Origin: a virus
Strand: one strand, 5' to 3'
DNA length: 40,807 nt
Virus record (IMG/VR): IMGVR_UViG_3300031687_001240
Coordinates: 1-40,807 of that record
Part shown: positions 1-40,807 of the stretch, piece by piece
Position numbering within the stretch: the stretch's first letter is position 1
Layout: each line of letters starts with the position of its first letter
Translations under genes and position numbers: made by a program
The notes under the pieces: generated by a model
Databases searched by the model: none
Seen by the model: the letters and a program-made list of their open reading frames with translations, nothing else
What the model was told of the DNA's origin: nothing

Positions 1-108
1 ACGTGCTAATTTTAATCCATTGCTATTACACAGACTTGATATGTCTTTAAAGTCTACACCAGCAACTGGAAAGTCTTTGTAACTTTTAATATAATGTTTA
101 ATTTTCAT
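1..108 (-). CDS. apt: Adenine phosphoribosyltransferase, N-terminal part (window edge)
   Basis: The minus strand opens at an ATG ending at 108 and stays open to the window edge (36 codons). The start reads MKIKHYIKSYKDFPVAGVDF and continues KDISSLC. This fits the N-terminus of adenine phosphoribosyltransferases (pattern I..IPDFP.PGI.FKDI). The family condenses adenine with PRPP to AMP, a cytoplasmic purine-salvage step. The PRPP-binding loop lies outside the window and cannot be checked. The ATG overlaps the stop of the upstream oxygenase (TAATG), so the two genes are translationally coupled. Family assignment rests on the N-terminal motif alone; another type-I phosphoribosyltransferase is possible. 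Confidence 0.72.
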   Translation of the reverse strand, partial: MKIKHYIKSYKDFPVAGVDFKDISSLCNSNGLKLAR

Positions 109-968
109 TAATAACTCTGTGCTAATCTGTTCATTAAGTATTGCCTACTTTCGATAGGTTTGTATTGATCAAGTTTAATCTTAGATAAATTTTGTACTAT
201 TGTTCCAGGTTCTGGATCAACAAAGTGTGCCATACTATATCTTGGTGTATGTATATGACTATTAACTACTCTGTGTTTTGTACTTACAAAATAATCGTTA
301 GTCCAACGCTGTAGTAAGTCGCCAATATTAACAACTACTCCATCATTTGCATACGGGACCGGGTGCCATGTTTTTTGTAGGTCTTGGACTTGGAGCCCAG
401 GAACATCATTAATTTGCCAAAGTAAAGTAATAGTACCATAGTCACTATGTTCTCCTATTCTCATTTGTTTATGTTCTAATGGACCATCATATGCAGGATA
501 ATGTATAACTCGAGTTGTGTTATACGGTTTTATATGTGCTTTAGTTAATAATGATCCTGTATCTAAAATCTCATCAAACTTTTCTAATATTTTTAATGTA
601 AGTCTATCTGCAATATCAATAGTCTGTAATGCTGTTGCTTTAAATCCGTTTAAAGTAGGCCATAATTCACTAGGCATTCTACTATTATTATAATTAAAGC
701 TTTCTTTCATATCTTTTGGCGCGTCTGGATCTACATTTTCTGCGCCCATAACTGTATAACCTAGATTGTTTTCAGCTTGATATTTGTATTCGTTTTTCTT
801 TTCTAAATCTTGCTTAAAGAATTCTTTCATTAAATCAAACCAAACATTCATTGTGGTTTGATCTTTATTTTGTAGTGTGTTAGTGAAAACTGCAAAGCCT
901 ACAGTCGTATAAGCTTTGCGTATTTTTTCCAGTACATTCGGACCTTTAAAATCAATTACTGGAATCAT
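108..968 (-). CDS. 2OG-Fe(II) oxygenase, isopenicillin N synthase-like
   Basis: A 286-residue protein of the isopenicillin-N-synthase/2-oxoglutarate-Fe(II) dioxygenase superfamily. The iron-binding triad is visible as H174 and D176 (GEHSDYGTITLL) and H232 (STKHRVVN). The 2OG-binding Arg is in TPRYS (R243). An N-terminal DIOX_N-like segment starts MIPVIDFKGP. All catalytic residues are present and the length is normal for the family, so it should be active. The substrate cannot be read from sequence. It lies between a phosphoribosyltransferase and a nucleoside-type binding protein, which suggests a purine or related compound (inference). It follows the BMP gene by 2 nt and overlaps the next gene, so the three form one operon. 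Confidence 0.88.
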   Translation of the reverse strand: MIPVIDFKGPNVLEKIRKAYTTVGFAVFTNTLQNKDQTTMNVWFDLMKEFFKQDLEKKNEYKYQAENNLGYTVMGAENVDPDAPKDMKESFNYNNSRMPSELWPTLNGFKATALQTIDIADRLTLKILEKFDEILDTGSLLTKAHIKPYNTTRVIHYPAYDGPLEHKQMRIGEHSDYGTITLLWQINDVPGLQVQDLQKTWHPVPYANDGVVVNIGDLLQRWTNDYFVSTKHRVVNSHIHTPRYSMAHFVDPEPGTIVQNLSKIKLDQYKPIESRQYLMNRLAQSY

Positions 969-970
969 TT

Positions 971-2041
971 TTAATTACCAGGTACTTTAGCATCGATGCC
1001 TTCAACATAGTACATCATACTATTTAGATGTGCATCATCAGCAATTTCGCCGTCTTTTAATTGTAACTTGCCATTGTTGTCTTTGATAGGTCCAGTAAAA
1101 GCATAGTACTTGCCATTCTTAATACTTTCTTTTATCTTAGCAGCATGTGCTTCAACGTCTGCAGGCATATTTGCAAACGGTGCCATTTCAACAGTGCCAT
1201 CAATCATACCACCAAAGTAGTCTCCTGACTTCCATGTACCGTCTAATACTGCTTGTACTCTTGCAATATAGTAAGGTGACCAGTTGTCAATAGTTGCAGT
1301 TAACTGAGCTTTAGGAGCAAATTTCATTTGATCTGATGCTTGTCCAAATCCAAATTTACCTAATTTTTCTGCAACTTGTAATGGTGAAGGTGAATCTGTA
1401 TGTTGAGCAACCATATCACAACCTTGTGCAATTAAAACTTTTGCAGCTTCGCCTTCTTTAACAGGATTGTACCAAGTGTTTACCCAAATAATATCGATAT
1501 CAACATCTGGATTTACGCTCTTAGCACCTAAGTAATATGTATTAATTTCTCTGATAACTTCAGGAATAGGAAATGCACCAACATAACAAATCTTATTAGT
1601 TTTAGTCATCATGCCAGCAATAACACCTTGTACATGTCTTGCTTGATATAATCTTAATCCATAAGTTGATAAGTTAGGTCCTTGTTTGTATCCTGTAGCA
1701 TGTTCAAATTTTACATTTGGAAATTCTTTTGCAACTTTTACCATACTATTCATGTAACCAAAAGAAGTTGCGAATATAATATCCATACCTTCCATAGCCA
1801 TTGACCGCATAACTCTTTCTGCATCTGGACCTTCTGATACAGATTCAATGTATTTAGTTTTGACTTTATCTCCAAAATGTTTTTCAACATCTTGTCTTCC
1901 AATGTCGTGTCTATATGTCCATCCATGATCGCCAGTAGGGCCAACATAGATAAATCCAATTTTAATTTTTTCAGCTGAAAAAGCCGAAAAACAGAACAAA
2001 GATGCCAGTGTCGCCACTGCCGCGATGGTCTTCATATTCAT
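971..2041 (-). CDS. BMP/PnrA-family ABC transporter substrate-binding protein
   Basis: A 356-residue periplasmic binding protein of the BMP (basic membrane protein, PnrA-like) family. Residues 1 to about 23 are a Sec signal peptide (basic MNMK, hydrophobic core, FSA before EKIKIG). There is no lipobox cysteine, so it should be soluble in the periplasm. Family signatures include GFIYVGPTGDHGWTY, GPDAERVMRSMA, FATSFGYMN and AQHTDSPSPLQVAE. Known members bind purine nucleosides for ABC import. The two permeases and ATPase are absent here, so it would have to work with host transporter parts, as phage PstS is proposed to do. A strong ribosome site (AGGAGA, 7 nt before ATG) precedes it. Confidence 0.93.
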   Translation of the reverse strand: MNMKTIAAVATLASLFCFSAFSAEKIKIGFIYVGPTGDHGWTYRHDIGRQDVEKHFGDKVKTKYIESVSEGPDAERVMRSMAMEGMDIIFATSFGYMNSMVKVAKEFPNVKFEHATGYKQGPNLSTYGLRLYQARHVQGVIAGMMTKTNKICYVGAFPIPEVIREINTYYLGAKSVNPDVDIDIIWVNTWYNPVKEGEAAKVLIAQGCDMVAQHTDSPSPLQVAEKLGKFGFGQASDQMKFAPKAQLTATIDNWSPYYIARVQAVLDGTWKSGDYFGGMIDGTVEMAPFANMPADVEAHAAKIKESIKNGKYYAFTGPIKDNNGKLQLKDGEIADDAHLNSMMYYVEGIDAKVPGN

Positions 2042-2053
2042 AATTATCTCCTG

Positions 2054-2659
2054 TTAACGTACTCTAGAAATAGAGCCGTTTGGTTTTGCTAGGAATGCTT
2101 CAAAGGAAACATCCGGATAGTCTTTTTGTAATGAATTAAACATTTTTAAATTTGACATAGCATCATCAAATAATCTTATTCTTTTGTATATTTTTTGATC
2201 TAAATATTTTTTAAAAATGACTTTCTTGTTATCTGCTGCTGGACCAGTTCCAAGATTGCCAGCACGTTCAACATAGATTTTATCTATGTCAATTCCTTGA
2301 TTTCTAAATGTATCTAGAAATGTTTTCTTATTATCAAAGTTAGGTCTAGCTGTTACAATAATAACTTTTGATCCTGCCTTTGTAGCATTCTTAAGTATCA
2401 TCTTAACTTTGTTAATCATTCTTGCTATTGGTGTGGAAGTCTTTTGAAAAACTTCAGCATTTTTAAATTCACCAAAATCGTATTCTTCACCAGATTTTTT
2501 CTTATAAGTGTTAAATTCTTGGTTATCAAGCTTCTTGATAATTTTACCGTTTTTAACTATGTGTACTTTTGCTTTAGTAATAAACATAGTTTCATCTATG
2601 TCAAATATAGTTAAACCTTTTCCGGCAGCTTCTTCTAAGTATGTTTTAAAATTTTTCAT
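2054..2659 (-). CDS. HAD-superfamily phosphatase with capsid-targeting-like N-terminus
   Basis: A 201-residue HAD-fold hydrolase. Motif I is FDIDETMF (nucleophile D20, acid/base D22), motif II is IVTARP (T103), a lysine is near 145, and motif IV is LFDDA (D165, D166). The substrate is unknown; nucleotide or polynucleotide-end phosphatases are typical in T4-like phages. The first residues, MKNFKTYLEEAAGKG, lie ahead of the HAD core and resemble the T4 internal-protein capsid-targeting peptide (MKTYQEFIAEA). They include a possible gp21 cleavage point, LEE/A. No Shine-Dalgarno precedes the ATG, and a promoter -10 box lies only 9 nt upstream, so the transcript may be leaderless. Confidence 0.82.
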   Translation of the reverse strand: MKNFKTYLEEAAGKGLTIFDIDETMFITKAKVHIVKNGKIIKKLDNQEFNTYKKKSGEEYDFGEFKNAEVFQKTSTPIARMINKVKMILKNATKAGSKVIIVTARPNFDNKKTFLDTFRNQGIDIDKIYVERAGNLGTGPAADNKKVIFKKYLDQKIYKRIRLFDDAMSNLKMFNSLQKDYPDVSFEAFLAKPNGSISRVR

Positions 2660-2668
2660 TATAGTTAT

Positions 2669-2697
2669 ATTATACCATAGTTTTATTGAAAAGTAAA
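2669..2697 (-). promoter_or_regulatory. Early-type sigma70-like promoter upstream of the HAD gene
   Basis: On the minus strand, -35 TTTACT (2692-2697), a 17-bp spacer ending CTATGG, then a perfect -10 TATAAT (2669-2674). The spacer closely matches that of the promoter before gp45. The predicted start is at about 2662, only 2-3 nt from the ATG at 2659. Confidence 0.7.
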
Positions 2698-2704
2698 GGA
2701 CTTT

Positions 2705-3169
2705 TTAATATTTTATTGTATGTAGGGGTACTTTTTCTTTTCTATCTTGTACACCATGCGTTAATCTTGTGTTACCTGCCAATAAGTGTTTATGACCAGA
2801 TTTAATATGGTGTAAGATAATAGGTTTAGTCATTGGTTTCTTATGAGCGTTATCGTATTGACTAGAAACTCTATTAGCTTTAGCTTTTTCAATTTCTGGA
2901 TTTCCAAGTATACCTTTTTTATTGTTAACATCGGTATTTCCCATCTTGTGCAGATTCGAATCTGAATGATGAATGTGAGTTGTAGTTGCACTCTTCATTG
3001 CTTTATGAAAGTTTGCTGGAGTAGATAGGTGTTTAAGCTGTTTATGAACATGTTGAGGAAACGCAGTCTTAGGAGCTTGCATCTGAGTATGAACTTCATC
3101 ATGTTCATCAGTGTGATGTGGATTAATCCATTTCTCATTAATATTTAAATAAGTTTTAAATTTTTCCAT
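2705..3169 (-). CDS. His-rich protein with ParB-like GNTR motif, unknown function
   Basis: A 154-residue protein that I do not recognise as a named family. It is unusually rich in histidine, with clusters near residues 18-25 and 90-95. The C-terminal part reads HHIKSGHKHLLAGNTRLTHG, which resembles the GxxR-type nucleotide-binding motif of the ParB/sulfiredoxin fold. Several T4-like phages carry small proteins ending in this motif. The N-terminus MEKFKTYLNINEKW matches that of the neighbouring HAD protein (MKNFKTYLEE), so both may carry a packaging signal (inference). The start follows an AGAGGTTA ribosome site just after the preceding gene. Confidence 0.6.
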   Translation of the reverse strand: MEKFKTYLNINEKWINPHHTDEHDEVHTQMQAPKTAFPQHVHKQLKHLSTPANFHKAMKSATTTHIHHSDSNLHKMGNTDVNNKKGILGNPEIEKAKANRVSSQYDNAHKKPMTKPIILHHIKSGHKHLLAGNTRLTHGVQDRKEKVPLHTIKY

Positions 3170-3170
3170 A

Positions 3171-3434
3171 TTAACCTCTATAAATTACATTTATATGATC
3201 TTCAAACTGTTCAACTTTTTCTAGTCTATTAGGCCAAAGGATATATTCTTTTTCTGGATTCTTTTTAAGATTATTAAGCAAAGGAATGATAGCATTATAT
3301 AATTTATCGAGTGTATCTTGTGCAGATGTTGCCATCTGTTCAGCATCATTTACAGAGTTTTGCGTCTTCTTTACTACATCTAACTCATCTTCAGTTACAG
3401 CAGTAAATCCAAAATCAAAATCTAAATCAGACAT
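3171..3434 (-). CDS. Small conserved acidic protein, unknown function
   Basis: An 87-residue acidic protein beginning MSDLDFDFGFTAVTEDEL. A helical, probably coiled-coil middle (about residues 20-55) is followed by a short tail, LWPNRLEKVEQFEDHI. The FDFGFTAV opening recurs in small uncharacterised proteins of marine T4-like phages, as far as I recall. No catalytic motif is visible. It is tightly packed between lysozyme, whose stop overlaps its ATG by one base, and the GNTR-motif gene. It therefore sits in the late transcript started at the TATAAATA box at 3901. Confidence 0.6.
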   Translation of the reverse strand: MSDLDFDFGFTAVTEDELDVVKKTQNSVNDAEQMATSAQDTLDKLYNAIIPLLNNLKKNPEKEYILWPNRLEKVEQFEDHINVIYRG

Positions 3435-3877
3435 TATGCTAAGGCTTTCATTCTTTTAACAAGTCTACCAGCTCTATTAGGAACTTGTCTATACCATGCA
3501 GAGTCTATCATTTCGTCTGCAGCTTTATTCCAATCTTGAGAATCAACACCAGCTTTCATACCTTTAAATTTTGAAAGCCTAGGTCTTCCCATGTTAAACA
3601 TCATGTTTGCTATAATCATTTGACATTCTTCTGGCAAGACATTAAAATCGTTATATAATCGCTCACAATCTGCGAGCACGGTTTGTACGTCGTTATTAAA
3701 GGCTTCGATGACTCTGTCTTTTGAAATAGTTGTTCCAATTTCTTGTCCATGCTCTGGATCTGAATCGATAACAAGATGACCAATACCAAAAGTAGCGTAG
3801 CCAAGATGATCATTGTATATTTCATGTTTAACACCTTCATCCAATTCAAGTTCTTTTCTTAAGTTTTCTATATTCAT
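3434..3877 (-). CDS. e: T4-type lysozyme (GH24 endolysin)
   Basis: A 147-residue muramidase close to T4 lysozyme. The catalytic triad aligns as E14 (LDEG), D23 (YNDHLGY) and T29 (YATFGIGH). The C-terminal WYRQVPNRAGRLVKRM matches the T4 lysozyme end. It cleaves the MurNAc-GlcNAc bond of peptidoglycan to lyse the host or open the wall. The open frame extends 16 codons further upstream. I chose the inner ATG at 3877 because AGGAGG lies 7 nt before it and the alignment with T4 starts there. A terminator and a late promoter directly precede it. No lysin-repeat or signal peptide is seen. A tail-associated role (gp5-like lysozyme) is less likely, because the gp5 flanking domains are absent. Confidence 0.9.
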   Translation of the reverse strand: MNIENLRKELELDEGVKHEIYNDHLGYATFGIGHLVIDSDPEHGQEIGTTISKDRVIEAFNNDVQTVLADCERLYNDFNVLPEECQMIIANMMFNMGRPRLSKFKGMKAGVDSQDWNKAADEMIDSAWYRQVPNRAGRLVKRMKALA

Positions 3878-3900
3878 ATTATAACCTCCTTGTAAAATAC

Positions 3901-3908
3901 TATTTATA
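3901..3908 (-). promoter_or_regulatory. T4-type late promoter box before lysozyme
   Basis: TATAAATA on the minus strand, identical to the T4 late promoter recognised by gp55 sigma. The lysozyme ATG lies 24 nt downstream with AGGAGG between. It follows an intrinsic terminator, so lysozyme starts a new late transcript. Confidence 0.75.
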
Positions 3909-3910
3909 AT

Positions 3911-3933
3911 AAAAAAGGCGGGCACTGCCCACC
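3911..3933 (-). terminator. Intrinsic terminator after the 75-residue gene
   Basis: On the minus strand a 7-bp stem (GGTGGGC / GCCCGCC, one G-T pair) with loop AGT is followed by six T residues. It lies between the gene ending at 3959 and the lysozyme late promoter. Confidence 0.8.
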
Positions 3934-3958
3934 TAATTTATTTTGATATCTTACAATA

Positions 3959-4186
3959 TTACTTTGTTTTATATTCTTCAGTAGTTTTTTCATTTAATTG
4001 CATAATGATATGCTTTAAATCTTCGTCTCTTCCATAGAAACCAAGCTGTTGAAGTTGTCTTGCTACTTCTGCATTCGCGGCCATTTGTCTACCTTTTATG
4101 ATAGATTTAATTGTATTTTTGAATGAGCTAGCAATATATTCACATACTTGACATGTGATGTTGTAAGTTGTAGTTAAAGTTGTCAT
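3959..4186 (-). CDS. Small hypothetical protein
   Basis: A 75-residue protein that I do not recognise. Cys pair CQVC (residues 12-15) lies near the start, followed by a basic helix (FKNTIKSIIKGRQMAANAEV) and a C-terminal helix ending in charged residues. A single CxxC is not enough to claim a zinc site. It is downstream of hsp20, 13 nt after its stop, with AGGAAAAGTA as ribosome site, and its transcript ends at the terminator at 3911-3933. Confidence 0.5.
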   Translation of the reverse strand: MTTLTTTYNITCQVCEYIASSFKNTIKSIIKGRQMAANAEVARQLQQLGFYGRDEDLKHIIMQLNEKTTEEYKTK

Positions 4187-4199
4187 TTACTTTTCCTCG

Positions 4200-4610
4200 T
4201 TAATTAATTGAAATTTTACGAGGTCGCTTCTCTTCTGGTAGGACTACCTTTAATTGAACAGATAGTATGCCGTCCTGAATGTCAGCACCATTTACTTCCG
4301 TATATTCGGACAGTCTAAATGATCTTGAAAACTTTCGAGCACTAATACCTTTATGGACATACGCGTCTTGTTCTCTACGCTTAGGTCTATTACCAATAAT
4401 GTTCATAACGTGGTCTTTTACTTCAATATCGATATGTTCTTTTTTGAATCCGGCTACTGCCATCTCAATTTCATATTTCATATTGTCGTGTTTAACTACA
4501 TTATATGGTGGGTATGTATCTTTCGCGTGGCTATGAATATTTTCTAGCTGGTCGAAAATGTGATCGAATCCCAAAAAAGCGTTTCTTGGGTATAAAAAGT
4601 TCTTAGTCAT
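4200..4610 (-). CDS. hsp20: Hsp20 small heat-shock protein
   Basis: A 136-residue small heat-shock protein of the IbpA class. The alpha-crystallin core runs from about residue 38 (PPYNVVKHDNMKYEIEMAVAGF) to 128, with the diagnostic DGILSVQL strand and a C-terminal I-x-I anchor (ISIN). Such proteins hold unfolding proteins in oligomers without ATP. They are common in marine T4-like phages, where they are thought to assist virion protein folding. A strong AGGAGG lies 5 nt before the ATG. An approximately 100-bp AT-rich leader with a stable hairpin precedes it. Confidence 0.93.
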   Translation of the reverse strand: MTKNFLYPRNAFLGFDHIFDQLENIHSHAKDTYPPYNVVKHDNMKYEIEMAVAGFKKEHIDIEVKDHVMNIIGNRPKRREQDAYVHKGISARKFSRSFRLSEYTEVNGADIQDGILSVQLKVVLPEEKRPRKISIN

Positions 4611-4641
4611 AATTGCCTCCTATTGACTAGCAAGGTTGTGC

Positions 4642-4663
4642 GAGACCCGTTTATCGGCGCCTC
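4642..4663 (-). promoter_or_regulatory. Hairpin in the hsp20 leader
   Basis: The minus strand can fold GAGGC-(G)-CCG / CGG-GUCUC, an 8-bp stem with one bulged G and loop AUAAA, 32 nt upstream of the hsp20 start codon. The surrounding 106-bp gap (4611-4716) holds no gene and no clear promoter. An AT-rich run (about 4663-4681) lies upstream. A regulatory role is inference. Confidence 0.35.
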
Positions 4664-4716
4664 TATAATAATATATATAGTATCTTTGTTTTTAATTTAA
4701 ACTAGTAGATGAAAAT

Positions 4717-4920
4717 TTAACAGCTGCCAAATGGAAGTCGTGTTTGCTTTTCCCATGCTTTTTCAAATGCTTCAGAAGTGCGAGGTAAGCGTTCACAGTT
4801 GCCCCATAGTCTTTTAATATAACTATTAACTGTGCGGTCTATGTCTTTCCTACTCCATTGACTTGGTATCAAGTGACCTTTTACAGCATAGAAGATTTCA
4901 TTTTCATCTTTACTAGTCAT
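4717..4920 (-). CDS. Small hypothetical protein downstream of regA
   Basis: A 67-residue protein of unknown function with aromatic and basic content (SQWSRKDIDRTVNSYIKRLW). No known motif is visible. Its ATG overlaps the regA stop by 4 nt, so it is translated from the regA message. In T4, DNA polymerase gene 43 occupies this position after regA; here it does not. Confidence 0.55.
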   Translation of the reverse strand: MTSKDENEIFYAVKGHLIPSQWSRKDIDRTVNSYIKRLWGNCERLPRTSEAFEKAWEKQTRLPFGSC

Positions 4921-5336
4921 TTTGTTCCATTACCAATGTTATATTTTGGACATAATTCCCATTCATCTTTATCTTTAAAAGATATTATTTTAATTTGTCT
5001 TAATGGAGCTATAGGTTGTAGTTGTTCTTTATTTACTACAGTTAATAATCCCCAATCACTCATTAATGTTGCTATAGTGTTTCTACGGCCGACATCATTT
5101 TCTTCGAGATTGGACTTTTTTCCGTCTAATAAAAAGAGCTCCTTAAAGTGCACGATAAAATATCGTCCTTGCTTATGAAGTATATGGCACGATTGATAAA
5201 GCTTATTATCTTTACGTGACGCGACACCTATTCTAGTTAATGTCTCTCTTATTTTAAGAAAATCGTCTGGCTCGTTTAATGTAACCTCTAGCATATTTGC
5301 TGGGTTCCATTCTACAATGTTATTTTCTTGTTCCAC
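4917..5336 (-). CDS. regA: RegA translational repressor
   Basis: A homologue of T4 RegA, which binds initiation regions of early mRNAs and blocks ribosome loading. Recognisable blocks are LNEPDDFLKIRETLTRIGVA, LYQSCHILHKQGRYFIVHFK and the end DEWELCPKYNIG. The frame opens with GTG at 5336 inside gene 62. T4 RegA aligns from M15 (MLEVTLNEPDDF), whose ATG is at 5294. Neither start has an ideal Shine-Dalgarno, so the extra 14 residues are uncertain. Order 44-grx-62-regA matches the T4 replication cluster apart from the insertion. Confidence 0.92.
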   Translation of the reverse strand: MEQENNIVEWNPANMLEVTLNEPDDFLKIRETLTRIGVASRKDNKLYQSCHILHKQGRYFIVHFKELFLLDGKKSNLEENDVGRRNTIATLMSDWGLLTVVNKEQLQPIAPLRQIKIISFKDKDEWELCPKYNIGNGTK

Positions 5337-5700
5337 CTTTTGCCACCTTATTTTTCAATTCATTTATTTGATCAGTGGAAAGTAGAGGTAAAATCTGTCG
5401 GGCTTTTTCGTTGCTATAGCCATAATATGTTTTAACCACATCCAAGTCACTAATCTGTTCAGGTTTGAACCATTTAGAAAACCTTTTACGTTTTCTAATT
5501 ATATTTATAAGAAACGAATATTGAAGGTGGTTATCTAGGTGATGATTACGATTCATCTCATTTGCAGCTAACACTGTATCAGGAAAATATGATAGTTGCC
5601 TGTTAATCATGTATGGTAAATATGCTTTTTCAGTAATATCATCTACCATGATATTTTTCTTAGTGTAATTTATTGAGTTCGAGTATTCAAATGGATTCAT
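5320..5700 (-). CDS. gp62: gp62 clamp-loader small subunit
   Basis: A 126-residue protein matching T4 gp62 by position and by blocks such as NPFEYSNSINYTKKNIM, EKAYLPYMINRQLSYFPD and AANEMNRN. gp62 forms the one-copy subunit of the 44/62 clamp loader that places the gp45 ring on primer-template DNA. It is shorter than T4 gp62 (187 aa), as usual in marine relatives. The stop lies inside the regA 5-prime region, which suggests coupling. A TATAGGAT site precedes the ATG. Confidence 0.88.
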   Translation of the reverse strand: MNPFEYSNSINYTKKNIMVDDITEKAYLPYMINRQLSYFPDTVLAANEMNRNHHLDNHLQYSFLINIIRKRKRFSKWFKPEQISDLDVVKTYYGYSNEKARQILPLLSTDQINELKNKVAKGGTRK

Positions 5701-5708
5701 TGTATATC

Positions 5709-6011
5709 CTATGCGCTTTTAAGAGGAGCCCAGTTTTCTACTCCACCTACATAATTATCATAATCAATTTCAGCTTCTATGTGGTTTTTAGTGAGCTCTG
5801 TTGTTGGCAGTTTATTTAGATGTGTGTTATGCCAATATAATTGTGGTACAGTTCTATGGCCTTTTTGCTTCATAAAATCTTTTGCAAAAAGATCATAGCT
5901 TATATTGATTTCTCTATATTGATAACCCCAATCTAACAGTTTCTTTTTTAAAATCTGGCAATAACCACAATCGTCTTGAGTGTATAGTGTTAACTTAATT
6001 GAATTGAACAT
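5709..6011 (-). CDS. Glutaredoxin-like thiol-disulfide protein
   Basis: A 100-residue thioredoxin-fold protein with redox site C15-GY-C18 (DDCGYCQILK) and the cis-proline loop HRTVPQLYW (T54-V55-P56), followed by a C-terminal tail. This is the glutaredoxin pattern. In T4-like phages such proteins (NrdC) reduce ribonucleotide reductase. Here the gene is inserted between clamp-loader genes 44 and 62, starting 17 nt inside gene 44. Its GGAGG ribosome site lies within the last codons of gene 44, so it is co-expressed with replication proteins. Confidence 0.88.
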   Translation of the reverse strand: MFNSIKLTLYTQDDCGYCQILKKKLLDWGYQYREINISYDLFAKDFMKQKGHRTVPQLYWHNTHLNKLPTTELTKNHIEAEIDYDNYVGGVENWAPLKSA

Positions 6012-6933
6012 CTGACATTACCTCCGTTAAACATGCCACCACATTAAGTTCATGGTCAGCAACAAATGCATTTTTATATTGATAGTCTGCAAGCAAAAGA
6101 ACAAGTTGCGGTATTGATTGTGGTGCAACTTTATCTATCATTCTGTCGTAAATAGCTCTAAAAATAGCGCTTGCATCTGTATCTATATTATTAACTACCC
6201 AAGATCTCATACCTTTAAAATTTTTATTTTTTAAATGAGAGAACAAATCATCAAAGTTTTTATCTTGAAGGTTAGCTACAACACCTGAATCGATACGGCC
6301 ATTAATAGAATATCTTTGTAATTCATTTAGCACTCTACGCCAATCAGGTGCAAATTTCATTATAAGTTCAGCTAAAGGTTTGTCGTCATATTCAATTTTT
6401 TCATTATCTAAAATAGTTTTACATCTAGCCATAAAGGATTCACACAATTCAATCATAGATTTTTTAGATGTGTTAAATTCATATACACCACATCGTGAAT
6501 GTAATGGCTCGATAATTCTGTTTTTAAAGTTGCATGTAAGAATAAATCTGCAGTTATTGGAAAACTCTTCTATAAAACCGCGTAACGCTGGTTGTGTAGA
6601 TTGTGGATTGAGATAGTCGGCTTCATCTAATATAACAACTTTATAACCACCTTGTAATGAAACAGATGATGCAAATTGTTTTATCTTAGTTCTTAACGTA
6701 TCAATATTACCTTCTTCAGAACCGTTGATAAGAATAAAATCGCAACCGAGCTCATTGCATAGAGCTCGGGCGATTGTGGTCTTACCTAAGCCGGCAGTAC
6801 CAGTGAACAACATATTAGGAAGTTCACCACCGTCGACTATCTTTTGGAAGGTTAATTTTAAAGATTCAGGTAAGATTGTATCTGCTACAACCTTAGGCCG
6901 GTACTTCTCACACCATAGAAACTCAGCACTCAT
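5995..6933 (-). CDS. gp44: gp44 clamp-loader ATPase subunit
   Basis: A 312-residue AAA+ ATPase of the clamp-loader family (T4 gp44, 319 aa). Walker A is GTAGLGKTT (residues 45-53), Walker B is ILDEAD (101-106), sensor 1 lies in LTCNFKNRI and the trans-acting SRC motif is 146-148. Four gp44 plus one gp62 open the gp45 ring using ATP. The opening EFLWCEKYRPK is the typical clamp-loader start. The coding sequence holds a perfect 8-bp inverted repeat at 6746-6769. Confidence 0.96.
   Translation of the reverse strand: MSAEFLWCEKYRPKVVADTILPESLKLTFQKIVDGGELPNMLFTGTAGLGKTTIARALCNELGCDFILINGSEEGNIDTLRTKIKQFASSVSLQGGYKVVILDEADYLNPQSTQPALRGFIEEFSNNCRFILTCNFKNRIIEPLHSRCGVYEFNTSKKSMIELCESFMARCKTILDNEKIEYDDKPLAELIMKFAPDWRRVLNELQRYSINGRIDSGVVANLQDKNFDDLFSHLKNKNFKGMRSWVVNNIDTDASAIFRAIYDRMIDKVAPQSIPQLVLLLADYQYKNAFVADHELNVVACLTEVMSDVQFN
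6746..6769. repeat. Perfect inverted repeat inside gene 44
   Basis: CCGAGCTC, 8-nt loop, GAGCTCGG. The stem is GC-rich in an AT-rich gene and falls on codons for ARALCNELG just after the Walker A motif. It would form a strong mRNA hairpin. Function unknown. Confidence 0.6.
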
Positions 6934-7178
6934 TATTTCTTTGGTTCCGCTTTAGTTTCTTCTTTAGTTTCACTTTTATCATTCATTGCATCTTCTTGCT
7001 GAATAGCTTCACTTATTTGAATGATTTGAATGGCTTGGTCTCTTAAGCCACCAATAGTGGAAAGCTCTTCGCCTTTAAATCCACCTCTTTGTGTAACAGC
7101 ATCAATTACTGCAACAATGCTTCTACTTGCTTTGTTTGCAAGATCTTTTAATTGTTTTATATTATCCGTATCTGACAT
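6933..7178 (-). CDS. Small conserved protein between genes 45 and 44
   Basis: An 81-residue helical protein beginning MSDTDNIKQLKDLANKASRS. A conserved-looking centre (TQRGGFKGEELSTIGGLRDQ) precedes a Lys/Glu-rich tail. As far as I recall, small proteins like this sit between the clamp and clamp-loader genes of marine T4-like phages. No function is known to me. The frame is open to 7217, but I place the start at 7178 because GGAG lies 9 nt before that ATG and it follows the gp45 stop. The gp44 ATG overlaps its stop by one base. Confidence 0.7.
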   Translation of the reverse strand: MSDTDNIKQLKDLANKASRSIVAVIDAVTQRGGFKGEELSTIGGLRDQAIQIIQISEAIQQEDAMNDKSETKEETKAEPKK

Positions 7179-7182
7179 ATTA

Positions 7183-7860
7183 TTATGCTCCGTATGTTGA
7201 AGATTTTTCAAGTGCAATCCAATACTTTAAAGGTATTTCTTTATTTTTAAATTGCGTTATTAATTTAGAAGATATTTCTACTTCATAATCACCTGGTAGG
7301 ATCTTAAGATTAGAAATACTTATGATAAAGTTAAACACAGCGTCTTGTTTAAACTCGCCATCAATGTCAATCGAAAATGCATTTGATGTTGGATTTTTAT
7401 TCTCAAGAACTGATAAGCTTAATACACCATCTTTTGCTTGTATTGATACTTCGGTGTGACCTAAAGTTGATGCAGCTTTTTTCAATTTGTTTAGTGTATC
7501 ATTATCTAATACAAACTTAACATCAGCCTCTGGCATAGTAACATCTTTTGTAGGTGCCGTTAATGTTTCTTCGGCAGCATAAAAGTAATTTACTTTAGAT
7601 CTACCAGATGCATCAGAAACAGTAACAGAGTGATCTTCGAATTTTAAACTAGGAGAATTGACTAATCCTATTACTCCAATAAATTCGTTTAAATCGTATA
7701 TGCCGAAATCTTTTTCGAAACTTTCGGTAACATCGGCAGTTGCTACTACGTTTCTTGCTTCACTAATAGTTTTAATATTCGATCCAGATTTAATCAATAT
7801 ATTTTGATTAATGCCTGAAAAGTTTCTTAAAACCTGTAAAGTGCTTTCACTTAATTCCAT
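7183..7860 (-). CDS. gp45: gp45 sliding clamp
   Basis: A 225-residue DNA polymerase processivity clamp (T4 gp45, 228 aa). Typical segments are LRNFSGINQNILIKSG at the N-terminus and ISNLKILPGDYEVEISSKL near the C-terminus. The trimeric ring tethers the polymerase and, with gp55, also activates late promoters. It is preceded by AAGGAAGG and by a promoter that matches the phage's early set, so it is the first gene of the transcript 45-44-grx-62-regA. Confidence 0.95.
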   Translation of the reverse strand: MELSESTLQVLRNFSGINQNILIKSGSNIKTISEARNVVATADVTESFEKDFGIYDLNEFIGVIGLVNSPSLKFEDHSVTVSDASGRSKVNYFYAAEETLTAPTKDVTMPEADVKFVLDNDTLNKLKKAASTLGHTEVSIQAKDGVLSLSVLENKNPTSNAFSIDIDGEFKQDAVFNFIISISNLKILPGDYEVEISSKLITQFKNKEIPLKYWIALEKSSTYGA

Positions 7861-7895
7861 AATTAATAACCTTCCTTTTTGTATTTTATAATAAT

Positions 7896-7924
7896 ATTAT
7901 ACCATAGATTTGTGCAAATGTACA
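7896..7924 (-). promoter_or_regulatory. Early-type promoter before gp45
   Basis: On the minus strand, -35 TGTACA (7919-7924), 17-bp spacer ending CTATGG, -10 TATAAT (7896-7901). The gp45 ATG lies about 30 nt beyond the expected start site, with AAGGAAGG between. Confidence 0.8.
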
Positions 7925-7937
7925 CAGTTAATTTCAT

Positions 7938-9638
7938 TTAATTTTTTATCTTAGAAAAATTTCTATCTTTTACAAATTCAATCTTGGACTCAAACTTACC
8001 ATCTAATATGTCTCCTTTATGAGATATAATAAAGGTATTACTATTAGCGTCCATCATGGATAGTATTTTTAATAAGTTTTCAATACCATCATGATCAAGT
8101 GATGAATCAAATGTTTCATCAAGTACCAATAGATTAGTTGATACTGAATTTTTCATTTTAGCGATCTGCCTCCATGTAAATAATAAAGATAAATCGATCC
8201 TTTGCTTTTCGCCTTCACTAAAAGAATCATAAGTAAAATCATCTCTGTGTCTAGACTTTATTGTTTCATTAAAATTTTCATCTAAGTTGAAAGAAACGAA
8301 GAAGTCCAGAGTTTGCAAGAACTGATTAACAAGTTTATTAATAGTAGGCAAATACTGTTTAATAATTTTTGTCTTAATACCAGTATCTCTTAACATTTCA
8401 GCAATAACATTGTTATAACCGAACTGTTCGTTTAACTTAAGCTTCTCTTCAAATAAACTTTCTTTATCGCTATTCATAGTTTCTAAGTCGTTACGTGCAC
8501 CAGTTAGATCAGCCGATACTTCACTTTCTAAATACTTTTGTAACTCATCGTTGTTTTGATTTACTGAAACGATCTCTCTATTATTTGCATTAATAGTATC
8601 TGTTTTTTCTTTTACGTCTTTAATGATTTCTTCTAATGCTAATATGTTTGTGTCAATAGAATTACCATTAACTTCTACTGTATTTAGAGATGATTGGACT
8701 TTTTGAGCTTCACTTCTTGTTTCTGAAATAAGTTTATCTTTGTTAGCTATAGGCTGATCACATGTAGGACACTCATCATTCTTTTCTAGAAACATACCAC
8801 GTTTTGCAACTGATTTCATTTCTTGTTTTATAGTAGCAATTTCACCTATAACTTTATTCTTTTGTGTTTGTAGTTTTTTTAGTTCATCAATTGCTGTACT
8901 AGATTCGAGTGCTAAACTCAATTCACTATTTTGTATTTGAAGTTTCTTTATTCTTTCTCTTGCAGTTGCAATTTGATTTTCATATTTGTTTCTATTCTCT
9001 TTGGTAAGAGCAGCGATATCTCTAATATATTTTGCTTGCTGTTCTATTTTACTTTTTACGATATTAGTATCATTACTTATTCTAGTAATGCTTTCTTTTA
9101 ATATAGAATTTCTTTCTCTTATAATAAGATTCATCTTAGAAAAAATATTAATATCTAGGAGATCTTCAATAACATTCCTACGATGGCCTGCATTCAGTTG
9201 CATAAAAGGTATGAAAGAAGATGAACCTAAGACAACTACTTGATGAAAACTTTTATGATTAAGTTTTAATATATTTTGCTCAAGGATCTTCTGATATTCT
9301 AATGAATGAGAAGATTGGTTGATCATAGCACCATCTTTCCATATTTCAAATATGTTTGGCTTTATGCCTCTTATGATTTTAAACTGTGCTGCACCTACTG
9401 AAAACTCTACTTCAACTACTGCTTGCTTTTGATTTATAGAATTAACTAATTGGTTCTTCATAATTTTACGATGAGGTTTGCCAAACAATGCAAACGATAT
9501 AGCATCTAACATGGTTGATTTACCAGCACCATTATGACCAACAATAAGTGTTGACTTATCTTTATTCAAAGGTATCTCAGTGAAAGAATTTCCAGAAGAT
9601 AAAAAGTTCTTATATTTTATAGATTTAAAATTTATCAT
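7938..9638 (-). CDS. gp46: gp46 recombination ATPase (Rad50-like)
   Basis: A 566-residue SMC-type ATPase, partner of gp47 in processing DNA ends for recombination-dependent replication. Walker A is GHNGAGKST (34-42). Long coiled coils flank a zinc hook CPTC (290-293). The ABC signature is SFSEGEKQR (472-480) and Walker B is LLVLDETFD (503-511). All functional motifs are intact. The stop/start overlap with gene 47 (4 nt) implies coupled synthesis of the complex. A promoter-like site inside gene 47 may add expression. Confidence 0.97.
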   Translation of the reverse strand: MINFKSIKYKNFLSSGNSFTEIPLNKDKSTLIVGHNGAGKSTMLDAISFALFGKPHRKIMKNQLVNSINQKQAVVEVEFSVGAAQFKIIRGIKPNIFEIWKDGAMINQSSHSLEYQKILEQNILKLNHKSFHQVVVLGSSSFIPFMQLNAGHRRNVIEDLLDINIFSKMNLIIRERNSILKESITRISNDTNIVKSKIEQQAKYIRDIAALTKENRNKYENQIATARERIKKLQIQNSELSLALESSTAIDELKKLQTQKNKVIGEIATIKQEMKSVAKRGMFLEKNDECPTCDQPIANKDKLISETRSEAQKVQSSLNTVEVNGNSIDTNILALEEIIKDVKEKTDTINANNREIVSVNQNNDELQKYLESEVSADLTGARNDLETMNSDKESLFEEKLKLNEQFGYNNVIAEMLRDTGIKTKIIKQYLPTINKLVNQFLQTLDFFVSFNLDENFNETIKSRHRDDFTYDSFSEGEKQRIDLSLLFTWRQIAKMKNSVSTNLLVLDETFDSSLDHDGIENLLKILSMMDANSNTFIISHKGDILDGKFESKIEFVKDRNFSKIKN

Positions 9639-10693
9639 GCTATTTCAAGTGCCTGTGCTTCTGTCATTAGTTCTCTCATTTGCAGTTTAATCTTGGTCTT
9701 ATCTAAATCTGTATCTACTGCTTCGACATATGAATCAACAATTTCGCCTGTATCTTCAAATTTCATATTTTCATCTTCAACGTTTTGACCCATAAATTCA
9801 TTAAAGTTTTCTGCTATTTTTAATTCATAGATATCTTGATTCTGAATGTTATCAATAAATCTATCGAATGTAAATGGATCAGTCTTTTCTGCTACAACAA
9901 CTTTAACAAACTTTTTAGATAAGTTTTTATTATAGTTATTATAACATACTTCTTTGTCATTGTACACTATTTTTTCAAATAAAGTGTAAGTATTTTGTAT
10001 TTTTTCTATTTGTCTTGTTTCAGTATCTAAAATATGAAAGTACTTTGTATCATGTGCATCAGACCAAAAGAACTCCATAGGATTACCTAAGTACCATATG
10101 TTATCTCTTTTAGATGCTGTATGATAATGACCAGATAATACTTGTTCAAACTTATGAAATAGCTTTGGATCCATACCGCCATGTGCCATGATACCTCTGC
10201 CAATTTCAAAGTTAGCTAATTCAAGATGAGCGCCTAGCCAGTCTGCTTTGCAGTCTCTAATAAAATTCATTGATTGGTCGTAGTTATCTGCGCATATCCA
10301 TGGAAGTAATCCCATATTCAAAGAACCGTATTGCATAACAGTTGGTTCCATAATTATATGGATTTCATTCATATAATGTCCTAGGCATTCTTTTAATGAA
10401 TTCAATTCATTAGTGTTCTTATAATACGTATCATGGTTGCCTGGTATAATATCCATAACCATATTATTTTTTCTTAAAGGTTCTAAAAACACTCTTCTAT
10501 TTTGGTTAAGTGCTTTAAAATTTACAAATTTACGGTGATCATAATAATCACCTAGGTGTAATATTTGTTTTATTCCACGTTTTTTACACTCTGGAAAAAA
10601 TATATTTTTATAAAAATCTTCTGCATTATCTAAAAATATTTCTGAAGAGTTTCGAATTCCGTTATGTGTATCATTGAGTATTGCTATTTTCAT
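9635..10693 (-). CDS. gp47: gp47 recombination nuclease (Mre11-like)
   Basis: A 352-residue metallophosphoesterase. The metal motifs are in order: NDTH (7-10), GDYYDHR (48-54), GNHD (85-88), MAHGG (169-173) and GHYH (188-191). With gp46 it resects double-strand ends. It starts inside the 3-prime end of the nucleotidyltransferase gene (23-nt overlap). The mid-coding region at 9938-9966 contains a complete TGTACA-17-TATAAT promoter match. Confidence 0.96.
   Translation of the reverse strand: MKIAILNDTHNGIRNSSEIFLDNAEDFYKNIFFPECKKRGIKQILHLGDYYDHRKFVNFKALNQNRRVFLEPLRKNNMVMDIIPGNHDTYYKNTNELNSLKECLGHYMNEIHIIMEPTVMQYGSLNMGLLPWICADNYDQSMNFIRDCKADWLGAHLELANFEIGRGIMAHGGMDPKLFHKFEQVLSGHYHTASKRDNIWYLGNPMEFFWSDAHDTKYFHILDTETRQIEKIQNTYTLFEKIVYNDKEVCYNNYNKNLSKKFVKVVVAEKTDPFTFDRFIDNIQNQDIYELKIAENFNEFMGQNVEDENMKFEDTGEIVDSYVEAVDTDLDKTKIKLQMRELMTEAQALEIA
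9938..9966 (-). promoter_or_regulatory. Early-type promoter inside gene 47
   Basis: On the minus strand, -35 TGTACA (9961-9966), 17-bp spacer, -10 TATAAT (9938-9943), with downstream sequence AACTATAAT also resembling the other sites. It lies about 300 nt upstream of gene 46 and could boost gp46. It overlaps codons, so it is less certain than the intergenic sites. Confidence 0.5.
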
Positions 10694-11093
10694 TCGTTAT
10701 TCTCTTTCTTAAATCACTTGTACTAAATCTATGTTCTCTTTTATTAAAGTACAATTCTATATCACGTGCTTTACAAATATCTCTTCCTGTAAAGTCTTTT
10801 TCTCTATATTCTTCACCTAGTATGCGTACGTCTATATTTCTCATAGAAAGTATATCTATAAGATCATTTTCGTACATGTATGGAATAACTTCATCTACAA
10901 ATCTAACTGCAGATAGCTGTGTGTATCTTTCAACTATTGTTTGAACAGGTTTATTTTTTTCTATTCTATCAATAGAAGGATCAATCTGTAAAGCGCATAT
11001 TAAATATTCACAATGATCCTTTGCTTCTCTTAACATTTCAATATGACCAGCGTGTAATAAATCAAATGTAGATGCTGTAATACCTACCTTCAT
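10671..11093 (-). CDS. Cytidylyltransferase-like nucleotidyltransferase
   Basis: A 140-residue member of the HxGH nucleotidyltransferase superfamily, closest in size and motifs to glycerol-3-phosphate cytidylyltransferase (TagD) and related proteins. The CTP/ATP-binding TFDLLHAGH (residues 9-17, H14 and H17) opens the protein, and the C-terminal FSTSDLRKRI replaces the family ISTT/SxI(R/K)xRI motif. Members transfer NMP to phospho-alcohols. The substrate here is unknown; a role in host envelope or virion sugar chemistry is possible. It sits between genes 47 and 55, overlapping both, so it shares the early transcript. Confidence 0.85.
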   Translation of the reverse strand: MKVGITASTFDLLHAGHIEMLREAKDHCEYLICALQIDPSIDRIEKNKPVQTIVERYTQLSAVRFVDEVIPYMYENDLIDILSMRNIDVRILGEEYREKDFTGRDICKARDIELYFNKREHRFSTSDLRKRITNENSNTQ

Positions 11094-11674
11094 TGCATAA
11101 ACACGCTTAAATCTGAATCCGCTAATTTTACTTTGCGTTTCTTTTTTTCTTTCTTAACTATTTCTTTTACTTGATTATCTGTATTACGTACTCTTGCAAT
11201 TCTATCTTTAAGTGTATCAACAAACCGTGATGCTTGATTAGAAGCTACAGCTTCAGTACCCATGTCAATAAAATTTTCAATACCAGATTTAGCTAAATAA
11301 TTAAGTTTAATTTCTTGTTGTTTTTTTTCTTTTGATATTCTTCTTAAGAAAGCATACCATGTTATCTGAGTAAAATATGCAAATGCATTTGGTTTACCAG
11401 TTCTGGTTGCTGCTTCTAAATTATAGTTGCTAATCGCCTTTAAACAATTTTCAACAGCATCCATAACCATTTCTTCTCTATAAGTATATCTTATAAAGTT
11501 TCCTTTATGCGATAAACCTTCAGCTATTTTTAAGAAGCATTGAGCAACATAGTCTGGGACTGTAGGAATTTTAGTTTCATTATCTCGTGCGATTACAACT
11601 CTTTCAACATATTCGACTACTGCGCTAGAGAAGTCAGAATTGTTAACATAGTGTATACTTTTTTTGCGTGCCAT
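11090..11674 (-). CDS. gp55: gp55 late-transcription sigma factor
   Basis: A 194-residue homologue of T4 gp55, the sigma-like factor that directs host RNA polymerase to TATAAATA late promoters with gp33 and the gp45 clamp. Recognisable segments are IHYVNNSDF, KIAEGLSHKGNFIRYTYREE, and NAFAYFTQITWYAFLRRISK (the sigma region-2-like core). The C-terminus is basic and the last residues are acidic-hydrophobic (SDLSVFMQ), fitting the clamp-binding tail. The frame begins ATG ATA ATG; I prefer the second ATG (11674), 8 nt after AAAGG. Confidence 0.9.
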   Translation of the reverse strand: MARKKSIHYVNNSDFSSAVVEYVERVVIARDNETKIPTVPDYVAQCFLKIAEGLSHKGNFIRYTYREEMVMDAVENCLKAISNYNLEAATRTGKPNAFAYFTQITWYAFLRRISKEKKQQEIKLNYLAKSGIENFIDMGTEAVASNQASRFVDTLKDRIARVRNTDNQVKEIVKKEKKKRKVKLADSDLSVFMQ

Positions 11675-11700
11675 TATCATAACCTTTATTTTATAGTATT

Positions 11701-11729
11701 ATTATACACTGATTTTACGTAAAAGTACA
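11701..11729 (-). promoter_or_regulatory. Early-type promoter before gp55
   Basis: On the minus strand, -35 TGTACT (11724-11729), 17-bp spacer, -10 TATAAT (11701-11706). A short leader with AAAGG leads to the gp55 start. It drives 55, the nucleotidyltransferase, 47 and 46. Confidence 0.78.
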
Positions 11730-11764
11730 CTGTTTAATTTCTCTCTTAATTAAAAATATAATAG

Positions 11765-11793
11765 TGTACATTTGTGTGAATATATGGTATAAT
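11765..11793 (+). promoter_or_regulatory. Plus-strand early-type promoter opposing all genes
   Basis: On the plus strand, -35 TGTACA (11765-11770), 17-bp spacer ending ATATGG, -10 TATAAT (11788-11793). It matches the gp45 promoter in both boxes and spacer end. The expected RNA starts near 11800 with a purine-rich GGGGAGAAGGGG stretch and runs antisense into the gene at 11828-12322. No plus-strand gene follows (the first ATG gives 16 codons). Confidence 0.65.
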
Positions 11794-11827
11794 AAAAGAG
11801 TATACGGGGAGAAGGGGATATACTTAT

Positions 11828-12322
11828 TTAATGCAAGCTTGGTTTCTTTTTAAACAACTTGATTATCTTGCCATCGTCTGAGTCTAAAGAATACGGAACT
11901 TCTTCAGTAGCACCATATTTATTAGATAAGAAATCATCCATTTCATCATCTGTTAGATCTCTTAGTTCTTCTTGTATTTCATCTAAATTAGCATATGCTT
12001 TTCTTTTAGTATTTCTATTTAATTTTAAGTCTTCTTCAATTCTTGTAATGCATGTTTTATAATGTTTTAATATATCTGGAGAAGGATTAGTTGTTACAAT
12101 TATGTGTGCAGAATTTAAAGTTTGTAAAGACTCTGGATCATCTTGAAAGCACATCCATGGTCTAAAACAAAAGAACCTCCATCCTTTTTGATAGTCTTCT
12201 ACGCCAACAACTCTTAAGGCTTTTTTAACTAACACATCTCCAGCATCTTCGCCAGTGTCCCATTCCAAGACTTCACATATTATTTCATCATTATTAGTTA
12301 GTTTAAATTGTTTTATTTTCAT
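11828..12322 (-). CDS. Conserved hypothetical protein upstream of uvsW region
   Basis: A 164-residue protein of unknown function. The N-terminal 60 residues (MKIKQFKLTNNDEIICEVLE...FRPWMCF) look like a small beta-barrel domain similar to Lsm-type hypothetical proteins of T4-like marine phages. The C-terminal half is helical and acidic (EIQEELRDLTDDEMDDFL). Its ATG overlaps the uvsW stop by 4 nt. It is the last gene before the intergenic region with opposing promoters. No catalytic residues were recognised. Confidence 0.7.
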   Translation of the reverse strand: MKIKQFKLTNNDEIICEVLEWDTGEDAGDVLVKKALRVVGVEDYQKGWRFFCFRPWMCFQDDPESLQTLNSAHIIVTTNPSPDILKHYKTCITRIEEDLKLNRNTKRKAYANLDEIQEELRDLTDDEMDDFLSNKYGATEEVPYSLDSDDGKIIKLFKKKPSLH

Positions 12323-13791
12323 AAATTCACTCTATAAGTTTTATGGTTAAATTTTTCTCTACCGTAAATTCTTAATCTTTCATCTGCATGTAATATACCA
12401 AAGTTCTTTTTACTTTTCCAAGTTATGTCATCAATAATATCATAAAGCGTTGCATCTTTATTATCATCTGTTTTTCTTAAACCTCTACCAATACTCTGTA
12501 AAACTCTTATCTGTGACTTAGATGGTGATGCAAAGACAATATTATGTAGATTCCTAATATTTATACCTGTACTAAACGTTCCAAGTGATGCAACAGTTAT
12601 AGAATTCTTTTGTTTTTCTATAATTGCTCTTATGGCTTCTCTATCAGTTGCAGCAGTTTCACCAGATACAAAAAAAGTCTTGCGGCTTTCTTCAACTTCA
12701 TCTTTAATTAATTGATATAACGGCTTACCATGTTTTTCTACATAGTTGTACAATACTAATGTATTACCTTTTAAATCAAGTGTTAAATTCTTTATGAATG
12801 TATTACGTTTAGTATTTGTAACAATAAATTCTATTTCTTCTTGATATGTTTTCTTTCCAAAATCTTTTTTAATGTTTTCGCCATGATCTAATATTATTCT
12901 TCGTATCGTAAGCTTAGCTAAAGTATCGTTATCTTGTAATTCTCTTGTACTTGTAACTCTATATACTTTACCAAATAATCCTTGCAACACTAGTTCATGA
13001 GTTAATGCACCATCTAATGTTCCGGTTGTGCCAAATCTATATTCAGCCTCTGTACATTTGTTCATTATAGATGTTAACGATTTTGATTTAAATCCATGGC
13101 ACTCATCACCAAACACTGTACCAAATCTGCTAAACCATTCTGGAAGAAATTTGTATATAGATTGCCATGTACTTATTATAACTCTCTTAGGTGTGTTCTT
13201 ATCTTTGCCTGAATATATTCTATGGCAATACGTATCAACATCATATCCATAAGTTTTAAAATCATTATACATTTGTTCAACTAACGAAGTAGTTGGAACT
13301 ATAATTAATATATCATTTTCAAAAGATGTTAACATATAACGCATAAGAACATAGATGATTAACGATTTACCAGAACCAGTAGGAGATAATAATATAGCAT
13401 TTTTTCTTCCTATTCCTGTACATACTGCGTCAAACTGATAGTCTCTTATTTTAAATGGTAGTTTTAAAGCATCAATAAACTTCATCATAAATTCTGGATT
13501 AATTTTGTTTCCTACGCTAGGATCACCATAATCAGATTCCATAACTTTAACTTCGTATTCTCGGCTTTCAGCAAATGAAACTATTTGTGGAAATAAACCT
13601 GCTGATATATGACCAGTAATTTGGTTAAAAAGTCTTATTTTTCCATCCCATAATCTATTACGAAATGCTGGCATAAATTTATATCCTGGCACAAAGAAGG
13701 AAAAAAACTCTCGCAGTTCTGCTCCTACTCCTCTATCGCATTCTACATATATAGTGGAATGATTTAATTTCCTGATTCGAATTGTTTCCAT
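12319..13791 (-). CDS. uvsW: UvsW DNA/RNA helicase
   Basis: A 490-residue superfamily-2 helicase. Domain order: N-terminal DNA-binding part (about 1-100, VGAELREFFSFFVPGYKFMP), motif I PTGSGKS (137-143), motif II DECH (229-232), motif III GTTGTLDG, and motif VI with QSIGRGLRK in the C-terminal RecA-like domain. T4 UvsW unwinds R-loops and branched DNA and shuts off origin-dependent replication late in infection. Length equals that of T4 UvsW within a few residues. It overlaps uvsY at its start. Confidence 0.95.
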   Translation of the reverse strand: METIRIRKLNHSTIYVECDRGVGAELREFFSFFVPGYKFMPAFRNRLWDGKIRLFNQITGHISAGLFPQIVSFAESREYEVKVMESDYGDPSVGNKINPEFMMKFIDALKLPFKIRDYQFDAVCTGIGRKNAILLSPTGSGKSLIIYVLMRYMLTSFENDILIIVPTTSLVEQMYNDFKTYGYDVDTYCHRIYSGKDKNTPKRVIISTWQSIYKFLPEWFSRFGTVFGDECHGFKSKSLTSIMNKCTEAEYRFGTTGTLDGALTHELVLQGLFGKVYRVTSTRELQDNDTLAKLTIRRIILDHGENIKKDFGKKTYQEEIEFIVTNTKRNTFIKNLTLDLKGNTLVLYNYVEKHGKPLYQLIKDEVEESRKTFFVSGETAATDREAIRAIIEKQKNSITVASLGTFSTGINIRNLHNIVFASPSKSQIRVLQSIGRGLRKTDDNKDATLYDIIDDITWKSKKNFGILHADERLRIYGREKFNHKTYRVNL

Positions 13792-14210
13792 TTAATTATA
13801 TTAGAAATTGTTTGATGTCTCCAGTTTAAGTTACTTATAATTTCAGATAAACATTCAACTACAGTTTTCCAATACTGTATCCTTTCTTCTGATTTTTGAA
13901 TTTCTGGATCACTGTCATAATAATAATCCATTTCTCCTTTTAATACTTTTAAACCATCAAATGGATCTGGTTGCCAACCTTTTTCTTTCATAGTCTCTTG
14001 ATCCATTTTTCCATTATAATATAACCACTTTTCTTTCAATAGTTTCTTCTGTTCAAACTCAGCACGCCTTAATTCTAATTTTGCGGTTGACCATATTTGC
14101 AGATATTTTGCATGTAACTGAGGTGTATTTTTGGAAGTTTCGTCTAATTTTGCATTATTAATAATGCTATCGTTCTGCCACATTTCGTGGACTTTTTTCA
14201 AGTCGATCAT
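13764..14210 (-). CDS. uvsY: UvsY recombination mediator
   Basis: A 148-residue helical protein corresponding to T4 UvsY (137 aa), which loads UvsX recombinase on gp32-covered single-stranded DNA. The typical elements are a short N-terminal helix (LKKVHEMWQNDSII), a long central helix with basic residues (KLELRRAEFEQKKLLKEKW) and the Y.G.M..E..KEKGW segment. It lies next to uvsW as in other T4-like phages. The uvsX gene is not in the window. GGAGA precedes the ATG by 6 nt. Confidence 0.88.
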   Translation of the reverse strand: MIDLKKVHEMWQNDSIINNAKLDETSKNTPQLHAKYLQIWSTAKLELRRAEFEQKKLLKEKWLYYNGKMDQETMKEKGWQPDPFDGLKVLKGEMDYYYDSDPEIQKSEERIQYWKTVVECLSEIISNLNWRHQTISNIIKWKQFESGN

Positions 14211-14233
14211 AATCTCTCCAATAATAATATATA

Positions 14234-14803
14234 TTAACCAGTTACGGAACCAGTTACGTCAAATGAATCTGTAATTGCGCCAGTTGTTGAATTGATAATT
14301 TTAATATCAAAATAAGTAAATCTAAATGAAGCACCAAACGTTAAGAAAGATTCAGCACCACTAGTTGCTTGAAACTGAATATCAGTTAAAGCTGTTGGTA
14401 TACTATCTCTATATACAATTTGTGCAATTGCGTTATTAGAACTATTTAATATTGATAACGTAATATCAGATACTGACGATGGTTTTTGCGTAGCAGATTT
14501 AAATCTATCAAGTGCTGATACATTATCTGTATCAAGATTTCTTCTCATCCAGTTATGCATCTCTGTATAAGATTTCATATCTTCATCGATTATTATGTTT
14601 GCTAGCATTTCGTTATAAGTAAGTTTATCACCTATAAACGGAATTGCAGATATCTTCTTATAGCCAAGGTCAGCTGTGTTCATAATCACACCAGCGTGAG
14701 TGAAGTCCTGGCAAAAGAACTCTAAGTTCGGATAATTTTTTCTATCTATTACTAACTTAAATCCAGTTGGTTGTAGATAGTTGAAGTTGTTTGTTAAGCT
14801 CAT
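14234..14803 (-). CDS. Tail protein, candidate gp3 (tail terminator)
   Basis: A 189-residue virion-type protein. The opening NFNYLQPTGFKLVIDRKNYP and later SFLTFGASFRFTYFDIKI are typical of beta-rich myovirus tail-tube or terminator proteins. In marine T4-like phages gene 3 (tail completion and sheath stabiliser) lies just after gene 23 and before uvsY, which is this position, so gp3 is my best guess from position. T4 gp3 is 176 aa. The late box TATAAATA ends only 5 nt before the ATG, leaving no room for a normal ribosome site. Confidence 0.6.
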   Translation of the reverse strand: MSLTNNFNYLQPTGFKLVIDRKNYPNLEFFCQDFTHAGVIMNTADLGYKKISAIPFIGDKLTYNEMLANIIIDEDMKSYTEMHNWMRRNLDTDNVSALDRFKSATQKPSSVSDITLSILNSSNNAIAQIVYRDSIPTALTDIQFQATSGAESFLTFGASFRFTYFDIKIINSTTGAITDSFDVTGSVTG

Positions 14804-14808
14804 ACCTA

Positions 14809-14816
14809 TATTTATA
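14809..14816 (-). promoter_or_regulatory. T4-type late promoter box before the gp3-like gene
   Basis: TATAAATA on the minus strand, immediately after the gp23 terminator and 5 nt before the ATG at 14803. With T4 spacing the start site would coincide with the start codon. Confidence 0.68.
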
Positions 14817-14817
14817 C

Positions 14818-14847
14818 AAAAAAAAGAGGGACTTTCATCCCTCTTTT
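14818..14847 (-). terminator. Intrinsic terminator after gp23
   Basis: On the minus strand AAAAGAGGGA / TCCCTCTTTT forms a 10-bp stem with a 6-nt loop, followed by a run of T residues. It ends the gp23 transcript. The plus strand also has a usable T tract, so it may act in both directions. Confidence 0.88.
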
Positions 14848-14868
14848 AATATTAATTAAATGCTAAGA

Positions 14869-16215
14869 CTAAGCACCTAGAATATTGTCAACTCTAAATA
14901 CTCTGTAATATTGGTTAGTCTTTACAGCGGCTAGGCCATCAGCAGGTGTTGAACCTACGTATGGGTTTGATGCCATTCCATATCTGGTTTTGAAACCAAT
15001 TTTTGGTTGGAATGTATCTTCACCAACTGCACGTACCATTGTTAATGGAACGTATGGGCAATAGAATAGACCAGCATCGTATGGGTTAGTACCCTTATAT
15101 CCAGTTGTAACATAGTTTTCTGTTGCATATGGATCTACGTATACTCTTGTTCTACCGTTCATGATACCAGCAAAAGTATTACCTGTGTCATCAACACTTA
15201 AGTTCATTGACATTGCAGGTGTATAGTCTAACATACCAGCTGCGCTAAGAGCAGATGCTACATCAGAAGAACATATAATAAAGTTTCCTTTACCTCTACG
15301 TGTCTCTTTTGCAATTGTATTACATTCTCTTTCGATTTGTAATACTAGGCCTTTGAACTTCTCTACTGACCATCTACCATCTGCATCTGTCTGAACGTTA
15401 AAAATACCGTTAATAGCAGTGTTAGATTGTAGTGCACCAGTTTTAGCTTGAGAGTTAATAGTTCTGATAACTTCTCTATTGATTTCAGCTAAGATTTCAG
15501 TTGACAAGATATTTGCCAATTCTGTCTCAGCGTCTAGACCATGAATAGCTTTAAGGTCTTGAGCTAATTCTAAGCTGTATTCAGCTTTTAATGCTCTTGA
15601 CTTAGCAGTCACAGTTGCTTTTTCAATAGTGAATCCCATCTCTCTGAAAGCAGTTTCACCGCTTGCGCCGTGTGCTTCAGCTTGGGCAGTTGTCATACCT
15701 CTACCAGCTAATGCAGTGACTCTTTGATCGTCAATTGTAGAGTCAGTTGTAATAACTGTTTGACCAGCAGTGGAATCATCTTTGATTCCTAAACCAAGAC
15801 CAGATACGTTATCTGAATCATGAGTACTACCACTATCACCAGAAAACTTAGTATCGGCTTCGTTAAATAATGCTTCAGTATTTGATGTTGAACCACCACC
15901 GTATCTTGACTTCATTGCGAAGATAAGACCAGTTGGGCCTGACATTGGTTGTACACCGCAGATGTCATATGCCATTAAGTTAGGCATAGCACGTCGTACA
16001 AGTGCGATTAATACTGGATTCCAGTTTGCTACTGAACCAGTTGCGTTTCCTGGGGCTGCTTCGTTGATCATTCCTTCTTCTCTAAGAGCGATTTCCTGAT
16101 TTTCAAGTACTGCGGCAGTCACAGCTTTTTTATGGTGATCGGTAATAGTACCAGCTGACTCTTCGTTCAGTACTGGTGCCCATTTCTCAATCAATCTATC
16201 GTATGATTGTGTCAT
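14869..16215 (-). CDS. gp23: gp23 major capsid protein
   Basis: A 448-residue T4-type major capsid precursor. Diagnostic blocks are VRRAMPNLMAYDICGVQPM, AEYSLELAQDLKAIHGLDAE, INREVIRTIN, and the C-terminal FKTRYGM..NPYVG. A likely gp21 cleavage site is E52/A53 (MINE/A, fitting I-x-E), which would remove a propeptide somewhat shorter than the 65 residues of T4. It assembles the icosahedral shell around the scaffold. GGGAG lies 7 nt before the ATG. It follows gp22 by 10 nt and is ended by the terminator at 14818-14847, so gp23 finishes the head operon. Confidence 0.98.
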   Translation of the reverse strand: MTQSYDRLIEKWAPVLNEESAGTITDHHKKAVTAAVLENQEIALREEGMINEAAPGNATGSVANWNPVLIALVRRAMPNLMAYDICGVQPMSGPTGLIFAMKSRYGGGSTSNTEALFNEADTKFSGDSGSTHDSDNVSGLGLGIKDDSTAGQTVITTDSTIDDQRVTALAGRGMTTAQAEAHGASGETAFREMGFTIEKATVTAKSRALKAEYSLELAQDLKAIHGLDAETELANILSTEILAEINREVIRTINSQAKTGALQSNTAINGIFNVQTDADGRWSVEKFKGLVLQIERECNTIAKETRRGKGNFIICSSDVASALSAAGMLDYTPAMSMNLSVDDTGNTFAGIMNGRTRVYVDPYATENYVTTGYKGTNPYDAGLFYCPYVPLTMVRAVGEDTFQPKIGFKTRYGMASNPYVGSTPADGLAAVKTNQYYRVFRVDNILGA

Positions 16216-16225
16216 TTAAGACTCC

Positions 16226-17281
16226 CTATTTATTTGCAGTTTTCTTTATTGCTTTAAGATATTGATCCATTGAACTTGATGATTCCGTAATTGGACCATC
16301 TTCGTCTTCAGTAATCTCGTCTTGAGTGATAGTTGCCTTAGCAAAATATGATTCTTTTAATTGAGCTACTTTCATTGCGAAAGTTTCTTCGTTATCAAAA
16401 TCAACGTTTTCTGCTAAACTTTTTAGCTTTTCAATTTGAGTTTCAGCTAAACCTTTGGTTGCCTCTCTAATGATAGACTCCCTTTTATATAACTCTAACT
16501 CTTCAGCCATGTGAATAGACTTTTCAGTTGCGTCATTGAGGGTTGCCTCAAGTTCTTCAACAGTCTCAGCAAGTTCGTCAACTACATTAACAGATTCCTC
16601 TGGTACATGAATGTGAGACTCAGTGAATAGGTCTTTTAACTTATTCATAAAATCTTCAGCAATTTCAGTTCTTAAACCATTTTGGATTGCTAACTTGTTG
16701 TCTTCCATCCAGCCTTCAACTACGTAGTTTAGGTAGCTGTCTACTTTTTCCACAAGTTCCTTTTTAGTACTTTCAATTTCTTCTGAAAGTTCTTCGTTGT
16801 ACTTCTCTTCTAGTCTATCAATCTCAACATTTATTTTTGAATTGATTGCAGCTTCAAAGATAGTCTCTGCTTTCTGCTTAAACTCTTCAGACAGCGTAGC
16901 TTCTTCATTAACAAGTGCTTTAAGATCGTCTTTGAAATCAACTTCAATATGAACTTGATTTTGATCTTGATCCTCAGCAAGTTGGTCTTCGTCACTTACG
17001 TAACTTTCACCTTTAAACATTGCAGATAAACCTGCTTTGTCCATTCCTTGCATTTTACCAACCATTGCAGAAATAATTCCTGCTTTAGTTTTAGGCATTG
17101 GATCTTGCTTAGTGTTATCACCTTTACGCTTTGGAGCGCTTCCAGTGGCTTCACCTGCCTTGTCGATAGAAACTATTGACTGAGCTTCAGCATTCTTAGG
17201 ATCGTGAGCTTCCACAACTTCGTCAGTTACTTCGTCATGGAGTTCTTCTTCCTGATTTTCGATAATTTCTTTATCAGTCAT
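16226..17281 (-). CDS. gp22: gp22 prohead scaffolding protein
   Basis: A 351-residue, very acidic, helical protein in the gp22 position between protease 21 and capsid 23. Long coiled-coil-prone stretches (residues about 130-290, for example ETIFEAAINSKINVEIDRLE) and many I/L-x-E sites fit a scaffold degraded by gp21 during maturation. T4 gp22 has 269 aa, so this is an enlarged form with an extended N-terminal region (EEELHDEVTDEVVEAHDPKN). GGAG precedes the ATG. Confidence 0.9.
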   Translation of the reverse strand: MTDKEIIENQEEELHDEVTDEVVEAHDPKNAEAQSIVSIDKAGEATGSAPKRKGDNTKQDPMPKTKAGIISAMVGKMQGMDKAGLSAMFKGESYVSDEDQLAEDQDQNQVHIEVDFKDDLKALVNEEATLSEEFKQKAETIFEAAINSKINVEIDRLEEKYNEELSEEIESTKKELVEKVDSYLNYVVEGWMEDNKLAIQNGLRTEIAEDFMNKLKDLFTESHIHVPEESVNVVDELAETVEELEATLNDATEKSIHMAEELELYKRESIIREATKGLAETQIEKLKSLAENVDFDNEETFAMKVAQLKESYFAKATITQDEITEDEDGPITESSSSMDQYLKAIKKTANK

Positions 17282-17290
17282 TTTAGACTC

Positions 17291-17953
17291 CTATTTATTA
17301 TTTTTGAGTAACGAGAGGAAATTCTTAAACTCACGTACTTGTGTCTCATAGAGATCAGCGCGTGGAGCTTTCTTAATTTCAGTCTCCATTCTTTCAATTG
17401 TTTGTGCTTCTATAATGCCGTTATTCCAAACCCATTCTACCCCTTCCATAATCCCATTAACAAATGCGCTAGGGGCGGATGGATCTTGCACGATGTCTAC
17501 CGCGTTTAGAATATAATCGTCATTGACGACTGCGACGCCATTACGCTGGCTCAAACTTCCCATACCACGAGTCGATACACCAAATTGAACTTCGCCATCG
17601 AGTAAGCCTTTAACAACTTCTCCCATAGGGGTGTTCAGTATCGATGCTTTGCCCACAATATCATTACCCTGAAATTTTAATTCAGTGATCTTGTGGGAAA
17701 CTTTATCTAAGTTAACAGTTGGTCCTTCCGGATGATTTAACTCTCCAACTGCTCTTCCTTTACTAACCTGATCGTTATTATATTTGCCAAGTGCTTTTTC
17801 CATCACTGGCATTGGATATATACGTCCGTTACGATTCTTTGTTTCTGCCTGTGCAAACACACCTTCAATGGCATAATTTTTTTTACCAGTTTTTTTATCC
17901 TCAGTAATTAAAAATTCTAGCTCATTTTCTGCGAATTCTGATATTAATTTCAT
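17291..17953 (-). CDS. gp21: gp21 prohead core protease
   Basis: A 220-residue serine protease of the T4 gp21 (U9/S77, herpes assemblin-like) family. Key segments are AQAETKNRNGRIYPMPVMEK, GELNHPEGPTVN (catalytic His near 74) and FGVSTRGMGSL (catalytic Ser near 127). It cleaves scaffold and capsid precursors after (L/I)-x-E inside the prohead and then itself. Its presence supports reading LEE/A-type N-termini elsewhere in the window as packaging signals. AGAGGTT precedes the ATG. Confidence 0.96.
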   Translation of the reverse strand: MKLISEFAENELEFLITEDKKTGKKNYAIEGVFAQAETKNRNGRIYPMPVMEKALGKYNNDQVSKGRAVGELNHPEGPTVNLDKVSHKITELKFQGNDIVGKASILNTPMGEVVKGLLDGEVQFGVSTRGMGSLSQRNGVAVVNDDYILNAVDIVQDPSAPSAFVNGIMEGVEWVWNNGIIEAQTIERMETEIKKAPRADLYETQVREFKNFLSLLKNNK

Positions 17954-17954
17954 A

Positions 17955-18203
17955 TTAACCTCTTGGGTATGCTATTTTAGTTACATGCGTTGTTGTTACA
18001 CCGGTGTGTATTAGATCAAATTTATTTTTATGTATTACTATAGCTTGATTTTCATGCATTTGAAAAACACCACCAGTTGTTACATTAGTTATGACATCAT
18101 CAGCTAGAGCAACTATATAAAGTACTTGTGCATTTCCAACATCTGATTTATTTCCAGCGCCATTGATGTTATTTACTTTAGGGGCTAAAGGTATTATTTC
18201 CAT
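17955..18203 (-). CDS. Small conserved head-operon protein, unknown function
   Basis: An 82-residue beta-rich protein (MEIIPLAPKVNNINGAGNKS; VTTGGVFQMHENQAIVIHKN) between the 72-residue gene and protease 21. Small proteins of this type sit at the same place in marine T4-like phages, as far as I recall, without assigned function. The location in the prohead operon suggests a structural role (inference). The ATG overlaps the preceding stop by one base. Confidence 0.6.
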   Translation of the reverse strand: MEIIPLAPKVNNINGAGNKSDVGNAQVLYIVALADDVITNVTTGGVFQMHENQAIVIHKNKFDLIHTGVTTTHVTKIAYPRG

Positions 18204-18421
18204 TACTTCGTTCCTTTATATTGTTTCATAAATTCTATTGCAGCCTTTTCGGCTTCACGCTGTGAGTTGTAAGAATCTAGTCTGTCACCATCAATATAAA
18301 CAACAAACTTGTTTTTTTCGTTATTAATTCTAACAGGAACTCTATTAATTCTTTTGTCAAAGACAACTTTCCCAATAGCTTTTCTTCCAGTTAGTTCTCT
18401 TAATTGTGAAAATGTGTTCAT
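18203..18421 (-). CDS. Small prohead-operon protein, possible gp68-like core protein
   Basis: A 72-residue basic protein starting MNTFSQLRELTG. The middle FDKRINRVPVRINNEKNKFV and YIDGDRLDSY suggest a small beta-sheet domain, followed by a helix. It occupies the gene 68 position (67-68-21 order of T4), but I see no clear sequence proof. The start resembles capsid-targeting peptides (M-x-T-F...L-x-E-L). The late box TATAAATA ends 8 nt before the ATG and there is no Shine-Dalgarno, so the message may be nearly leaderless. Confidence 0.55.
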   Translation of the reverse strand: MNTFSQLRELTGRKAIGKVVFDKRINRVPVRINNEKNKFVVYIDGDRLDSYNSQREAEKAAIEFMKQYKGTK

Positions 18422-18429
18422 GTTAATTA

Positions 18430-18437
18430 TATTTATA
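18430..18437 (-). promoter_or_regulatory. T4-type late promoter box before the 72-residue gene
   Basis: TATAAATA on the minus strand between gene 67 and the 72-residue gene. The ATG is 8 nt downstream, giving a predicted leader of about 2-3 nt. It would drive the small genes, 21, 22 and 23. Confidence 0.68.
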
Positions 18438-18448
18438 CTTTTTATGTT

Positions 18449-18742
18449 TTACACTGCAGCTTCATCTTCAAGCTCTTCTTCGTCTTCTTCATCATCTTCA
18501 AGATCTTCTTCGTCTTCTTCATCATCTTCTTCTGTATCAGCATCGTTATATACGGCATCAGCCATTTTAACTTTTTCTTGATCTAATAAATCAGACATTT
18601 TGATAGTCATAATTTCACCAAATACTTTATTTGCATTATTATAATCTTTATCTAAAGAAGCTTTTATCAAATCTTGTATATGATTGCTTCCAAATCCTTT
18701 TTCTTCTTGATCTGTATTTTCCACGTTTTCGACATTATCCAT
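18449..18742 (-). CDS. gp67: gp67 prohead core protein
   Basis: A 97-residue protein with a helical first half (IQDLIKASLDKDYNNANKVF) and a C-terminal tail of almost only Asp and Glu from residue 70. This matches T4 gp67 (80 aa), an acidic prohead core protein cut to internal peptide during maturation. The position between portal gene 20 and 21 fits. The tail is encoded by a near-tandem 26-nt duplication. The ATG overlaps the gene 20 stop by one base. Confidence 0.85.
   Translation of the reverse strand: MDNVENVENTDQEEKGFGSNHIQDLIKASLDKDYNNANKVFGEIMTIKMSDLLDQEKVKMADAVYNDADTEEDDEEDEEDLEDDEEDEEELEDEAAV
18474..18529. repeat. 26-nt direct repeat in the acidic tail of gene 67
   Basis: Two identical 26-nt copies, 18474-18499 and 18504-18529, period 30 bp, made of TCTTC/ATC units. 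They encode a ten-residue acidic repeat (DEEDEE-L/E-ED). Slippage here could change tail length. It also creates an artefactual poly-serine frame on the plus strand. Confidence 0.8.
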
Positions 18743-20241
18743 TATACTTCTCCTTGGTCTCCGTCTGGTTCTTGCGCTTGCATAGCAGCAATTTCTTTAT
18801 CCATATTCGCAATAGTATCATCATCCATTAAAAGAATATTCTTCTGTACCCATGCCTTAGAGAAGTATTCTCCAACATATTGCGTTACTTGATCTAAACT
18901 TTGTATTTTTTCTCTTAATAATTCTGCTTCTTTTAATTCAGTGAAATGATTATCTCTTGAATACGTAATAGTTAATTTGTTTTTCCAAGTATTCCAATCA
19001 TCTTCAGTAATAATATTCTTTAATATTAATTGTTTCTTTAAAATATCATAGAACATGTTCGCAAATCTATTTCTTAATCTATCAATAAATTTCTGAAACT
19101 TAAGTTCGTCTCTACTTATTTCAGTAGCTCTACCTAATGAGAACTGCTGCTCTTGTTCTAGTCTATTCATTGGAACATTAAGTGATCTATATAACCTCTT
19201 TTGAAAATATATAATATCTTCAATTTGTCCTAAGTTTTCTCCACCAGGCAAAGTCGATATTTCAGTACCTCTTCCGCCTTCTCTCCTTGGTAACCAAAAA
19301 TCTTCGAGCATTGACATGTGTTTACGATCATCACGTATTTCACCTGTTTTGGCATCATAAACTAATTTGTTACGGTACTTAGCCATAATATCTTTCATAT
19401 ATTGTTCAGCTTTACCTCTAGGCAAATTACCTACATCAATATAAAACATTCTTCTTTCAGGTGCTCTAGCTAATCTGTAAATTACTAAAGAGTCTTCCAT
19501 CATTCTTAACTGCGTTATAGGCTTAAGCGCCTTATGCAAATAAGAAACTACTTTTTTACGTGTTTCATCTAATAGACCAGAAGTAATATAACTTACTGAA
19601 TCTACAGTCATTTTAATTCCTGCATTTTGTGCACCAGGCTTTTCCTGGAATATATAAAACTCATCTACTTTTTCAATAAGTTTTGCACCAGTAAGTGGAT
19701 CTTTCTTACTTACCACTTGTTTTACTTTTCGCATCTTAGCAGAATCCATATATCTTATTTCTTGAATACCAGCTGATAAGTTGCTTTCATCAACAACTAA
19801 GTGGTGATATAATCTTCCATCAATATACCATCTTCTAAAGATATCGTGACCGAGCTCTTTAAAGTTTAACATGTTATATATTTTTTCGAATTCTTCTGTA
19901 ATCTGTTTTTTAATACTTGTACTTAATGGAGCGTTATCTAAATTAATAGAAACAGAAGGAGCTATTTCATTAGCTGTAATAGATTCGCTTATAATATCTT
20001 CAATCGCTGCATCAGTTTCTGGATGCATAGCACTTCCTCTATATTTTAATATAAGTTGGGCAATGTCTTTAGAATCATCACCGTCCATATTAATATAATG
20101 ACCATAGTGTGAACCTGCTGAACTTGAAGTAACGTATCCAGCACCATCATCGTCTCGTGGCGGAACAGGTGACTGAAGAGCTTTTTTATCTTTAGCTCTT
20201 GTTATCTCAAAACCAAATAATTTAATTGTATTTTCTGCCAT
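18742..20241 (-). CDS. gp20: gp20 portal vertex protein
   Basis: A 499-residue portal protein (T4 gp20, 524 aa). Typical segments are LILKYRGSAMHPETDAAIED, DGRLYHHLVVDE, RAPERRMFYIDVGNLPRGKA and LPRREGGRGTEISTLPGGEN, the last used in many environmental g20 surveys. Twelve copies form the DNA channel and the docking site for terminase and neck. AAGGAA precedes the ATG. The leader carries a late box and a perfect 9-bp hairpin. Confidence 0.97.
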   Translation of the reverse strand: MAENTIKLFGFEITRAKDKKALQSPVPPRDDDGAGYVTSSSAGSHYGHYINMDGDDSKDIAQLILKYRGSAMHPETDAAIEDIISESITANEIAPSVSINLDNAPLSTSIKKQITEEFEKIYNMLNFKELGHDIFRRWYIDGRLYHHLVVDESNLSAGIQEIRYMDSAKMRKVKQVVSKKDPLTGAKLIEKVDEFYIFQEKPGAQNAGIKMTVDSVSYITSGLLDETRKKVVSYLHKALKPITQLRMMEDSLVIYRLARAPERRMFYIDVGNLPRGKAEQYMKDIMAKYRNKLVYDAKTGEIRDDRKHMSMLEDFWLPRREGGRGTEISTLPGGENLGQIEDIIYFQKRLYRSLNVPMNRLEQEQQFSLGRATEISRDELKFQKFIDRLRNRFANMFYDILKKQLILKNIITEDDWNTWKNKLTITYSRDNHFTELKEAELLREKIQSLDQVTQYVGEYFSKAWVQKNILLMDDDTIANMDKEIAAMQAQEPDGDQGEV

Positions 20242-20260
20242 TTAAAATTCCTTTATAGTG

Positions 20261-20283
20261 AGGAGAGCAAAGGCTGCTCTCCT
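20261..20283 (-). promoter_or_regulatory. 9-bp hairpin at the 5-prime end of the gp20 message
   Basis: AGGAGAGCA / TGCTCTCCT form a perfect 9-bp stem with a 5-nt loop. It lies between the late box (20286-20293) and the gp20 ribosome site. With T4 spacing the transcript would begin within 3-4 nt of, or inside, the stem. No T tract follows on the minus strand, so it is not a standard terminator for the upstream gene. Confidence 0.6.
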
Positions 20284-20285
20284 AC

Positions 20286-20293
20286 TATTTATA
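20286..20293 (-). promoter_or_regulatory. T4-type late promoter box before gp20
   Basis: TATAAATA on the minus strand, located 2 nt after the gene 19 stop and 44 nt before the gp20 ATG. Confidence 0.75.
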
Positions 20294-20295
20294 CC

Positions 20296-20823
20296 TTAAC
20301 TAGTAGTGTCAGTATCGTAGTACTGGTATGCAAATGTTACTGTAAATCTTTCGATTTCATCATTTGATGCATAACTTAGTTCGATTGGTGACATTTCTTG
20401 TGGATATGAACCTCTAAAAGTGTACTTTTTAAGAACGTCTCCCGACCTGTCAAGTTGTTCGACAAAGAGGTCTGCCTCATAAGCAACAGGTGTTGAAAGA
20501 CCAGTATTTGCAGAGTGTGCATTCATACCGTTCATCCATCTTTCCATCGCATTTTTGATAGCAAAATCTGTATCGTTTATTATTGTAACTGTCCAAACGT
20601 CAAACGTTCTATCACCAGCCATTTTTAATTGTCTACCACGAAATGGTACCACAATCTGGCCAAGTGTTGATCCTGGTAACTGAGCTGTCTCACATAAGAA
20701 AGAAGTCAGTTCAGCATCTCCGTTTGCATAACCTGGAAAGTTTATTGTAGCCTTGAAGAGGTTAGGACGTGCCCCACCACCTCTAAGCTTTGATTTAAAA
20801 TCATCTACGCCTAATACTGCCAT
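20296..20823 (-). CDS. gp19: gp19 tail tube protein
   Basis: A 175-residue tail tube subunit (T4 gp19, 163 aa). The conserved beginning is VDDFKSKLRGGGARPNLFKA, followed by FLCETAQLPGSTLGQIVVPF, RGRQLKMAGDRTF and the WMNG...S helix. Hexamer rings stack into the inner DNA-conducting tube. AGGAGGTAAAAA precedes the ATG. It lies between sheath gene 18 and portal gene 20 as in T4. Confidence 0.96.
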   Translation of the reverse strand: MAVLGVDDFKSKLRGGGARPNLFKATINFPGYANGDAELTSFLCETAQLPGSTLGQIVVPFRGRQLKMAGDRTFDVWTVTIINDTDFAIKNAMERWMNGMNAHSANTGLSTPVAYEADLFVEQLDRSGDVLKKYTFRGSYPQEMSPIELSYASNDEIERFTVTFAYQYYDTDTTS

Positions 20824-20833
20824 TTTTTACCTC

Positions 20834-22609
20834 CTATACCGTACCAACGACTTCTTCAAAGTCGACACCAGTTCTTACAGCCACAAAGTTTAATGTGACG
20901 TAATTAATTGATCTAGCCGGCTTAATGAAGATGCTTGCGATAAATTCGTTTCTATCTATAACTGCAGCTGTATTATTTGTAGCATCTGCAACTACTCTAA
21001 AATCGGTTATACCACGTCTACCTTTTACTTCACGCAATACTGGTTCAACAATATTGACAAACTCAGCTCTTGTAAATTCATCGTTGAATTCAAAGAGTAC
21101 TTGCTCTGCTGCTCTTCCAATTGCTCTTTCTAATACTAAGAACAATCTTCTGACATTGATTCTATCAAATGCAGATGGTCTTGCGAGTTTAGTTTTATCA
21201 CCGAATAATATTACGCCTGCTCCAGGAATATTTGCAATAGGATTAACACCTGCTTTATACAAAGTATCTCTTTGTGGTTTAGTAGGAGTAAATGATATTG
21301 ATGTTATTCCTAAATACTGGCCTCTACGTGAACCAGCTGGTGAAAACCAAGGTGCTCTATTTAAATCAGTAGCAGCCATGATACCAGCAGTAGAAGATGC
21401 AGCAGGTATTTCAATATATTGATCGTTGTATTTATCGTAAATTTTTAAATAGTTTCCGTCCATTACTAAGTAAGATGACTTAGTGAATGTGTCAGCTGTT
21501 GCAACTATATTTGTTACGATATCAGATGCAGAAGTTACGTTTACAATATCACTTTGCGTTGGTGAAGCTACAACTACACAATCTTTTCTTAGTGATTGAG
21601 CAGTAGCTACTAAATCGTTAACGATTGTTGTATTCGCTGATCTTAAAGTCGTTTTAGGCGCTATTAAGAAATCGATTTCAACTTGATCTTTATCTTCGAA
21701 TAAATCGTATCCGGCTAATGTATTTGCAACTGTAATATTTGCAACATCAACGCCTGATCCAAAGTTATAGTCTATATCGGTATTAAGAGTTCCAGTTACT
21801 TTAGTGAAATTATCTCCACTATCAATTGCTGATCCTGCTGCTGCCTTTGAAGTAAGAGTACTTTTCATATCAGAATCAAAATCAATTAACCAAACATATT
21901 TTGATTTGTCGTTGATAACGTCTTTTATGAAATTAGTAGTACCATCAGTATTCTTAGCATTAGAACCAACAGATAAGAACGCGTATCTTTCTAGAAGTGT
22001 ACCTTGTGTTCCAGTAAACTTTCCAGTTTTATCAATGATTGCAACGTGTACTTCGTCGTTCGTTGCGATATTTTTAGTAGCAAAATTAGATGTTCCTGGA
22101 GCAGCATCAAAATCATTTTTATACGCCCATGTTCCAAATGCAGAATCTCCTGCAGAGTGTGGACACATTGAAACTTGTAAACTGTTTCCTAGAGCTCCTG
22201 GGTATTTTGCTACAAACGTATGTAGATCTGAATCCAAACCAGATTGTTGACTTAAAAAATGTGTTTCATTTTTCACTACTTCTGCAGGTGGATTAGCTGC
22301 AGCAGTTTGACCAGTTGTTGATACTGCGTTTTTAGCAGTGGTATCAATAACTCTTACTGTTTGAAGTGCATTCGAATACTTCAAAAAGAAATTAGCTTGG
22401 TGAAATGAAAATGTGGTTGCTGAATCTGGTGAGCCGAATTTCTCAACTAGTTCTGCTTCTGAACTGATTTTAACTCTTTCCTCAACAGTTCCCCACCTTG
22501 AATTTATTACGATTGCGCCTGTAGTTGACTGTACGTTTGGAACGCCACCAGTCAGGTCTATCTCTTTGACAACAACCGCAGGGCTTTCTGACGGTGTACC
22601 TAGTGCCAT
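20834..22609 (-). CDS. gp18: gp18 contractile tail sheath protein
   Basis: A 591-residue sheath protein. The ends are the conserved parts: SPAVVVKEIDLTGGVPNVQS and the C-terminal RAEFVNIVEPVLREVKGRRG, with SIFIKPARSINYVTLNFVAV closing the protein. The central insertion domains (about 110-330) are variable. A late promoter 61 nt upstream and AAAGGAAAA drive it, probably together with gene 19. T4 gp18 has 659 aa. Confidence 0.96.
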   Translation of the reverse strand: MALGTPSESPAVVVKEIDLTGGVPNVQSTTGAIVINSRWGTVEERVKISSEAELVEKFGSPDSATTFSFHQANFFLKYSNALQTVRVIDTTAKNAVSTTGQTAAANPPAEVVKNETHFLSQQSGLDSDLHTFVAKYPGALGNSLQVSMCPHSAGDSAFGTWAYKNDFDAAPGTSNFATKNIATNDEVHVAIIDKTGKFTGTQGTLLERYAFLSVGSNAKNTDGTTNFIKDVINDKSKYVWLIDFDSDMKSTLTSKAAAGSAIDSGDNFTKVTGTLNTDIDYNFGSGVDVANITVANTLAGYDLFEDKDQVEIDFLIAPKTTLRSANTTIVNDLVATAQSLRKDCVVVASPTQSDIVNVTSASDIVTNIVATADTFTKSSYLVMDGNYLKIYDKYNDQYIEIPAASSTAGIMAATDLNRAPWFSPAGSRRGQYLGITSISFTPTKPQRDTLYKAGVNPIANIPGAGVILFGDKTKLARPSAFDRINVRRLFLVLERAIGRAAEQVLFEFNDEFTRAEFVNIVEPVLREVKGRRGITDFRVVADATNNTAAVIDRNEFIASIFIKPARSINYVTLNFVAVRTGVDFEEVVGTV

Positions 22610-22669
22610 TTGTATTTTCCTTTTATTATACGATTATCATGATAAGAATATTCAATTGTTACTAACCAT

Positions 22670-22677
22670 TATTTATA
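22670..22677 (-). promoter_or_regulatory. T4-type late promoter box before gp18
   Basis: TATAAATA on the minus strand in the 71-bp gap between genes 17 and 18. The leader contains a short palindrome (TTATCATGATAA, 22634-22645). Confidence 0.75.
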
Positions 22678-22680
22678 ATA

Positions 22681-24285
22681 TTACAAGTCTCTATCATGTT
22701 CTATAGCCCATGGATGATCTTCTGTTGGTTCGATCCTTTGTGTTTCAGACCAACCATCATTAATATATCCAAAAGGTACTATGTCATCTTCTATTTCTTT
22801 TAATTTTTGCTTAAATATCATTTCTTTAATATTAATATCAGATAAATTAGAGAAGTAAGCTGATGATATAAAGTAACCAAACATAACTAAGTTCATAACT
22901 AAATCATCATGGTTACCAACTGCAGCTTGATAAGTTTGGCCTTTAGCCTCAAATGTTGATATCTCTAATATTGTTTGTTCATCTACTACTGTTAACTTAT
23001 TATTTTCTAATAAATCTTTAAGCGCACTACACCCTAGTCTTTTTGTTTTCCTATTAATATCTATACCTACTGCATTTGCCTTAATCGCAGATTCAACGTG
23101 TACATTCTCATATTCTAAATCGTAGTATAAACCATTACATACGACTGAACCTTGATCATTTGATTCAATAATGCAATATGCTTCATTGTAGACATTCGCG
23201 TACTTATATATAATATTAGGGAAGAGTAAAGGCGAGATAGTATTATTGCGGTACACAGCCACCTGCTCGAAAGGGCGCTGGCTAATGTCGATTATGGAAA
23301 AAGAAGAATAGTCCTGGCCTCTTCCTTTCGAAACATCAGCAACTAAAAGATATTCATGACTTTTTATTGGCTGCGTGTATATTAAACAGTCTCCACCTTC
23401 TAAATATTTATCTGCAGGTTTTGCTCGTAAGTTTAATAATGTTTGAGCATTCACTAATGTGTTACCAGTTCCAAAAAATGTGTTACCAAACTCCTGATCA
23501 AACTGTATTTGCGACGTATTGTTTATAGTTTCTTCTTTCCATTTTTCATTACGTCCTGGAACATCGTTCCAATCAACTCTAAAATTTTTATATTCATTTA
23601 CTCCTTGGATAGATCCTTCCCATATCTTATGAAAGGTATTTCCTATTCCGTTTGCAGTAGATGTTACTATAATTTTTGTATCGCCACCAGATGAAACCAC
23701 TGGATAAGTTGATGTATAAAATTCTGCAGCACGTTCTACAAAAGCAAACTCATCTAAATACAATAAGTTTATAGAAAGACCACGAATAGATGATCCTGTA
23801 GTGGCTGCTGCAATTATTCTACTATTATTACTAAAATCTATATTTGATTTATTAAGAGCTTTACAACCAGGCTGTAAAAAGAAAGGAATGTTTTCAAGCA
23901 TAATAGTTATCCTTGCCAACATTTCTCTAGCAGTTGCGCCTTTGTTAGCTAAAACTGCAATAGATTTTTCTGATTGAAATAACGCAAACCATAATAAGTA
24001 ACCACAAGCTGATATAGATTTTCCAGATTGCCTACATGCTAATACAATATTAAATCGATGACTTTGAAACTGTTTAAACATCTTCTTTTGATAAGGGTAT
24101 AATTCGAATGGTACTAAACCTTTATCTAGTGAAATAATCTTTGCATATTTTTCTACAAAGTACGTTGGACTTTTCATGCACTTAGCGTATTCAAGTATTT
24201 GCTCTTCACTAAAATTAGAAACAATACCGTCTTTTTTTATATTAGGATTACCTAAATAGTTTTCATTCCGATTTTGGAGTGACAT
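22681..24285 (-). CDS. gp17: gp17 terminase large subunit
   Basis: A 534-residue packaging motor. The N-terminal ATPase has Walker A CRQSGKS (84-90), Walker B LLYLDEF (174-180) and coupling motif VTSTAN (207-212). The C-terminal RNase H-like nuclease begins with LLVADVSKGRGQDYS (D317), followed by ESNDQGS and the HDDLVMNLVM acidic site. It pumps and cuts concatemeric DNA at the portal. T4 gp17 has 610 aa. It starts inside gene 16 (23-nt overlap). Confidence 0.97.
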   Translation of the reverse strand: MSLQNRNENYLGNPNIKKDGIVSNFSEEQILEYAKCMKSPTYFVEKYAKIISLDKGLVPFELYPYQKKMFKQFQSHRFNIVLACRQSGKSISACGYLLWFALFQSEKSIAVLANKGATAREMLARITIMLENIPFFLQPGCKALNKSNIDFSNNSRIIAAATTGSSIRGLSINLLYLDEFAFVERAAEFYTSTYPVVSSGGDTKIIVTSTANGIGNTFHKIWEGSIQGVNEYKNFRVDWNDVPGRNEKWKEETINNTSQIQFDQEFGNTFFGTGNTLVNAQTLLNLRAKPADKYLEGGDCLIYTQPIKSHEYLLVADVSKGRGQDYSSFSIIDISQRPFEQVAVYRNNTISPLLFPNIIYKYANVYNEAYCIIESNDQGSVVCNGLYYDLEYENVHVESAIKANAVGIDINRKTKRLGCSALKDLLENNKLTVVDEQTILEISTFEAKGQTYQAAVGNHDDLVMNLVMFGYFISSAYFSNLSDINIKEMIFKQKLKEIEDDIVPFGYINDGWSETQRIEPTEDHPWAIEHDRDL

Positions 24286-24637
24286 TCACTATTTCCGATT
24301 CATTCTTTAGTAGCTTTTGAAGCTCAGTTGTGGAACCAACAAAAAGATTATTAGTTGTATTTGCAACCTTTTTAACATCATCAGTTTTATCTATTTCTTT
24401 TTTCTTCTTATTTAGATCCATAAGTCTATCATTTACATCTGAAATATTTTTAATCATTCCTGATAATACTTCAAATGCTCGAGGATGTTCACTTTCGCGC
24501 GCAACCTCAATCATTAATTCTAAACTTTGTTTGCCTTTTTCCACGAGCTCATAATATGTATCTCTTGAATACTTGTAATCATTATCAATGTTCTTTTCTT
24601 CTGGAGGAAAGAACTTTTCCATATCTTTTTTACTCAT
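24263..24637 (-). CDS. gp16: gp16 terminase small subunit
   Basis: A 124-residue helical protein directly upstream of gene 17 with the gp16 pattern. It has a central coiled coil (YYELVEKGKQSLELMIEVAR, then SEHPRAFEVLSGMIKNISDV) followed by NKKKKEIDK and a short tail. The ring-forming small subunit regulates gp17. T4 gp16 has 164 aa. The start overlaps the SNase gene by 8 nt. Confidence 0.9.
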   Translation of the reverse strand: MSKKDMEKFFPPEEKNIDNDYKYSRDTYYELVEKGKQSLELMIEVARESEHPRAFEVLSGMIKNISDVNDRLMDLNKKKKEIDKTDDVKKVANTTNNLFVGSTTELQKLLKNESEIVNVTPKSE

Positions 24638-25046
24638 TTAATATAACTAACTCACGGTTTTTCATATGTTCTTCTTCTATATCAGATTTTGCTTGGCCGT
24701 AGTATCTTACAGCATGGTGTTTATCAACTAAATAATCGTTAATAGATTTATCAGCATAATTAGTTGTTCTCCATAACTCACCTAAAATCCTACCAAATTT
24801 TCCTTCAGCATCTTTTTGCGTTTTAAGTGTAATGCCGGCTTCATCATCTAACATGCCAGTTAGAAACTTCTTAGCAGCCAATCCATATTTTTTTTCTTCA
24901 AGATCTCTAGTTCTTGATTCTGGAGTATCAATAGCATATAATCTTATTCGTTCTTTCTTTAACCATACGCCAAATCCTAAATCAATGTCAACATCGACTG
25001 TATCACCATCAATTATCTTTACTACTTTACATCTGTATTCATACAT
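24630..25046 (-). CDS. Staphylococcal-nuclease-like thermonuclease
   Basis: A 138-residue SNase-fold nuclease. Catalytic residues align with staphylococcal nuclease almost by number: R35 (RIRLYAIDTPE), D40, E43 and R86 (KFGRILGEL), plus the metal-site DGDTVDVDID. Length is near the mature SNase. There is no signal peptide, so it should act inside the cell, possibly on host DNA or RNA or on packaging intermediates (inference). It lies between tail gene 15 and terminase gene 16, overlapping the latter, and so is expressed with virion genes. Confidence 0.92.
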   Translation of the reverse strand: MYEYRCKVVKIIDGDTVDVDIDLGFGVWLKKERIRLYAIDTPESRTRDLEEKKYGLAAKKFLTGMLDDEAGITLKTQKDAEGKFGRILGELWRTTNYADKSINDYLVDKHHAVRYYGQAKSDIEEEHMKNRELVILNE

Positions 25047-25048
25047 GT

Positions 25049-25840
25049 TTAACTCACACTATCTAAAATATTGGTTGAAAATCCAAAAGTACTATCATCA
25101 AGCCCTACAATGTTTGAAGGATTAGGTGTAACAACTATTGTTTCTAATCCTATATCAGAATCATTAAGACCTGCTTTAATATCAAATACTTTCGCTTTAA
25201 CATCACGTATGATGCTTGTGTCTGAGATCGGACCATGAAAACTTATTTTCATTTCAAAGTCCAAGCTATAAATTATTGTTCTTCTTTGTTCAATCGCTCC
25301 TTCAAAATCATCAGAAAAAGAAACACCTTGTATAATAACTTGTACGTCTTCTTTAAAATCTGGAAATTCTACAGCAAATGGTTTTATAGTCAACGCATAT
25401 TGTGGATTAAACGTTGGTATTATTTGTTCTACAATTTGTAATGCGTCATCTTGTGATTTAGCATATGCATTTAATTGAAAATTTATTGTATATGGTACAG
25501 GGGTAAAAAACTTTTGTCTTTTAGTTGTATCACCTGTTGAAGAAGTTGTAGTAAAGTTTCCAACTTTAGTTAATTGTCTAGATGGATCATAAGCAATAGA
25601 AACAATTTCAAAAGATAATCTAGGAAGTTTTATTGCAACCTGTGTATCTTCAGTTAAGTTTGGATTTTCTCTAATTCTTTCTAAATACTTTGATTTAGGC
25701 GCATAAGATAACGGAACTTTAAGTTGACTTATTACAGCCCCTGTTGAATTTTTTCTAATAACATATAAGTTATTAAATAATCTACCAAACAAAGCAACAG
25801 CTTTTTTAGTTTTAGAATGATAAAAGTGTCCACCAAACAT
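25049..25840 (-). CDS. gp15: gp15 tail sheath stabiliser (tail terminator)
   Basis: A 263-residue protein in the gene 15 position (13-14-15-16-17). It begins MFGGHFYHSKTKKAVALFGR, the usual gp15 opening (MFG...FYN...RRYV.LFG.LF), and contains PRLSFEIVSIAYDPSRQLTK and PVPYTINFQLNAYAKSQDDA. Hexameric gp15 caps the finished tail and joins it to the neck. T4 gp15 has 272 aa. It overlaps gene 14 by one base. Confidence 0.92.
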   Translation of the reverse strand: MFGGHFYHSKTKKAVALFGRLFNNLYVIRKNSTGAVISQLKVPLSYAPKSKYLERIRENPNLTEDTQVAIKLPRLSFEIVSIAYDPSRQLTKVGNFTTTSSTGDTTKRQKFFTPVPYTINFQLNAYAKSQDDALQIVEQIIPTFNPQYALTIKPFAVEFPDFKEDVQVIIQGVSFSDDFEGAIEQRRTIIYSLDFEMKISFHGPISDTSIIRDVKAKVFDIKAGLNDSDIGLETIVVTPNPSNIVGLDDSTFGFSTNILDSVS

Positions 25841-26955
25841 TAGTTATTACTCACATCGCCGAATGGATTAGATTCACTAAAATCAATGAAATCTGCTCCG
25901 GTTGAAAAATCGTCGTTTTGTTCATTGTTAGATAATTGATTATCTTCTACTACTAAAGTAATTACTCCACCAGCGCCAGTAGTTAATCCAACAACTTTCT
26001 TTCCTGTTGCAAATGTATGATACTTTCCATCATCAGCTCCTGCATGAATGATATGAATTTTATCATCTGAATCAGAATATTTAGCAACTTCACCTCTCAT
26101 AACAGTAGTACCACTTACAGACGTTATAGTTTCACCTACTTTAAATAACGTAGGTGACGGACTAGCGAAAACAAATGTTGGATTGACATAACCACTACCT
26201 GGATTTGTTATAGATGCTCCGTTTATTTCACCACTATTACTATCAATAGTAACTGTTACTGCAGCACCGTTACCACTTGAATCAACTACTACCACACCAG
26301 GGATTGCATAATAGCCATTACCGCTATCAGCAATTGATATAGCAGATAACGCGCCTGAATTTAATGTTGCTGTTAGTTGTGCACTATCTCTTGTATTATT
26401 AAGACTAAGAATATATTTGTAAGCGTACTTAGCATCTAGATTATCAAGTTCATCAACGCCTGTGTTAATATTTTCTCCAGTATATTCGTAAAGCTGACAT
26501 CTCATTTTGAATACTGGCAAATTACTTAATTGATAAAAAGGTTGTTCATGTTCTACATGTGATATTTGAAAAAAAGATTTACTTAAAGGCAGATATATTA
26601 TATCGCCTTCTGCTGGTCTATCTATTGTGATTTCATTATCATATCTTGAAACAGTATCTGACCATCTTCTTCTTGATACTACAAATGTAGCTTCATCACG
26701 TATTTCTACTCCAAATCTTGTAAATAGATCTCCTTCACCTTCAAAGCCTTCTGTATTTTCAATATACATTTCTAGCATATAAGATGAATTAAAACTTGAA
26801 ACTGGGTCGGCACCAAATATAGTGTCCTCATTTACAATATCACGTGGTAAATAATACACGTCTTGGCCATAAGTCTTTAATGCCTCAATGACTATATCTT
26901 CATAGAGGTTTTGCTCTGACTTTACTTTTTGACTGAAGTATAAACTGGTTGCCAT
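25840..26955 (-). CDS. gp14: gp14 neck protein with inserted beta-repeat domain
   Basis: A 371-residue neck protein, clearly longer than T4 gp14 (256 aa). The gp14 core is visible in YGQDVYYLPRDIVNEDTIFG and VSRRRWSDTVS. The usual ending FGD is preceded by an inserted region (about residues 195-345). That insert has two GxGY-type repeats (DSGNGYYAIPGVVVVD and NPGSGYVNPTFVF), followed by another beta-rich part. Such repeats are common in exposed phage surface proteins. gp14 with gp13 seals the portal after packaging. Confidence 0.9.
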   Translation of the reverse strand: MATSLYFSQKVKSEQNLYEDIVIEALKTYGQDVYYLPRDIVNEDTIFGADPVSSFNSSYMLEMYIENTEGFEGEGDLFTRFGVEIRDEATFVVSRRRWSDTVSRYDNEITIDRPAEGDIIYLPLSKSFFQISHVEHEQPFYQLSNLPVFKMRCQLYEYTGENINTGVDELDNLDAKYAYKYILSLNNTRDSAQLTATLNSGALSAISIADSGNGYYAIPGVVVVDSSGNGAAVTVTIDSNSGEINGASITNPGSGYVNPTFVFASPSPTLFKVGETITSVSGTTVMRGEVAKYSDSDDKIHIIHAGADDGKYHTFATGKKVVGLTTGAGGVITLVVEDNQLSNNEQNDDFSTGADFIDFSESNPFGDVSNN

Positions 26956-26956
26956 A

Positions 26957-27712
26957 TTATCCTACAAAAAAGTCTGGTGGAAATTCGTGTTCTGATCTTA
27001 TATTTTCTCTAAGAGTAGCTATCTCTGCAGTAGCATCATCATATATCTGTCTTCCATTCAAAATAACTCCTCCAGGTAATTGCATTCCTTCAAACTTAAT
27101 TAAGTTCTGGCCCCACTGCTGTTTAATTAACGCAGTAGTATATTCTTTTACAAACATATCATTGAATATAGAAGTATGATCACTATCGCTAACTTCTGTA
27201 TAAACTTCAGCTACAATATAATCGCCTGCTATAATGTCTTTATCAGCAAAATCACCAAATACATAAAGTCTATTTTGTCTTCTTGAGAACTGAACTTGAG
27301 GCGCGCCATTTAATTTCATATCTAGTGTTGAGAGATACTGTTGCATTTGTTCGTAGTATGCTAAGTCACCAGCAAAGTTCATTAAATCATGAATATTATT
27401 CAACATCATTTGATATTTTATATCAAACATACCGCTGCCTCCAACAATACCACCTGCAACAGGAAACATTTTTGAAATAAATATAATATTTGTTGCTATA
27501 GGTATGTACTGATTCGTGACATCCGTAGCTGTAACTAAATGCTTAAGATACGTTCTTACAGTTGCATCAGAATGAAATTCTCTGTAATACTGTAACGATT
27601 CGTCTATACGATCTTCCACTTGATCTTCATCAATATTGACTTCGATAACTGGTTCGCCTAAACGTCTTTTGCAATAGTCGGCTAGAGTGCCTCGTGAATT
27701 AGGAGCTGCCAT
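26957..27712 (-). CDS. gp13: gp13 neck protein
   Basis: A 251-residue head completion protein (T4 gp13, 309 aa). Conserved segments are LADYCKRRLGEPVIEVNIDE, QVEDRIDESLQYY..FHSDA and LIKQQWGQNLIKFEGMQLPG. It binds the portal and forms the neck with gp14. A late promoter lies 18 nt upstream and AAGGAATAT before the ATG, making it the first gene of the 13-14-15-SNase-16-17 transcript. Confidence 0.95.
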   Translation of the reverse strand: MAAPNSRGTLADYCKRRLGEPVIEVNIDEDQVEDRIDESLQYYREFHSDATVRTYLKHLVTATDVTNQYIPIATNIIFISKMFPVAGGIVGGSGMFDIKYQMMLNNIHDLMNFAGDLAYYEQMQQYLSTLDMKLNGAPQVQFSRRQNRLYVFGDFADKDIIAGDYIVAEVYTEVSDSDHTSIFNDMFVKEYTTALIKQQWGQNLIKFEGMQLPGGVILNGRQIYDDATAEIATLRENIRSEHEFPPDFFVG

Positions 27713-27730
27713 TTTATATTCCTTTTACAC

Positions 27731-27738
27731 TATTTATA
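27731..27738 (-). promoter_or_regulatory. T4-type late promoter box before gp13
   Basis: TATAAATA on the minus strand in the 29-bp gap between the 122-residue gene and gene 13. Confidence 0.75.
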
Positions 27739-27741
27739 GTA

Positions 27742-28110
27742 TTAAGCGTATGGACTAGTACCTAAAACTGAAGTATTCCATGCAGCTTTTAACGCAGCAA
27801 TATCGGCAGCATTATCAATTGCAGACGCAGCAGGTGCATTTCTTAGTGCAACTTTCTTTGTAACACTTGTGACTTTAGCGTCTGAATCAGCACTTTCTAA
27901 AGCTTTCATATATATTACATCTTCTGCAACAAGCAATGGAGCTCTTACTTCTCTTATCTTTTCTTTAAATATTACTTTTGCTCCAGCAATGTCTTCAGTG
28001 ATAGCTGTTTGTGCGCTATCAAATATCCATGCATTTCGAAAATGCCTGTCTGGTACTGATGCTGGTGCAATTGCAATTACACCGTCTTTGTCTTGAATCA
28101 TTGTAGTCAT
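27742..28110 (-). CDS. Conserved phage protein, possible tail assembly chaperone-like
   Basis: A 122-residue protein with the pattern VPDRHFRNAWIFDSAQTAIT, then DIAGAKVIFKEKIREVRAPL and an Ala-rich end. Similar proteins accompany tail or fibre genes of marine phages. The W-containing start and the RxxLL-like helix resemble the tail assembly chaperones at 31986 and 33759, but the C-terminal WP motif is missing. Function not proven. It is preceded by AAGGAGAGA and lies just before the gene 13 promoter. Confidence 0.6.
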   Translation of the reverse strand: MTTMIQDKDGVIAIAPASVPDRHFRNAWIFDSAQTAITEDIAGAKVIFKEKIREVRAPLLVAEDVIYMKALESADSDAKVTSVTKKVALRNAPAASAIDNAADIAALKAAWNTSVLGTSPYA

Positions 28111-28120
28111 TTCTCTCTCC

Positions 28121-28594
28121 TTATGCTACTTTTTGTTCTTGATTAATCTTCCATGAATTACGCCATGCTCTATGGCTTGGAAGGTTTTTCTTTTTACAAA
28201 TTACTAATCTTTTACGATTTGATTTATCATAATCTTTCCAGACGTGTTCTGGAATATCTTTCATTATTAAATATTCAATTGCTTCTTCTTCGGTCATCTT
28301 ACCAACTGGTTGCGTATTATGCAAAAGATAACCTCTTGTATGTTTCTTAAAATCTGGTTGTGCTTCATCTTTTTTTAGTTCCCAATAAGACTCTACTGGT
28401 GGTAGTATTCCACCTTGCATTGCGCATGCTAACCAGTTAGGATCTGGTATCGTAATCTTTGCTGGTTCATCAGGTTCGTTCGGATCTTCCCAAACAACTC
28501 TGTAATCGGTTTGTATAGGCTCAAGTTTTTGTTTTGCCCAGTTTAATCGGTCCCATAAATGTGTACCTTTAAATTCAGGTGTTTCAATTATCAT
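28121..28594 (-). CDS. Conserved hypothetical protein
   Basis: A 157-residue protein rich in Trp and Lys (MIIETPEFKGTHLWDRLNWA; DPNWLACAMQGGILPPVESY; PEHVWKDYDKSNRKRLVICK). I do not recognise its function. No catalytic motif or membrane segment is seen. It is located at the junction between the fibre array and the neck operon. An 8-codon mini-ORF (28591-28617) bridges it to the last fibre gene by ATGA overlaps at both ends. Confidence 0.65.
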   Translation of the reverse strand: MIIETPEFKGTHLWDRLNWAKQKLEPIQTDYRVVWEDPNEPDEPAKITIPDPNWLACAMQGGILPPVESYWELKKDEAQPDFKKHTRGYLLHNTQPVGKMTEEEAIEYLIMKDIPEHVWKDYDKSNRKRLVICKKKNLPSHRAWRNSWKINQEQKVA

Positions 28595-28617
28595 ATTTTT
28601 TCTCCATTATTAATCAT
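28591..28617 (-). other. 8-codon coupling mini-ORF
   Basis: ATG at 28617 overlaps the stop of the fibre gene ending at 28614, and is served by its GGAGA. It encodes MINNGEKI and stops at a TGA that overlaps the ATG of the next gene (28594). It contains GGAGAAAAAAT, the ribosome site of that gene. It may keep ribosomes moving through the gap or be a trimmed former gene. Confidence 0.4.
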
Positions 28618-29012
28618 GCTAAATCTCCGTGTATTAGGATGCTCTTATCTGTATCTCTTGCAGTACCTCCAGTATTGACAGATGACAATGTTGATGTCGT
28701 TGTTGTGTTAGCGAAATCAGGTACAATTTGTACAGTTACTCCCTCTGTATTATGGTCAGATAATGCTTGCGTAGAAAAGTTTATATTGCTCATAGCAGTC
28801 GTAAAGGTAAATGTTTCTACTCCTGTACCTCTATCTGCGACACTTGCCACATTAAAGCTATCAGCTAAAGCAGGTGTGCCAACACCAGAAGTATTAGCCC
28901 AAACCTTCGCCAACCCCTGCTGTAAGTTTGTATTATTCGAACCTTCACCACGAACATTAATCGAGTTTGCAGATGCTCTACCTTGTATAGTATCTATAAC
29001 TAATGTACTCAT
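28614..29012 (-). CDS. Small tail-fibre-like protein, QQGL/DSFN family
   Basis: A 132-residue member of the most frequent family in the array. Order of elements: N-terminus MSTLVIDTIQGR, GEGSNNTNLQQGLAKVW, an ADSFNVASV turn, a beta domain ending near ALSDH, and the C-terminus HGDLA. The DSFN-x-S..D..G..T pattern is a common C-terminal module of marine phage fibres. Here it is a stand-alone protein. The last codons (GGA GAT TTA GCA TGA) provide a ribosome site for the mini-ORF at 28617. Confidence 0.72.
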   Translation of the reverse strand: MSTLVIDTIQGRASANSINVRGEGSNNTNLQQGLAKVWANTSGVGTPALADSFNVASVADRGTGVETFTFTTAMSNINFSTQALSDHNTEGVTVQIVPDFANTTTTSTLSSVNTGGTARDTDKSILIHGDLA

Positions 29013-29449
29013 GCTAAGTCTCCAAATCTAGCAACACTAAAGGATGTATCTCTGTATGCACTACCAGCTTCATCATAAGTTCCAGTTCTACTTAAAGCAG
29101 TAGTATAGTGACTAGATTCGTACCAGTTAGTATTAGCAAAAGTTCTAATACCACCTGCAGCACCACAACTAGCAGCACTTACATAGTTAGCTGCCGTAAA
29201 GTTATTTGTAAAATTATGTACAAATTGTCCTGCACTTACGTCTGTATCAGAAGAATTATTAAATGAATCAACCGTTGCTTGAGCCACAACAGTACCCCAA
29301 GTCTTCGCTAACCCTTGTTGTAAATTAGTTGTGGCATTTCCTTCGCCTTGTATAGTAACCTGGCCAGCATTTGATATAATCATAGAGGTTGTATCAGAGT
29401 CATACTTAAGATTTGTAACTTCAATATTTGTTCCTACGATTGTACTCAT
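29009..29449 (-). CDS. Small tail-fibre-like protein, QQGL/DSFN family
   Basis: A 146-residue paralogue: MSTIVGTNIEVTNLKYDSDT, then QGEGNATTNLQQGLAKTW, VDSFNNSSDTDVSAG and the end RFGDLA. Two Cys lie in a variable middle (ASCGAAGG lies after AANYVSA). Its DNA shares an exact 40-nt block with the gene at 34720. Overlaps both neighbours by 4 nt (ATGA). Confidence 0.72.
   Translation of the reverse strand: MSTIVGTNIEVTNLKYDSDTTSMIISNAGQVTIQGEGNATTNLQQGLAKTWGTVVAQATVDSFNNSSDTDVSAGQFVHNFTNNFTAANYVSAASCGAAGGIRTFANTNWYESSHYTTALSRTGTYDEAGSAYRDTSFSVARFGDLA
29313..29352. repeat. 40-nt exact repeat, copy A (pairs with 35024-35063)
   Basis: This block encodes the QGEGNATTNLQQG segment of the gene at 29009-29449. 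It is identical over 40 nt to 35024-35063 in the gene at 34720-35169. Part of it (22 nt) also occurs at 29768-29789. Confidence 0.85.
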
Positions 29450-29883
29450 GCTAAATCTCCTGTATACATTAATTCTACATCTTGACAGTCTGCTAGTGTT
29501 CCATTTGAATTAATTGCTACAGCAACCAACTGAAGTGCTGTTGTTTTAGCTGCATGATTTGATCCACTTCTTTCATAATTATTACCACCTGACCATGCTG
29601 AACTTGCCATACAATAATTAATTGAAGCAAAATTAGTTGTTCTTGTAACAGTTACTTTTCCTGTAGCAGCATCTGCAATAGATGAAGTATTAAAACTATC
29701 GTCTACACTATTTTCTGTATTTAAATCTAAATGACACCATTGTTTTACCAACCCTTGCTTTAGATTTGTTGTGGCATTTCCTTCGCCTTTAACTAAAGTT
29801 ACATCGAGCGCATCACCACTATTAATCGTAATAGTATTTCCGCCTCTTGCTGCAATCTTATTTACATTAATTTGGCCGGTCAT
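29446..29883 (-). CDS. Small tail-fibre-like protein, QQGL/DSFN family
   Basis: A 145-residue paralogue. It carries GEGNATTNLKQGLVKQW, DDSFNTSSIADAATGKVTVT, then a variable beta domain (CMASSAWSGGNNYERSG) and the C-terminus YTGDLA. The start MTGQINVNKIAARGGNTI corresponds to the MST..V..I pattern of its neighbours. It shares a 22-nt exact block with two other copies. Confidence 0.72.
   Translation of the reverse strand: MTGQINVNKIAARGGNTITINSGDALDVTLVKGEGNATTNLKQGLVKQWCHLDLNTENSVDDSFNTSSIADAATGKVTVTRTTNFASINYCMASSAWSGGNNYERSGSNHAAKTTALQLVAVAINSNGTLADCQDVELMYTGDLA
29768..29789. repeat. 22-nt exact repeat, third copy
   Basis: Identical over 22 nt to the right part of the 40-nt block at 29313-29352. 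It encodes the GEGNATTN segment of the gene at 29446-29883. Confidence 0.8.
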
Positions 29884-30347
29884 GCAAGATCTCCTGCTAT
29901 TACACAGGTAACTTCTGCATTATCTGTAGCACTACTGTTAACAGAAAAAGACCTTAGTTCTCGTACTGTAGTTGACCTTAATCTCAATCCTAGCATTCTA
30001 TTACCTCCATCTTGACTGTTTTCACCACTTCCACCACCTGTAGCGTAATCAGAATTAGCCATATTACTAGCAAAGGTTACTGTATACATACCAGTGTTAT
30101 TATCAGCAAGACTAGATACGTTAAATGAGTCACGACTTGCTATAGTTCCTGTGCCATTAAAGTTAATCCAAGATTTATTTAACCCTTGTTGTAAATTAGT
30201 TGTACCGGTACCTTCACCTTTAACAGTGATATTACCAGAATTTATAGTCATATTATTTGCAGCCGTCTGACCTTCTAAAGTGTTAGTCTTAATCTTATAC
30301 TGGCCTGCAACGTTTTTAATCTCATCTACTTTTATTTGACTTGGCAT
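29880..30347 (-). CDS. Small tail-fibre-like protein, QQGL/DSFN family
   Basis: A 155-residue paralogue: MPSQIKVDEIKNVAGQYKIK, GEGTGTTNLQQGLNKSW, SRDSFNVSSLADNNTGMYTV, a Gly-rich loop (TGGGSGENSQDGGN) and the end IAGDLA. The gene is preceded by a 64-bp gap that holds a relic of another fibre gene (30355-30414) rather than a direct overlap with the next gene. Confidence 0.72.
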   Translation of the reverse strand: MPSQIKVDEIKNVAGQYKIKTNTLEGQTAANNMTINSGNITVKGEGTGTTNLQQGLNKSWINFNGTGTIASRDSFNVSSLADNNTGMYTVTFASNMANSDYATGGGSGENSQDGGNRMLGLRLRSTTVRELRSFSVNSSATDNAEVTCVIAGDLA

Positions 30348-30354
30348 TATCTTA

Positions 30355-30414
30355 CTAGCCTTTAATTTTCATAATTGTTAAACATAAATCAGTACTTTTA
30401 TAAATTGATGTCAT
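30355..30414 (-). pseudogene. 19-codon relic of a MEIKG-family fibre gene
   Basis: An ATG at 30414 overlaps the stop of the C1q-like gene at the normal junction (GGAGATAGCATGA) and runs 19 codons: MTSIYKSTDLCLTIMKIKG, then TAG. The end LCLTIMKIKG matches the C-termini of the second fibre family (VVIAMEIKG, ITLMEIAG). This looks like a deletion that joined a gene's start to its last codons. Confidence 0.55.
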
Positions 30415-30923
30415 GCTATCTCCTGCAATAAATGATATGAACCTGCTGTATACACATCTCCAGTTGGCATGTCATTAGAATTTCTATAATAACCTGCATT
30501 ATTACCATTTCTAAAACCAACAACTTGTCCTGCATCTAAGTAAAAAGATGTAGATTGATCGACATTTCTGCTAGCACTCCAAGTAAAAGTATACTGGTCT
30601 GTGCCATCAACATTTAATCTATAATCAGTAGATATACTTGTAGATGCTACAATTGTTTTCATATGTATTTGATAAATGCCACTAACTGGAGCTGTATATT
30701 TATAAGTTGTTGTGTTATAATCAGCATTACCAGTACCTTTGTGCTGATAAACTGCATTAAAAGGTAAATAATCACCAGTACTTCCTGTAACATAACCAGA
30801 AGAACCTTTGGCATAGACAAACACATAACTTGATGACTTTAAAGATACCACACCGCCACTACTAACAGTCATTGCTGAAGTTCCATTAGAGTGTGTTATG
30901 TTTTCTACTGCTAAAGTACTCAT
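30411..30923 (-). CDS. Fibre-array protein with C1q/TNF-like jelly-roll domain
   Basis: A 170-residue protein. After an array-type N-terminus (MSTLAVENITHSNGTSAMTV) comes a C1q-like domain. Its hallmarks are YKYTAPVSGIYQIHMKTIVA (about 74-93), LNVDGTDQYTF, and the final strands YTAGSYHLLQEIA. C1q-type jelly rolls form trimers and often bind sugars or surfaces, so this is a candidate receptor-binding tip (inference). The stop leads into the relic gene at 30355-30414. Confidence 0.72.
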   Translation of the reverse strand: MSTLAVENITHSNGTSAMTVSSGGVVSLKSSSYVFVYAKGSSGYVTGSTGDYLPFNAVYQHKGTGNADYNTTTYKYTAPVSGIYQIHMKTIVASTSISTDYRLNVDGTDQYTFTWSASRNVDQSTSFYLDAGQVVGFRNGNNAGYYRNSNDMPTGDVYTAGSYHLLQEIA

Positions 30924-31090
30924 ACGACTACCAACCTTCCTCCACTGTTTACTGTCAGTGTTACTCCACTCGCAACCGTAATTGGTCCTGCTATCATGGC
31001 GTTCTCTGTAGCCTCGATAATCGTGTTTGCAGTTACAGTTTTCAGTGTAATTTTAAATCCTATACCTTTTCCTATTCTACTTAATGCCAT
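30920..31090 (-). CDS. 56-residue fibre-stem-like protein
   Basis: A short gene below common ORF cutoffs. The ATG at 31090 overlaps the upstream stop (TAATG) behind GGAGATTTAGC, and the TGA overlaps the next ATG (ATGA). The protein starts MALSRIGKGIGFKITLKTVT and ends with the array-wide stem motif ENAMIAGPITVASGVTLTVN followed by SGGRLVVV. Paralogous ends occur at 33553, 35169, 37214 and 39867. Both junctions and the motif support a real gene. Confidence 0.72.
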   Translation of the reverse strand: MALSRIGKGIGFKITLKTVTANTIIEATENAMIAGPITVASGVTLTVNSGGRLVVV

Positions 31091-31539
31091 TATGCTAAAT
31101 CTCCATCTATACTTGTATCAAACTGAGGACTGTCTTTAGCATTTCCGTTATTATGATAATTAACAGAGCCAGTTCTATATATTGTTGTAGTTCTTGCTGA
31201 ATCAGATCTAAAAAAACCTATTTGGCCCCAAGCTGCAACATATAATGAACCTATCGTATTTGCATAATGCGCATTGGCCATAGGATTTGTTAGAGAATTA
31301 GTGAAATCTCCTACGCCATTATCTGTAATTGATGCAGCATTGAACGAATCATTAACTGCGCCAGTGCCCATATGTACAGAAATCCAATGATTACTTAACC
31401 CCTGCTGTAAACTAGTTGTAGCGGTACCTTCACCTTGTATAATTATAGATCCTGCTGTGTCAATTCCACTTAACTGATTGACCTTAACGTTATTGCCACC
31501 TGCGGTATTTTTAAACTTATCAGCAAATATTGTACTCAT
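31090..31539 (-). CDS. Small tail-fibre-like protein, QQGL/DSFN family
   Basis: A 149-residue paralogue: MSTIFADKFKNTAGGNNVKV, IIQGEGTATTSLQQGLSNHW, NDSFNAASITDNGVGDF, then MANAHYANTI and the end SIDGDLA. It shares an exact block of about 32 nt with the next gene (31536), so one probably arose by duplication or gene conversion. The GDLA codons carry the ribosome site of the 56-residue gene. Confidence 0.72.
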   Translation of the reverse strand: MSTIFADKFKNTAGGNNVKVNQLSGIDTAGSIIIQGEGTATTSLQQGLSNHWISVHMGTGAVNDSFNAASITDNGVGDFTNSLTNPMANAHYANTIGSLYVAAWGQIGFFRSDSARTTTIYRTGSVNYHNNGNAKDSPQFDTSIDGDLA

Positions 31540-31979
31540 GCTAAATCTCCACTTACCTTAACTCCACAATCTCTGTCTACATAAGCAGAACCAGTATATA
31601 TATTAAATTGAAATGAACCAGTAGCAAGGGATTGAGCCATACAAGTGTTAGCTTCCCCTTGATTTTCCATGCCCGTAAGAGAATATCCAGCATTTGCCAT
31701 ATCATTGTTAATAAAGAAAGTTGTTCTTCCTGCAGCATCATCTCTAACACTACTAACATTAAAAGAATCTAAAACGGTAACAGACAAGTCTATTCCTGCC
31801 CACATCTTAATTAATCCTTGCTGTAAACTAGTTGTAGCGGTACCTTCACCCTGTACAGTTATAGAAGTTCCACCTAAAATTTTATTGAGCGTAATATTGC
31901 CTGTACTTGCATCAAGTGATATAACATCACTATCACTGTTAGGTATCTGAATTTTATTTACTTTTAATGTGCTTACCAT
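31536..31979 (-). CDS. Small tail-fibre-like protein, QQGL/DSFN family
   Basis: A 147-residue paralogue with VSTLKVNKIQIPNSDSDVIS near the start, VQGEGTATTSLQQGLIKMW, LDSFNVSSVRDDAAGRTTFF and the C-terminus VKVSGDLA. It lies directly downstream of the chaperone-like gene at 31986 with a 6-nt gap. Confidence 0.72.
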   Translation of the reverse strand: MVSTLKVNKIQIPNSDSDVISLDASTGNITLNKILGGTSITVQGEGTATTSLQQGLIKMWAGIDLSVTVLDSFNVSSVRDDAAGRTTFFINNDMANAGYSLTGMENQGEANTCMAQSLATGSFQFNIYTGSAYVDRDCGVKVSGDLA

Positions 31980-31985
31980 TTGAAC

Positions 31986-32273
31986 CTACGGTTTTGTTGG
32001 CCAATTAATATTACTTAGTGCGTCATCACTTGGCGTTTGACTTGTTATATCTCTAAGAGCTTGTCTATATGCTGCCCAGGCATCTGACATTGTAACATCA
32101 GAATTTCCCATATAATCAGTGTCAATTAAGAGTACATTACGTTTATCTCTAATTGTTTCCATTCTTCGTGCAGGAGCAGAGTCTGTCCATGCTTGTTCTT
32201 CTGTGTCTCTTGCTGTTTCTTCTTCTGCAGTAAACTGGATTCTGTCTCCATTTACCATCTTAAATCTTGGCAT
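31986..32273 (-). CDS. Phage tail assembly chaperone-like protein
   Basis: A 95-residue protein with the pattern of small phage tail assembly chaperones: RNVLLIDTDYM..SDVTMSDAWAAYRQALRDIT and the end INWPTKP. Such proteins are encoded beside tail fibres and assist fibre folding or attachment. Chaperones are not virion parts in most cases. GGAGATAAAAATG follows the upstream stop. A second chaperone-like gene lies at 33759. Confidence 0.75.
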   Translation of the reverse strand: MPRFKMVNGDRIQFTAEEETARDTEEQAWTDSAPARRMETIRDKRNVLLIDTDYMGNSDVTMSDAWAAYRQALRDITSQTPSDDALSNINWPTKP

Positions 32274-32282
32274 TTTTATCTC

Positions 32283-32894
32283 CTATTTAATTCCATATAA
32301 TTTTACTGTGCCAGCAGCAATGTTTCCGCTCGCAAAATACAATCTTATTCCGCTCATTACGTTTCCTACATAAGCAGGTTTTTGAATTCCTCCAAATGAT
32401 AAATGGTCATGGTTCGCGCTGCCAGAAAGTCCATTACAACTACCAGCTGCAGAAGTAGGTCTAGTAGATGAGTTTCTATTGTATATATGAAACCCTCCAG
32501 TTATTCCCTCGCCAGCTGCATTTCCAGTACCATATCTCTCAAATCTGATAAATATATCGTCTCCTTCAGAAACTGAAGGTGAAGAACCTTTAGTAACAAC
32601 TTCAAAACCAAAATGGTTGGCAGTTATTAAGGTACCGCCTACAAACATTTTAGCAAAAAATTGAATATTGTCATTTGCCGCCACTGCGTCAAAGCTTATA
32701 TAATAGGTGTCATAAGTTTCACTAAATCCTGTAATATCAAATTGTGCAACGTTAGTTCCTACACTTTCTGATATCTTGCTCATGGCCAGTCCGTTGCCAG
32801 ATACATTGCCATCTGACGCTATAGTAAAAGCCGTGGTGTCAGAATCAAACATAATGTTCTGTGTTTCGATATTTGTTACTACTAATCTACTCAT
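32283..32894 (-). CDS. Small fibre-like protein, YDTYY/YGIK family
   Basis: A 203-residue beta-rich protein: MSRLVVTNIETQNIMFDSDT, ITGFSETYDTYYISFDAVAA, GNAAGEGITGGFHIYNRNSS and the end AAGTVKLYGIK. It is paralogous to the next gene upstream (32894), sharing the YDTY, G.GAGEGI and LYG elements. It probably forms a fibre tip or decoration domain (inference). Confidence 0.68.
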   Translation of the reverse strand: MSRLVVTNIETQNIMFDSDTTAFTIASDGNVSGNGLAMSKISESVGTNVAQFDITGFSETYDTYYISFDAVAANDNIQFFAKMFVGGTLITANHFGFEVVTKGSSPSVSEGDDIFIRFERYGTGNAAGEGITGGFHIYNRNSSTRPTSAAGSCNGLSGSANHDHLSFGGIQKPAYVGNVMSGIRLYFASGNIAAGTVKLYGIK

Positions 32895-33553
32895 TATTTT
32901 ACTACTCCATAAATTGTAACAAATCCGCTTGCTATATTATGTGTACCATCATCAAAAAAGAACTTTAATCCATTAAGAACTTTTGCTCTTTGTGTAGATT
33001 TATAAGCACCGCCAAATACCTGATGAGTAGGAACTGGATCAGTAGTAAAGCTAGTTGAATGACCAGATATACATGCAGCTCTTGTAGTTGAGTTAACATT
33101 AAATAAAGTGAACTCTCCAGATATACCTTCTCCAGCTCCATTACCAATATTGTATTTATTATGAACACACATAACATTTGTGCTATCACTAACTCTAGTG
33201 CTACCTCCATCTAAAGGAAAACATTCAAATCCGTAATTACTACCGGTATCAACTGTACCACCTACTACTGCTTGATTATATAAAGTAGCTGTTTCGCCTG
33301 CAGCTATTAAATCATATACAAATTTATATGTATCATAAGTAGAATTAATATAAGTTGAATTAACAATAAACTCTGCTACATTTGTAATATTAAACGTAGC
33401 TAATTTAACAATTGCACCAACATTGTCACCACTAACAGTTCCACTGAAAGTGACATTTTTTGGAATCGTAATATTACCACTAGTGTCAAAGCTCATAGTA
33501 TCACTATCGAGTCCAGTTCCTCTAATTTTATCTACTTTTAAAATACTTGCCAT
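32894..33553 (-). CDS. Small fibre-like protein, YDTYY/YGIK family
   Basis: A 219-residue paralogue of 32283: MASILKVDKIRGTGLDSDTM, STYDTYKFVYDLIAAGETAT, GNGAGEGISGEFTLFNVNST and the end ASGFVTIYGVVK. The N-terminus also matches the MST..V..I starts of the QQGL family, so N-terminal and body modules have been combined. It overlaps both neighbours by one base (TAATG). Confidence 0.68.
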   Translation of the reverse strand: MASILKVDKIRGTGLDSDTMSFDTSGNITIPKNVTFSGTVSGDNVGAIVKLATFNITNVAEFIVNSTYINSTYDTYKFVYDLIAAGETATLYNQAVVGGTVDTGSNYGFECFPLDGGSTRVSDSTNVMCVHNKYNIGNGAGEGISGEFTLFNVNSTTRAACISGHSTSFTTDPVPTHQVFGGAYKSTQRAKVLNGLKFFFDDGTHNIASGFVTIYGVVK

Positions 33554-33759
33554 TATACTATACTCAAGTTACCTTGTAATGTTAATGTTTGACCACTATC
33601 AATTGAAAGAGGTCCTGCAACCATTGCATTTTTATCTGCAGCAATTGTTATGCTTGTGTCTAAGTTACTGTCATTCAAGCGAAAGACAACATTTGATCCT
33701 GTCGGAAATGTCTTTTCCGTAAGAAAACCAGATTTAGCAGTCTCTCTCGCTCTAGTCAT
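33553..33759 (-). CDS. 68-residue fibre-stem-like protein
   Basis: A short protein (MTRARETAKSGFLTEKTFPT...) consisting mainly of the stem motif: KNAMVAGPLSIDSGQTLTLQ then GNLSIV. The same ending closes the longer proteins at 35169, 37214 and 39867. It may supply a trimerising stem in trans, or be what is left of a longer gene. The reading frame is intact with TAATG overlaps on both sides. Confidence 0.65.
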   Translation of the reverse strand: MTRARETAKSGFLTEKTFPTGSNVVFRLNDSNLDTSITIAADKNAMVAGPLSIDSGQTLTLQGNLSIV

Positions 33760-34127
33760 TATCTACTTGGCCATGTTACAGATGAAGCAACTAAGTCGCC
33801 TAATGCATCTGTAGTAGGCGATGCGCCTGCAGGTAAGTCTCTTAATGCTTGCATATAAGTTGCGAGTTCACTAGCTACAGCTTCACCTTTGGAATGCGCT
33901 TTAGTTACTTCCCAATCAAGTCCTGCGAGCTTAGCATCTCTTTCAACTCTTAAGAGTCTTGCTGCTTCTGCATTATCCATAGCTGTAATTTTTGTAGTAA
34001 TTTCTGACTCAGATGGAGCAGTTTGACTTGCGTCTAACCATTCTAATCCTGAGAATTCATTACCTCTTAGTACCCATTCTGCGCCTGGCTTTAAAGCAGA
34101 TAAGGCGCCGGCGATATCGTATTTCAT
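33759..34127 (-). CDS. Phage tail assembly chaperone-like protein
   Basis: A 122-residue protein. After an N-terminal part (MKYDIAGALSALKPGAEWVL), the C-terminal half reads RVERDAKLAGLDWEVTKAHS, ELATYMQALRDLPAGA and VTWPSR. This is the R.xxLxxxDW...YrQALRDl...WP pattern of tail assembly chaperones. It is the first gene after a late promoter, with AAAGGAG before the ATG, so chaperones and fibre genes are made together. Confidence 0.75.
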   Translation of the reverse strand: MKYDIAGALSALKPGAEWVLRGNEFSGLEWLDASQTAPSESEITTKITAMDNAEAARLLRVERDAKLAGLDWEVTKAHSKGEAVASELATYMQALRDLPAGASPTTDALGDLVASSVTWPSR

Positions 34128-34149
34128 TTAAGTTCTCCTTTAATATGAC

Positions 34150-34157
34150 TATTTATA
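34150..34157 (-). promoter_or_regulatory. T4-type late promoter box within the fibre array
   Basis: TATAAATA on the minus strand in the 71-bp gap 34128-34198, upstream of the chaperone-like gene at 33759. The same gap holds a vestigial fibre C-terminus (34165-34188). Confidence 0.75.
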
Positions 34158-34164
34158 CTTGTTA

Positions 34165-34188
34165 TCATACTTTAATTTCCATTACAGT
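34165..34188 (-). pseudogene. Vestigial MEIKV C-terminus of a lost fibre gene
   Basis: Just after the stop of the gene ending at 34199, another frame reads TVMEIKV then TGA. This matches the T(V/L)MEI(A/K)G ends of the MEIAG family. No start codon or body remains. The upstream gene's own junction (GGAGATTGCAGC) now leads into stops instead of an ATG. Confidence 0.45.
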
Positions 34189-34198
34189 TTTTGTTTTA

Positions 34199-34720
34199 TT
34201 AAGCTGCAATCTCCTGAAGTATGATTGTACTGTCGACACCGTAAACTTGAACATATACAGATGAAGCATTACTAGCTGATTTAAATTGAGTTTTATAAGT
34301 TGTAGAAGTGGTTGTGTTTGGAGTATCTAATATACTTGCACCAACTGTTCCAATACTCATAGTTGCAGCAGTACCAGTTCCATTGTCGCCTCCAGCTCTT
34401 TTTGCCATTGCAGATATAGAAGTAGAACCTCTAAAAATTTGTATTTCACAACCTGCTGCAGCAGAACCATCTTTGTAAACACCATTTTGCAAAACGGTCA
34501 CTAATATTTTATTACTAGCTGAAGTTGGAGTAATAGTACCAGTTAATCCAGTATCTATCAAAGTGCCACTAGTGCTAGTTACTTGTGTAGTGTGTTTGGC
34601 CGTAATTGTCTGCACTACACTACCTGTAGGTAAGTTTGCTATTGTCATTGCTGATGTGACTGAAGTCAATGGTAGTTCATCTAAGTCAACTAATCTTGGT
34701 TTTGCTCTTTGTATTGGCAT
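34199..34720 (-). CDS. Small fibre-like protein, MEIAG/ITPTSxSNKILV family
   Basis: A 173-residue member of the second fibre family. Elements: MPIQRAKPRLVDLDELPLTS, the PTGSVVQTITAKHTTQVTST start of the beta domain, DTGLTGTITPTSASNKILVT, IFRGSTSIS, LDTPNTTTSTTYKTQFKS, and the end STIILQEIAA. This fold is widespread at fibre ends of marine phages. The start overlaps the preceding stop by one base. Confidence 0.72.
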   Translation of the reverse strand: MPIQRAKPRLVDLDELPLTSVTSAMTIANLPTGSVVQTITAKHTTQVTSTSGTLIDTGLTGTITPTSASNKILVTVLQNGVYKDGSAAAGCEIQIFRGSTSISAMAKRAGGDNGTGTAATMSIGTVGASILDTPNTTTSTTYKTQFKSASNASSVYVQVYGVDSTIILQEIAA

Positions 34721-35169
34721 TATGCTAGGTCTCCTGCTACTTGTAACATTGTTGGGTCACTATCAGCAAAGGAAGCGTTATTAGCATAAATAACAGTATT
34801 AACTTTTGATGTATCTGAAGTACCTTTAGTAATACCCATATATCTACCACTAGATCCTATATCACCAGTAACACTTATTGAATAATGTGCGTTGGCCATT
34901 GTATTTGTGAATGTTGAAGTGTAACGAGCTACTCCAACATCTACAATCCCACTAATACCAAATGAATCATTAGTAGTCAATGTACTTGCATCTCCATCTA
35001 ACCTGTTCCACGCTTTAATTAATCCTTGTTGTAAATTAGTTGTGGCATTTCCTTCGCCTTGTACAGTAGTTGTACCTGTTTTTATAGTTAAATTACCACC
35101 ACTACTAACAGTCATAGCACTTGTTCCGTTTTGATGTTGTAATTCTGTAAGTCCTAGTATTCCTGCCAT
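34720..35169 (-). CDS. Small tail-fibre-like protein, QQGL/DSFN family
   Basis: A 149-residue paralogue: MAGILGLTELQHQNGTSAMT, VQGEGNATTNLQQGLIKAW, TNDSFGISGIVDVGVARYTS and the end QVAGDLA. It shares an exact 40-nt block with 29009-29449 although the genes are 5.7 kb apart, pointing to recent exchange. The N-terminal HQNGTSAMTVSSGG resembles that of the C1q-like protein, again showing module mixing. Confidence 0.72.
   Translation of the reverse strand: MAGILGLTELQHQNGTSAMTVSSGGNLTIKTGTTTVQGEGNATTNLQQGLIKAWNRLDGDASTLTTNDSFGISGIVDVGVARYTSTFTNTMANAHYSISVTGDIGSSGRYMGITKGTSDTSKVNTVIYANNASFADSDPTMLQVAGDLA
35024..35063. repeat. 40-nt exact repeat, copy B
   Basis: Identical over 40 nt to 29313-29352, about 5.7 kb away, in the same reading frame of a paralogous fibre gene. 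Flanking sequence diverges on both sides. Confidence 0.85.
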
Positions 35170-35933
35170 TATATCACCGTAAAGTTTCCGTTAACTGTTA
35201 TGTTAACACCTGAGTCTATTGTTATTGGTCCTATCACCGATGCGTTCTTTCCCGAATCCACTGTAATACTACTTATAATATTTTGTGTGTTAACTCGTAT
35301 TGGTACATTATTTATTACTATTGATGAATCTAGATTTGAAACTTTTACAGATGCATCTGCAAGTTTACCCGATGTTACTGATCCATCGACTGGTACAAAT
35401 ACTGCACTCTTAATTCCAAGATCTACAACTCTTAATACTGAATTAGAATCAAGTGCTGAATCAAACGATATAGTGTTACTGCTTAGAGTAAAGTTAGACT
35501 GTGCTTGTATTACGCCATCTATTGAAACTAATAAAGCGCCTTTTGCTGATGGCGTAAATGATAATGTACAACTATCTGATTCTCCAAGAAATATTCTTGT
35601 AAATTCGTCAAATGTTTTTAAATTTGCTGCTAGCTTATCTGCAGTAATACTTCCTGTTCCTACTGCATCACCAGCATTACCACCAATTGATATTGCAAAA
35701 CATGAATCACCTGAATCTGGTGCTGTAGTAAATACTAAATTGTTACCACCTGCTTGTAATACAAAATCTGAAGTTGGTTCTTGTATAACACCATTTAATG
35801 ACACTATAAGTTGATTAACATCACCAACTTGGTGTCCTAGTGGAAAGGAAATAGAAGATGCATTAAACGCCCAAGACGTAACATCTACTTTCTTAAACTC
35901 TCCAATGTTTGGTGCTCTACCTAGATATGCCAT
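35169..35933 (-). CDS. Fibre-like protein with two SxxGVIQ domains and stem motif
   Basis: A 254-residue protein beginning MAYLGRAPNIGEFKKVD. It carries two copies of a domain with (S-L-N/S-I-D)GVIQ (QLIVSLNGVIQEPTSDFVLQ and ALLVSIDGVIQAQSNFTLSS). A GSVTSGKLADASV segment follows, then the stem ending SVIGPITIDSGVNITVNGNF. The opening and ending match 37214 and 39867. Related domains are typical of marine T4-like structural proteins. Confidence 0.72.
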   Translation of the reverse strand: MAYLGRAPNIGEFKKVDVTSWAFNASSISFPLGHQVGDVNQLIVSLNGVIQEPTSDFVLQAGGNNLVFTTAPDSGDSCFAISIGGNAGDAVGTGSITADKLAANLKTFDEFTRIFLGESDSCTLSFTPSAKGALLVSIDGVIQAQSNFTLSSNTISFDSALDSNSVLRVVDLGIKSAVFVPVDGSVTSGKLADASVKVSNLDSSIVINNVPIRVNTQNIISSITVDSGKNASVIGPITIDSGVNITVNGNFTVI

Positions 35934-35934
35934 A

Positions 35935-36663
35935 TTATTTTATCACCTTATATAAAGTATATCCTTGATTAGTAAATTCAGATCCGTCATTTTTATTTAG
36001 TTTTATTTGATCTAATCCTATAGCTGTACTACACATTGCAGAACCAGTAGAATTGTAAGTATATGCATCATTATGTCTTTTTTCCATACCATGTTGCCAA
36101 TTAAATCTTGGAAATTTAGATGTGCCTACTGTGTGATACATATCTAAAACTAAATGAAAAGTTTCAAAATCATCAGAACCATCTCCCGCGTTTGCTTCGT
36201 TAAATTCAATATAAGATGCACCATTTACGTCACCTTTTTGAGCATTTCCTGCACCACTACCATTATTGTAGTTGTATGTATACATATATCTGTAGTCTGT
36301 GCTACCAGTATCAAAAGCATTGTCCGCTGTGTTTCTAACAACCATTTTCCACCTACCACTAGTTCCTGTTTCTGATTTTAAGTTTATGATTAATTTAAGA
36401 TATTCAAAGTCTGTTGTTTCTGGTAAAGATATAACTAATGCAGTTAAATCTGTTGTAACACTAGTGACTTTAGATACCAATTCCATATTTCCACCACCAG
36501 CACCACTTACAGTTCCAGTCAAAGCATAATCCGCAGTTAGATCTAACTCTGAATTACCTATCGCATTTGCAGGTATTTTAGCAGAAGTAACTGCATTTGC
36601 AGCTATCTTGGATGTAGTTACTGCATTATCTTGAAAACTTGCTGCTCTTAACTTAGTTGTCAT
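35935..36663 (-). CDS. Fibre-like protein with collagen-like heptad start, YKVIK family
   Basis: A 242-residue protein. The N-terminus has repeating NAVTTSKIAANAVTSAKIPA units, a common fibre-shaft element. A beta-rich body (TTDFEYLKLIINLKSETGTS, GSGAGNAQKGDVNG) ends in GYTLYKVIK. The ending resembles 32283 (VKLYGIK) and 32894 (VTIYGVVK), so I place it in the same family. The AAGGTG in the last codons provides the next gene's ribosome site. Confidence 0.7.
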   Translation of the reverse strand: MTTKLRAASFQDNAVTTSKIAANAVTSAKIPANAIGNSELDLTADYALTGTVSGAGGGNMELVSKVTSVTTDLTALVISLPETTDFEYLKLIINLKSETGTSGRWKMVVRNTADNAFDTGSTDYRYMYTYNYNNGSGAGNAQKGDVNGASYIEFNEANAGDGSDDFETFHLVLDMYHTVGTSKFPRFNWQHGMEKRHNDAYTYNSTGSAMCSTAIGLDQIKLNKNDGSEFTNQGYTLYKVIK

Positions 36664-37217
36664 CCTGCAATCTCCATTACAGTTATTGTTGATACGCCAC
36701 TTACTGTATTTGCATTGCCTGATTGCAAAGTATTTACTCTATTTAAATATAGAACTACGCCTGTGCTCCACTGTAACTTGTAAGTAACTGCACTTGTTGT
36801 ACTAACTGCTGTATCTAAAAGTTGAAAATTATCACACATTAATCGATACGCATTATCTACTCCTTGTAAACCAAAAGTGGCTCTTGTATCTCCAGAAGAT
36901 GTGTTAGGACCAATCGCTATATTACTACTATCTCTTAATATTCTTACTCCTCCATAAGGATTTGCAGCGCTTCCCCAAGACAATGATGTACTAACGAGTA
37001 TCTTTGATGATGTTGAACTTGGTGTAATTGAGACAGACATTCCTGGAATATCTGTAAAAGTTCGGCTGTTAAAAGCGGAACTAGCTGTAGCGCTTATTGA
37101 TTGTTTAACTTGCAAAATTCCTCCAGCTGGTACAAATCCCGATGGAGTATGACCTGATGCAAGACTCACAGTGGTTCCAGTCGCTGCCTGTATTGTATTT
37201 GTCTTTAACGTACTCAC
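36660..37217 (-). CDS. Small fibre-like protein, MEIAG family, GTG start
   Basis: A 185-residue member of the MEIAG family: STLKTNTIQAATGTTVSLAS, PAGGILQVKQSISATASSAF, ISITPSSTSSKILV-type core (SVSITPSSTSSKILVSTSLS) and the end TITVMEIAG. I chose the GTG at 37217, which overlaps the upstream TGA (GTGA) and yields the usual MSTLK opening. The ATG at 37229 would add four residues but has no ribosome site. Confidence 0.68.
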   Translation of the reverse strand: MSTLKTNTIQAATGTTVSLASGHTPSGFVPAGGILQVKQSISATASSAFNSRTFTDIPGMSVSITPSSTSSKILVSTSLSWGSAANPYGGVRILRDSSNIAIGPNTSSGDTRATFGLQGVDNAYRLMCDNFQLLDTAVSTTSAVTYKLQWSTGVVLYLNRVNTLQSGNANTVSGVSTITVMEIAG

Positions 37218-37768
37218 ACTATACTCCATTCACCATTAACTGTTACTGTAAAACCAGAATCAATTTGTACTGGACCTGCGCTCATACCGTTTGTTGCAGA
37301 ATCAATTAAAATATTTTCGGCTATATTATTTGCGTTTGTTCGTATTATTGAATTACTCCCCAACCATGGTGCATTACTATATTTAATAGCCTGACTTCCT
37401 GTAGGTTGAGCGGAATTATTAAGTGTTATCGTTGGAGCAGTAACTCCGCCTGTAAAGATATCACCAGATCTTTTAGCAGCTCCTCCTACGTCAGTAACTG
37501 TAACTTGTGAAACCTCAACAATTTCTATAATGTCATTAAGATAAGCTGCTGATGCTAATACTACATTAGTGCCATTAGTTGTAAAGTCACCATCAGGAGA
37601 TAATTTAGCTCCATTTAAATATACATGACTTGCGCTATCAATTGCAGATAACGATACACCATTTGCATCATTCCCGCTGAAAGATGCTTGTCCTTCGGTT
37701 GCAGTAAATCTAAATCTTGTATTTCTTAGCTCTACAGTTTGATTTGCATTTGATCCTAAGTACGCCAT
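37214..37768 (-). CDS. Fibre-like protein with stem motif, MAYLG family
   Basis: A 184-residue protein: MAYLGSNANQTVELRNTRFR, FTATEGQASFSGNDANGV, VYLNGAKLSPDGDFTTNGTN, TLNNSAQPTGSQAIKY and the stem ending GMSAGPVQIDSGFTVTVNGE then WSIV. It is related to 35169 and 39867 in its first and last segments. Overlaps the previous gene by one base. Confidence 0.7.
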   Translation of the reverse strand: MAYLGSNANQTVELRNTRFRFTATEGQASFSGNDANGVSLSAIDSASHVYLNGAKLSPDGDFTTNGTNVVLASAAYLNDIIEIVEVSQVTVTDVGGAAKRSGDIFTGGVTAPTITLNNSAQPTGSQAIKYSNAPWLGSNSIIRTNANNIAENILIDSATNGMSAGPVQIDSGFTVTVNGEWSIV

Positions 37769-38250
37769 TATGCAATGTCTCCATGTATTGTGGTGTAACC
37801 ATACTTTAAATCACCAGTAGCTGTACCACTTTTATCTGTTCTAACTTTATATGCAGTTGTTGTGGGTGCTACTTCATTTCCAGATGAGTTATCAGAATGT
37901 AATTGACCACCTGCTGCATCACCTTGGCCATTAGCATCAAAATTATTTGAATTAGTCATTATATAATTTATATCAGAATAAGCTGTTGTTATTGTTACTG
38001 TATATTCTCCTGCTGCATCATCTGCTACACTACTTAAATTCCATGATTTTATTATAGCAGGTGTTTTGTGGTTAAAGTGTAAAGCATGAGATGCAATTCC
38101 TAATTGTAAAACTGATGTCACACTACCTGTTTGAACATTAATTACATCTGCAGTCGTCTTACCTTTAATAGTGTCAATCTTAACAGTATCGTTAAATGTA
38201 ATATCACTACCAATTTTAGCCTCGATCTCATTTACGACTACACGGCTCAT
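37768..38250 (-). CDS. Small fibre-like protein, divergent DSFN family
   Basis: A 160-residue protein with the family layout but altered motifs: MSRVVVNEIEAKIGSDITFN, VQTGSVTSVLQLGIASH (in place of QGEG..TTNLQQGL), KSWNLSSVADDAAGEYTVTI (DSFN replaced by KSWN), and the end YTTIHGDIA. It is the most diverged copy of the QQGL/DSFN family in the window. Confidence 0.7.
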   Translation of the reverse strand: MSRVVVNEIEAKIGSDITFNDTVKIDTIKGKTTADVINVQTGSVTSVLQLGIASHALHFNHKTPAIIKSWNLSSVADDAAGEYTVTITTAYSDINYIMTNSNNFDANGQGDAAGGQLHSDNSSGNEVAPTTTAYKVRTDKSGTATGDLKYGYTTIHGDIA

Positions 38251-38792
38251 CCTGCGATCTCCATTAAAGTAATTCTGCTAATATTGTTACCAGTGCCACC
38301 TTTTTGACAGTGTAAAACCGCAGAATTATTAGAAAGTTTTGCATTCATTCTCATTTTATAAGTAAACGAACTCGTTGTATTAGGTGAATGTAAAAAATTA
38401 ATTGGATGTTTAAATGCCATGGCATATGCTTCATTAATTCTATAACCTTCATTGTCAGCACTAGTGCCATCTAAAATATTATTACTGCCATCACAAACTG
38501 CAAAGTTAAATTGCATACTTCCATTACTCCCCCCAGCTGCATAAAATGATAGATAACCAGTTACGAGTATTTTACTACTAGATGAACTTGGTGTAATCGA
38601 AGCAGATAAACCTGTATCAGCAAATGTTGTGGTACTACCACTCTGTGATACTGCACTTGTTGCTGTTGCATGAACAACTTGAATTGCATGCCCGGGTGCA
38701 TTTAATACATGTCCACTCGCAATCTGTACAGTTGTAGGTGTAGAAGAAGTTGCTAGTCCTTGAATTTGTGATACACTCAGTATCCCAGCCAT
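38247..38792 (-). CDS. Small fibre-like protein, MEIAG family
   Basis: A 181-residue member of the MEIAG family: MAGILSVSQIQGLATSSTPT, APGHAIQVVHATATSAVSQS, ADTGLSASITPSSSSSKILV, HSPNTTSSFTYKMRMNA and the end ISRITLMEIAG. The GGAGATCGCAGG of the MEIAG codons serves the next ATG (ATGA overlap). Confidence 0.72.
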   Translation of the reverse strand: MAGILSVSQIQGLATSSTPTTVQIASGHVLNAPGHAIQVVHATATSAVSQSGSTTTFADTGLSASITPSSSSSKILVTGYLSFYAAGGSNGSMQFNFAVCDGSNNILDGTSADNEGYRINEAYAMAFKHPINFLHSPNTTSSFTYKMRMNAKLSNNSAVLHCQKGGTGNNISRITLMEIAG

Positions 38793-39121
38793 TATGTAAT
38801 CTCCAAAATACTTAATATTACGTCGACGGAAGCTGCTGTACTTGAACTTACTTTAATAATATCTGCAGCATTCATAACCACTTTTTGATCTCCACCTACT
38901 GCAACTAATGAACTTCCAATTGGTATTGGAGCATCTTTAACTAAGAAACAACTATCTCCACCATTATTTAATAATGTGACATCGGCAGTGATTGCAGAAG
39001 ATGTTTTGTTAGAAAGGTTTAATCCTATTATTGTTGTAGCAGTATTACTTGGACATGTATATACGGCAGAATCAGCAATTCCAATATTTTTTTTTGTTTG
39101 TAGTTTAAATAAGTTTGCCAT
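38792..39121 (-). CDS. Small virion-like protein, unknown family
   Basis: A 109-residue beta-rich protein (MANLFKLQTKKNIGIADSAV; TATTIIGLNLSNKTSSAITA; SLVAVGGDQKVVMNAADIIK). It resembles small structural proteins of marine T4-like phages found near tail and neck genes. It has no array motif except the end LEIT, whose codons (GGAGATTACATAATG) make the next ribosome site. Function unknown. Confidence 0.62.
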   Translation of the reverse strand: MANLFKLQTKKNIGIADSAVYTCPSNTATTIIGLNLSNKTSSAITADVTLLNNGGDSCFLVKDAPIPIGSSLVAVGGDQKVVMNAADIIKVSSSTAASVDVILSILEIT

Positions 39122-39124
39122 ATG

Positions 39125-39301
39125 TTATCCTAACGCTATTGCTAATGCTACAGCCGTTCCAGCTGGATCACCGAGTGGAGATACAATTAACACGTCGGCC
39201 GAATCAAGTATTCGGTCGTGCGCTTTGCCATTAATCGTAATGTTTTGATTTACTATAATTCCGTTCTTAACAACGAAATCTTTTTGTTGTGCTGTAGGCA
39301 T
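39125..39301 (-). CDS. 58-residue fibre-array protein
   Basis: A gene shorter than usual ORF cutoffs. It starts at ATG 39301 with GGGGAGAG about 7 nt upstream and is the first gene after a late promoter (39332-39339). The protein is MPTAQQKDFVVKNGIIVNQN followed by ITINGKAHDRILDSAD and ends in a small hydrophobic Ala/Gly segment (AVALAIALG). The VVKNGI.V...I.ING pattern is typical of marine phage structural proteins. It is followed 3 nt later by the 109-residue gene. The ribosome site, promoter and spacing support it. Confidence 0.68.
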   Translation of the reverse strand: MPTAQQKDFVVKNGIIVNQNITINGKAHDRILDSADVLIVSPLGDPAGTAVALAIALG

Positions 39302-39331
39302 CGGTTCACTCTCCCCAATGGATTATAATTC

Positions 39332-39339
39332 TATTTATA
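39332..39339 (-). promoter_or_regulatory. T4-type late promoter box before the 58-residue gene
   Basis: TATAAATA on the minus strand in the 56-bp gap between the genes at 39125 and 39358. The ATG is 30 nt downstream. Confidence 0.75.
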
Positions 39340-39357
39340 CAAGTTACAGTTTAAACA

Positions 39358-39858
39358 TTAGCCTTTAATCTCCATAGCTATTACAACCATAGAATCTTTT
39401 GCATCAGGCTCATCATTGATTCTAAAATCTCCATCATTTTGAGTTGCACATTGCAATTTATATGTTACTGAAGAAGCAGTTGAAGGTGAATCTAAATATT
39501 GAATAGCTATTGGACATGGAACCCAAATCGACCCATTTGTATTTGTACTATAACCATATCTAGGTATATACCTTACTTCTGTTGAACCTCGAAATATTTT
39601 AAATCTAATAGAATTATTCGTATTATTAGCCATACCACCACAATTCCAAGAAATAAAAATCTTACTTGATGTACTTGATGGTGTTATAGCTATAGATGTT
39701 CCATTAACATCACCAAAGCTTGTATTTGGCGTGGTGTTTGATGATTGCAATTGAGCCGCAACTGTCTGTATCACACTACCAGCAGGCATACCTGTTAAAA
39801 AGCTACTCCCTTGAACTAAGTTTGCGGTTGGTACTTTTTTTACTCTCGTTAATGCCAT
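39358..39858 (-). CDS. Small fibre-like protein, MEIKG family
   Basis: A 166-residue member of the MEIAG/MEIKG family: MALTRVKKVPTANLVQGSSF, MPAGSVIQTVAAQLQSSNTT, GTSIAITPSSTSSKIFISWN, IFRGSTEV, LDSPSTASSVTYKLQC, and the end SMVVIAMEIKG. It is the intact gene whose ending best matches the two vestigial C-termini found elsewhere in the array. TAGGAGAAGAC precedes the ATG. Confidence 0.72.
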   Translation of the reverse strand: MALTRVKKVPTANLVQGSSFLTGMPAGSVIQTVAAQLQSSNTTPNTSFGDVNGTSIAITPSSTSSKIFISWNCGGMANNTNNSIRFKIFRGSTEVRYIPRYGYSTNTNGSIWVPCPIAIQYLDSPSTASSVTYKLQCATQNDGDFRINDEPDAKDSMVVIAMEIKG

Positions 39859-39866
39859 GTCTTCTC

Positions 39867-40337
39867 CTATACTATCGACATCGATCCGTTAATGACTACT
39901 GAAACTCCTGAGTCAATAGTTATAGGTCCTGCGACCATTGCATTATCATTTGAGTCTAAAGTAAATCCTGTTGATATACTATTTCGATTTTTTCTTACTG
40001 GTGTATTTGTAATTCCTATTGCATCATTTAACTTAGATGCAGTTATCACATTATCTGAAACTGTGCTTGTACTGTGCGCTTCACCTAATGCAGTTATAAA
40101 ATCAATAGTATCACTTGAATCAATTGCTTCACTAAATGTTATAGTGGTTCCTGTCACAGTATAAGCAGAGTTTGGTGCTTGAATAACACCATTAATAGAT
40201 ACAATTAGTTGTTCTGCAATTAAATTTGGTTGTGGTATATTATTAATGTTTAGTGTATATGATGAGTCACTTGTACCAGTGATAGCATCCATTCTTTGAT
40301 ATACACCAAACTGTGGAGACTTACCGAGAGTACTCAT
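39867..40337 (-). CDS. Fibre-like protein with SINGVIQ domain and stem motif
   Basis: A 156-residue relative of 35169 and 37214: MSTLGKSPQFGVYQRMDAIT, QLIVSINGVIQAPNSAYTVT, DNVITASKLNDAIGITNTPV, and the stem ending NAMVAGPITIDSGVSVVING then SMSIV. It has one GVIQ domain where 35169 has two, so domain number varies by duplication. Confidence 0.72.
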   Translation of the reverse strand: MSTLGKSPQFGVYQRMDAITGTSDSSYTLNINNIPQPNLIAEQLIVSINGVIQAPNSAYTVTGTTITFSEAIDSSDTIDFITALGEAHSTSTVSDNVITASKLNDAIGITNTPVRKNRNSISTGFTLDSNDNAMVAGPITIDSGVSVVINGSMSIV

Positions 40338-40807
40338 TGTGCGATCTCCATAACAGTTAACGTTGTCAAGATATTGTAACCTGCCCAGTAAGCTATTCCA
40401 CCACCTTCTTGCTTAACGACAACATTATAAGTTACTGCTGAAGCTGTAGCTGGTGCATGTAAAAGTGAGGCAGATAAAGCTGATACAAGTTGACCTGAAT
40501 TTGAATGATTCATTGCCATTCCCATAGTTCCTGTAGCTAATAAAGTTCCACCAGCAAGGACTGTTCCAGCATTAGTTGAACTTGAAGGATTAATAGAGAC
40601 GTTAGCAACGGCTTTTTTAGTATTTGTTCCATTTGTTCCATAGCCATTAAAACTAACTAAAAATTTACTTGAGCTACTAAATGGAGTAAATGTTAAAAAT
40701 AAACCAGTACTTTTATAAGTTGTTGTTGTATTTGATACTGTTGCTGTACTGGTATGTTGATATACTTGTATCACTTGGCCCGGTGCTACTAAAGATCCTG
40801 CAGCTCC
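40334..40807 (-). CDS. Fibre-like protein, MEIAG family, N-terminus outside window
   Basis: At least 157 codons are open to the right edge, so the true start is outside. An internal GTG at 40774 would begin within the conserved segment. The in-frame upstream residues GAAGSLVAPGQVIQVYQHTS match the PAGSVIQTV and PTGSVVQTI segments that lie 20-35 residues into the paralogues, so the frame continues. The core is FTPFSSSSKFLVSFNGYG and LHAPATASAVTYNVVVK, and the end LTVMEIAQ. Confidence 0.72.
   Translation of the reverse strand, partial: GAAGSLVAPGQVIQVYQHTSTATVSNTTTTYKSTGLFLTFTPFSSSSKFLVSFNGYGTNGTNTKKAVANVSINPSSSTNAGTVLAGGTLLATGTMGMAMNHSNSGQLVSALSASLLHAPATASAVTYNVVVKQEGGGIAYWAGYNILTTLTVMEIAQ

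Follow-up and report, generated by a model that had tools for sequence, protein, structure and literature searches.

Cyanophages carry PstS, and phage genes for phosphate uptake are known. In these and other viral nutrient-uptake systems, the virus contributes a lone exported binding protein, which is presumed to feed an importer supplied by the host. Complete importers, to our knowledge, seem unusual in phages.

For purine bases, the closest described binding proteins are bacterial. AtzT, from Pseudomonas sp. ADP (PDB 6pi5, 6pi6 and 6pii), binds guanine with a KD of 0.11 uM and adenine with a KD of 2.5 uM, with values of at least 620 uM for other nucleobases (PMC6834077). The adenine in the related Brucella melitensis structure 3s99 is a modelled ligand (PMC6834077). 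Among oxygenases, the closest solved structure is that of the fungal thymine-7-hydroxylase (PDB 5c3p-5c3s), in which Phe292 and Tyr217 sandwich the base (PMC4787775).

Here, relatives of both kinds of protein are found side by side in a phage. The DNA, 40,807 bases long with 34% GC, comes from an IMG/VR virus record; the whole of this stretch is called the window. At one end it holds a cassette that is probably the purine counterpart of the phage PstS-like scavenging genes, one carried by many marine phages. As with PstS, a lone exported binding protein would feed a host importer. It departs from PstS in that a purine base would take the place of phosphate, that an oxygenase is dedicated to the task, and that an adenine phosphoribosyltransferase (Apt) often follows. 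No description of a phage BMP-family protein or of purine-base uptake by phages was found among CC-licensed papers in PMC, a scope outside which most subscription papers fall.

Layout of the cassette

The genes lie on the minus strand. The first in order (971..2041, minus strand, 356 aa) encodes a solute-binding protein of the BMP/PnrA family (PF02608), here called BMP, which by profiles, homology and pocket mapping is of phage type, predicted to be exported and predicted to bind a purine base (adenine or guanine). After a gap of 2 nt comes a 2-oxoglutarate/Fe(II) oxygenase of the DIOX (IPNS-like) superfamily (108..968, minus strand, 286 aa), assigned by profiles and residues, with a purine base as its predicted substrate. 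The stop codon of the oxygenase overlaps, in the sequence TAATG, the start of the third gene, of which the contig end leaves the 5' end, 36 codons long (1..108, minus strand). The earlier note on this DNA had read these as three consecutive, coupled genes, and its coordinates and strand were right.

An AGGAG site of the Shine-Dalgarno type, read from the sequence, stands ahead of the BMP start codon (2048..2052, minus strand). The next gene upstream of BMP (2054..2659, minus strand) encodes a HAD-like protein, for which no pathway role is claimed; it resembles three families, all below their cut-offs. This protein has a DxDxT-type motif, stays below Pfam cut-offs and has no PHROG match at 1e-15. 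Elsewhere, the window carries genes for a T4-type major head protein, portal, sheath, terminase and clamp, together with SbcD-like and Hsp20 genes.

The 36-residue fragment of the third gene gives, by itself, weak yet consistent matches to NCBIfam Apt models (best E 5e-6). A second IMG/VR contig, 3300031628_000669 (L003), matches window positions 4-8165 with 99.99% identity over 8,162 bases and continues beyond position 1, and so provides the extension that the note had proposed as a check. It supplies a complete frame of 176 aa (L003:8058-8588), which exceeds two NCBIfam Apt equivalog cut-offs (171.5 against 170, and 163.3 against 125) and falls below those of the other listed Apt models. Solved Apt structures are the top matches in a search with a phage-Apt profile. 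The L003 protein contains DDLMATGGT, which we take to be the PRPP motif. By these profiles the truncated gene is an Apt gene, as had been proposed from its start alone. The name “adenine phosphoribosyltransferase (Pta)” appears in PMC7785012 in connection with acetate, a usage that is unrelated, and PNRA in PMC10165816 is the name of a funder. Downstream of Apt, L003 has a small ORF and then a gene for a family-B DNA polymerase (cluster c8).

Neighbours in viral and cellular genomes

How constant the cassette is can be judged from its relatives. Scanning viral sequences with BMP found 196 related stretches; the top 80 were used (the BMP-selected loci), a choice that biases the sample toward close relatives. 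A second scan, with an oxygenase alignment, used the best 80 of 198 stretches, 62 of them newly fetched (the OXY-selected loci). Adjacency was counted per locus, in loci offering at least 300 nt of room for BMP or the oxygenase, or at least 800 nt for Apt.

Counted this way, the oxygenase lies within 300 nt downstream of BMP in 70 of the 74 BMP-selected loci with room (best 80 of 196), a frequency that places their adjacency beyond chance. Conversely, BMP precedes the oxygenase in 55 of 59 OXY-selected loci with room (62 new, from the best 80 of 198). De-duplication, which reduces 149 viral loci to 121, leaves BMP and oxygenase together in 108 of 112, and Apt present in 27 of 92. Other genes separate BMP from the oxygenase in six loci of the full viral set.

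Apt is found within 1 kb in 27 of the 52 BMP-selected loci with room (best 80 of 196). The conserved core is BMP and the oxygenase; Apt is optional. Thus, of the three-gene unit originally proposed, the BMP-oxygenase pair, whose oxygenase had been left without a role, is what is conserved, and Apt is not a constant part of it. Upstream of BMP (best 80 of 196, counted as cluster members), a HAD-like gene occurs in 29 of 80 loci, a lysozyme gene in 17 and a GTP cyclohydrolase I gene in 10, a variety implying that the pair moves as a unit. The GTP cyclohydrolase I genes (Pfam match; L015:7216-7905 and other c16 loci) lie directly upstream of BMP.

The family is sizeable, with 196 stretches in that one viral scan, and no member was seen among annotated phage isolates. 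Of 50,697 phage records, BMP matches 14 and the oxygenase one, all at below 40% identity and all unannotated; BMP has no PHROG match.

No BMP-type permease, xanthine dehydrogenase (XDH), deaminase or other purine-catabolism homologue was found in the 149 viral loci, which are flanks and partial contigs rather than whole genomes. Matches to importer components there were to the ATPase only, in four loci, and the two inspected belong to a separate NMT1-type transporter. In these (L061:9120-12546 and L056), an NMT1/THI5-type binding protein, an ABC ATPase, a permease-like ORF and an arylsulfotransferase-like gene lie between BMP and the oxygenase. The viral contigs L170 and L210 join them by ATPase match.

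The cellular relatives keep different company. The set examined consists of the best 80 loci from named genomes, among the matches listed. Their flanks were counted by simple ORF calling and clustering, so that the counts are lower bounds, with XDH-type genes checked against Pfam in L090 only. Among these 80 loci, the importer ATPase occurs in at least 65, the two permeases in at least 70 and at least 68, and an XdhB-like gene in at least 32. Adenosine-deaminase-type genes are present in at least 12, guanine deaminase in at least 10, 8-oxoguanine deaminase in at least 8, and hydroxyisourate hydrolase and urate-oxidase-type genes in at least 14 each.

In 9 of these best 80 cellular loci listed (seven from Pseudomonas, one from Paucimonas and one from Vibrio), the gene right after BMP encodes a DIOX oxygenase. 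In four of the Pseudomonas loci, an adenosine-deaminase-type gene follows the oxygenase, and an 8-oxoguanine deaminase gene lies upstream. This Pseudomonas operon (for example, L138 and L165) resembles the phage cassette in its BMP subfamily, in its adjoining DIOX oxygenase and in having a purine enzyme. It differs in that its oxygenase comes from another branch, that an ATPase and permeases are present, and that the deaminase stands in place of Apt.

These contexts invite a reading in which the pair supplies nitrogen or energy, by pushing imported purines into host catabolism through xanthine dehydrogenase and deaminases, with Apt as an add-on in some phages. The cellular orthologues do sit within purine-catabolism operons, Pseudomonas does pair BMP and an oxygenase with deaminases, and Apt is absent from about half of the BMP-selected loci able to show it. 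Against this, the gene found most often right after the oxygenase in BMP-selected loci is the one for the salvage enzyme Apt (27 loci, the next commonest gene having 4), and the catabolic genes were not found in the 149 viral loci. We would therefore give this reading a modest chance, well short of an even one.

The oxygenase

The oxygenase scores above the cut-offs of PF03171 and PF14226. Its Fe triad (H174, D176 and H232) and 2-oxoglutarate residues (R243 and S245) are invariant in 26 of 26 aligned sequences and have the HxD...H and RxS pattern of DIOX/IPNS-like enzymes. The view that this is an intact IPNS-like oxygenase therefore holds.

What it acts upon is less directly read. The best structural match of the predicted model (mean pLDDT 84) is thymine-7-hydroxylase (Z 31, 274 aligned residues, rmsd 2.0, 35% identity), tied with 3oox, a protein without an assigned function (Z 30.1, 277 aligned, rmsd 2.3); a VIA-align comparison does not clearly separate the two. 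Phe292 and Tyr217, the base sandwich of thymine-7-hydroxylase, correspond to F249 and Y177. By sequence alignment, Asn87 is kept as N68, Glu122 becomes Asn92 and Asn294 becomes Asp251. Thus, of the base-binding set (Asn87, Glu122, Arg190, Tyr217, Phe292 and Asn294), the Arg, Tyr, Phe and Asn87 are kept and the full set is not.

The phage enzyme therefore shares with thymine-7-hydroxylase its Fe, 2-oxoglutarate and base-sandwich residues, and is set apart from it by the two replacements, in residues that hydrogen-bond the base, and by its purine context. Because two base-contact residues differ, thymine-7-hydroxylase function was rejected for the phage oxygenase. The sandwich residues also occur in many other DIOX proteins, so they argue only weakly for a base as substrate. 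The enzyme may, of course, reveal a new purine reaction.

A tree of oxygenases (71 rows, including 17 phage oxygenases, picked for spread) does not place the Pseudomonas-type oxygenase closest to the phage one, although its branches are long and its deep support is weak. Orthology of the phage and Pseudomonas oxygenases, which was considered, is not supported by this tree. This makes two independent oxygenase-BMP pairings likelier, with one BMP subfamily apparently joined by two lineages of oxygenase. That a different oxygenase branch is paired with this subfamily in Pseudomonas and Vibrio supports a joint purine role for the two proteins.

Movement between phages and cells

The BMP tree holds 27 phage BMPs, five copies from SAR116 cassettes and 54 other rows, picked for spread and rooted for drawing only; one bacterial row (L269) duplicates another (L298). 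The phage rows fall into a single supported group (100/99), together with the five SAR116 copies and a copy from the Rhodobacteraceae genome SB2. Since the cellular copies nest inside a varied viral group, transfer from phage to cell is favoured, with the reservation that the root serves for drawing only.

The SB2 copy (L090:1836-11065) is instructive. There, a phage-type BMP gene ends an operon of XdhA/B/C-type genes, an ATPase and two permeases. No match to the oxygenase was found in SB2 at E 0.001; the two, then, need not act together, an argument against both being strictly required. The SB2 operon, together with the lack of a permease in the 149 viral loci (partial contigs), suggests that phage BMP probably feeds a host importer.

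Of 121 genomes of the SAR116 order, 96 match BMP at 1e-60 and five carry both BMP and oxygenase of phage type. In genomes G336 (L298:9443-12284) and G370 (L300), the pair forms an insert of about 2.5-2.8 kb that lies at tRNA-Arg(ACG) and has a repeat of the 3' end of this tRNA on its flank (in G336, 52 nt at 94%); genomes G299 and G366 (empty sites L334 and L335) have the tRNA-Arg without the adjoining pair. The only long ORFs within the insert are the oxygenase and BMP, and no integrase was seen in it. The sequence beside the pair resembles viral DNA upstream of BMP. In genomes G001 (L303:3325-6249) and G342 (L299:3487-10566), other direct repeats, 105 and 258 nt long, enclose the pair, which lies near an amidohydrolase gene; G001 also carries a native importer operon of ATPase, two permeases and BMP. 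Two caprolactamase-like (hydantoinase-type) genes also lie inside the repeats of G342. We judge the SAR116 oxygenase-BMP cassettes to be phage-derived.

Two further candidates were set aside. The SAR116 single-cell contig L089, among the best 80 cellular loci listed, carries a pair of phage type; it was considered as a phage contig and rejected, since its neighbours are bacterial and the pair therefore lies in a cell genome. A xanthine phosphoribosyltransferase gene beside the pair in G336 and G370 might have been an independent link to purines. It was rejected as a resident gene: whether or not they carry the cassette, all 30 of the SAR116 gpt loci examined have the order gpt-rnpA (with yidC in loci long enough).

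SAR11, whose genomes the earlier note had proposed to search, is not supported as host: SAR116 and one Rhodobacteraceae genome are where cellular copies of the phage-type genes turned up, and the capsid comparison is not specific to SAR11. The window's capsid protein is 66.8% identical to that of phage C48C1, 60.9% to those of Methylophilales phages and 60.5% to that of HTVC008M. Being closer to C48C1 and similar to the Methylophilales phages, it supports no conclusion about the host. C48C1 shares the order gp44-Hsp20-DNA polymerase with the window and is without the cassette.

The oxygenase might, in principle, stand outside purine supply, modifying nucleotides, DNA or another metabolite, and adjoin BMP for co-regulation. 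Phage oxygenases can serve DNA modification, the purine substrate is a prediction only, and SB2 has a phage-type BMP without the oxygenase. The oxygenase, however, adjoins BMP steadily while other neighbours vary, the two genes reached SAR116 together, and this BMP subfamily is accompanied by another branch of oxygenases in Pseudomonas and Vibrio. These observations make a role outside purine supply unlikely.

The binding protein and its ligand

BMP matches PF02608 over nearly its full length (residues 26-309; E 1e-49, 169.6 bits against a cut-off of 24.1). Its N-terminus, read by eye, has the basic start, hydrophobic stretch and AxA-like site of an export signal; BMP is thus predicted to be exported. 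It scores 60.4 bits against NCBIfam ABC_BMP_B6 (NF047927), below the equivalog cut-off of 400.

Sequence comparison with solved structures ranks 3s99 first (413 bits) and AtzT second (364 bits), with a drop to the next, Lbp (81 bits), guanosine-bound according to its structure title. The predicted model of BMP (mean pLDDT 81) gives the same ranking, with 49-54% identity to 3s99 and AtzT and 15-26% to the listed nucleoside-bound entries; its lower structural matches include entries titled with guanosine, adenosine or inosine.

The ligand of AtzT is contacted by Tyr45, Ser97, Phe98, Glu165, Trp194, Asn218 and Asn220 (PMC6834077), and these residues, as given there, map to W41, S93, F94, E161, W190, H214 and D216 of BMP. 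All seven are unchanged across the aligned phage BMPs (29 of 29) and identical to those of 3s99, and every one of the 86 rows in the BMP tree has them. Against AtzT, three of the seven differ (Tyr45 to Trp, Asn218 to His and Asn220 to Asp); where AtzT has Asn and Asn, phage BMP has His and Asp, in agreement with 3s99.

Phage BMP thus resembles AtzT and 3s99 over its full length, in fold, in contact positions and at about 50% identity in structural comparison. It is unlike them in being encoded by phages, in having no importer genes found nearby, and in having Glu165 where most cellular proteins have Gly. At this position (AtzT-169), Glu is present in 27 of 27 phage rows and 5 of 5 SAR116-cassette rows, and Gly in 47 of the 54 other rows, so that the ligand may differ.

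By its relatives and its base-contact residues, BMP is a member of the AtzT/3s99 free-purine-base subgroup and not of the nucleoside-binding PnrA group, the binding itself being predicted. From homology, pocket residues and operon context, the best-supported ligand is a purine base, probably of adenine type, with a nucleoside less likely. The earlier note had named a BMP/PnrA-type protein, of a kind known to bind purine nucleosides. The family stands; the nucleoside is the less likely ligand, since the nearest solved relatives bind free bases (guanine in AtzT, and the modelled adenine in 3s99). With free bases as ligands, a nucleoside hydrolase ahead of Apt would be unnecessary.

A nucleoside ligand would, of course, draw on the shared Pfam family and on the weaker match to guanosine-bound Lbp. 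The free-base subgroup is nevertheless far closer, all pocket residues of the 3s99 type are kept, and a free base is what Apt uses. We regard nucleoside binding as very unlikely. That BMP acts by occupying the host's purine importer, altering host physiology or blocking a competing phage that uses it, would suit a binding protein found without its importer in 149 viral loci, but leaves the oxygenase and Apt unexplained and sits poorly with a pocket conserved in 29 of 29 sequences, so that it is barely credible.

How the cassette might supply purines

The reading that we rather favour is that of a phage nutrient-scavenging cassette for purine bases. Here, the infecting phage would make an exported binding protein that captures a free purine base, of adenine or guanine type, in the periplasm. 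BMP would hand the base to a purine ABC importer of the host, a part that PstS is presumed to play for phosphate. Some of the imported purines would then be oxidised in the cytoplasm, or stripped of a substituent, by the phage oxygenase. Apt, where present, would join adenine to PRPP to give AMP. The original proposal of purine import and salvage survives in this form, with a real Apt, a purine-base pocket and relatives in purine operons behind it, and with free bases in place of nucleosides. We infer that the purines would serve phage DNA synthesis and so benefit replication.

A more specific version assigns the pair to capture and repair. BMP would take up methylated or otherwise substituted adenine or guanine bases from degraded nucleic acids, the oxygenase would strip the substituent, and the freed base would be consumed by Apt in phages or by the deaminase in Pseudomonas. 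This fits the consumption of adenine downstream in both. As SB2 has no oxygenase and the idea is drawn from sequence, it is put forward tentatively, with a low if appreciable probability. If true, salvage by demethylation of purine bases would be common to phages and bacteria, and would move between them as a compact cassette.

More generally, if the scavenging cassette acts as proposed, the resources that marine phages manage while infecting also include nucleobases and organic nitrogen from outside the cell. Since genes of the cassette are now part of SAR116 and Rhodobacteraceae genomes, and in one case provide a complete purine operon with its binding protein, the ligand, the compatibility with the importer and the reaction of the oxygenase are directly testable. 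In 10 of the 80 BMP-selected loci, other uptake genes lie within three genes downstream of the oxygenase, PstS-like in four (L058, L075, L077 and L081) and Na/Pi cotransporter-like in six (L023, L024, L060, L064, L074 and L080); phosphate-uptake genes so close by suggest nutrient-uptake islands.

Follow-up and report, generated by a model that had tools for sequence, protein, structure and literature searches.

A row of small tail-tip genes with position-specific N-terminal tags and exchangeable C-terminal domains in a T4-like marine myovirus

The window, i.e., the whole stretch of 40,807 nucleotides that was analysed, carries on its minus strand a row of 26 small ORFs that tile positions 28614-40807 and nearly all abut or overlap by 4 nt. 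This array comprises 17 tip genes (8 GDLA (QQGL), 5 MEIAG, 3 jelly-roll-like, and 1 C1q-like), hence several different receptor-binding-type proteins in one genome, together with five stems (two of 56-68 aa), two chaperones, and two small conserved proteins (58 and 109 aa). A larger module of approximately 21 kb and 38 genes has the array as its downstream part, and its upstream continuation was seen in the related contigs L085 and L105. The features are:

40334..40807, minus strand: g01, MEIAG tip, truncated at the contig end, tag MSSLTVQNIQGSAS in L096 (185 aa)
39867..40337, minus strand: g02, stem with NGVIQ domain, 85-92% identity in closer relatives
39358..39858, minus strand: g03, MEIAG tip, slot tag MALTRVKKVPTANL
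39332..39339, minus strand: TATAAATA, T4-type late promoter motif some 30 nt ahead of g04, position shared by several relatives
39125..39301, minus strand: g04, conserved protein, 58 aa
38792..39121, minus strand: g05, conserved protein, 109 aa, PHROG 1276/26609 (unknown function)
38247..38792, minus strand: g06, MEIAG tip
37768..38250, minus strand: g07, GDLA tip
37214..37768, minus strand: g08, stem, 70-86% identity end to end in relatives
36660..37229, minus strand: g09, MEIAG tip, AlphaFold model with extended N-terminus and TNF/C1q-like knob
35935..36663, minus strand: g10, jelly-roll-like tip (LYK)
35169..35933, minus strand: g11, stem, two NGVIQ-type repeats, PHROG 18673 tail fiber
34720..35169, minus strand: g12, GDLA tip
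34199..34720, minus strand: g13, MEIAG tip
34150..34157, minus strand: TATAAATA, late promoter motif some 25-30 nt ahead of g14, also there in L085, L088, L102, L106, L122
33759..34127, minus strand: g14, fibre chaperone, Phage_tail_APC
33553..33759, minus strand: g15, short stem, 68 aa, 90-100% identity in most relatives
32894..33553, minus strand: g16, LYG jelly-roll-like tip, tag MASILKVDKIRGTG, with another C-terminal part in relatives
32283..32894, minus strand: g17, LYG jelly-roll-like tip
31986..32273, minus strand: g18, fibre-assembly chaperone
31536..31979, minus strand: g19, GDLA tip, its tag bearing MEIAG or other tips in relatives
31090..31539, minus strand: g20, GDLA tip, tag located between g12 and g13 in most relatives
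30920..31090, minus strand: g21, short stem, 56 aa, 92-96% identity in relatives
30411..30923, minus strand: g22, C1q-like tip, similar C-terminal domain behind another tag in L104
29880..30347, minus strand: g23, GDLA tip, AlphaFold model made
29446..29883, minus strand: g24, GDLA tip, tag located between g12 and g13 in most relatives
29009..29449, minus strand: g25, GDLA tip
28614..29012, minus strand: g26, GDLA tip
28121..28594, minus strand: conserved module accessory protein, homologue of HMO-2011 gp36
27742..28110, minus strand: conserved module accessory protein (PHROG 20196), homologue of HMO-2011 gp35

A sequence-only reading had counted about 25 tiny single-domain genes here, with eight QQGL/DSFN copies, five MEIAG domains, five GVIQ/stem proteins, three LYG jelly-roll-like proteins, one C1q-like domain, and two chaperones, and this inventory largely holds. 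Because many independent contigs preserve the gene order and dN/dS lies at about 0.1-0.2, the array is not due to chance. The extent of 28614-40807 was too narrow: the gene row is real, but the module runs on upstream and also takes in 28121-28594 and 27742-28110. All eight GDLA/QQGL proteins match PHROG 11355 'tail fiber' (E 7e-8 to 2e-17), and the five MEIAG proteins could be aligned. Two LYG proteins are clearly related, whereas the relation of the third (35935-36663) is weak. The match of g22 to Pfam C1q (PF00386; E 0.0012, 19.4 bits) stays under the gathering cut-off of 23.7 bits, and g22 is therefore called C1q-like only. Of the chaperones, g14 (33759-34127) passes Pfam Phage_tail_APC (PF16778) with 43.7 bits against a gathering score of 26.6, and g18 (31986-32273) matches PHROG tail-fibre assembly at 2e-14. 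The description of the array as a split tail fibre was a guess on origin, and nothing seen in the array analysis points to one divided fibre.

The array lies just before the neck genes gp13/gp14 and is part of the host-recognition island of this T4-like marine myovirus; genes for a head-tail adaptor, head closure proteins, terminase, portal, major head, sheath, and late sigma factor come after it. A search for photosystem reaction-centre genes in eight related contigs (one of 123 kb) found none, so nothing indicates a cyanophage. When bacterial and archaeal genomes were scanned with the g08 stem, there were three matches, all confined to its last 51 residues, and no lead to the host.

That such genes correspond to domains closing long fibres elsewhere was borne out by the MEIAG profile, which matches residues 466-658 of a solved phage protein of 658 residues (9efk orf22; E 3.7e-30, 18 chains), for which our literature search found no paper; a MEIAG-type tip also matches positions 533-707 of 708 in PHROG 6942. 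AlphaFold models, made as monomers, predict lectin/tailspike-like folds for two tip families. In structure comparison, the MEIAG tip model came out similar to two TNF-like lectins, PLTL and BC2L-C (probability 1.00, TM up to 0.73 on target), i.e., it appears to share the TNF-like/C1q-like fold of PLTL and the BC2L-C N-terminal domain at a sequence identity of just 13-15%. The GDLA tip model resembles phage fibres and shows a weak likeness to tailspike C-termini, and the PDB matches of this family are weak as well (best E 0.012). The NGVIQ profile of the g02 stem matches the N-terminal repeats of the capsule depolymerase 9k4a (E 1.8e-8). PDB profile searches with GDLA, jelly-roll, g05-like, and g08-stem alignments gave no credible match, nor did the g11 profile; the matches of the g11 stem were to DAHP synthases only, at chance level, and were rejected.

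Comparison of the array among related phages shows that stems, chaperones, and tags are conserved, while tip domains are replaced. In 24 related contigs, the median identity in tip slots is 72% over the first 28 residues and 22% over the last 60 (unrelated-slot baseline: 22% and 17%), values for which the slot assignment used the tag itself, a bias partly removed by a position-only ranking test; stems (71%/74%) and chaperones (86%/77%) are conserved end to end over the same segments. In the ranking test, genes were placed purely by position after stems, and the syntenic gene was the best tag match in 69% of 1613 comparisons (chance 10%), and the best match of the C-terminal 60 residues in 22%. 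When the gene after the g02, g08, g15, or g21 stem was taken blindly, tag identity was 31-52%, below that of slot-assigned genes, since this set also takes in insertions, alternative starts, and distant contigs. The tags of g16 (13/13), g19 (15/15), g23 (8/8), and g26 (8/8) remain with their stem. Most relatives carry the g20 and g24 tags under stems other than those in the window strain, so the link between tag and stem has exceptions, and in one contig (L119) the g03 position is occupied by a tag of g13 type. Tags of a single phage resemble one another no more than random pairs do (median 21-25%, maximum 54%); being unlike within a phage yet position-specific across phages, they point to one dedicated site per gene. 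In view of their loose common consensus, MSxLxVxxI, partial cross-docking may occur.

The variation seen in the tips is replacement of whole domains, and the tip exchange that had been envisaged is evident: tips shift between positions, and domains 79-97% identical follow unrelated tags in different phages, the tag/tip break lying near residues 35-50 at both protein and DNA level. Tip families recur across slots, MEIAG in seven and GDLA in nine. All sequences except HMO-2011 and the named phages are metagenome contigs, for which chimeric assembly is possible; even so, most swapped tips differ by several per cent. The same layout was found in Puniceispirillum phage HMO-2011 and 80 related podovirus contigs, where tips are 62-86% identical at the N-terminal and 22-25% at the C-terminal end, stems and accessories are highly conserved at the C-terminal end as well, and 32 of 141 near-identical tip pairs bear different tags.

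These data bear on the earlier proposal of a mixed, combinatorial surface, in which many tips would compete for a few identical sockets and each virion would be a random mixture. Such competition would fit the weak common pattern of the tags, the recurrence of tip families in many slots, and the g20 and g24 tags under different stems; however, it should hold paralogous tags alike, and these differ within a phage and keep the same address across phages, which makes a shared socket unlikely. Alternatively, the small proteins could be successive end-to-end segments of one or a few long fibres, the last being the true tip, as stems and tags both resemble fibre-shaft sequence and the tip families close long fibres in other phages. 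Against this, almost every gene terminates in a closing tip domain instead of shaft, tip families freely replace one another, and the g21-g26 block is missing as a unit from L100 and L104 while its neighbours persist; we hold such a chain to be distinctly improbable.

The tips evolve under purifying selection (dN/dS 0.185; stems 0.121). Neighbouring genes are joined by stop/start overlaps and embedded ribosome sites: the terminal Gly of GDLA is GGA in 66/67 cases versus 37% elsewhere, and the terminal Glu of MEIA is GAG in 58/66 versus 24%, indicating that these conserved C-terminal motifs also encode the predicted Shine-Dalgarno sequence of the next gene. The T4-type late promoter motifs TATAAATA before g04 and g14 are conserved in place in relatives. 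Tips clearly move between slots and phages, as would be expected if most of the genes were a mere recombination reservoir for a longer fibre and not virion parts, but such selection, the translational coupling, the conserved late promoter motifs, the adjacent chaperones, and the presence of own address tags on nearly all tips leave such a reservoir little probability. A single long gene broken by sequencing errors or degeneration, of which a few bare-fibre-end-like genes of 56-68 aa and a broken g11 stem in one relative (L109) might be reminiscent, is ruled out for practical purposes by gene boundaries that coincide among many contigs of different sample origin, by an isolated phage genome (HMO-2011) with the same layout, and by dN/dS well below 1.

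The array probably supplies the tips of a multi-slot receptor-binding apparatus; every tip would have its own docking site, and tip domains are swapped by recombination. The conserved stems, expressed late from the T4-type promoters with the chaperones, would form docking points on the tail, and each small tip gene would give a lectin-like tip of its own, probably a trimer, in which the first 25-45 residues would be an address tag fitting one site only and the C-terminal 100-170 residues would bind the cell surface. Different tips could then be displayed together, one kind per address, with no competition for one socket, and recombination at the tag/tip junction would swap tip domains between phages and between addresses, retuning host range. 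Since the GDLA and MEIA motifs also appear to encode the Shine-Dalgarno sequence of the next gene, a swapped-in tip would keep the coupled operon translated. More tentatively, and with rather less than even confidence, this may be an addressable plug-in system in which twenty or more tips are displayed at once, one per N-terminal-tag address, the end of each exchangeable tip domain serving as its neighbour's ribosome site, and which is common to unrelated tail types as a parts pool among abundant ocean phages.

Abundant ocean phages have to keep pace with variable host surfaces. Two unrelated phage groups seem to manage their receptor-binding diversity like a parts list, in which addresses are fixed and ends interchangeable, and the occurrence of this layout in a second, unrelated and abundant marine group may reflect widespread piecewise change of host range. 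Testable rules are offered on address residues, tip residues, swap points, and the genes forming one unit, which provides a route to reading host-range change out of metagenomes and accounts for many 'hypothetical' or 'tail fiber' genes of marine viruses.

Like the array, the host recognition cluster (HRC) of pelagimyophages and cyanomyophages is a hypervariable island with tail fibres just before the neck genes of T4-like marine phages (PMC7029224). The HRC is described as starting after the VrlC gene (PMC7029224); in L085 and L087 the array starts after a fibre-like gene of >850 aa, and no VrlC was identified there. The part of that description available to us is at island level and does not include a single-domain tip array, tags, or tip cassettes. 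Most gp13 relatives examined have long fibres where the window has the array. Branched receptor-binding complexes are known from CBA120, with four tailspikes (PMC7506556), and phiKp24, with fourteen fibres (PMC9700779), in which different receptor-binding proteins on one virion are docked via N-terminal regions to partners; the g02 stem match to depolymerase N-terminal repeats bears on this comparison. Their proteins are long trimeric enzymes with T4gp10-like docking domains; the tips of the window have no predicted enzyme domain, measure 130-250 aa, and carry tags of 25-45 residues.

The closest counterpart is the HMO-2011 cluster gp27-gp42 (NC_021864), in which small stem, GDLA, MEIAG, C1q, and chaperone genes stand in a one-strand row as in the window, annotated merely as tail-fibre proteins. 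Shared are a 108-aa g05-like protein, g08-like and g21-like stems, GDLA tips, a MEIAG tip, a C1q tip, and chaperones, as well as the accessory pair gp36/gp35, which lies within the cluster and is homologous to 28121-28594 and 27742-28110 (for the best pairs across the two virus groups, 77-81% identity in the final 100 residues). The small-gene cluster itself is thus not new, which qualifies the earlier remark that this was not known as a described system; of the address and exchangeable-tip logic, as of this array, our literature search found no description. Roseobacter phage CRP-1 has long fibre genes at the place of the HMO-2011 cluster. The HMO-2011 cluster comprises approximately 15 genes in a 55 kb podovirus, compared with approximately 38 for the window type in a T4-like myovirus.

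The array lies at one end of a linear viral contig of 40.8 kb, and almost all of its genes (g01 to g26, numbered from the contig end) abut or overlap by 4 nt. It is followed by two small genes, homologues of gp36 and gp35 of the podovirus HMO-2011, and beyond these by T4-type genes for the neck, terminase, sheath, portal, and head:

40807 (contig end) to 28614, minus strand: tip/stem array, 26 ORFs
28121-28594, minus strand: gp36 homologue
27742-28110, minus strand: gp35 homologue

Eight GDLA, five MEIAG, three jelly-roll-like (g10 being loosely assigned), and one C1q-like tip were counted, together with five stems, two chaperones, and two small conserved proteins; the window therefore holds 17 tips and nine supporting genes. 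Median dN/dS values were 0.185 for tips (alignable tips only, 18 non-independent pairs), 0.121 for stems, and 0.137 for chaperones, which marks the array ORFs as encoding real proteins. The gp14-like head-closure protein (25840-26955) has 371 aa versus 293 aa in relatives, e.g., L011 and L025; its insertion (approximately residues 188-266) matches baseplate wedge proteins and looks like an additional surface domain on the neck.

A conserved N-terminus and a variable C-terminus are a general trait of phage receptor-binding proteins. Across 24 contigs, stems and chaperones were conserved over their full length, whereas tip genes were conserved only N-terminally, in the tag. With slots assigned by the tag itself, median identities over the first 28 and last 60 residues were 72% and 22% for tip slots, 71% and 74% for stem slots, 86% and 77% for chaperone slots, and 22% and 17% for unrelated slots. 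Because of this manner of assignment, the comparison was repeated with genes placed solely by their order after the stems: the syntenic gene was the best tag match in 69% of cases versus 10% by chance, and the best match for the C-terminal part in only 22%. Tags were kept under the same stem for g16 (13/13), g19 (15/15), and g10, g23, and g26 (8/8 each). The tags of g20 (31090-31539) and g24 (29446-29883) lie between g12 and g13 in most relatives and elsewhere in the window array.

Tips move between addresses. At g19, the window has a GDLA tip and L085/L105 have a MEIAG tip, with still others in L100 and L102; the L105 g19 tip is 97% identical to an L006 tip behind tag g24, and further tip pairs with different tags share 93, 88, 81, and 79% identity. 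In such pairs, the identity break falls near residues 35-50, with approximately 93% DNA identity past the break in the best pair. L119 (1548-2108) and L087 (10480-11013) are almost identical in tip and downstream sequence, but the tag that L119 has at g03 is of the g13 type, a case of tag exchange with the tip retained. Larger tips are followed into different slots by a specific small partner gene: those ending in AEL or similar by a 56-67-aa protein with a terminal DAD/EAD-type motif (window strain, L085, L106, L112, and gp28/gp27 of HMO-2011), and those ending in IIRY by a HYAKV protein (L085, L087, L090):

L085:3126-4465, L106:1867-3262, L096:1618-3237: AEL tip and 56-67-aa partner
L085:14165-15893, L087:7902-9454, L090:8644-10001: IIRY tip and HYAKV partner

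The terminal GDLA is encoded as GGA-GAY-YTN-GCN, its Gly codon being GGA in 66/67 cases versus 778/2111 in the remainder of these genes (p 6e-27), and the Glu codon of MEIA is GAG in 58/66 versus 104/432 (p 9e-24). A Shine-Dalgarno core lies within the upstream gene for 59/66 GDLA and 52/64 MEIAG tips, but for just 1/18 jelly-roll tips. The MEIAG profile finds its match in the C-terminal 193 residues of 9efk orf22, a 658-residue phage protein whose structure was solved in 18 copies (E 3.7e-30); the MEIAG model (pLDDT 83) matches the TNF-like lectins PLTL and BC2L-C, as well as Pgp3, and the lambda central fibre less well. The GDLA model (pLDDT 82, tip >90, tag extended) shows a weak likeness to tailspike C-termini in the PDB and resembles many fibre proteins in a viral library.

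The presence of a late sigma factor gene agrees with a T4-type late promoter motif, TATAAATA. All 11 copies in the window are on the coding strand, a total not above chance; three of them, approximately 25-32 nt upstream of their genes, recur at matching places in relatives and so partition array and neck into units of late transcription with conserved boundaries:

11090-11680: late sigma factor gene
39332-39339: TATAAATA upstream of g04
34150-34157: TATAAATA upstream of g14
27731-27738: TATAAATA upstream of gp13

The array extends further upstream in L096 (almost identical to the window), L085, L087, and L091. In L085 joined to L105, the module spans approximately 21 kb and 38 genes, starting right after a fibre-like gene ending in LREIRTPA and closing with the gp36/gp35 homologues before gp13. 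Of the contigs related by gp13 that reach 4.5 kb or more upstream, most have long fibres (up to 1854 aa) at this site; the full array is found only in L005 and L006 and a partial one in L029/L030. Genes g21-g26 are absent as one block from L100 and L104. In L109 (8019-8805), stem g11 is split into two ORFs, by either sequencing error or true loss. The closest named phage by terminase, 'Phage C48C1' (69% identity; L002/L003), has long fibre-region genes here, one of 10 kb, and no long array. No photosystem gene was found in eight related contigs, one of 123 kb.

HMO-2011 gp27-gp42 comprise the same gene kinds. In 80 related contigs retrieved with stem gp33, identity for tips gp40, 37, 34, 32, 29, and 28 was 62-86% in the tag and fell to 22-25% at the end, but gp41, 33, 35, and 36 were conserved C-terminally too; 32 of 141 near-identical tip pairs had different tags. 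The gp36/gp35 homologues share 77-81% identity between the two virus groups in best pairs, and the window g23 tag (MPSQIKVDEIKNVA) also occurs in HMO-type contig L238. We infer that the module, or parts of it, moves between podoviruses and T4-like myoviruses.

The simplest reading is a tip apparatus, branched or with multiple sites, in which each tip has its own address; incorporation into virions, trimer formation, docking partners, and joint display of the tips are putative. The likeness of the NGVIQ stem to repeats at the N-terminus of a depolymerase is suggestive in this respect. The HMO-2011 cluster is already deposited, and the island itself is already known (PMC7029224). Within partial literature coverage, no description was found of a layout with many addresses, exchange between slots, and ribosome sites embedded in the genes. 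In principle, such an apparatus would be like the branched receptor-binding complexes of phages CBA120 (PMC7506556) and phiKp24 (PMC9700779), although its parts are far smaller.
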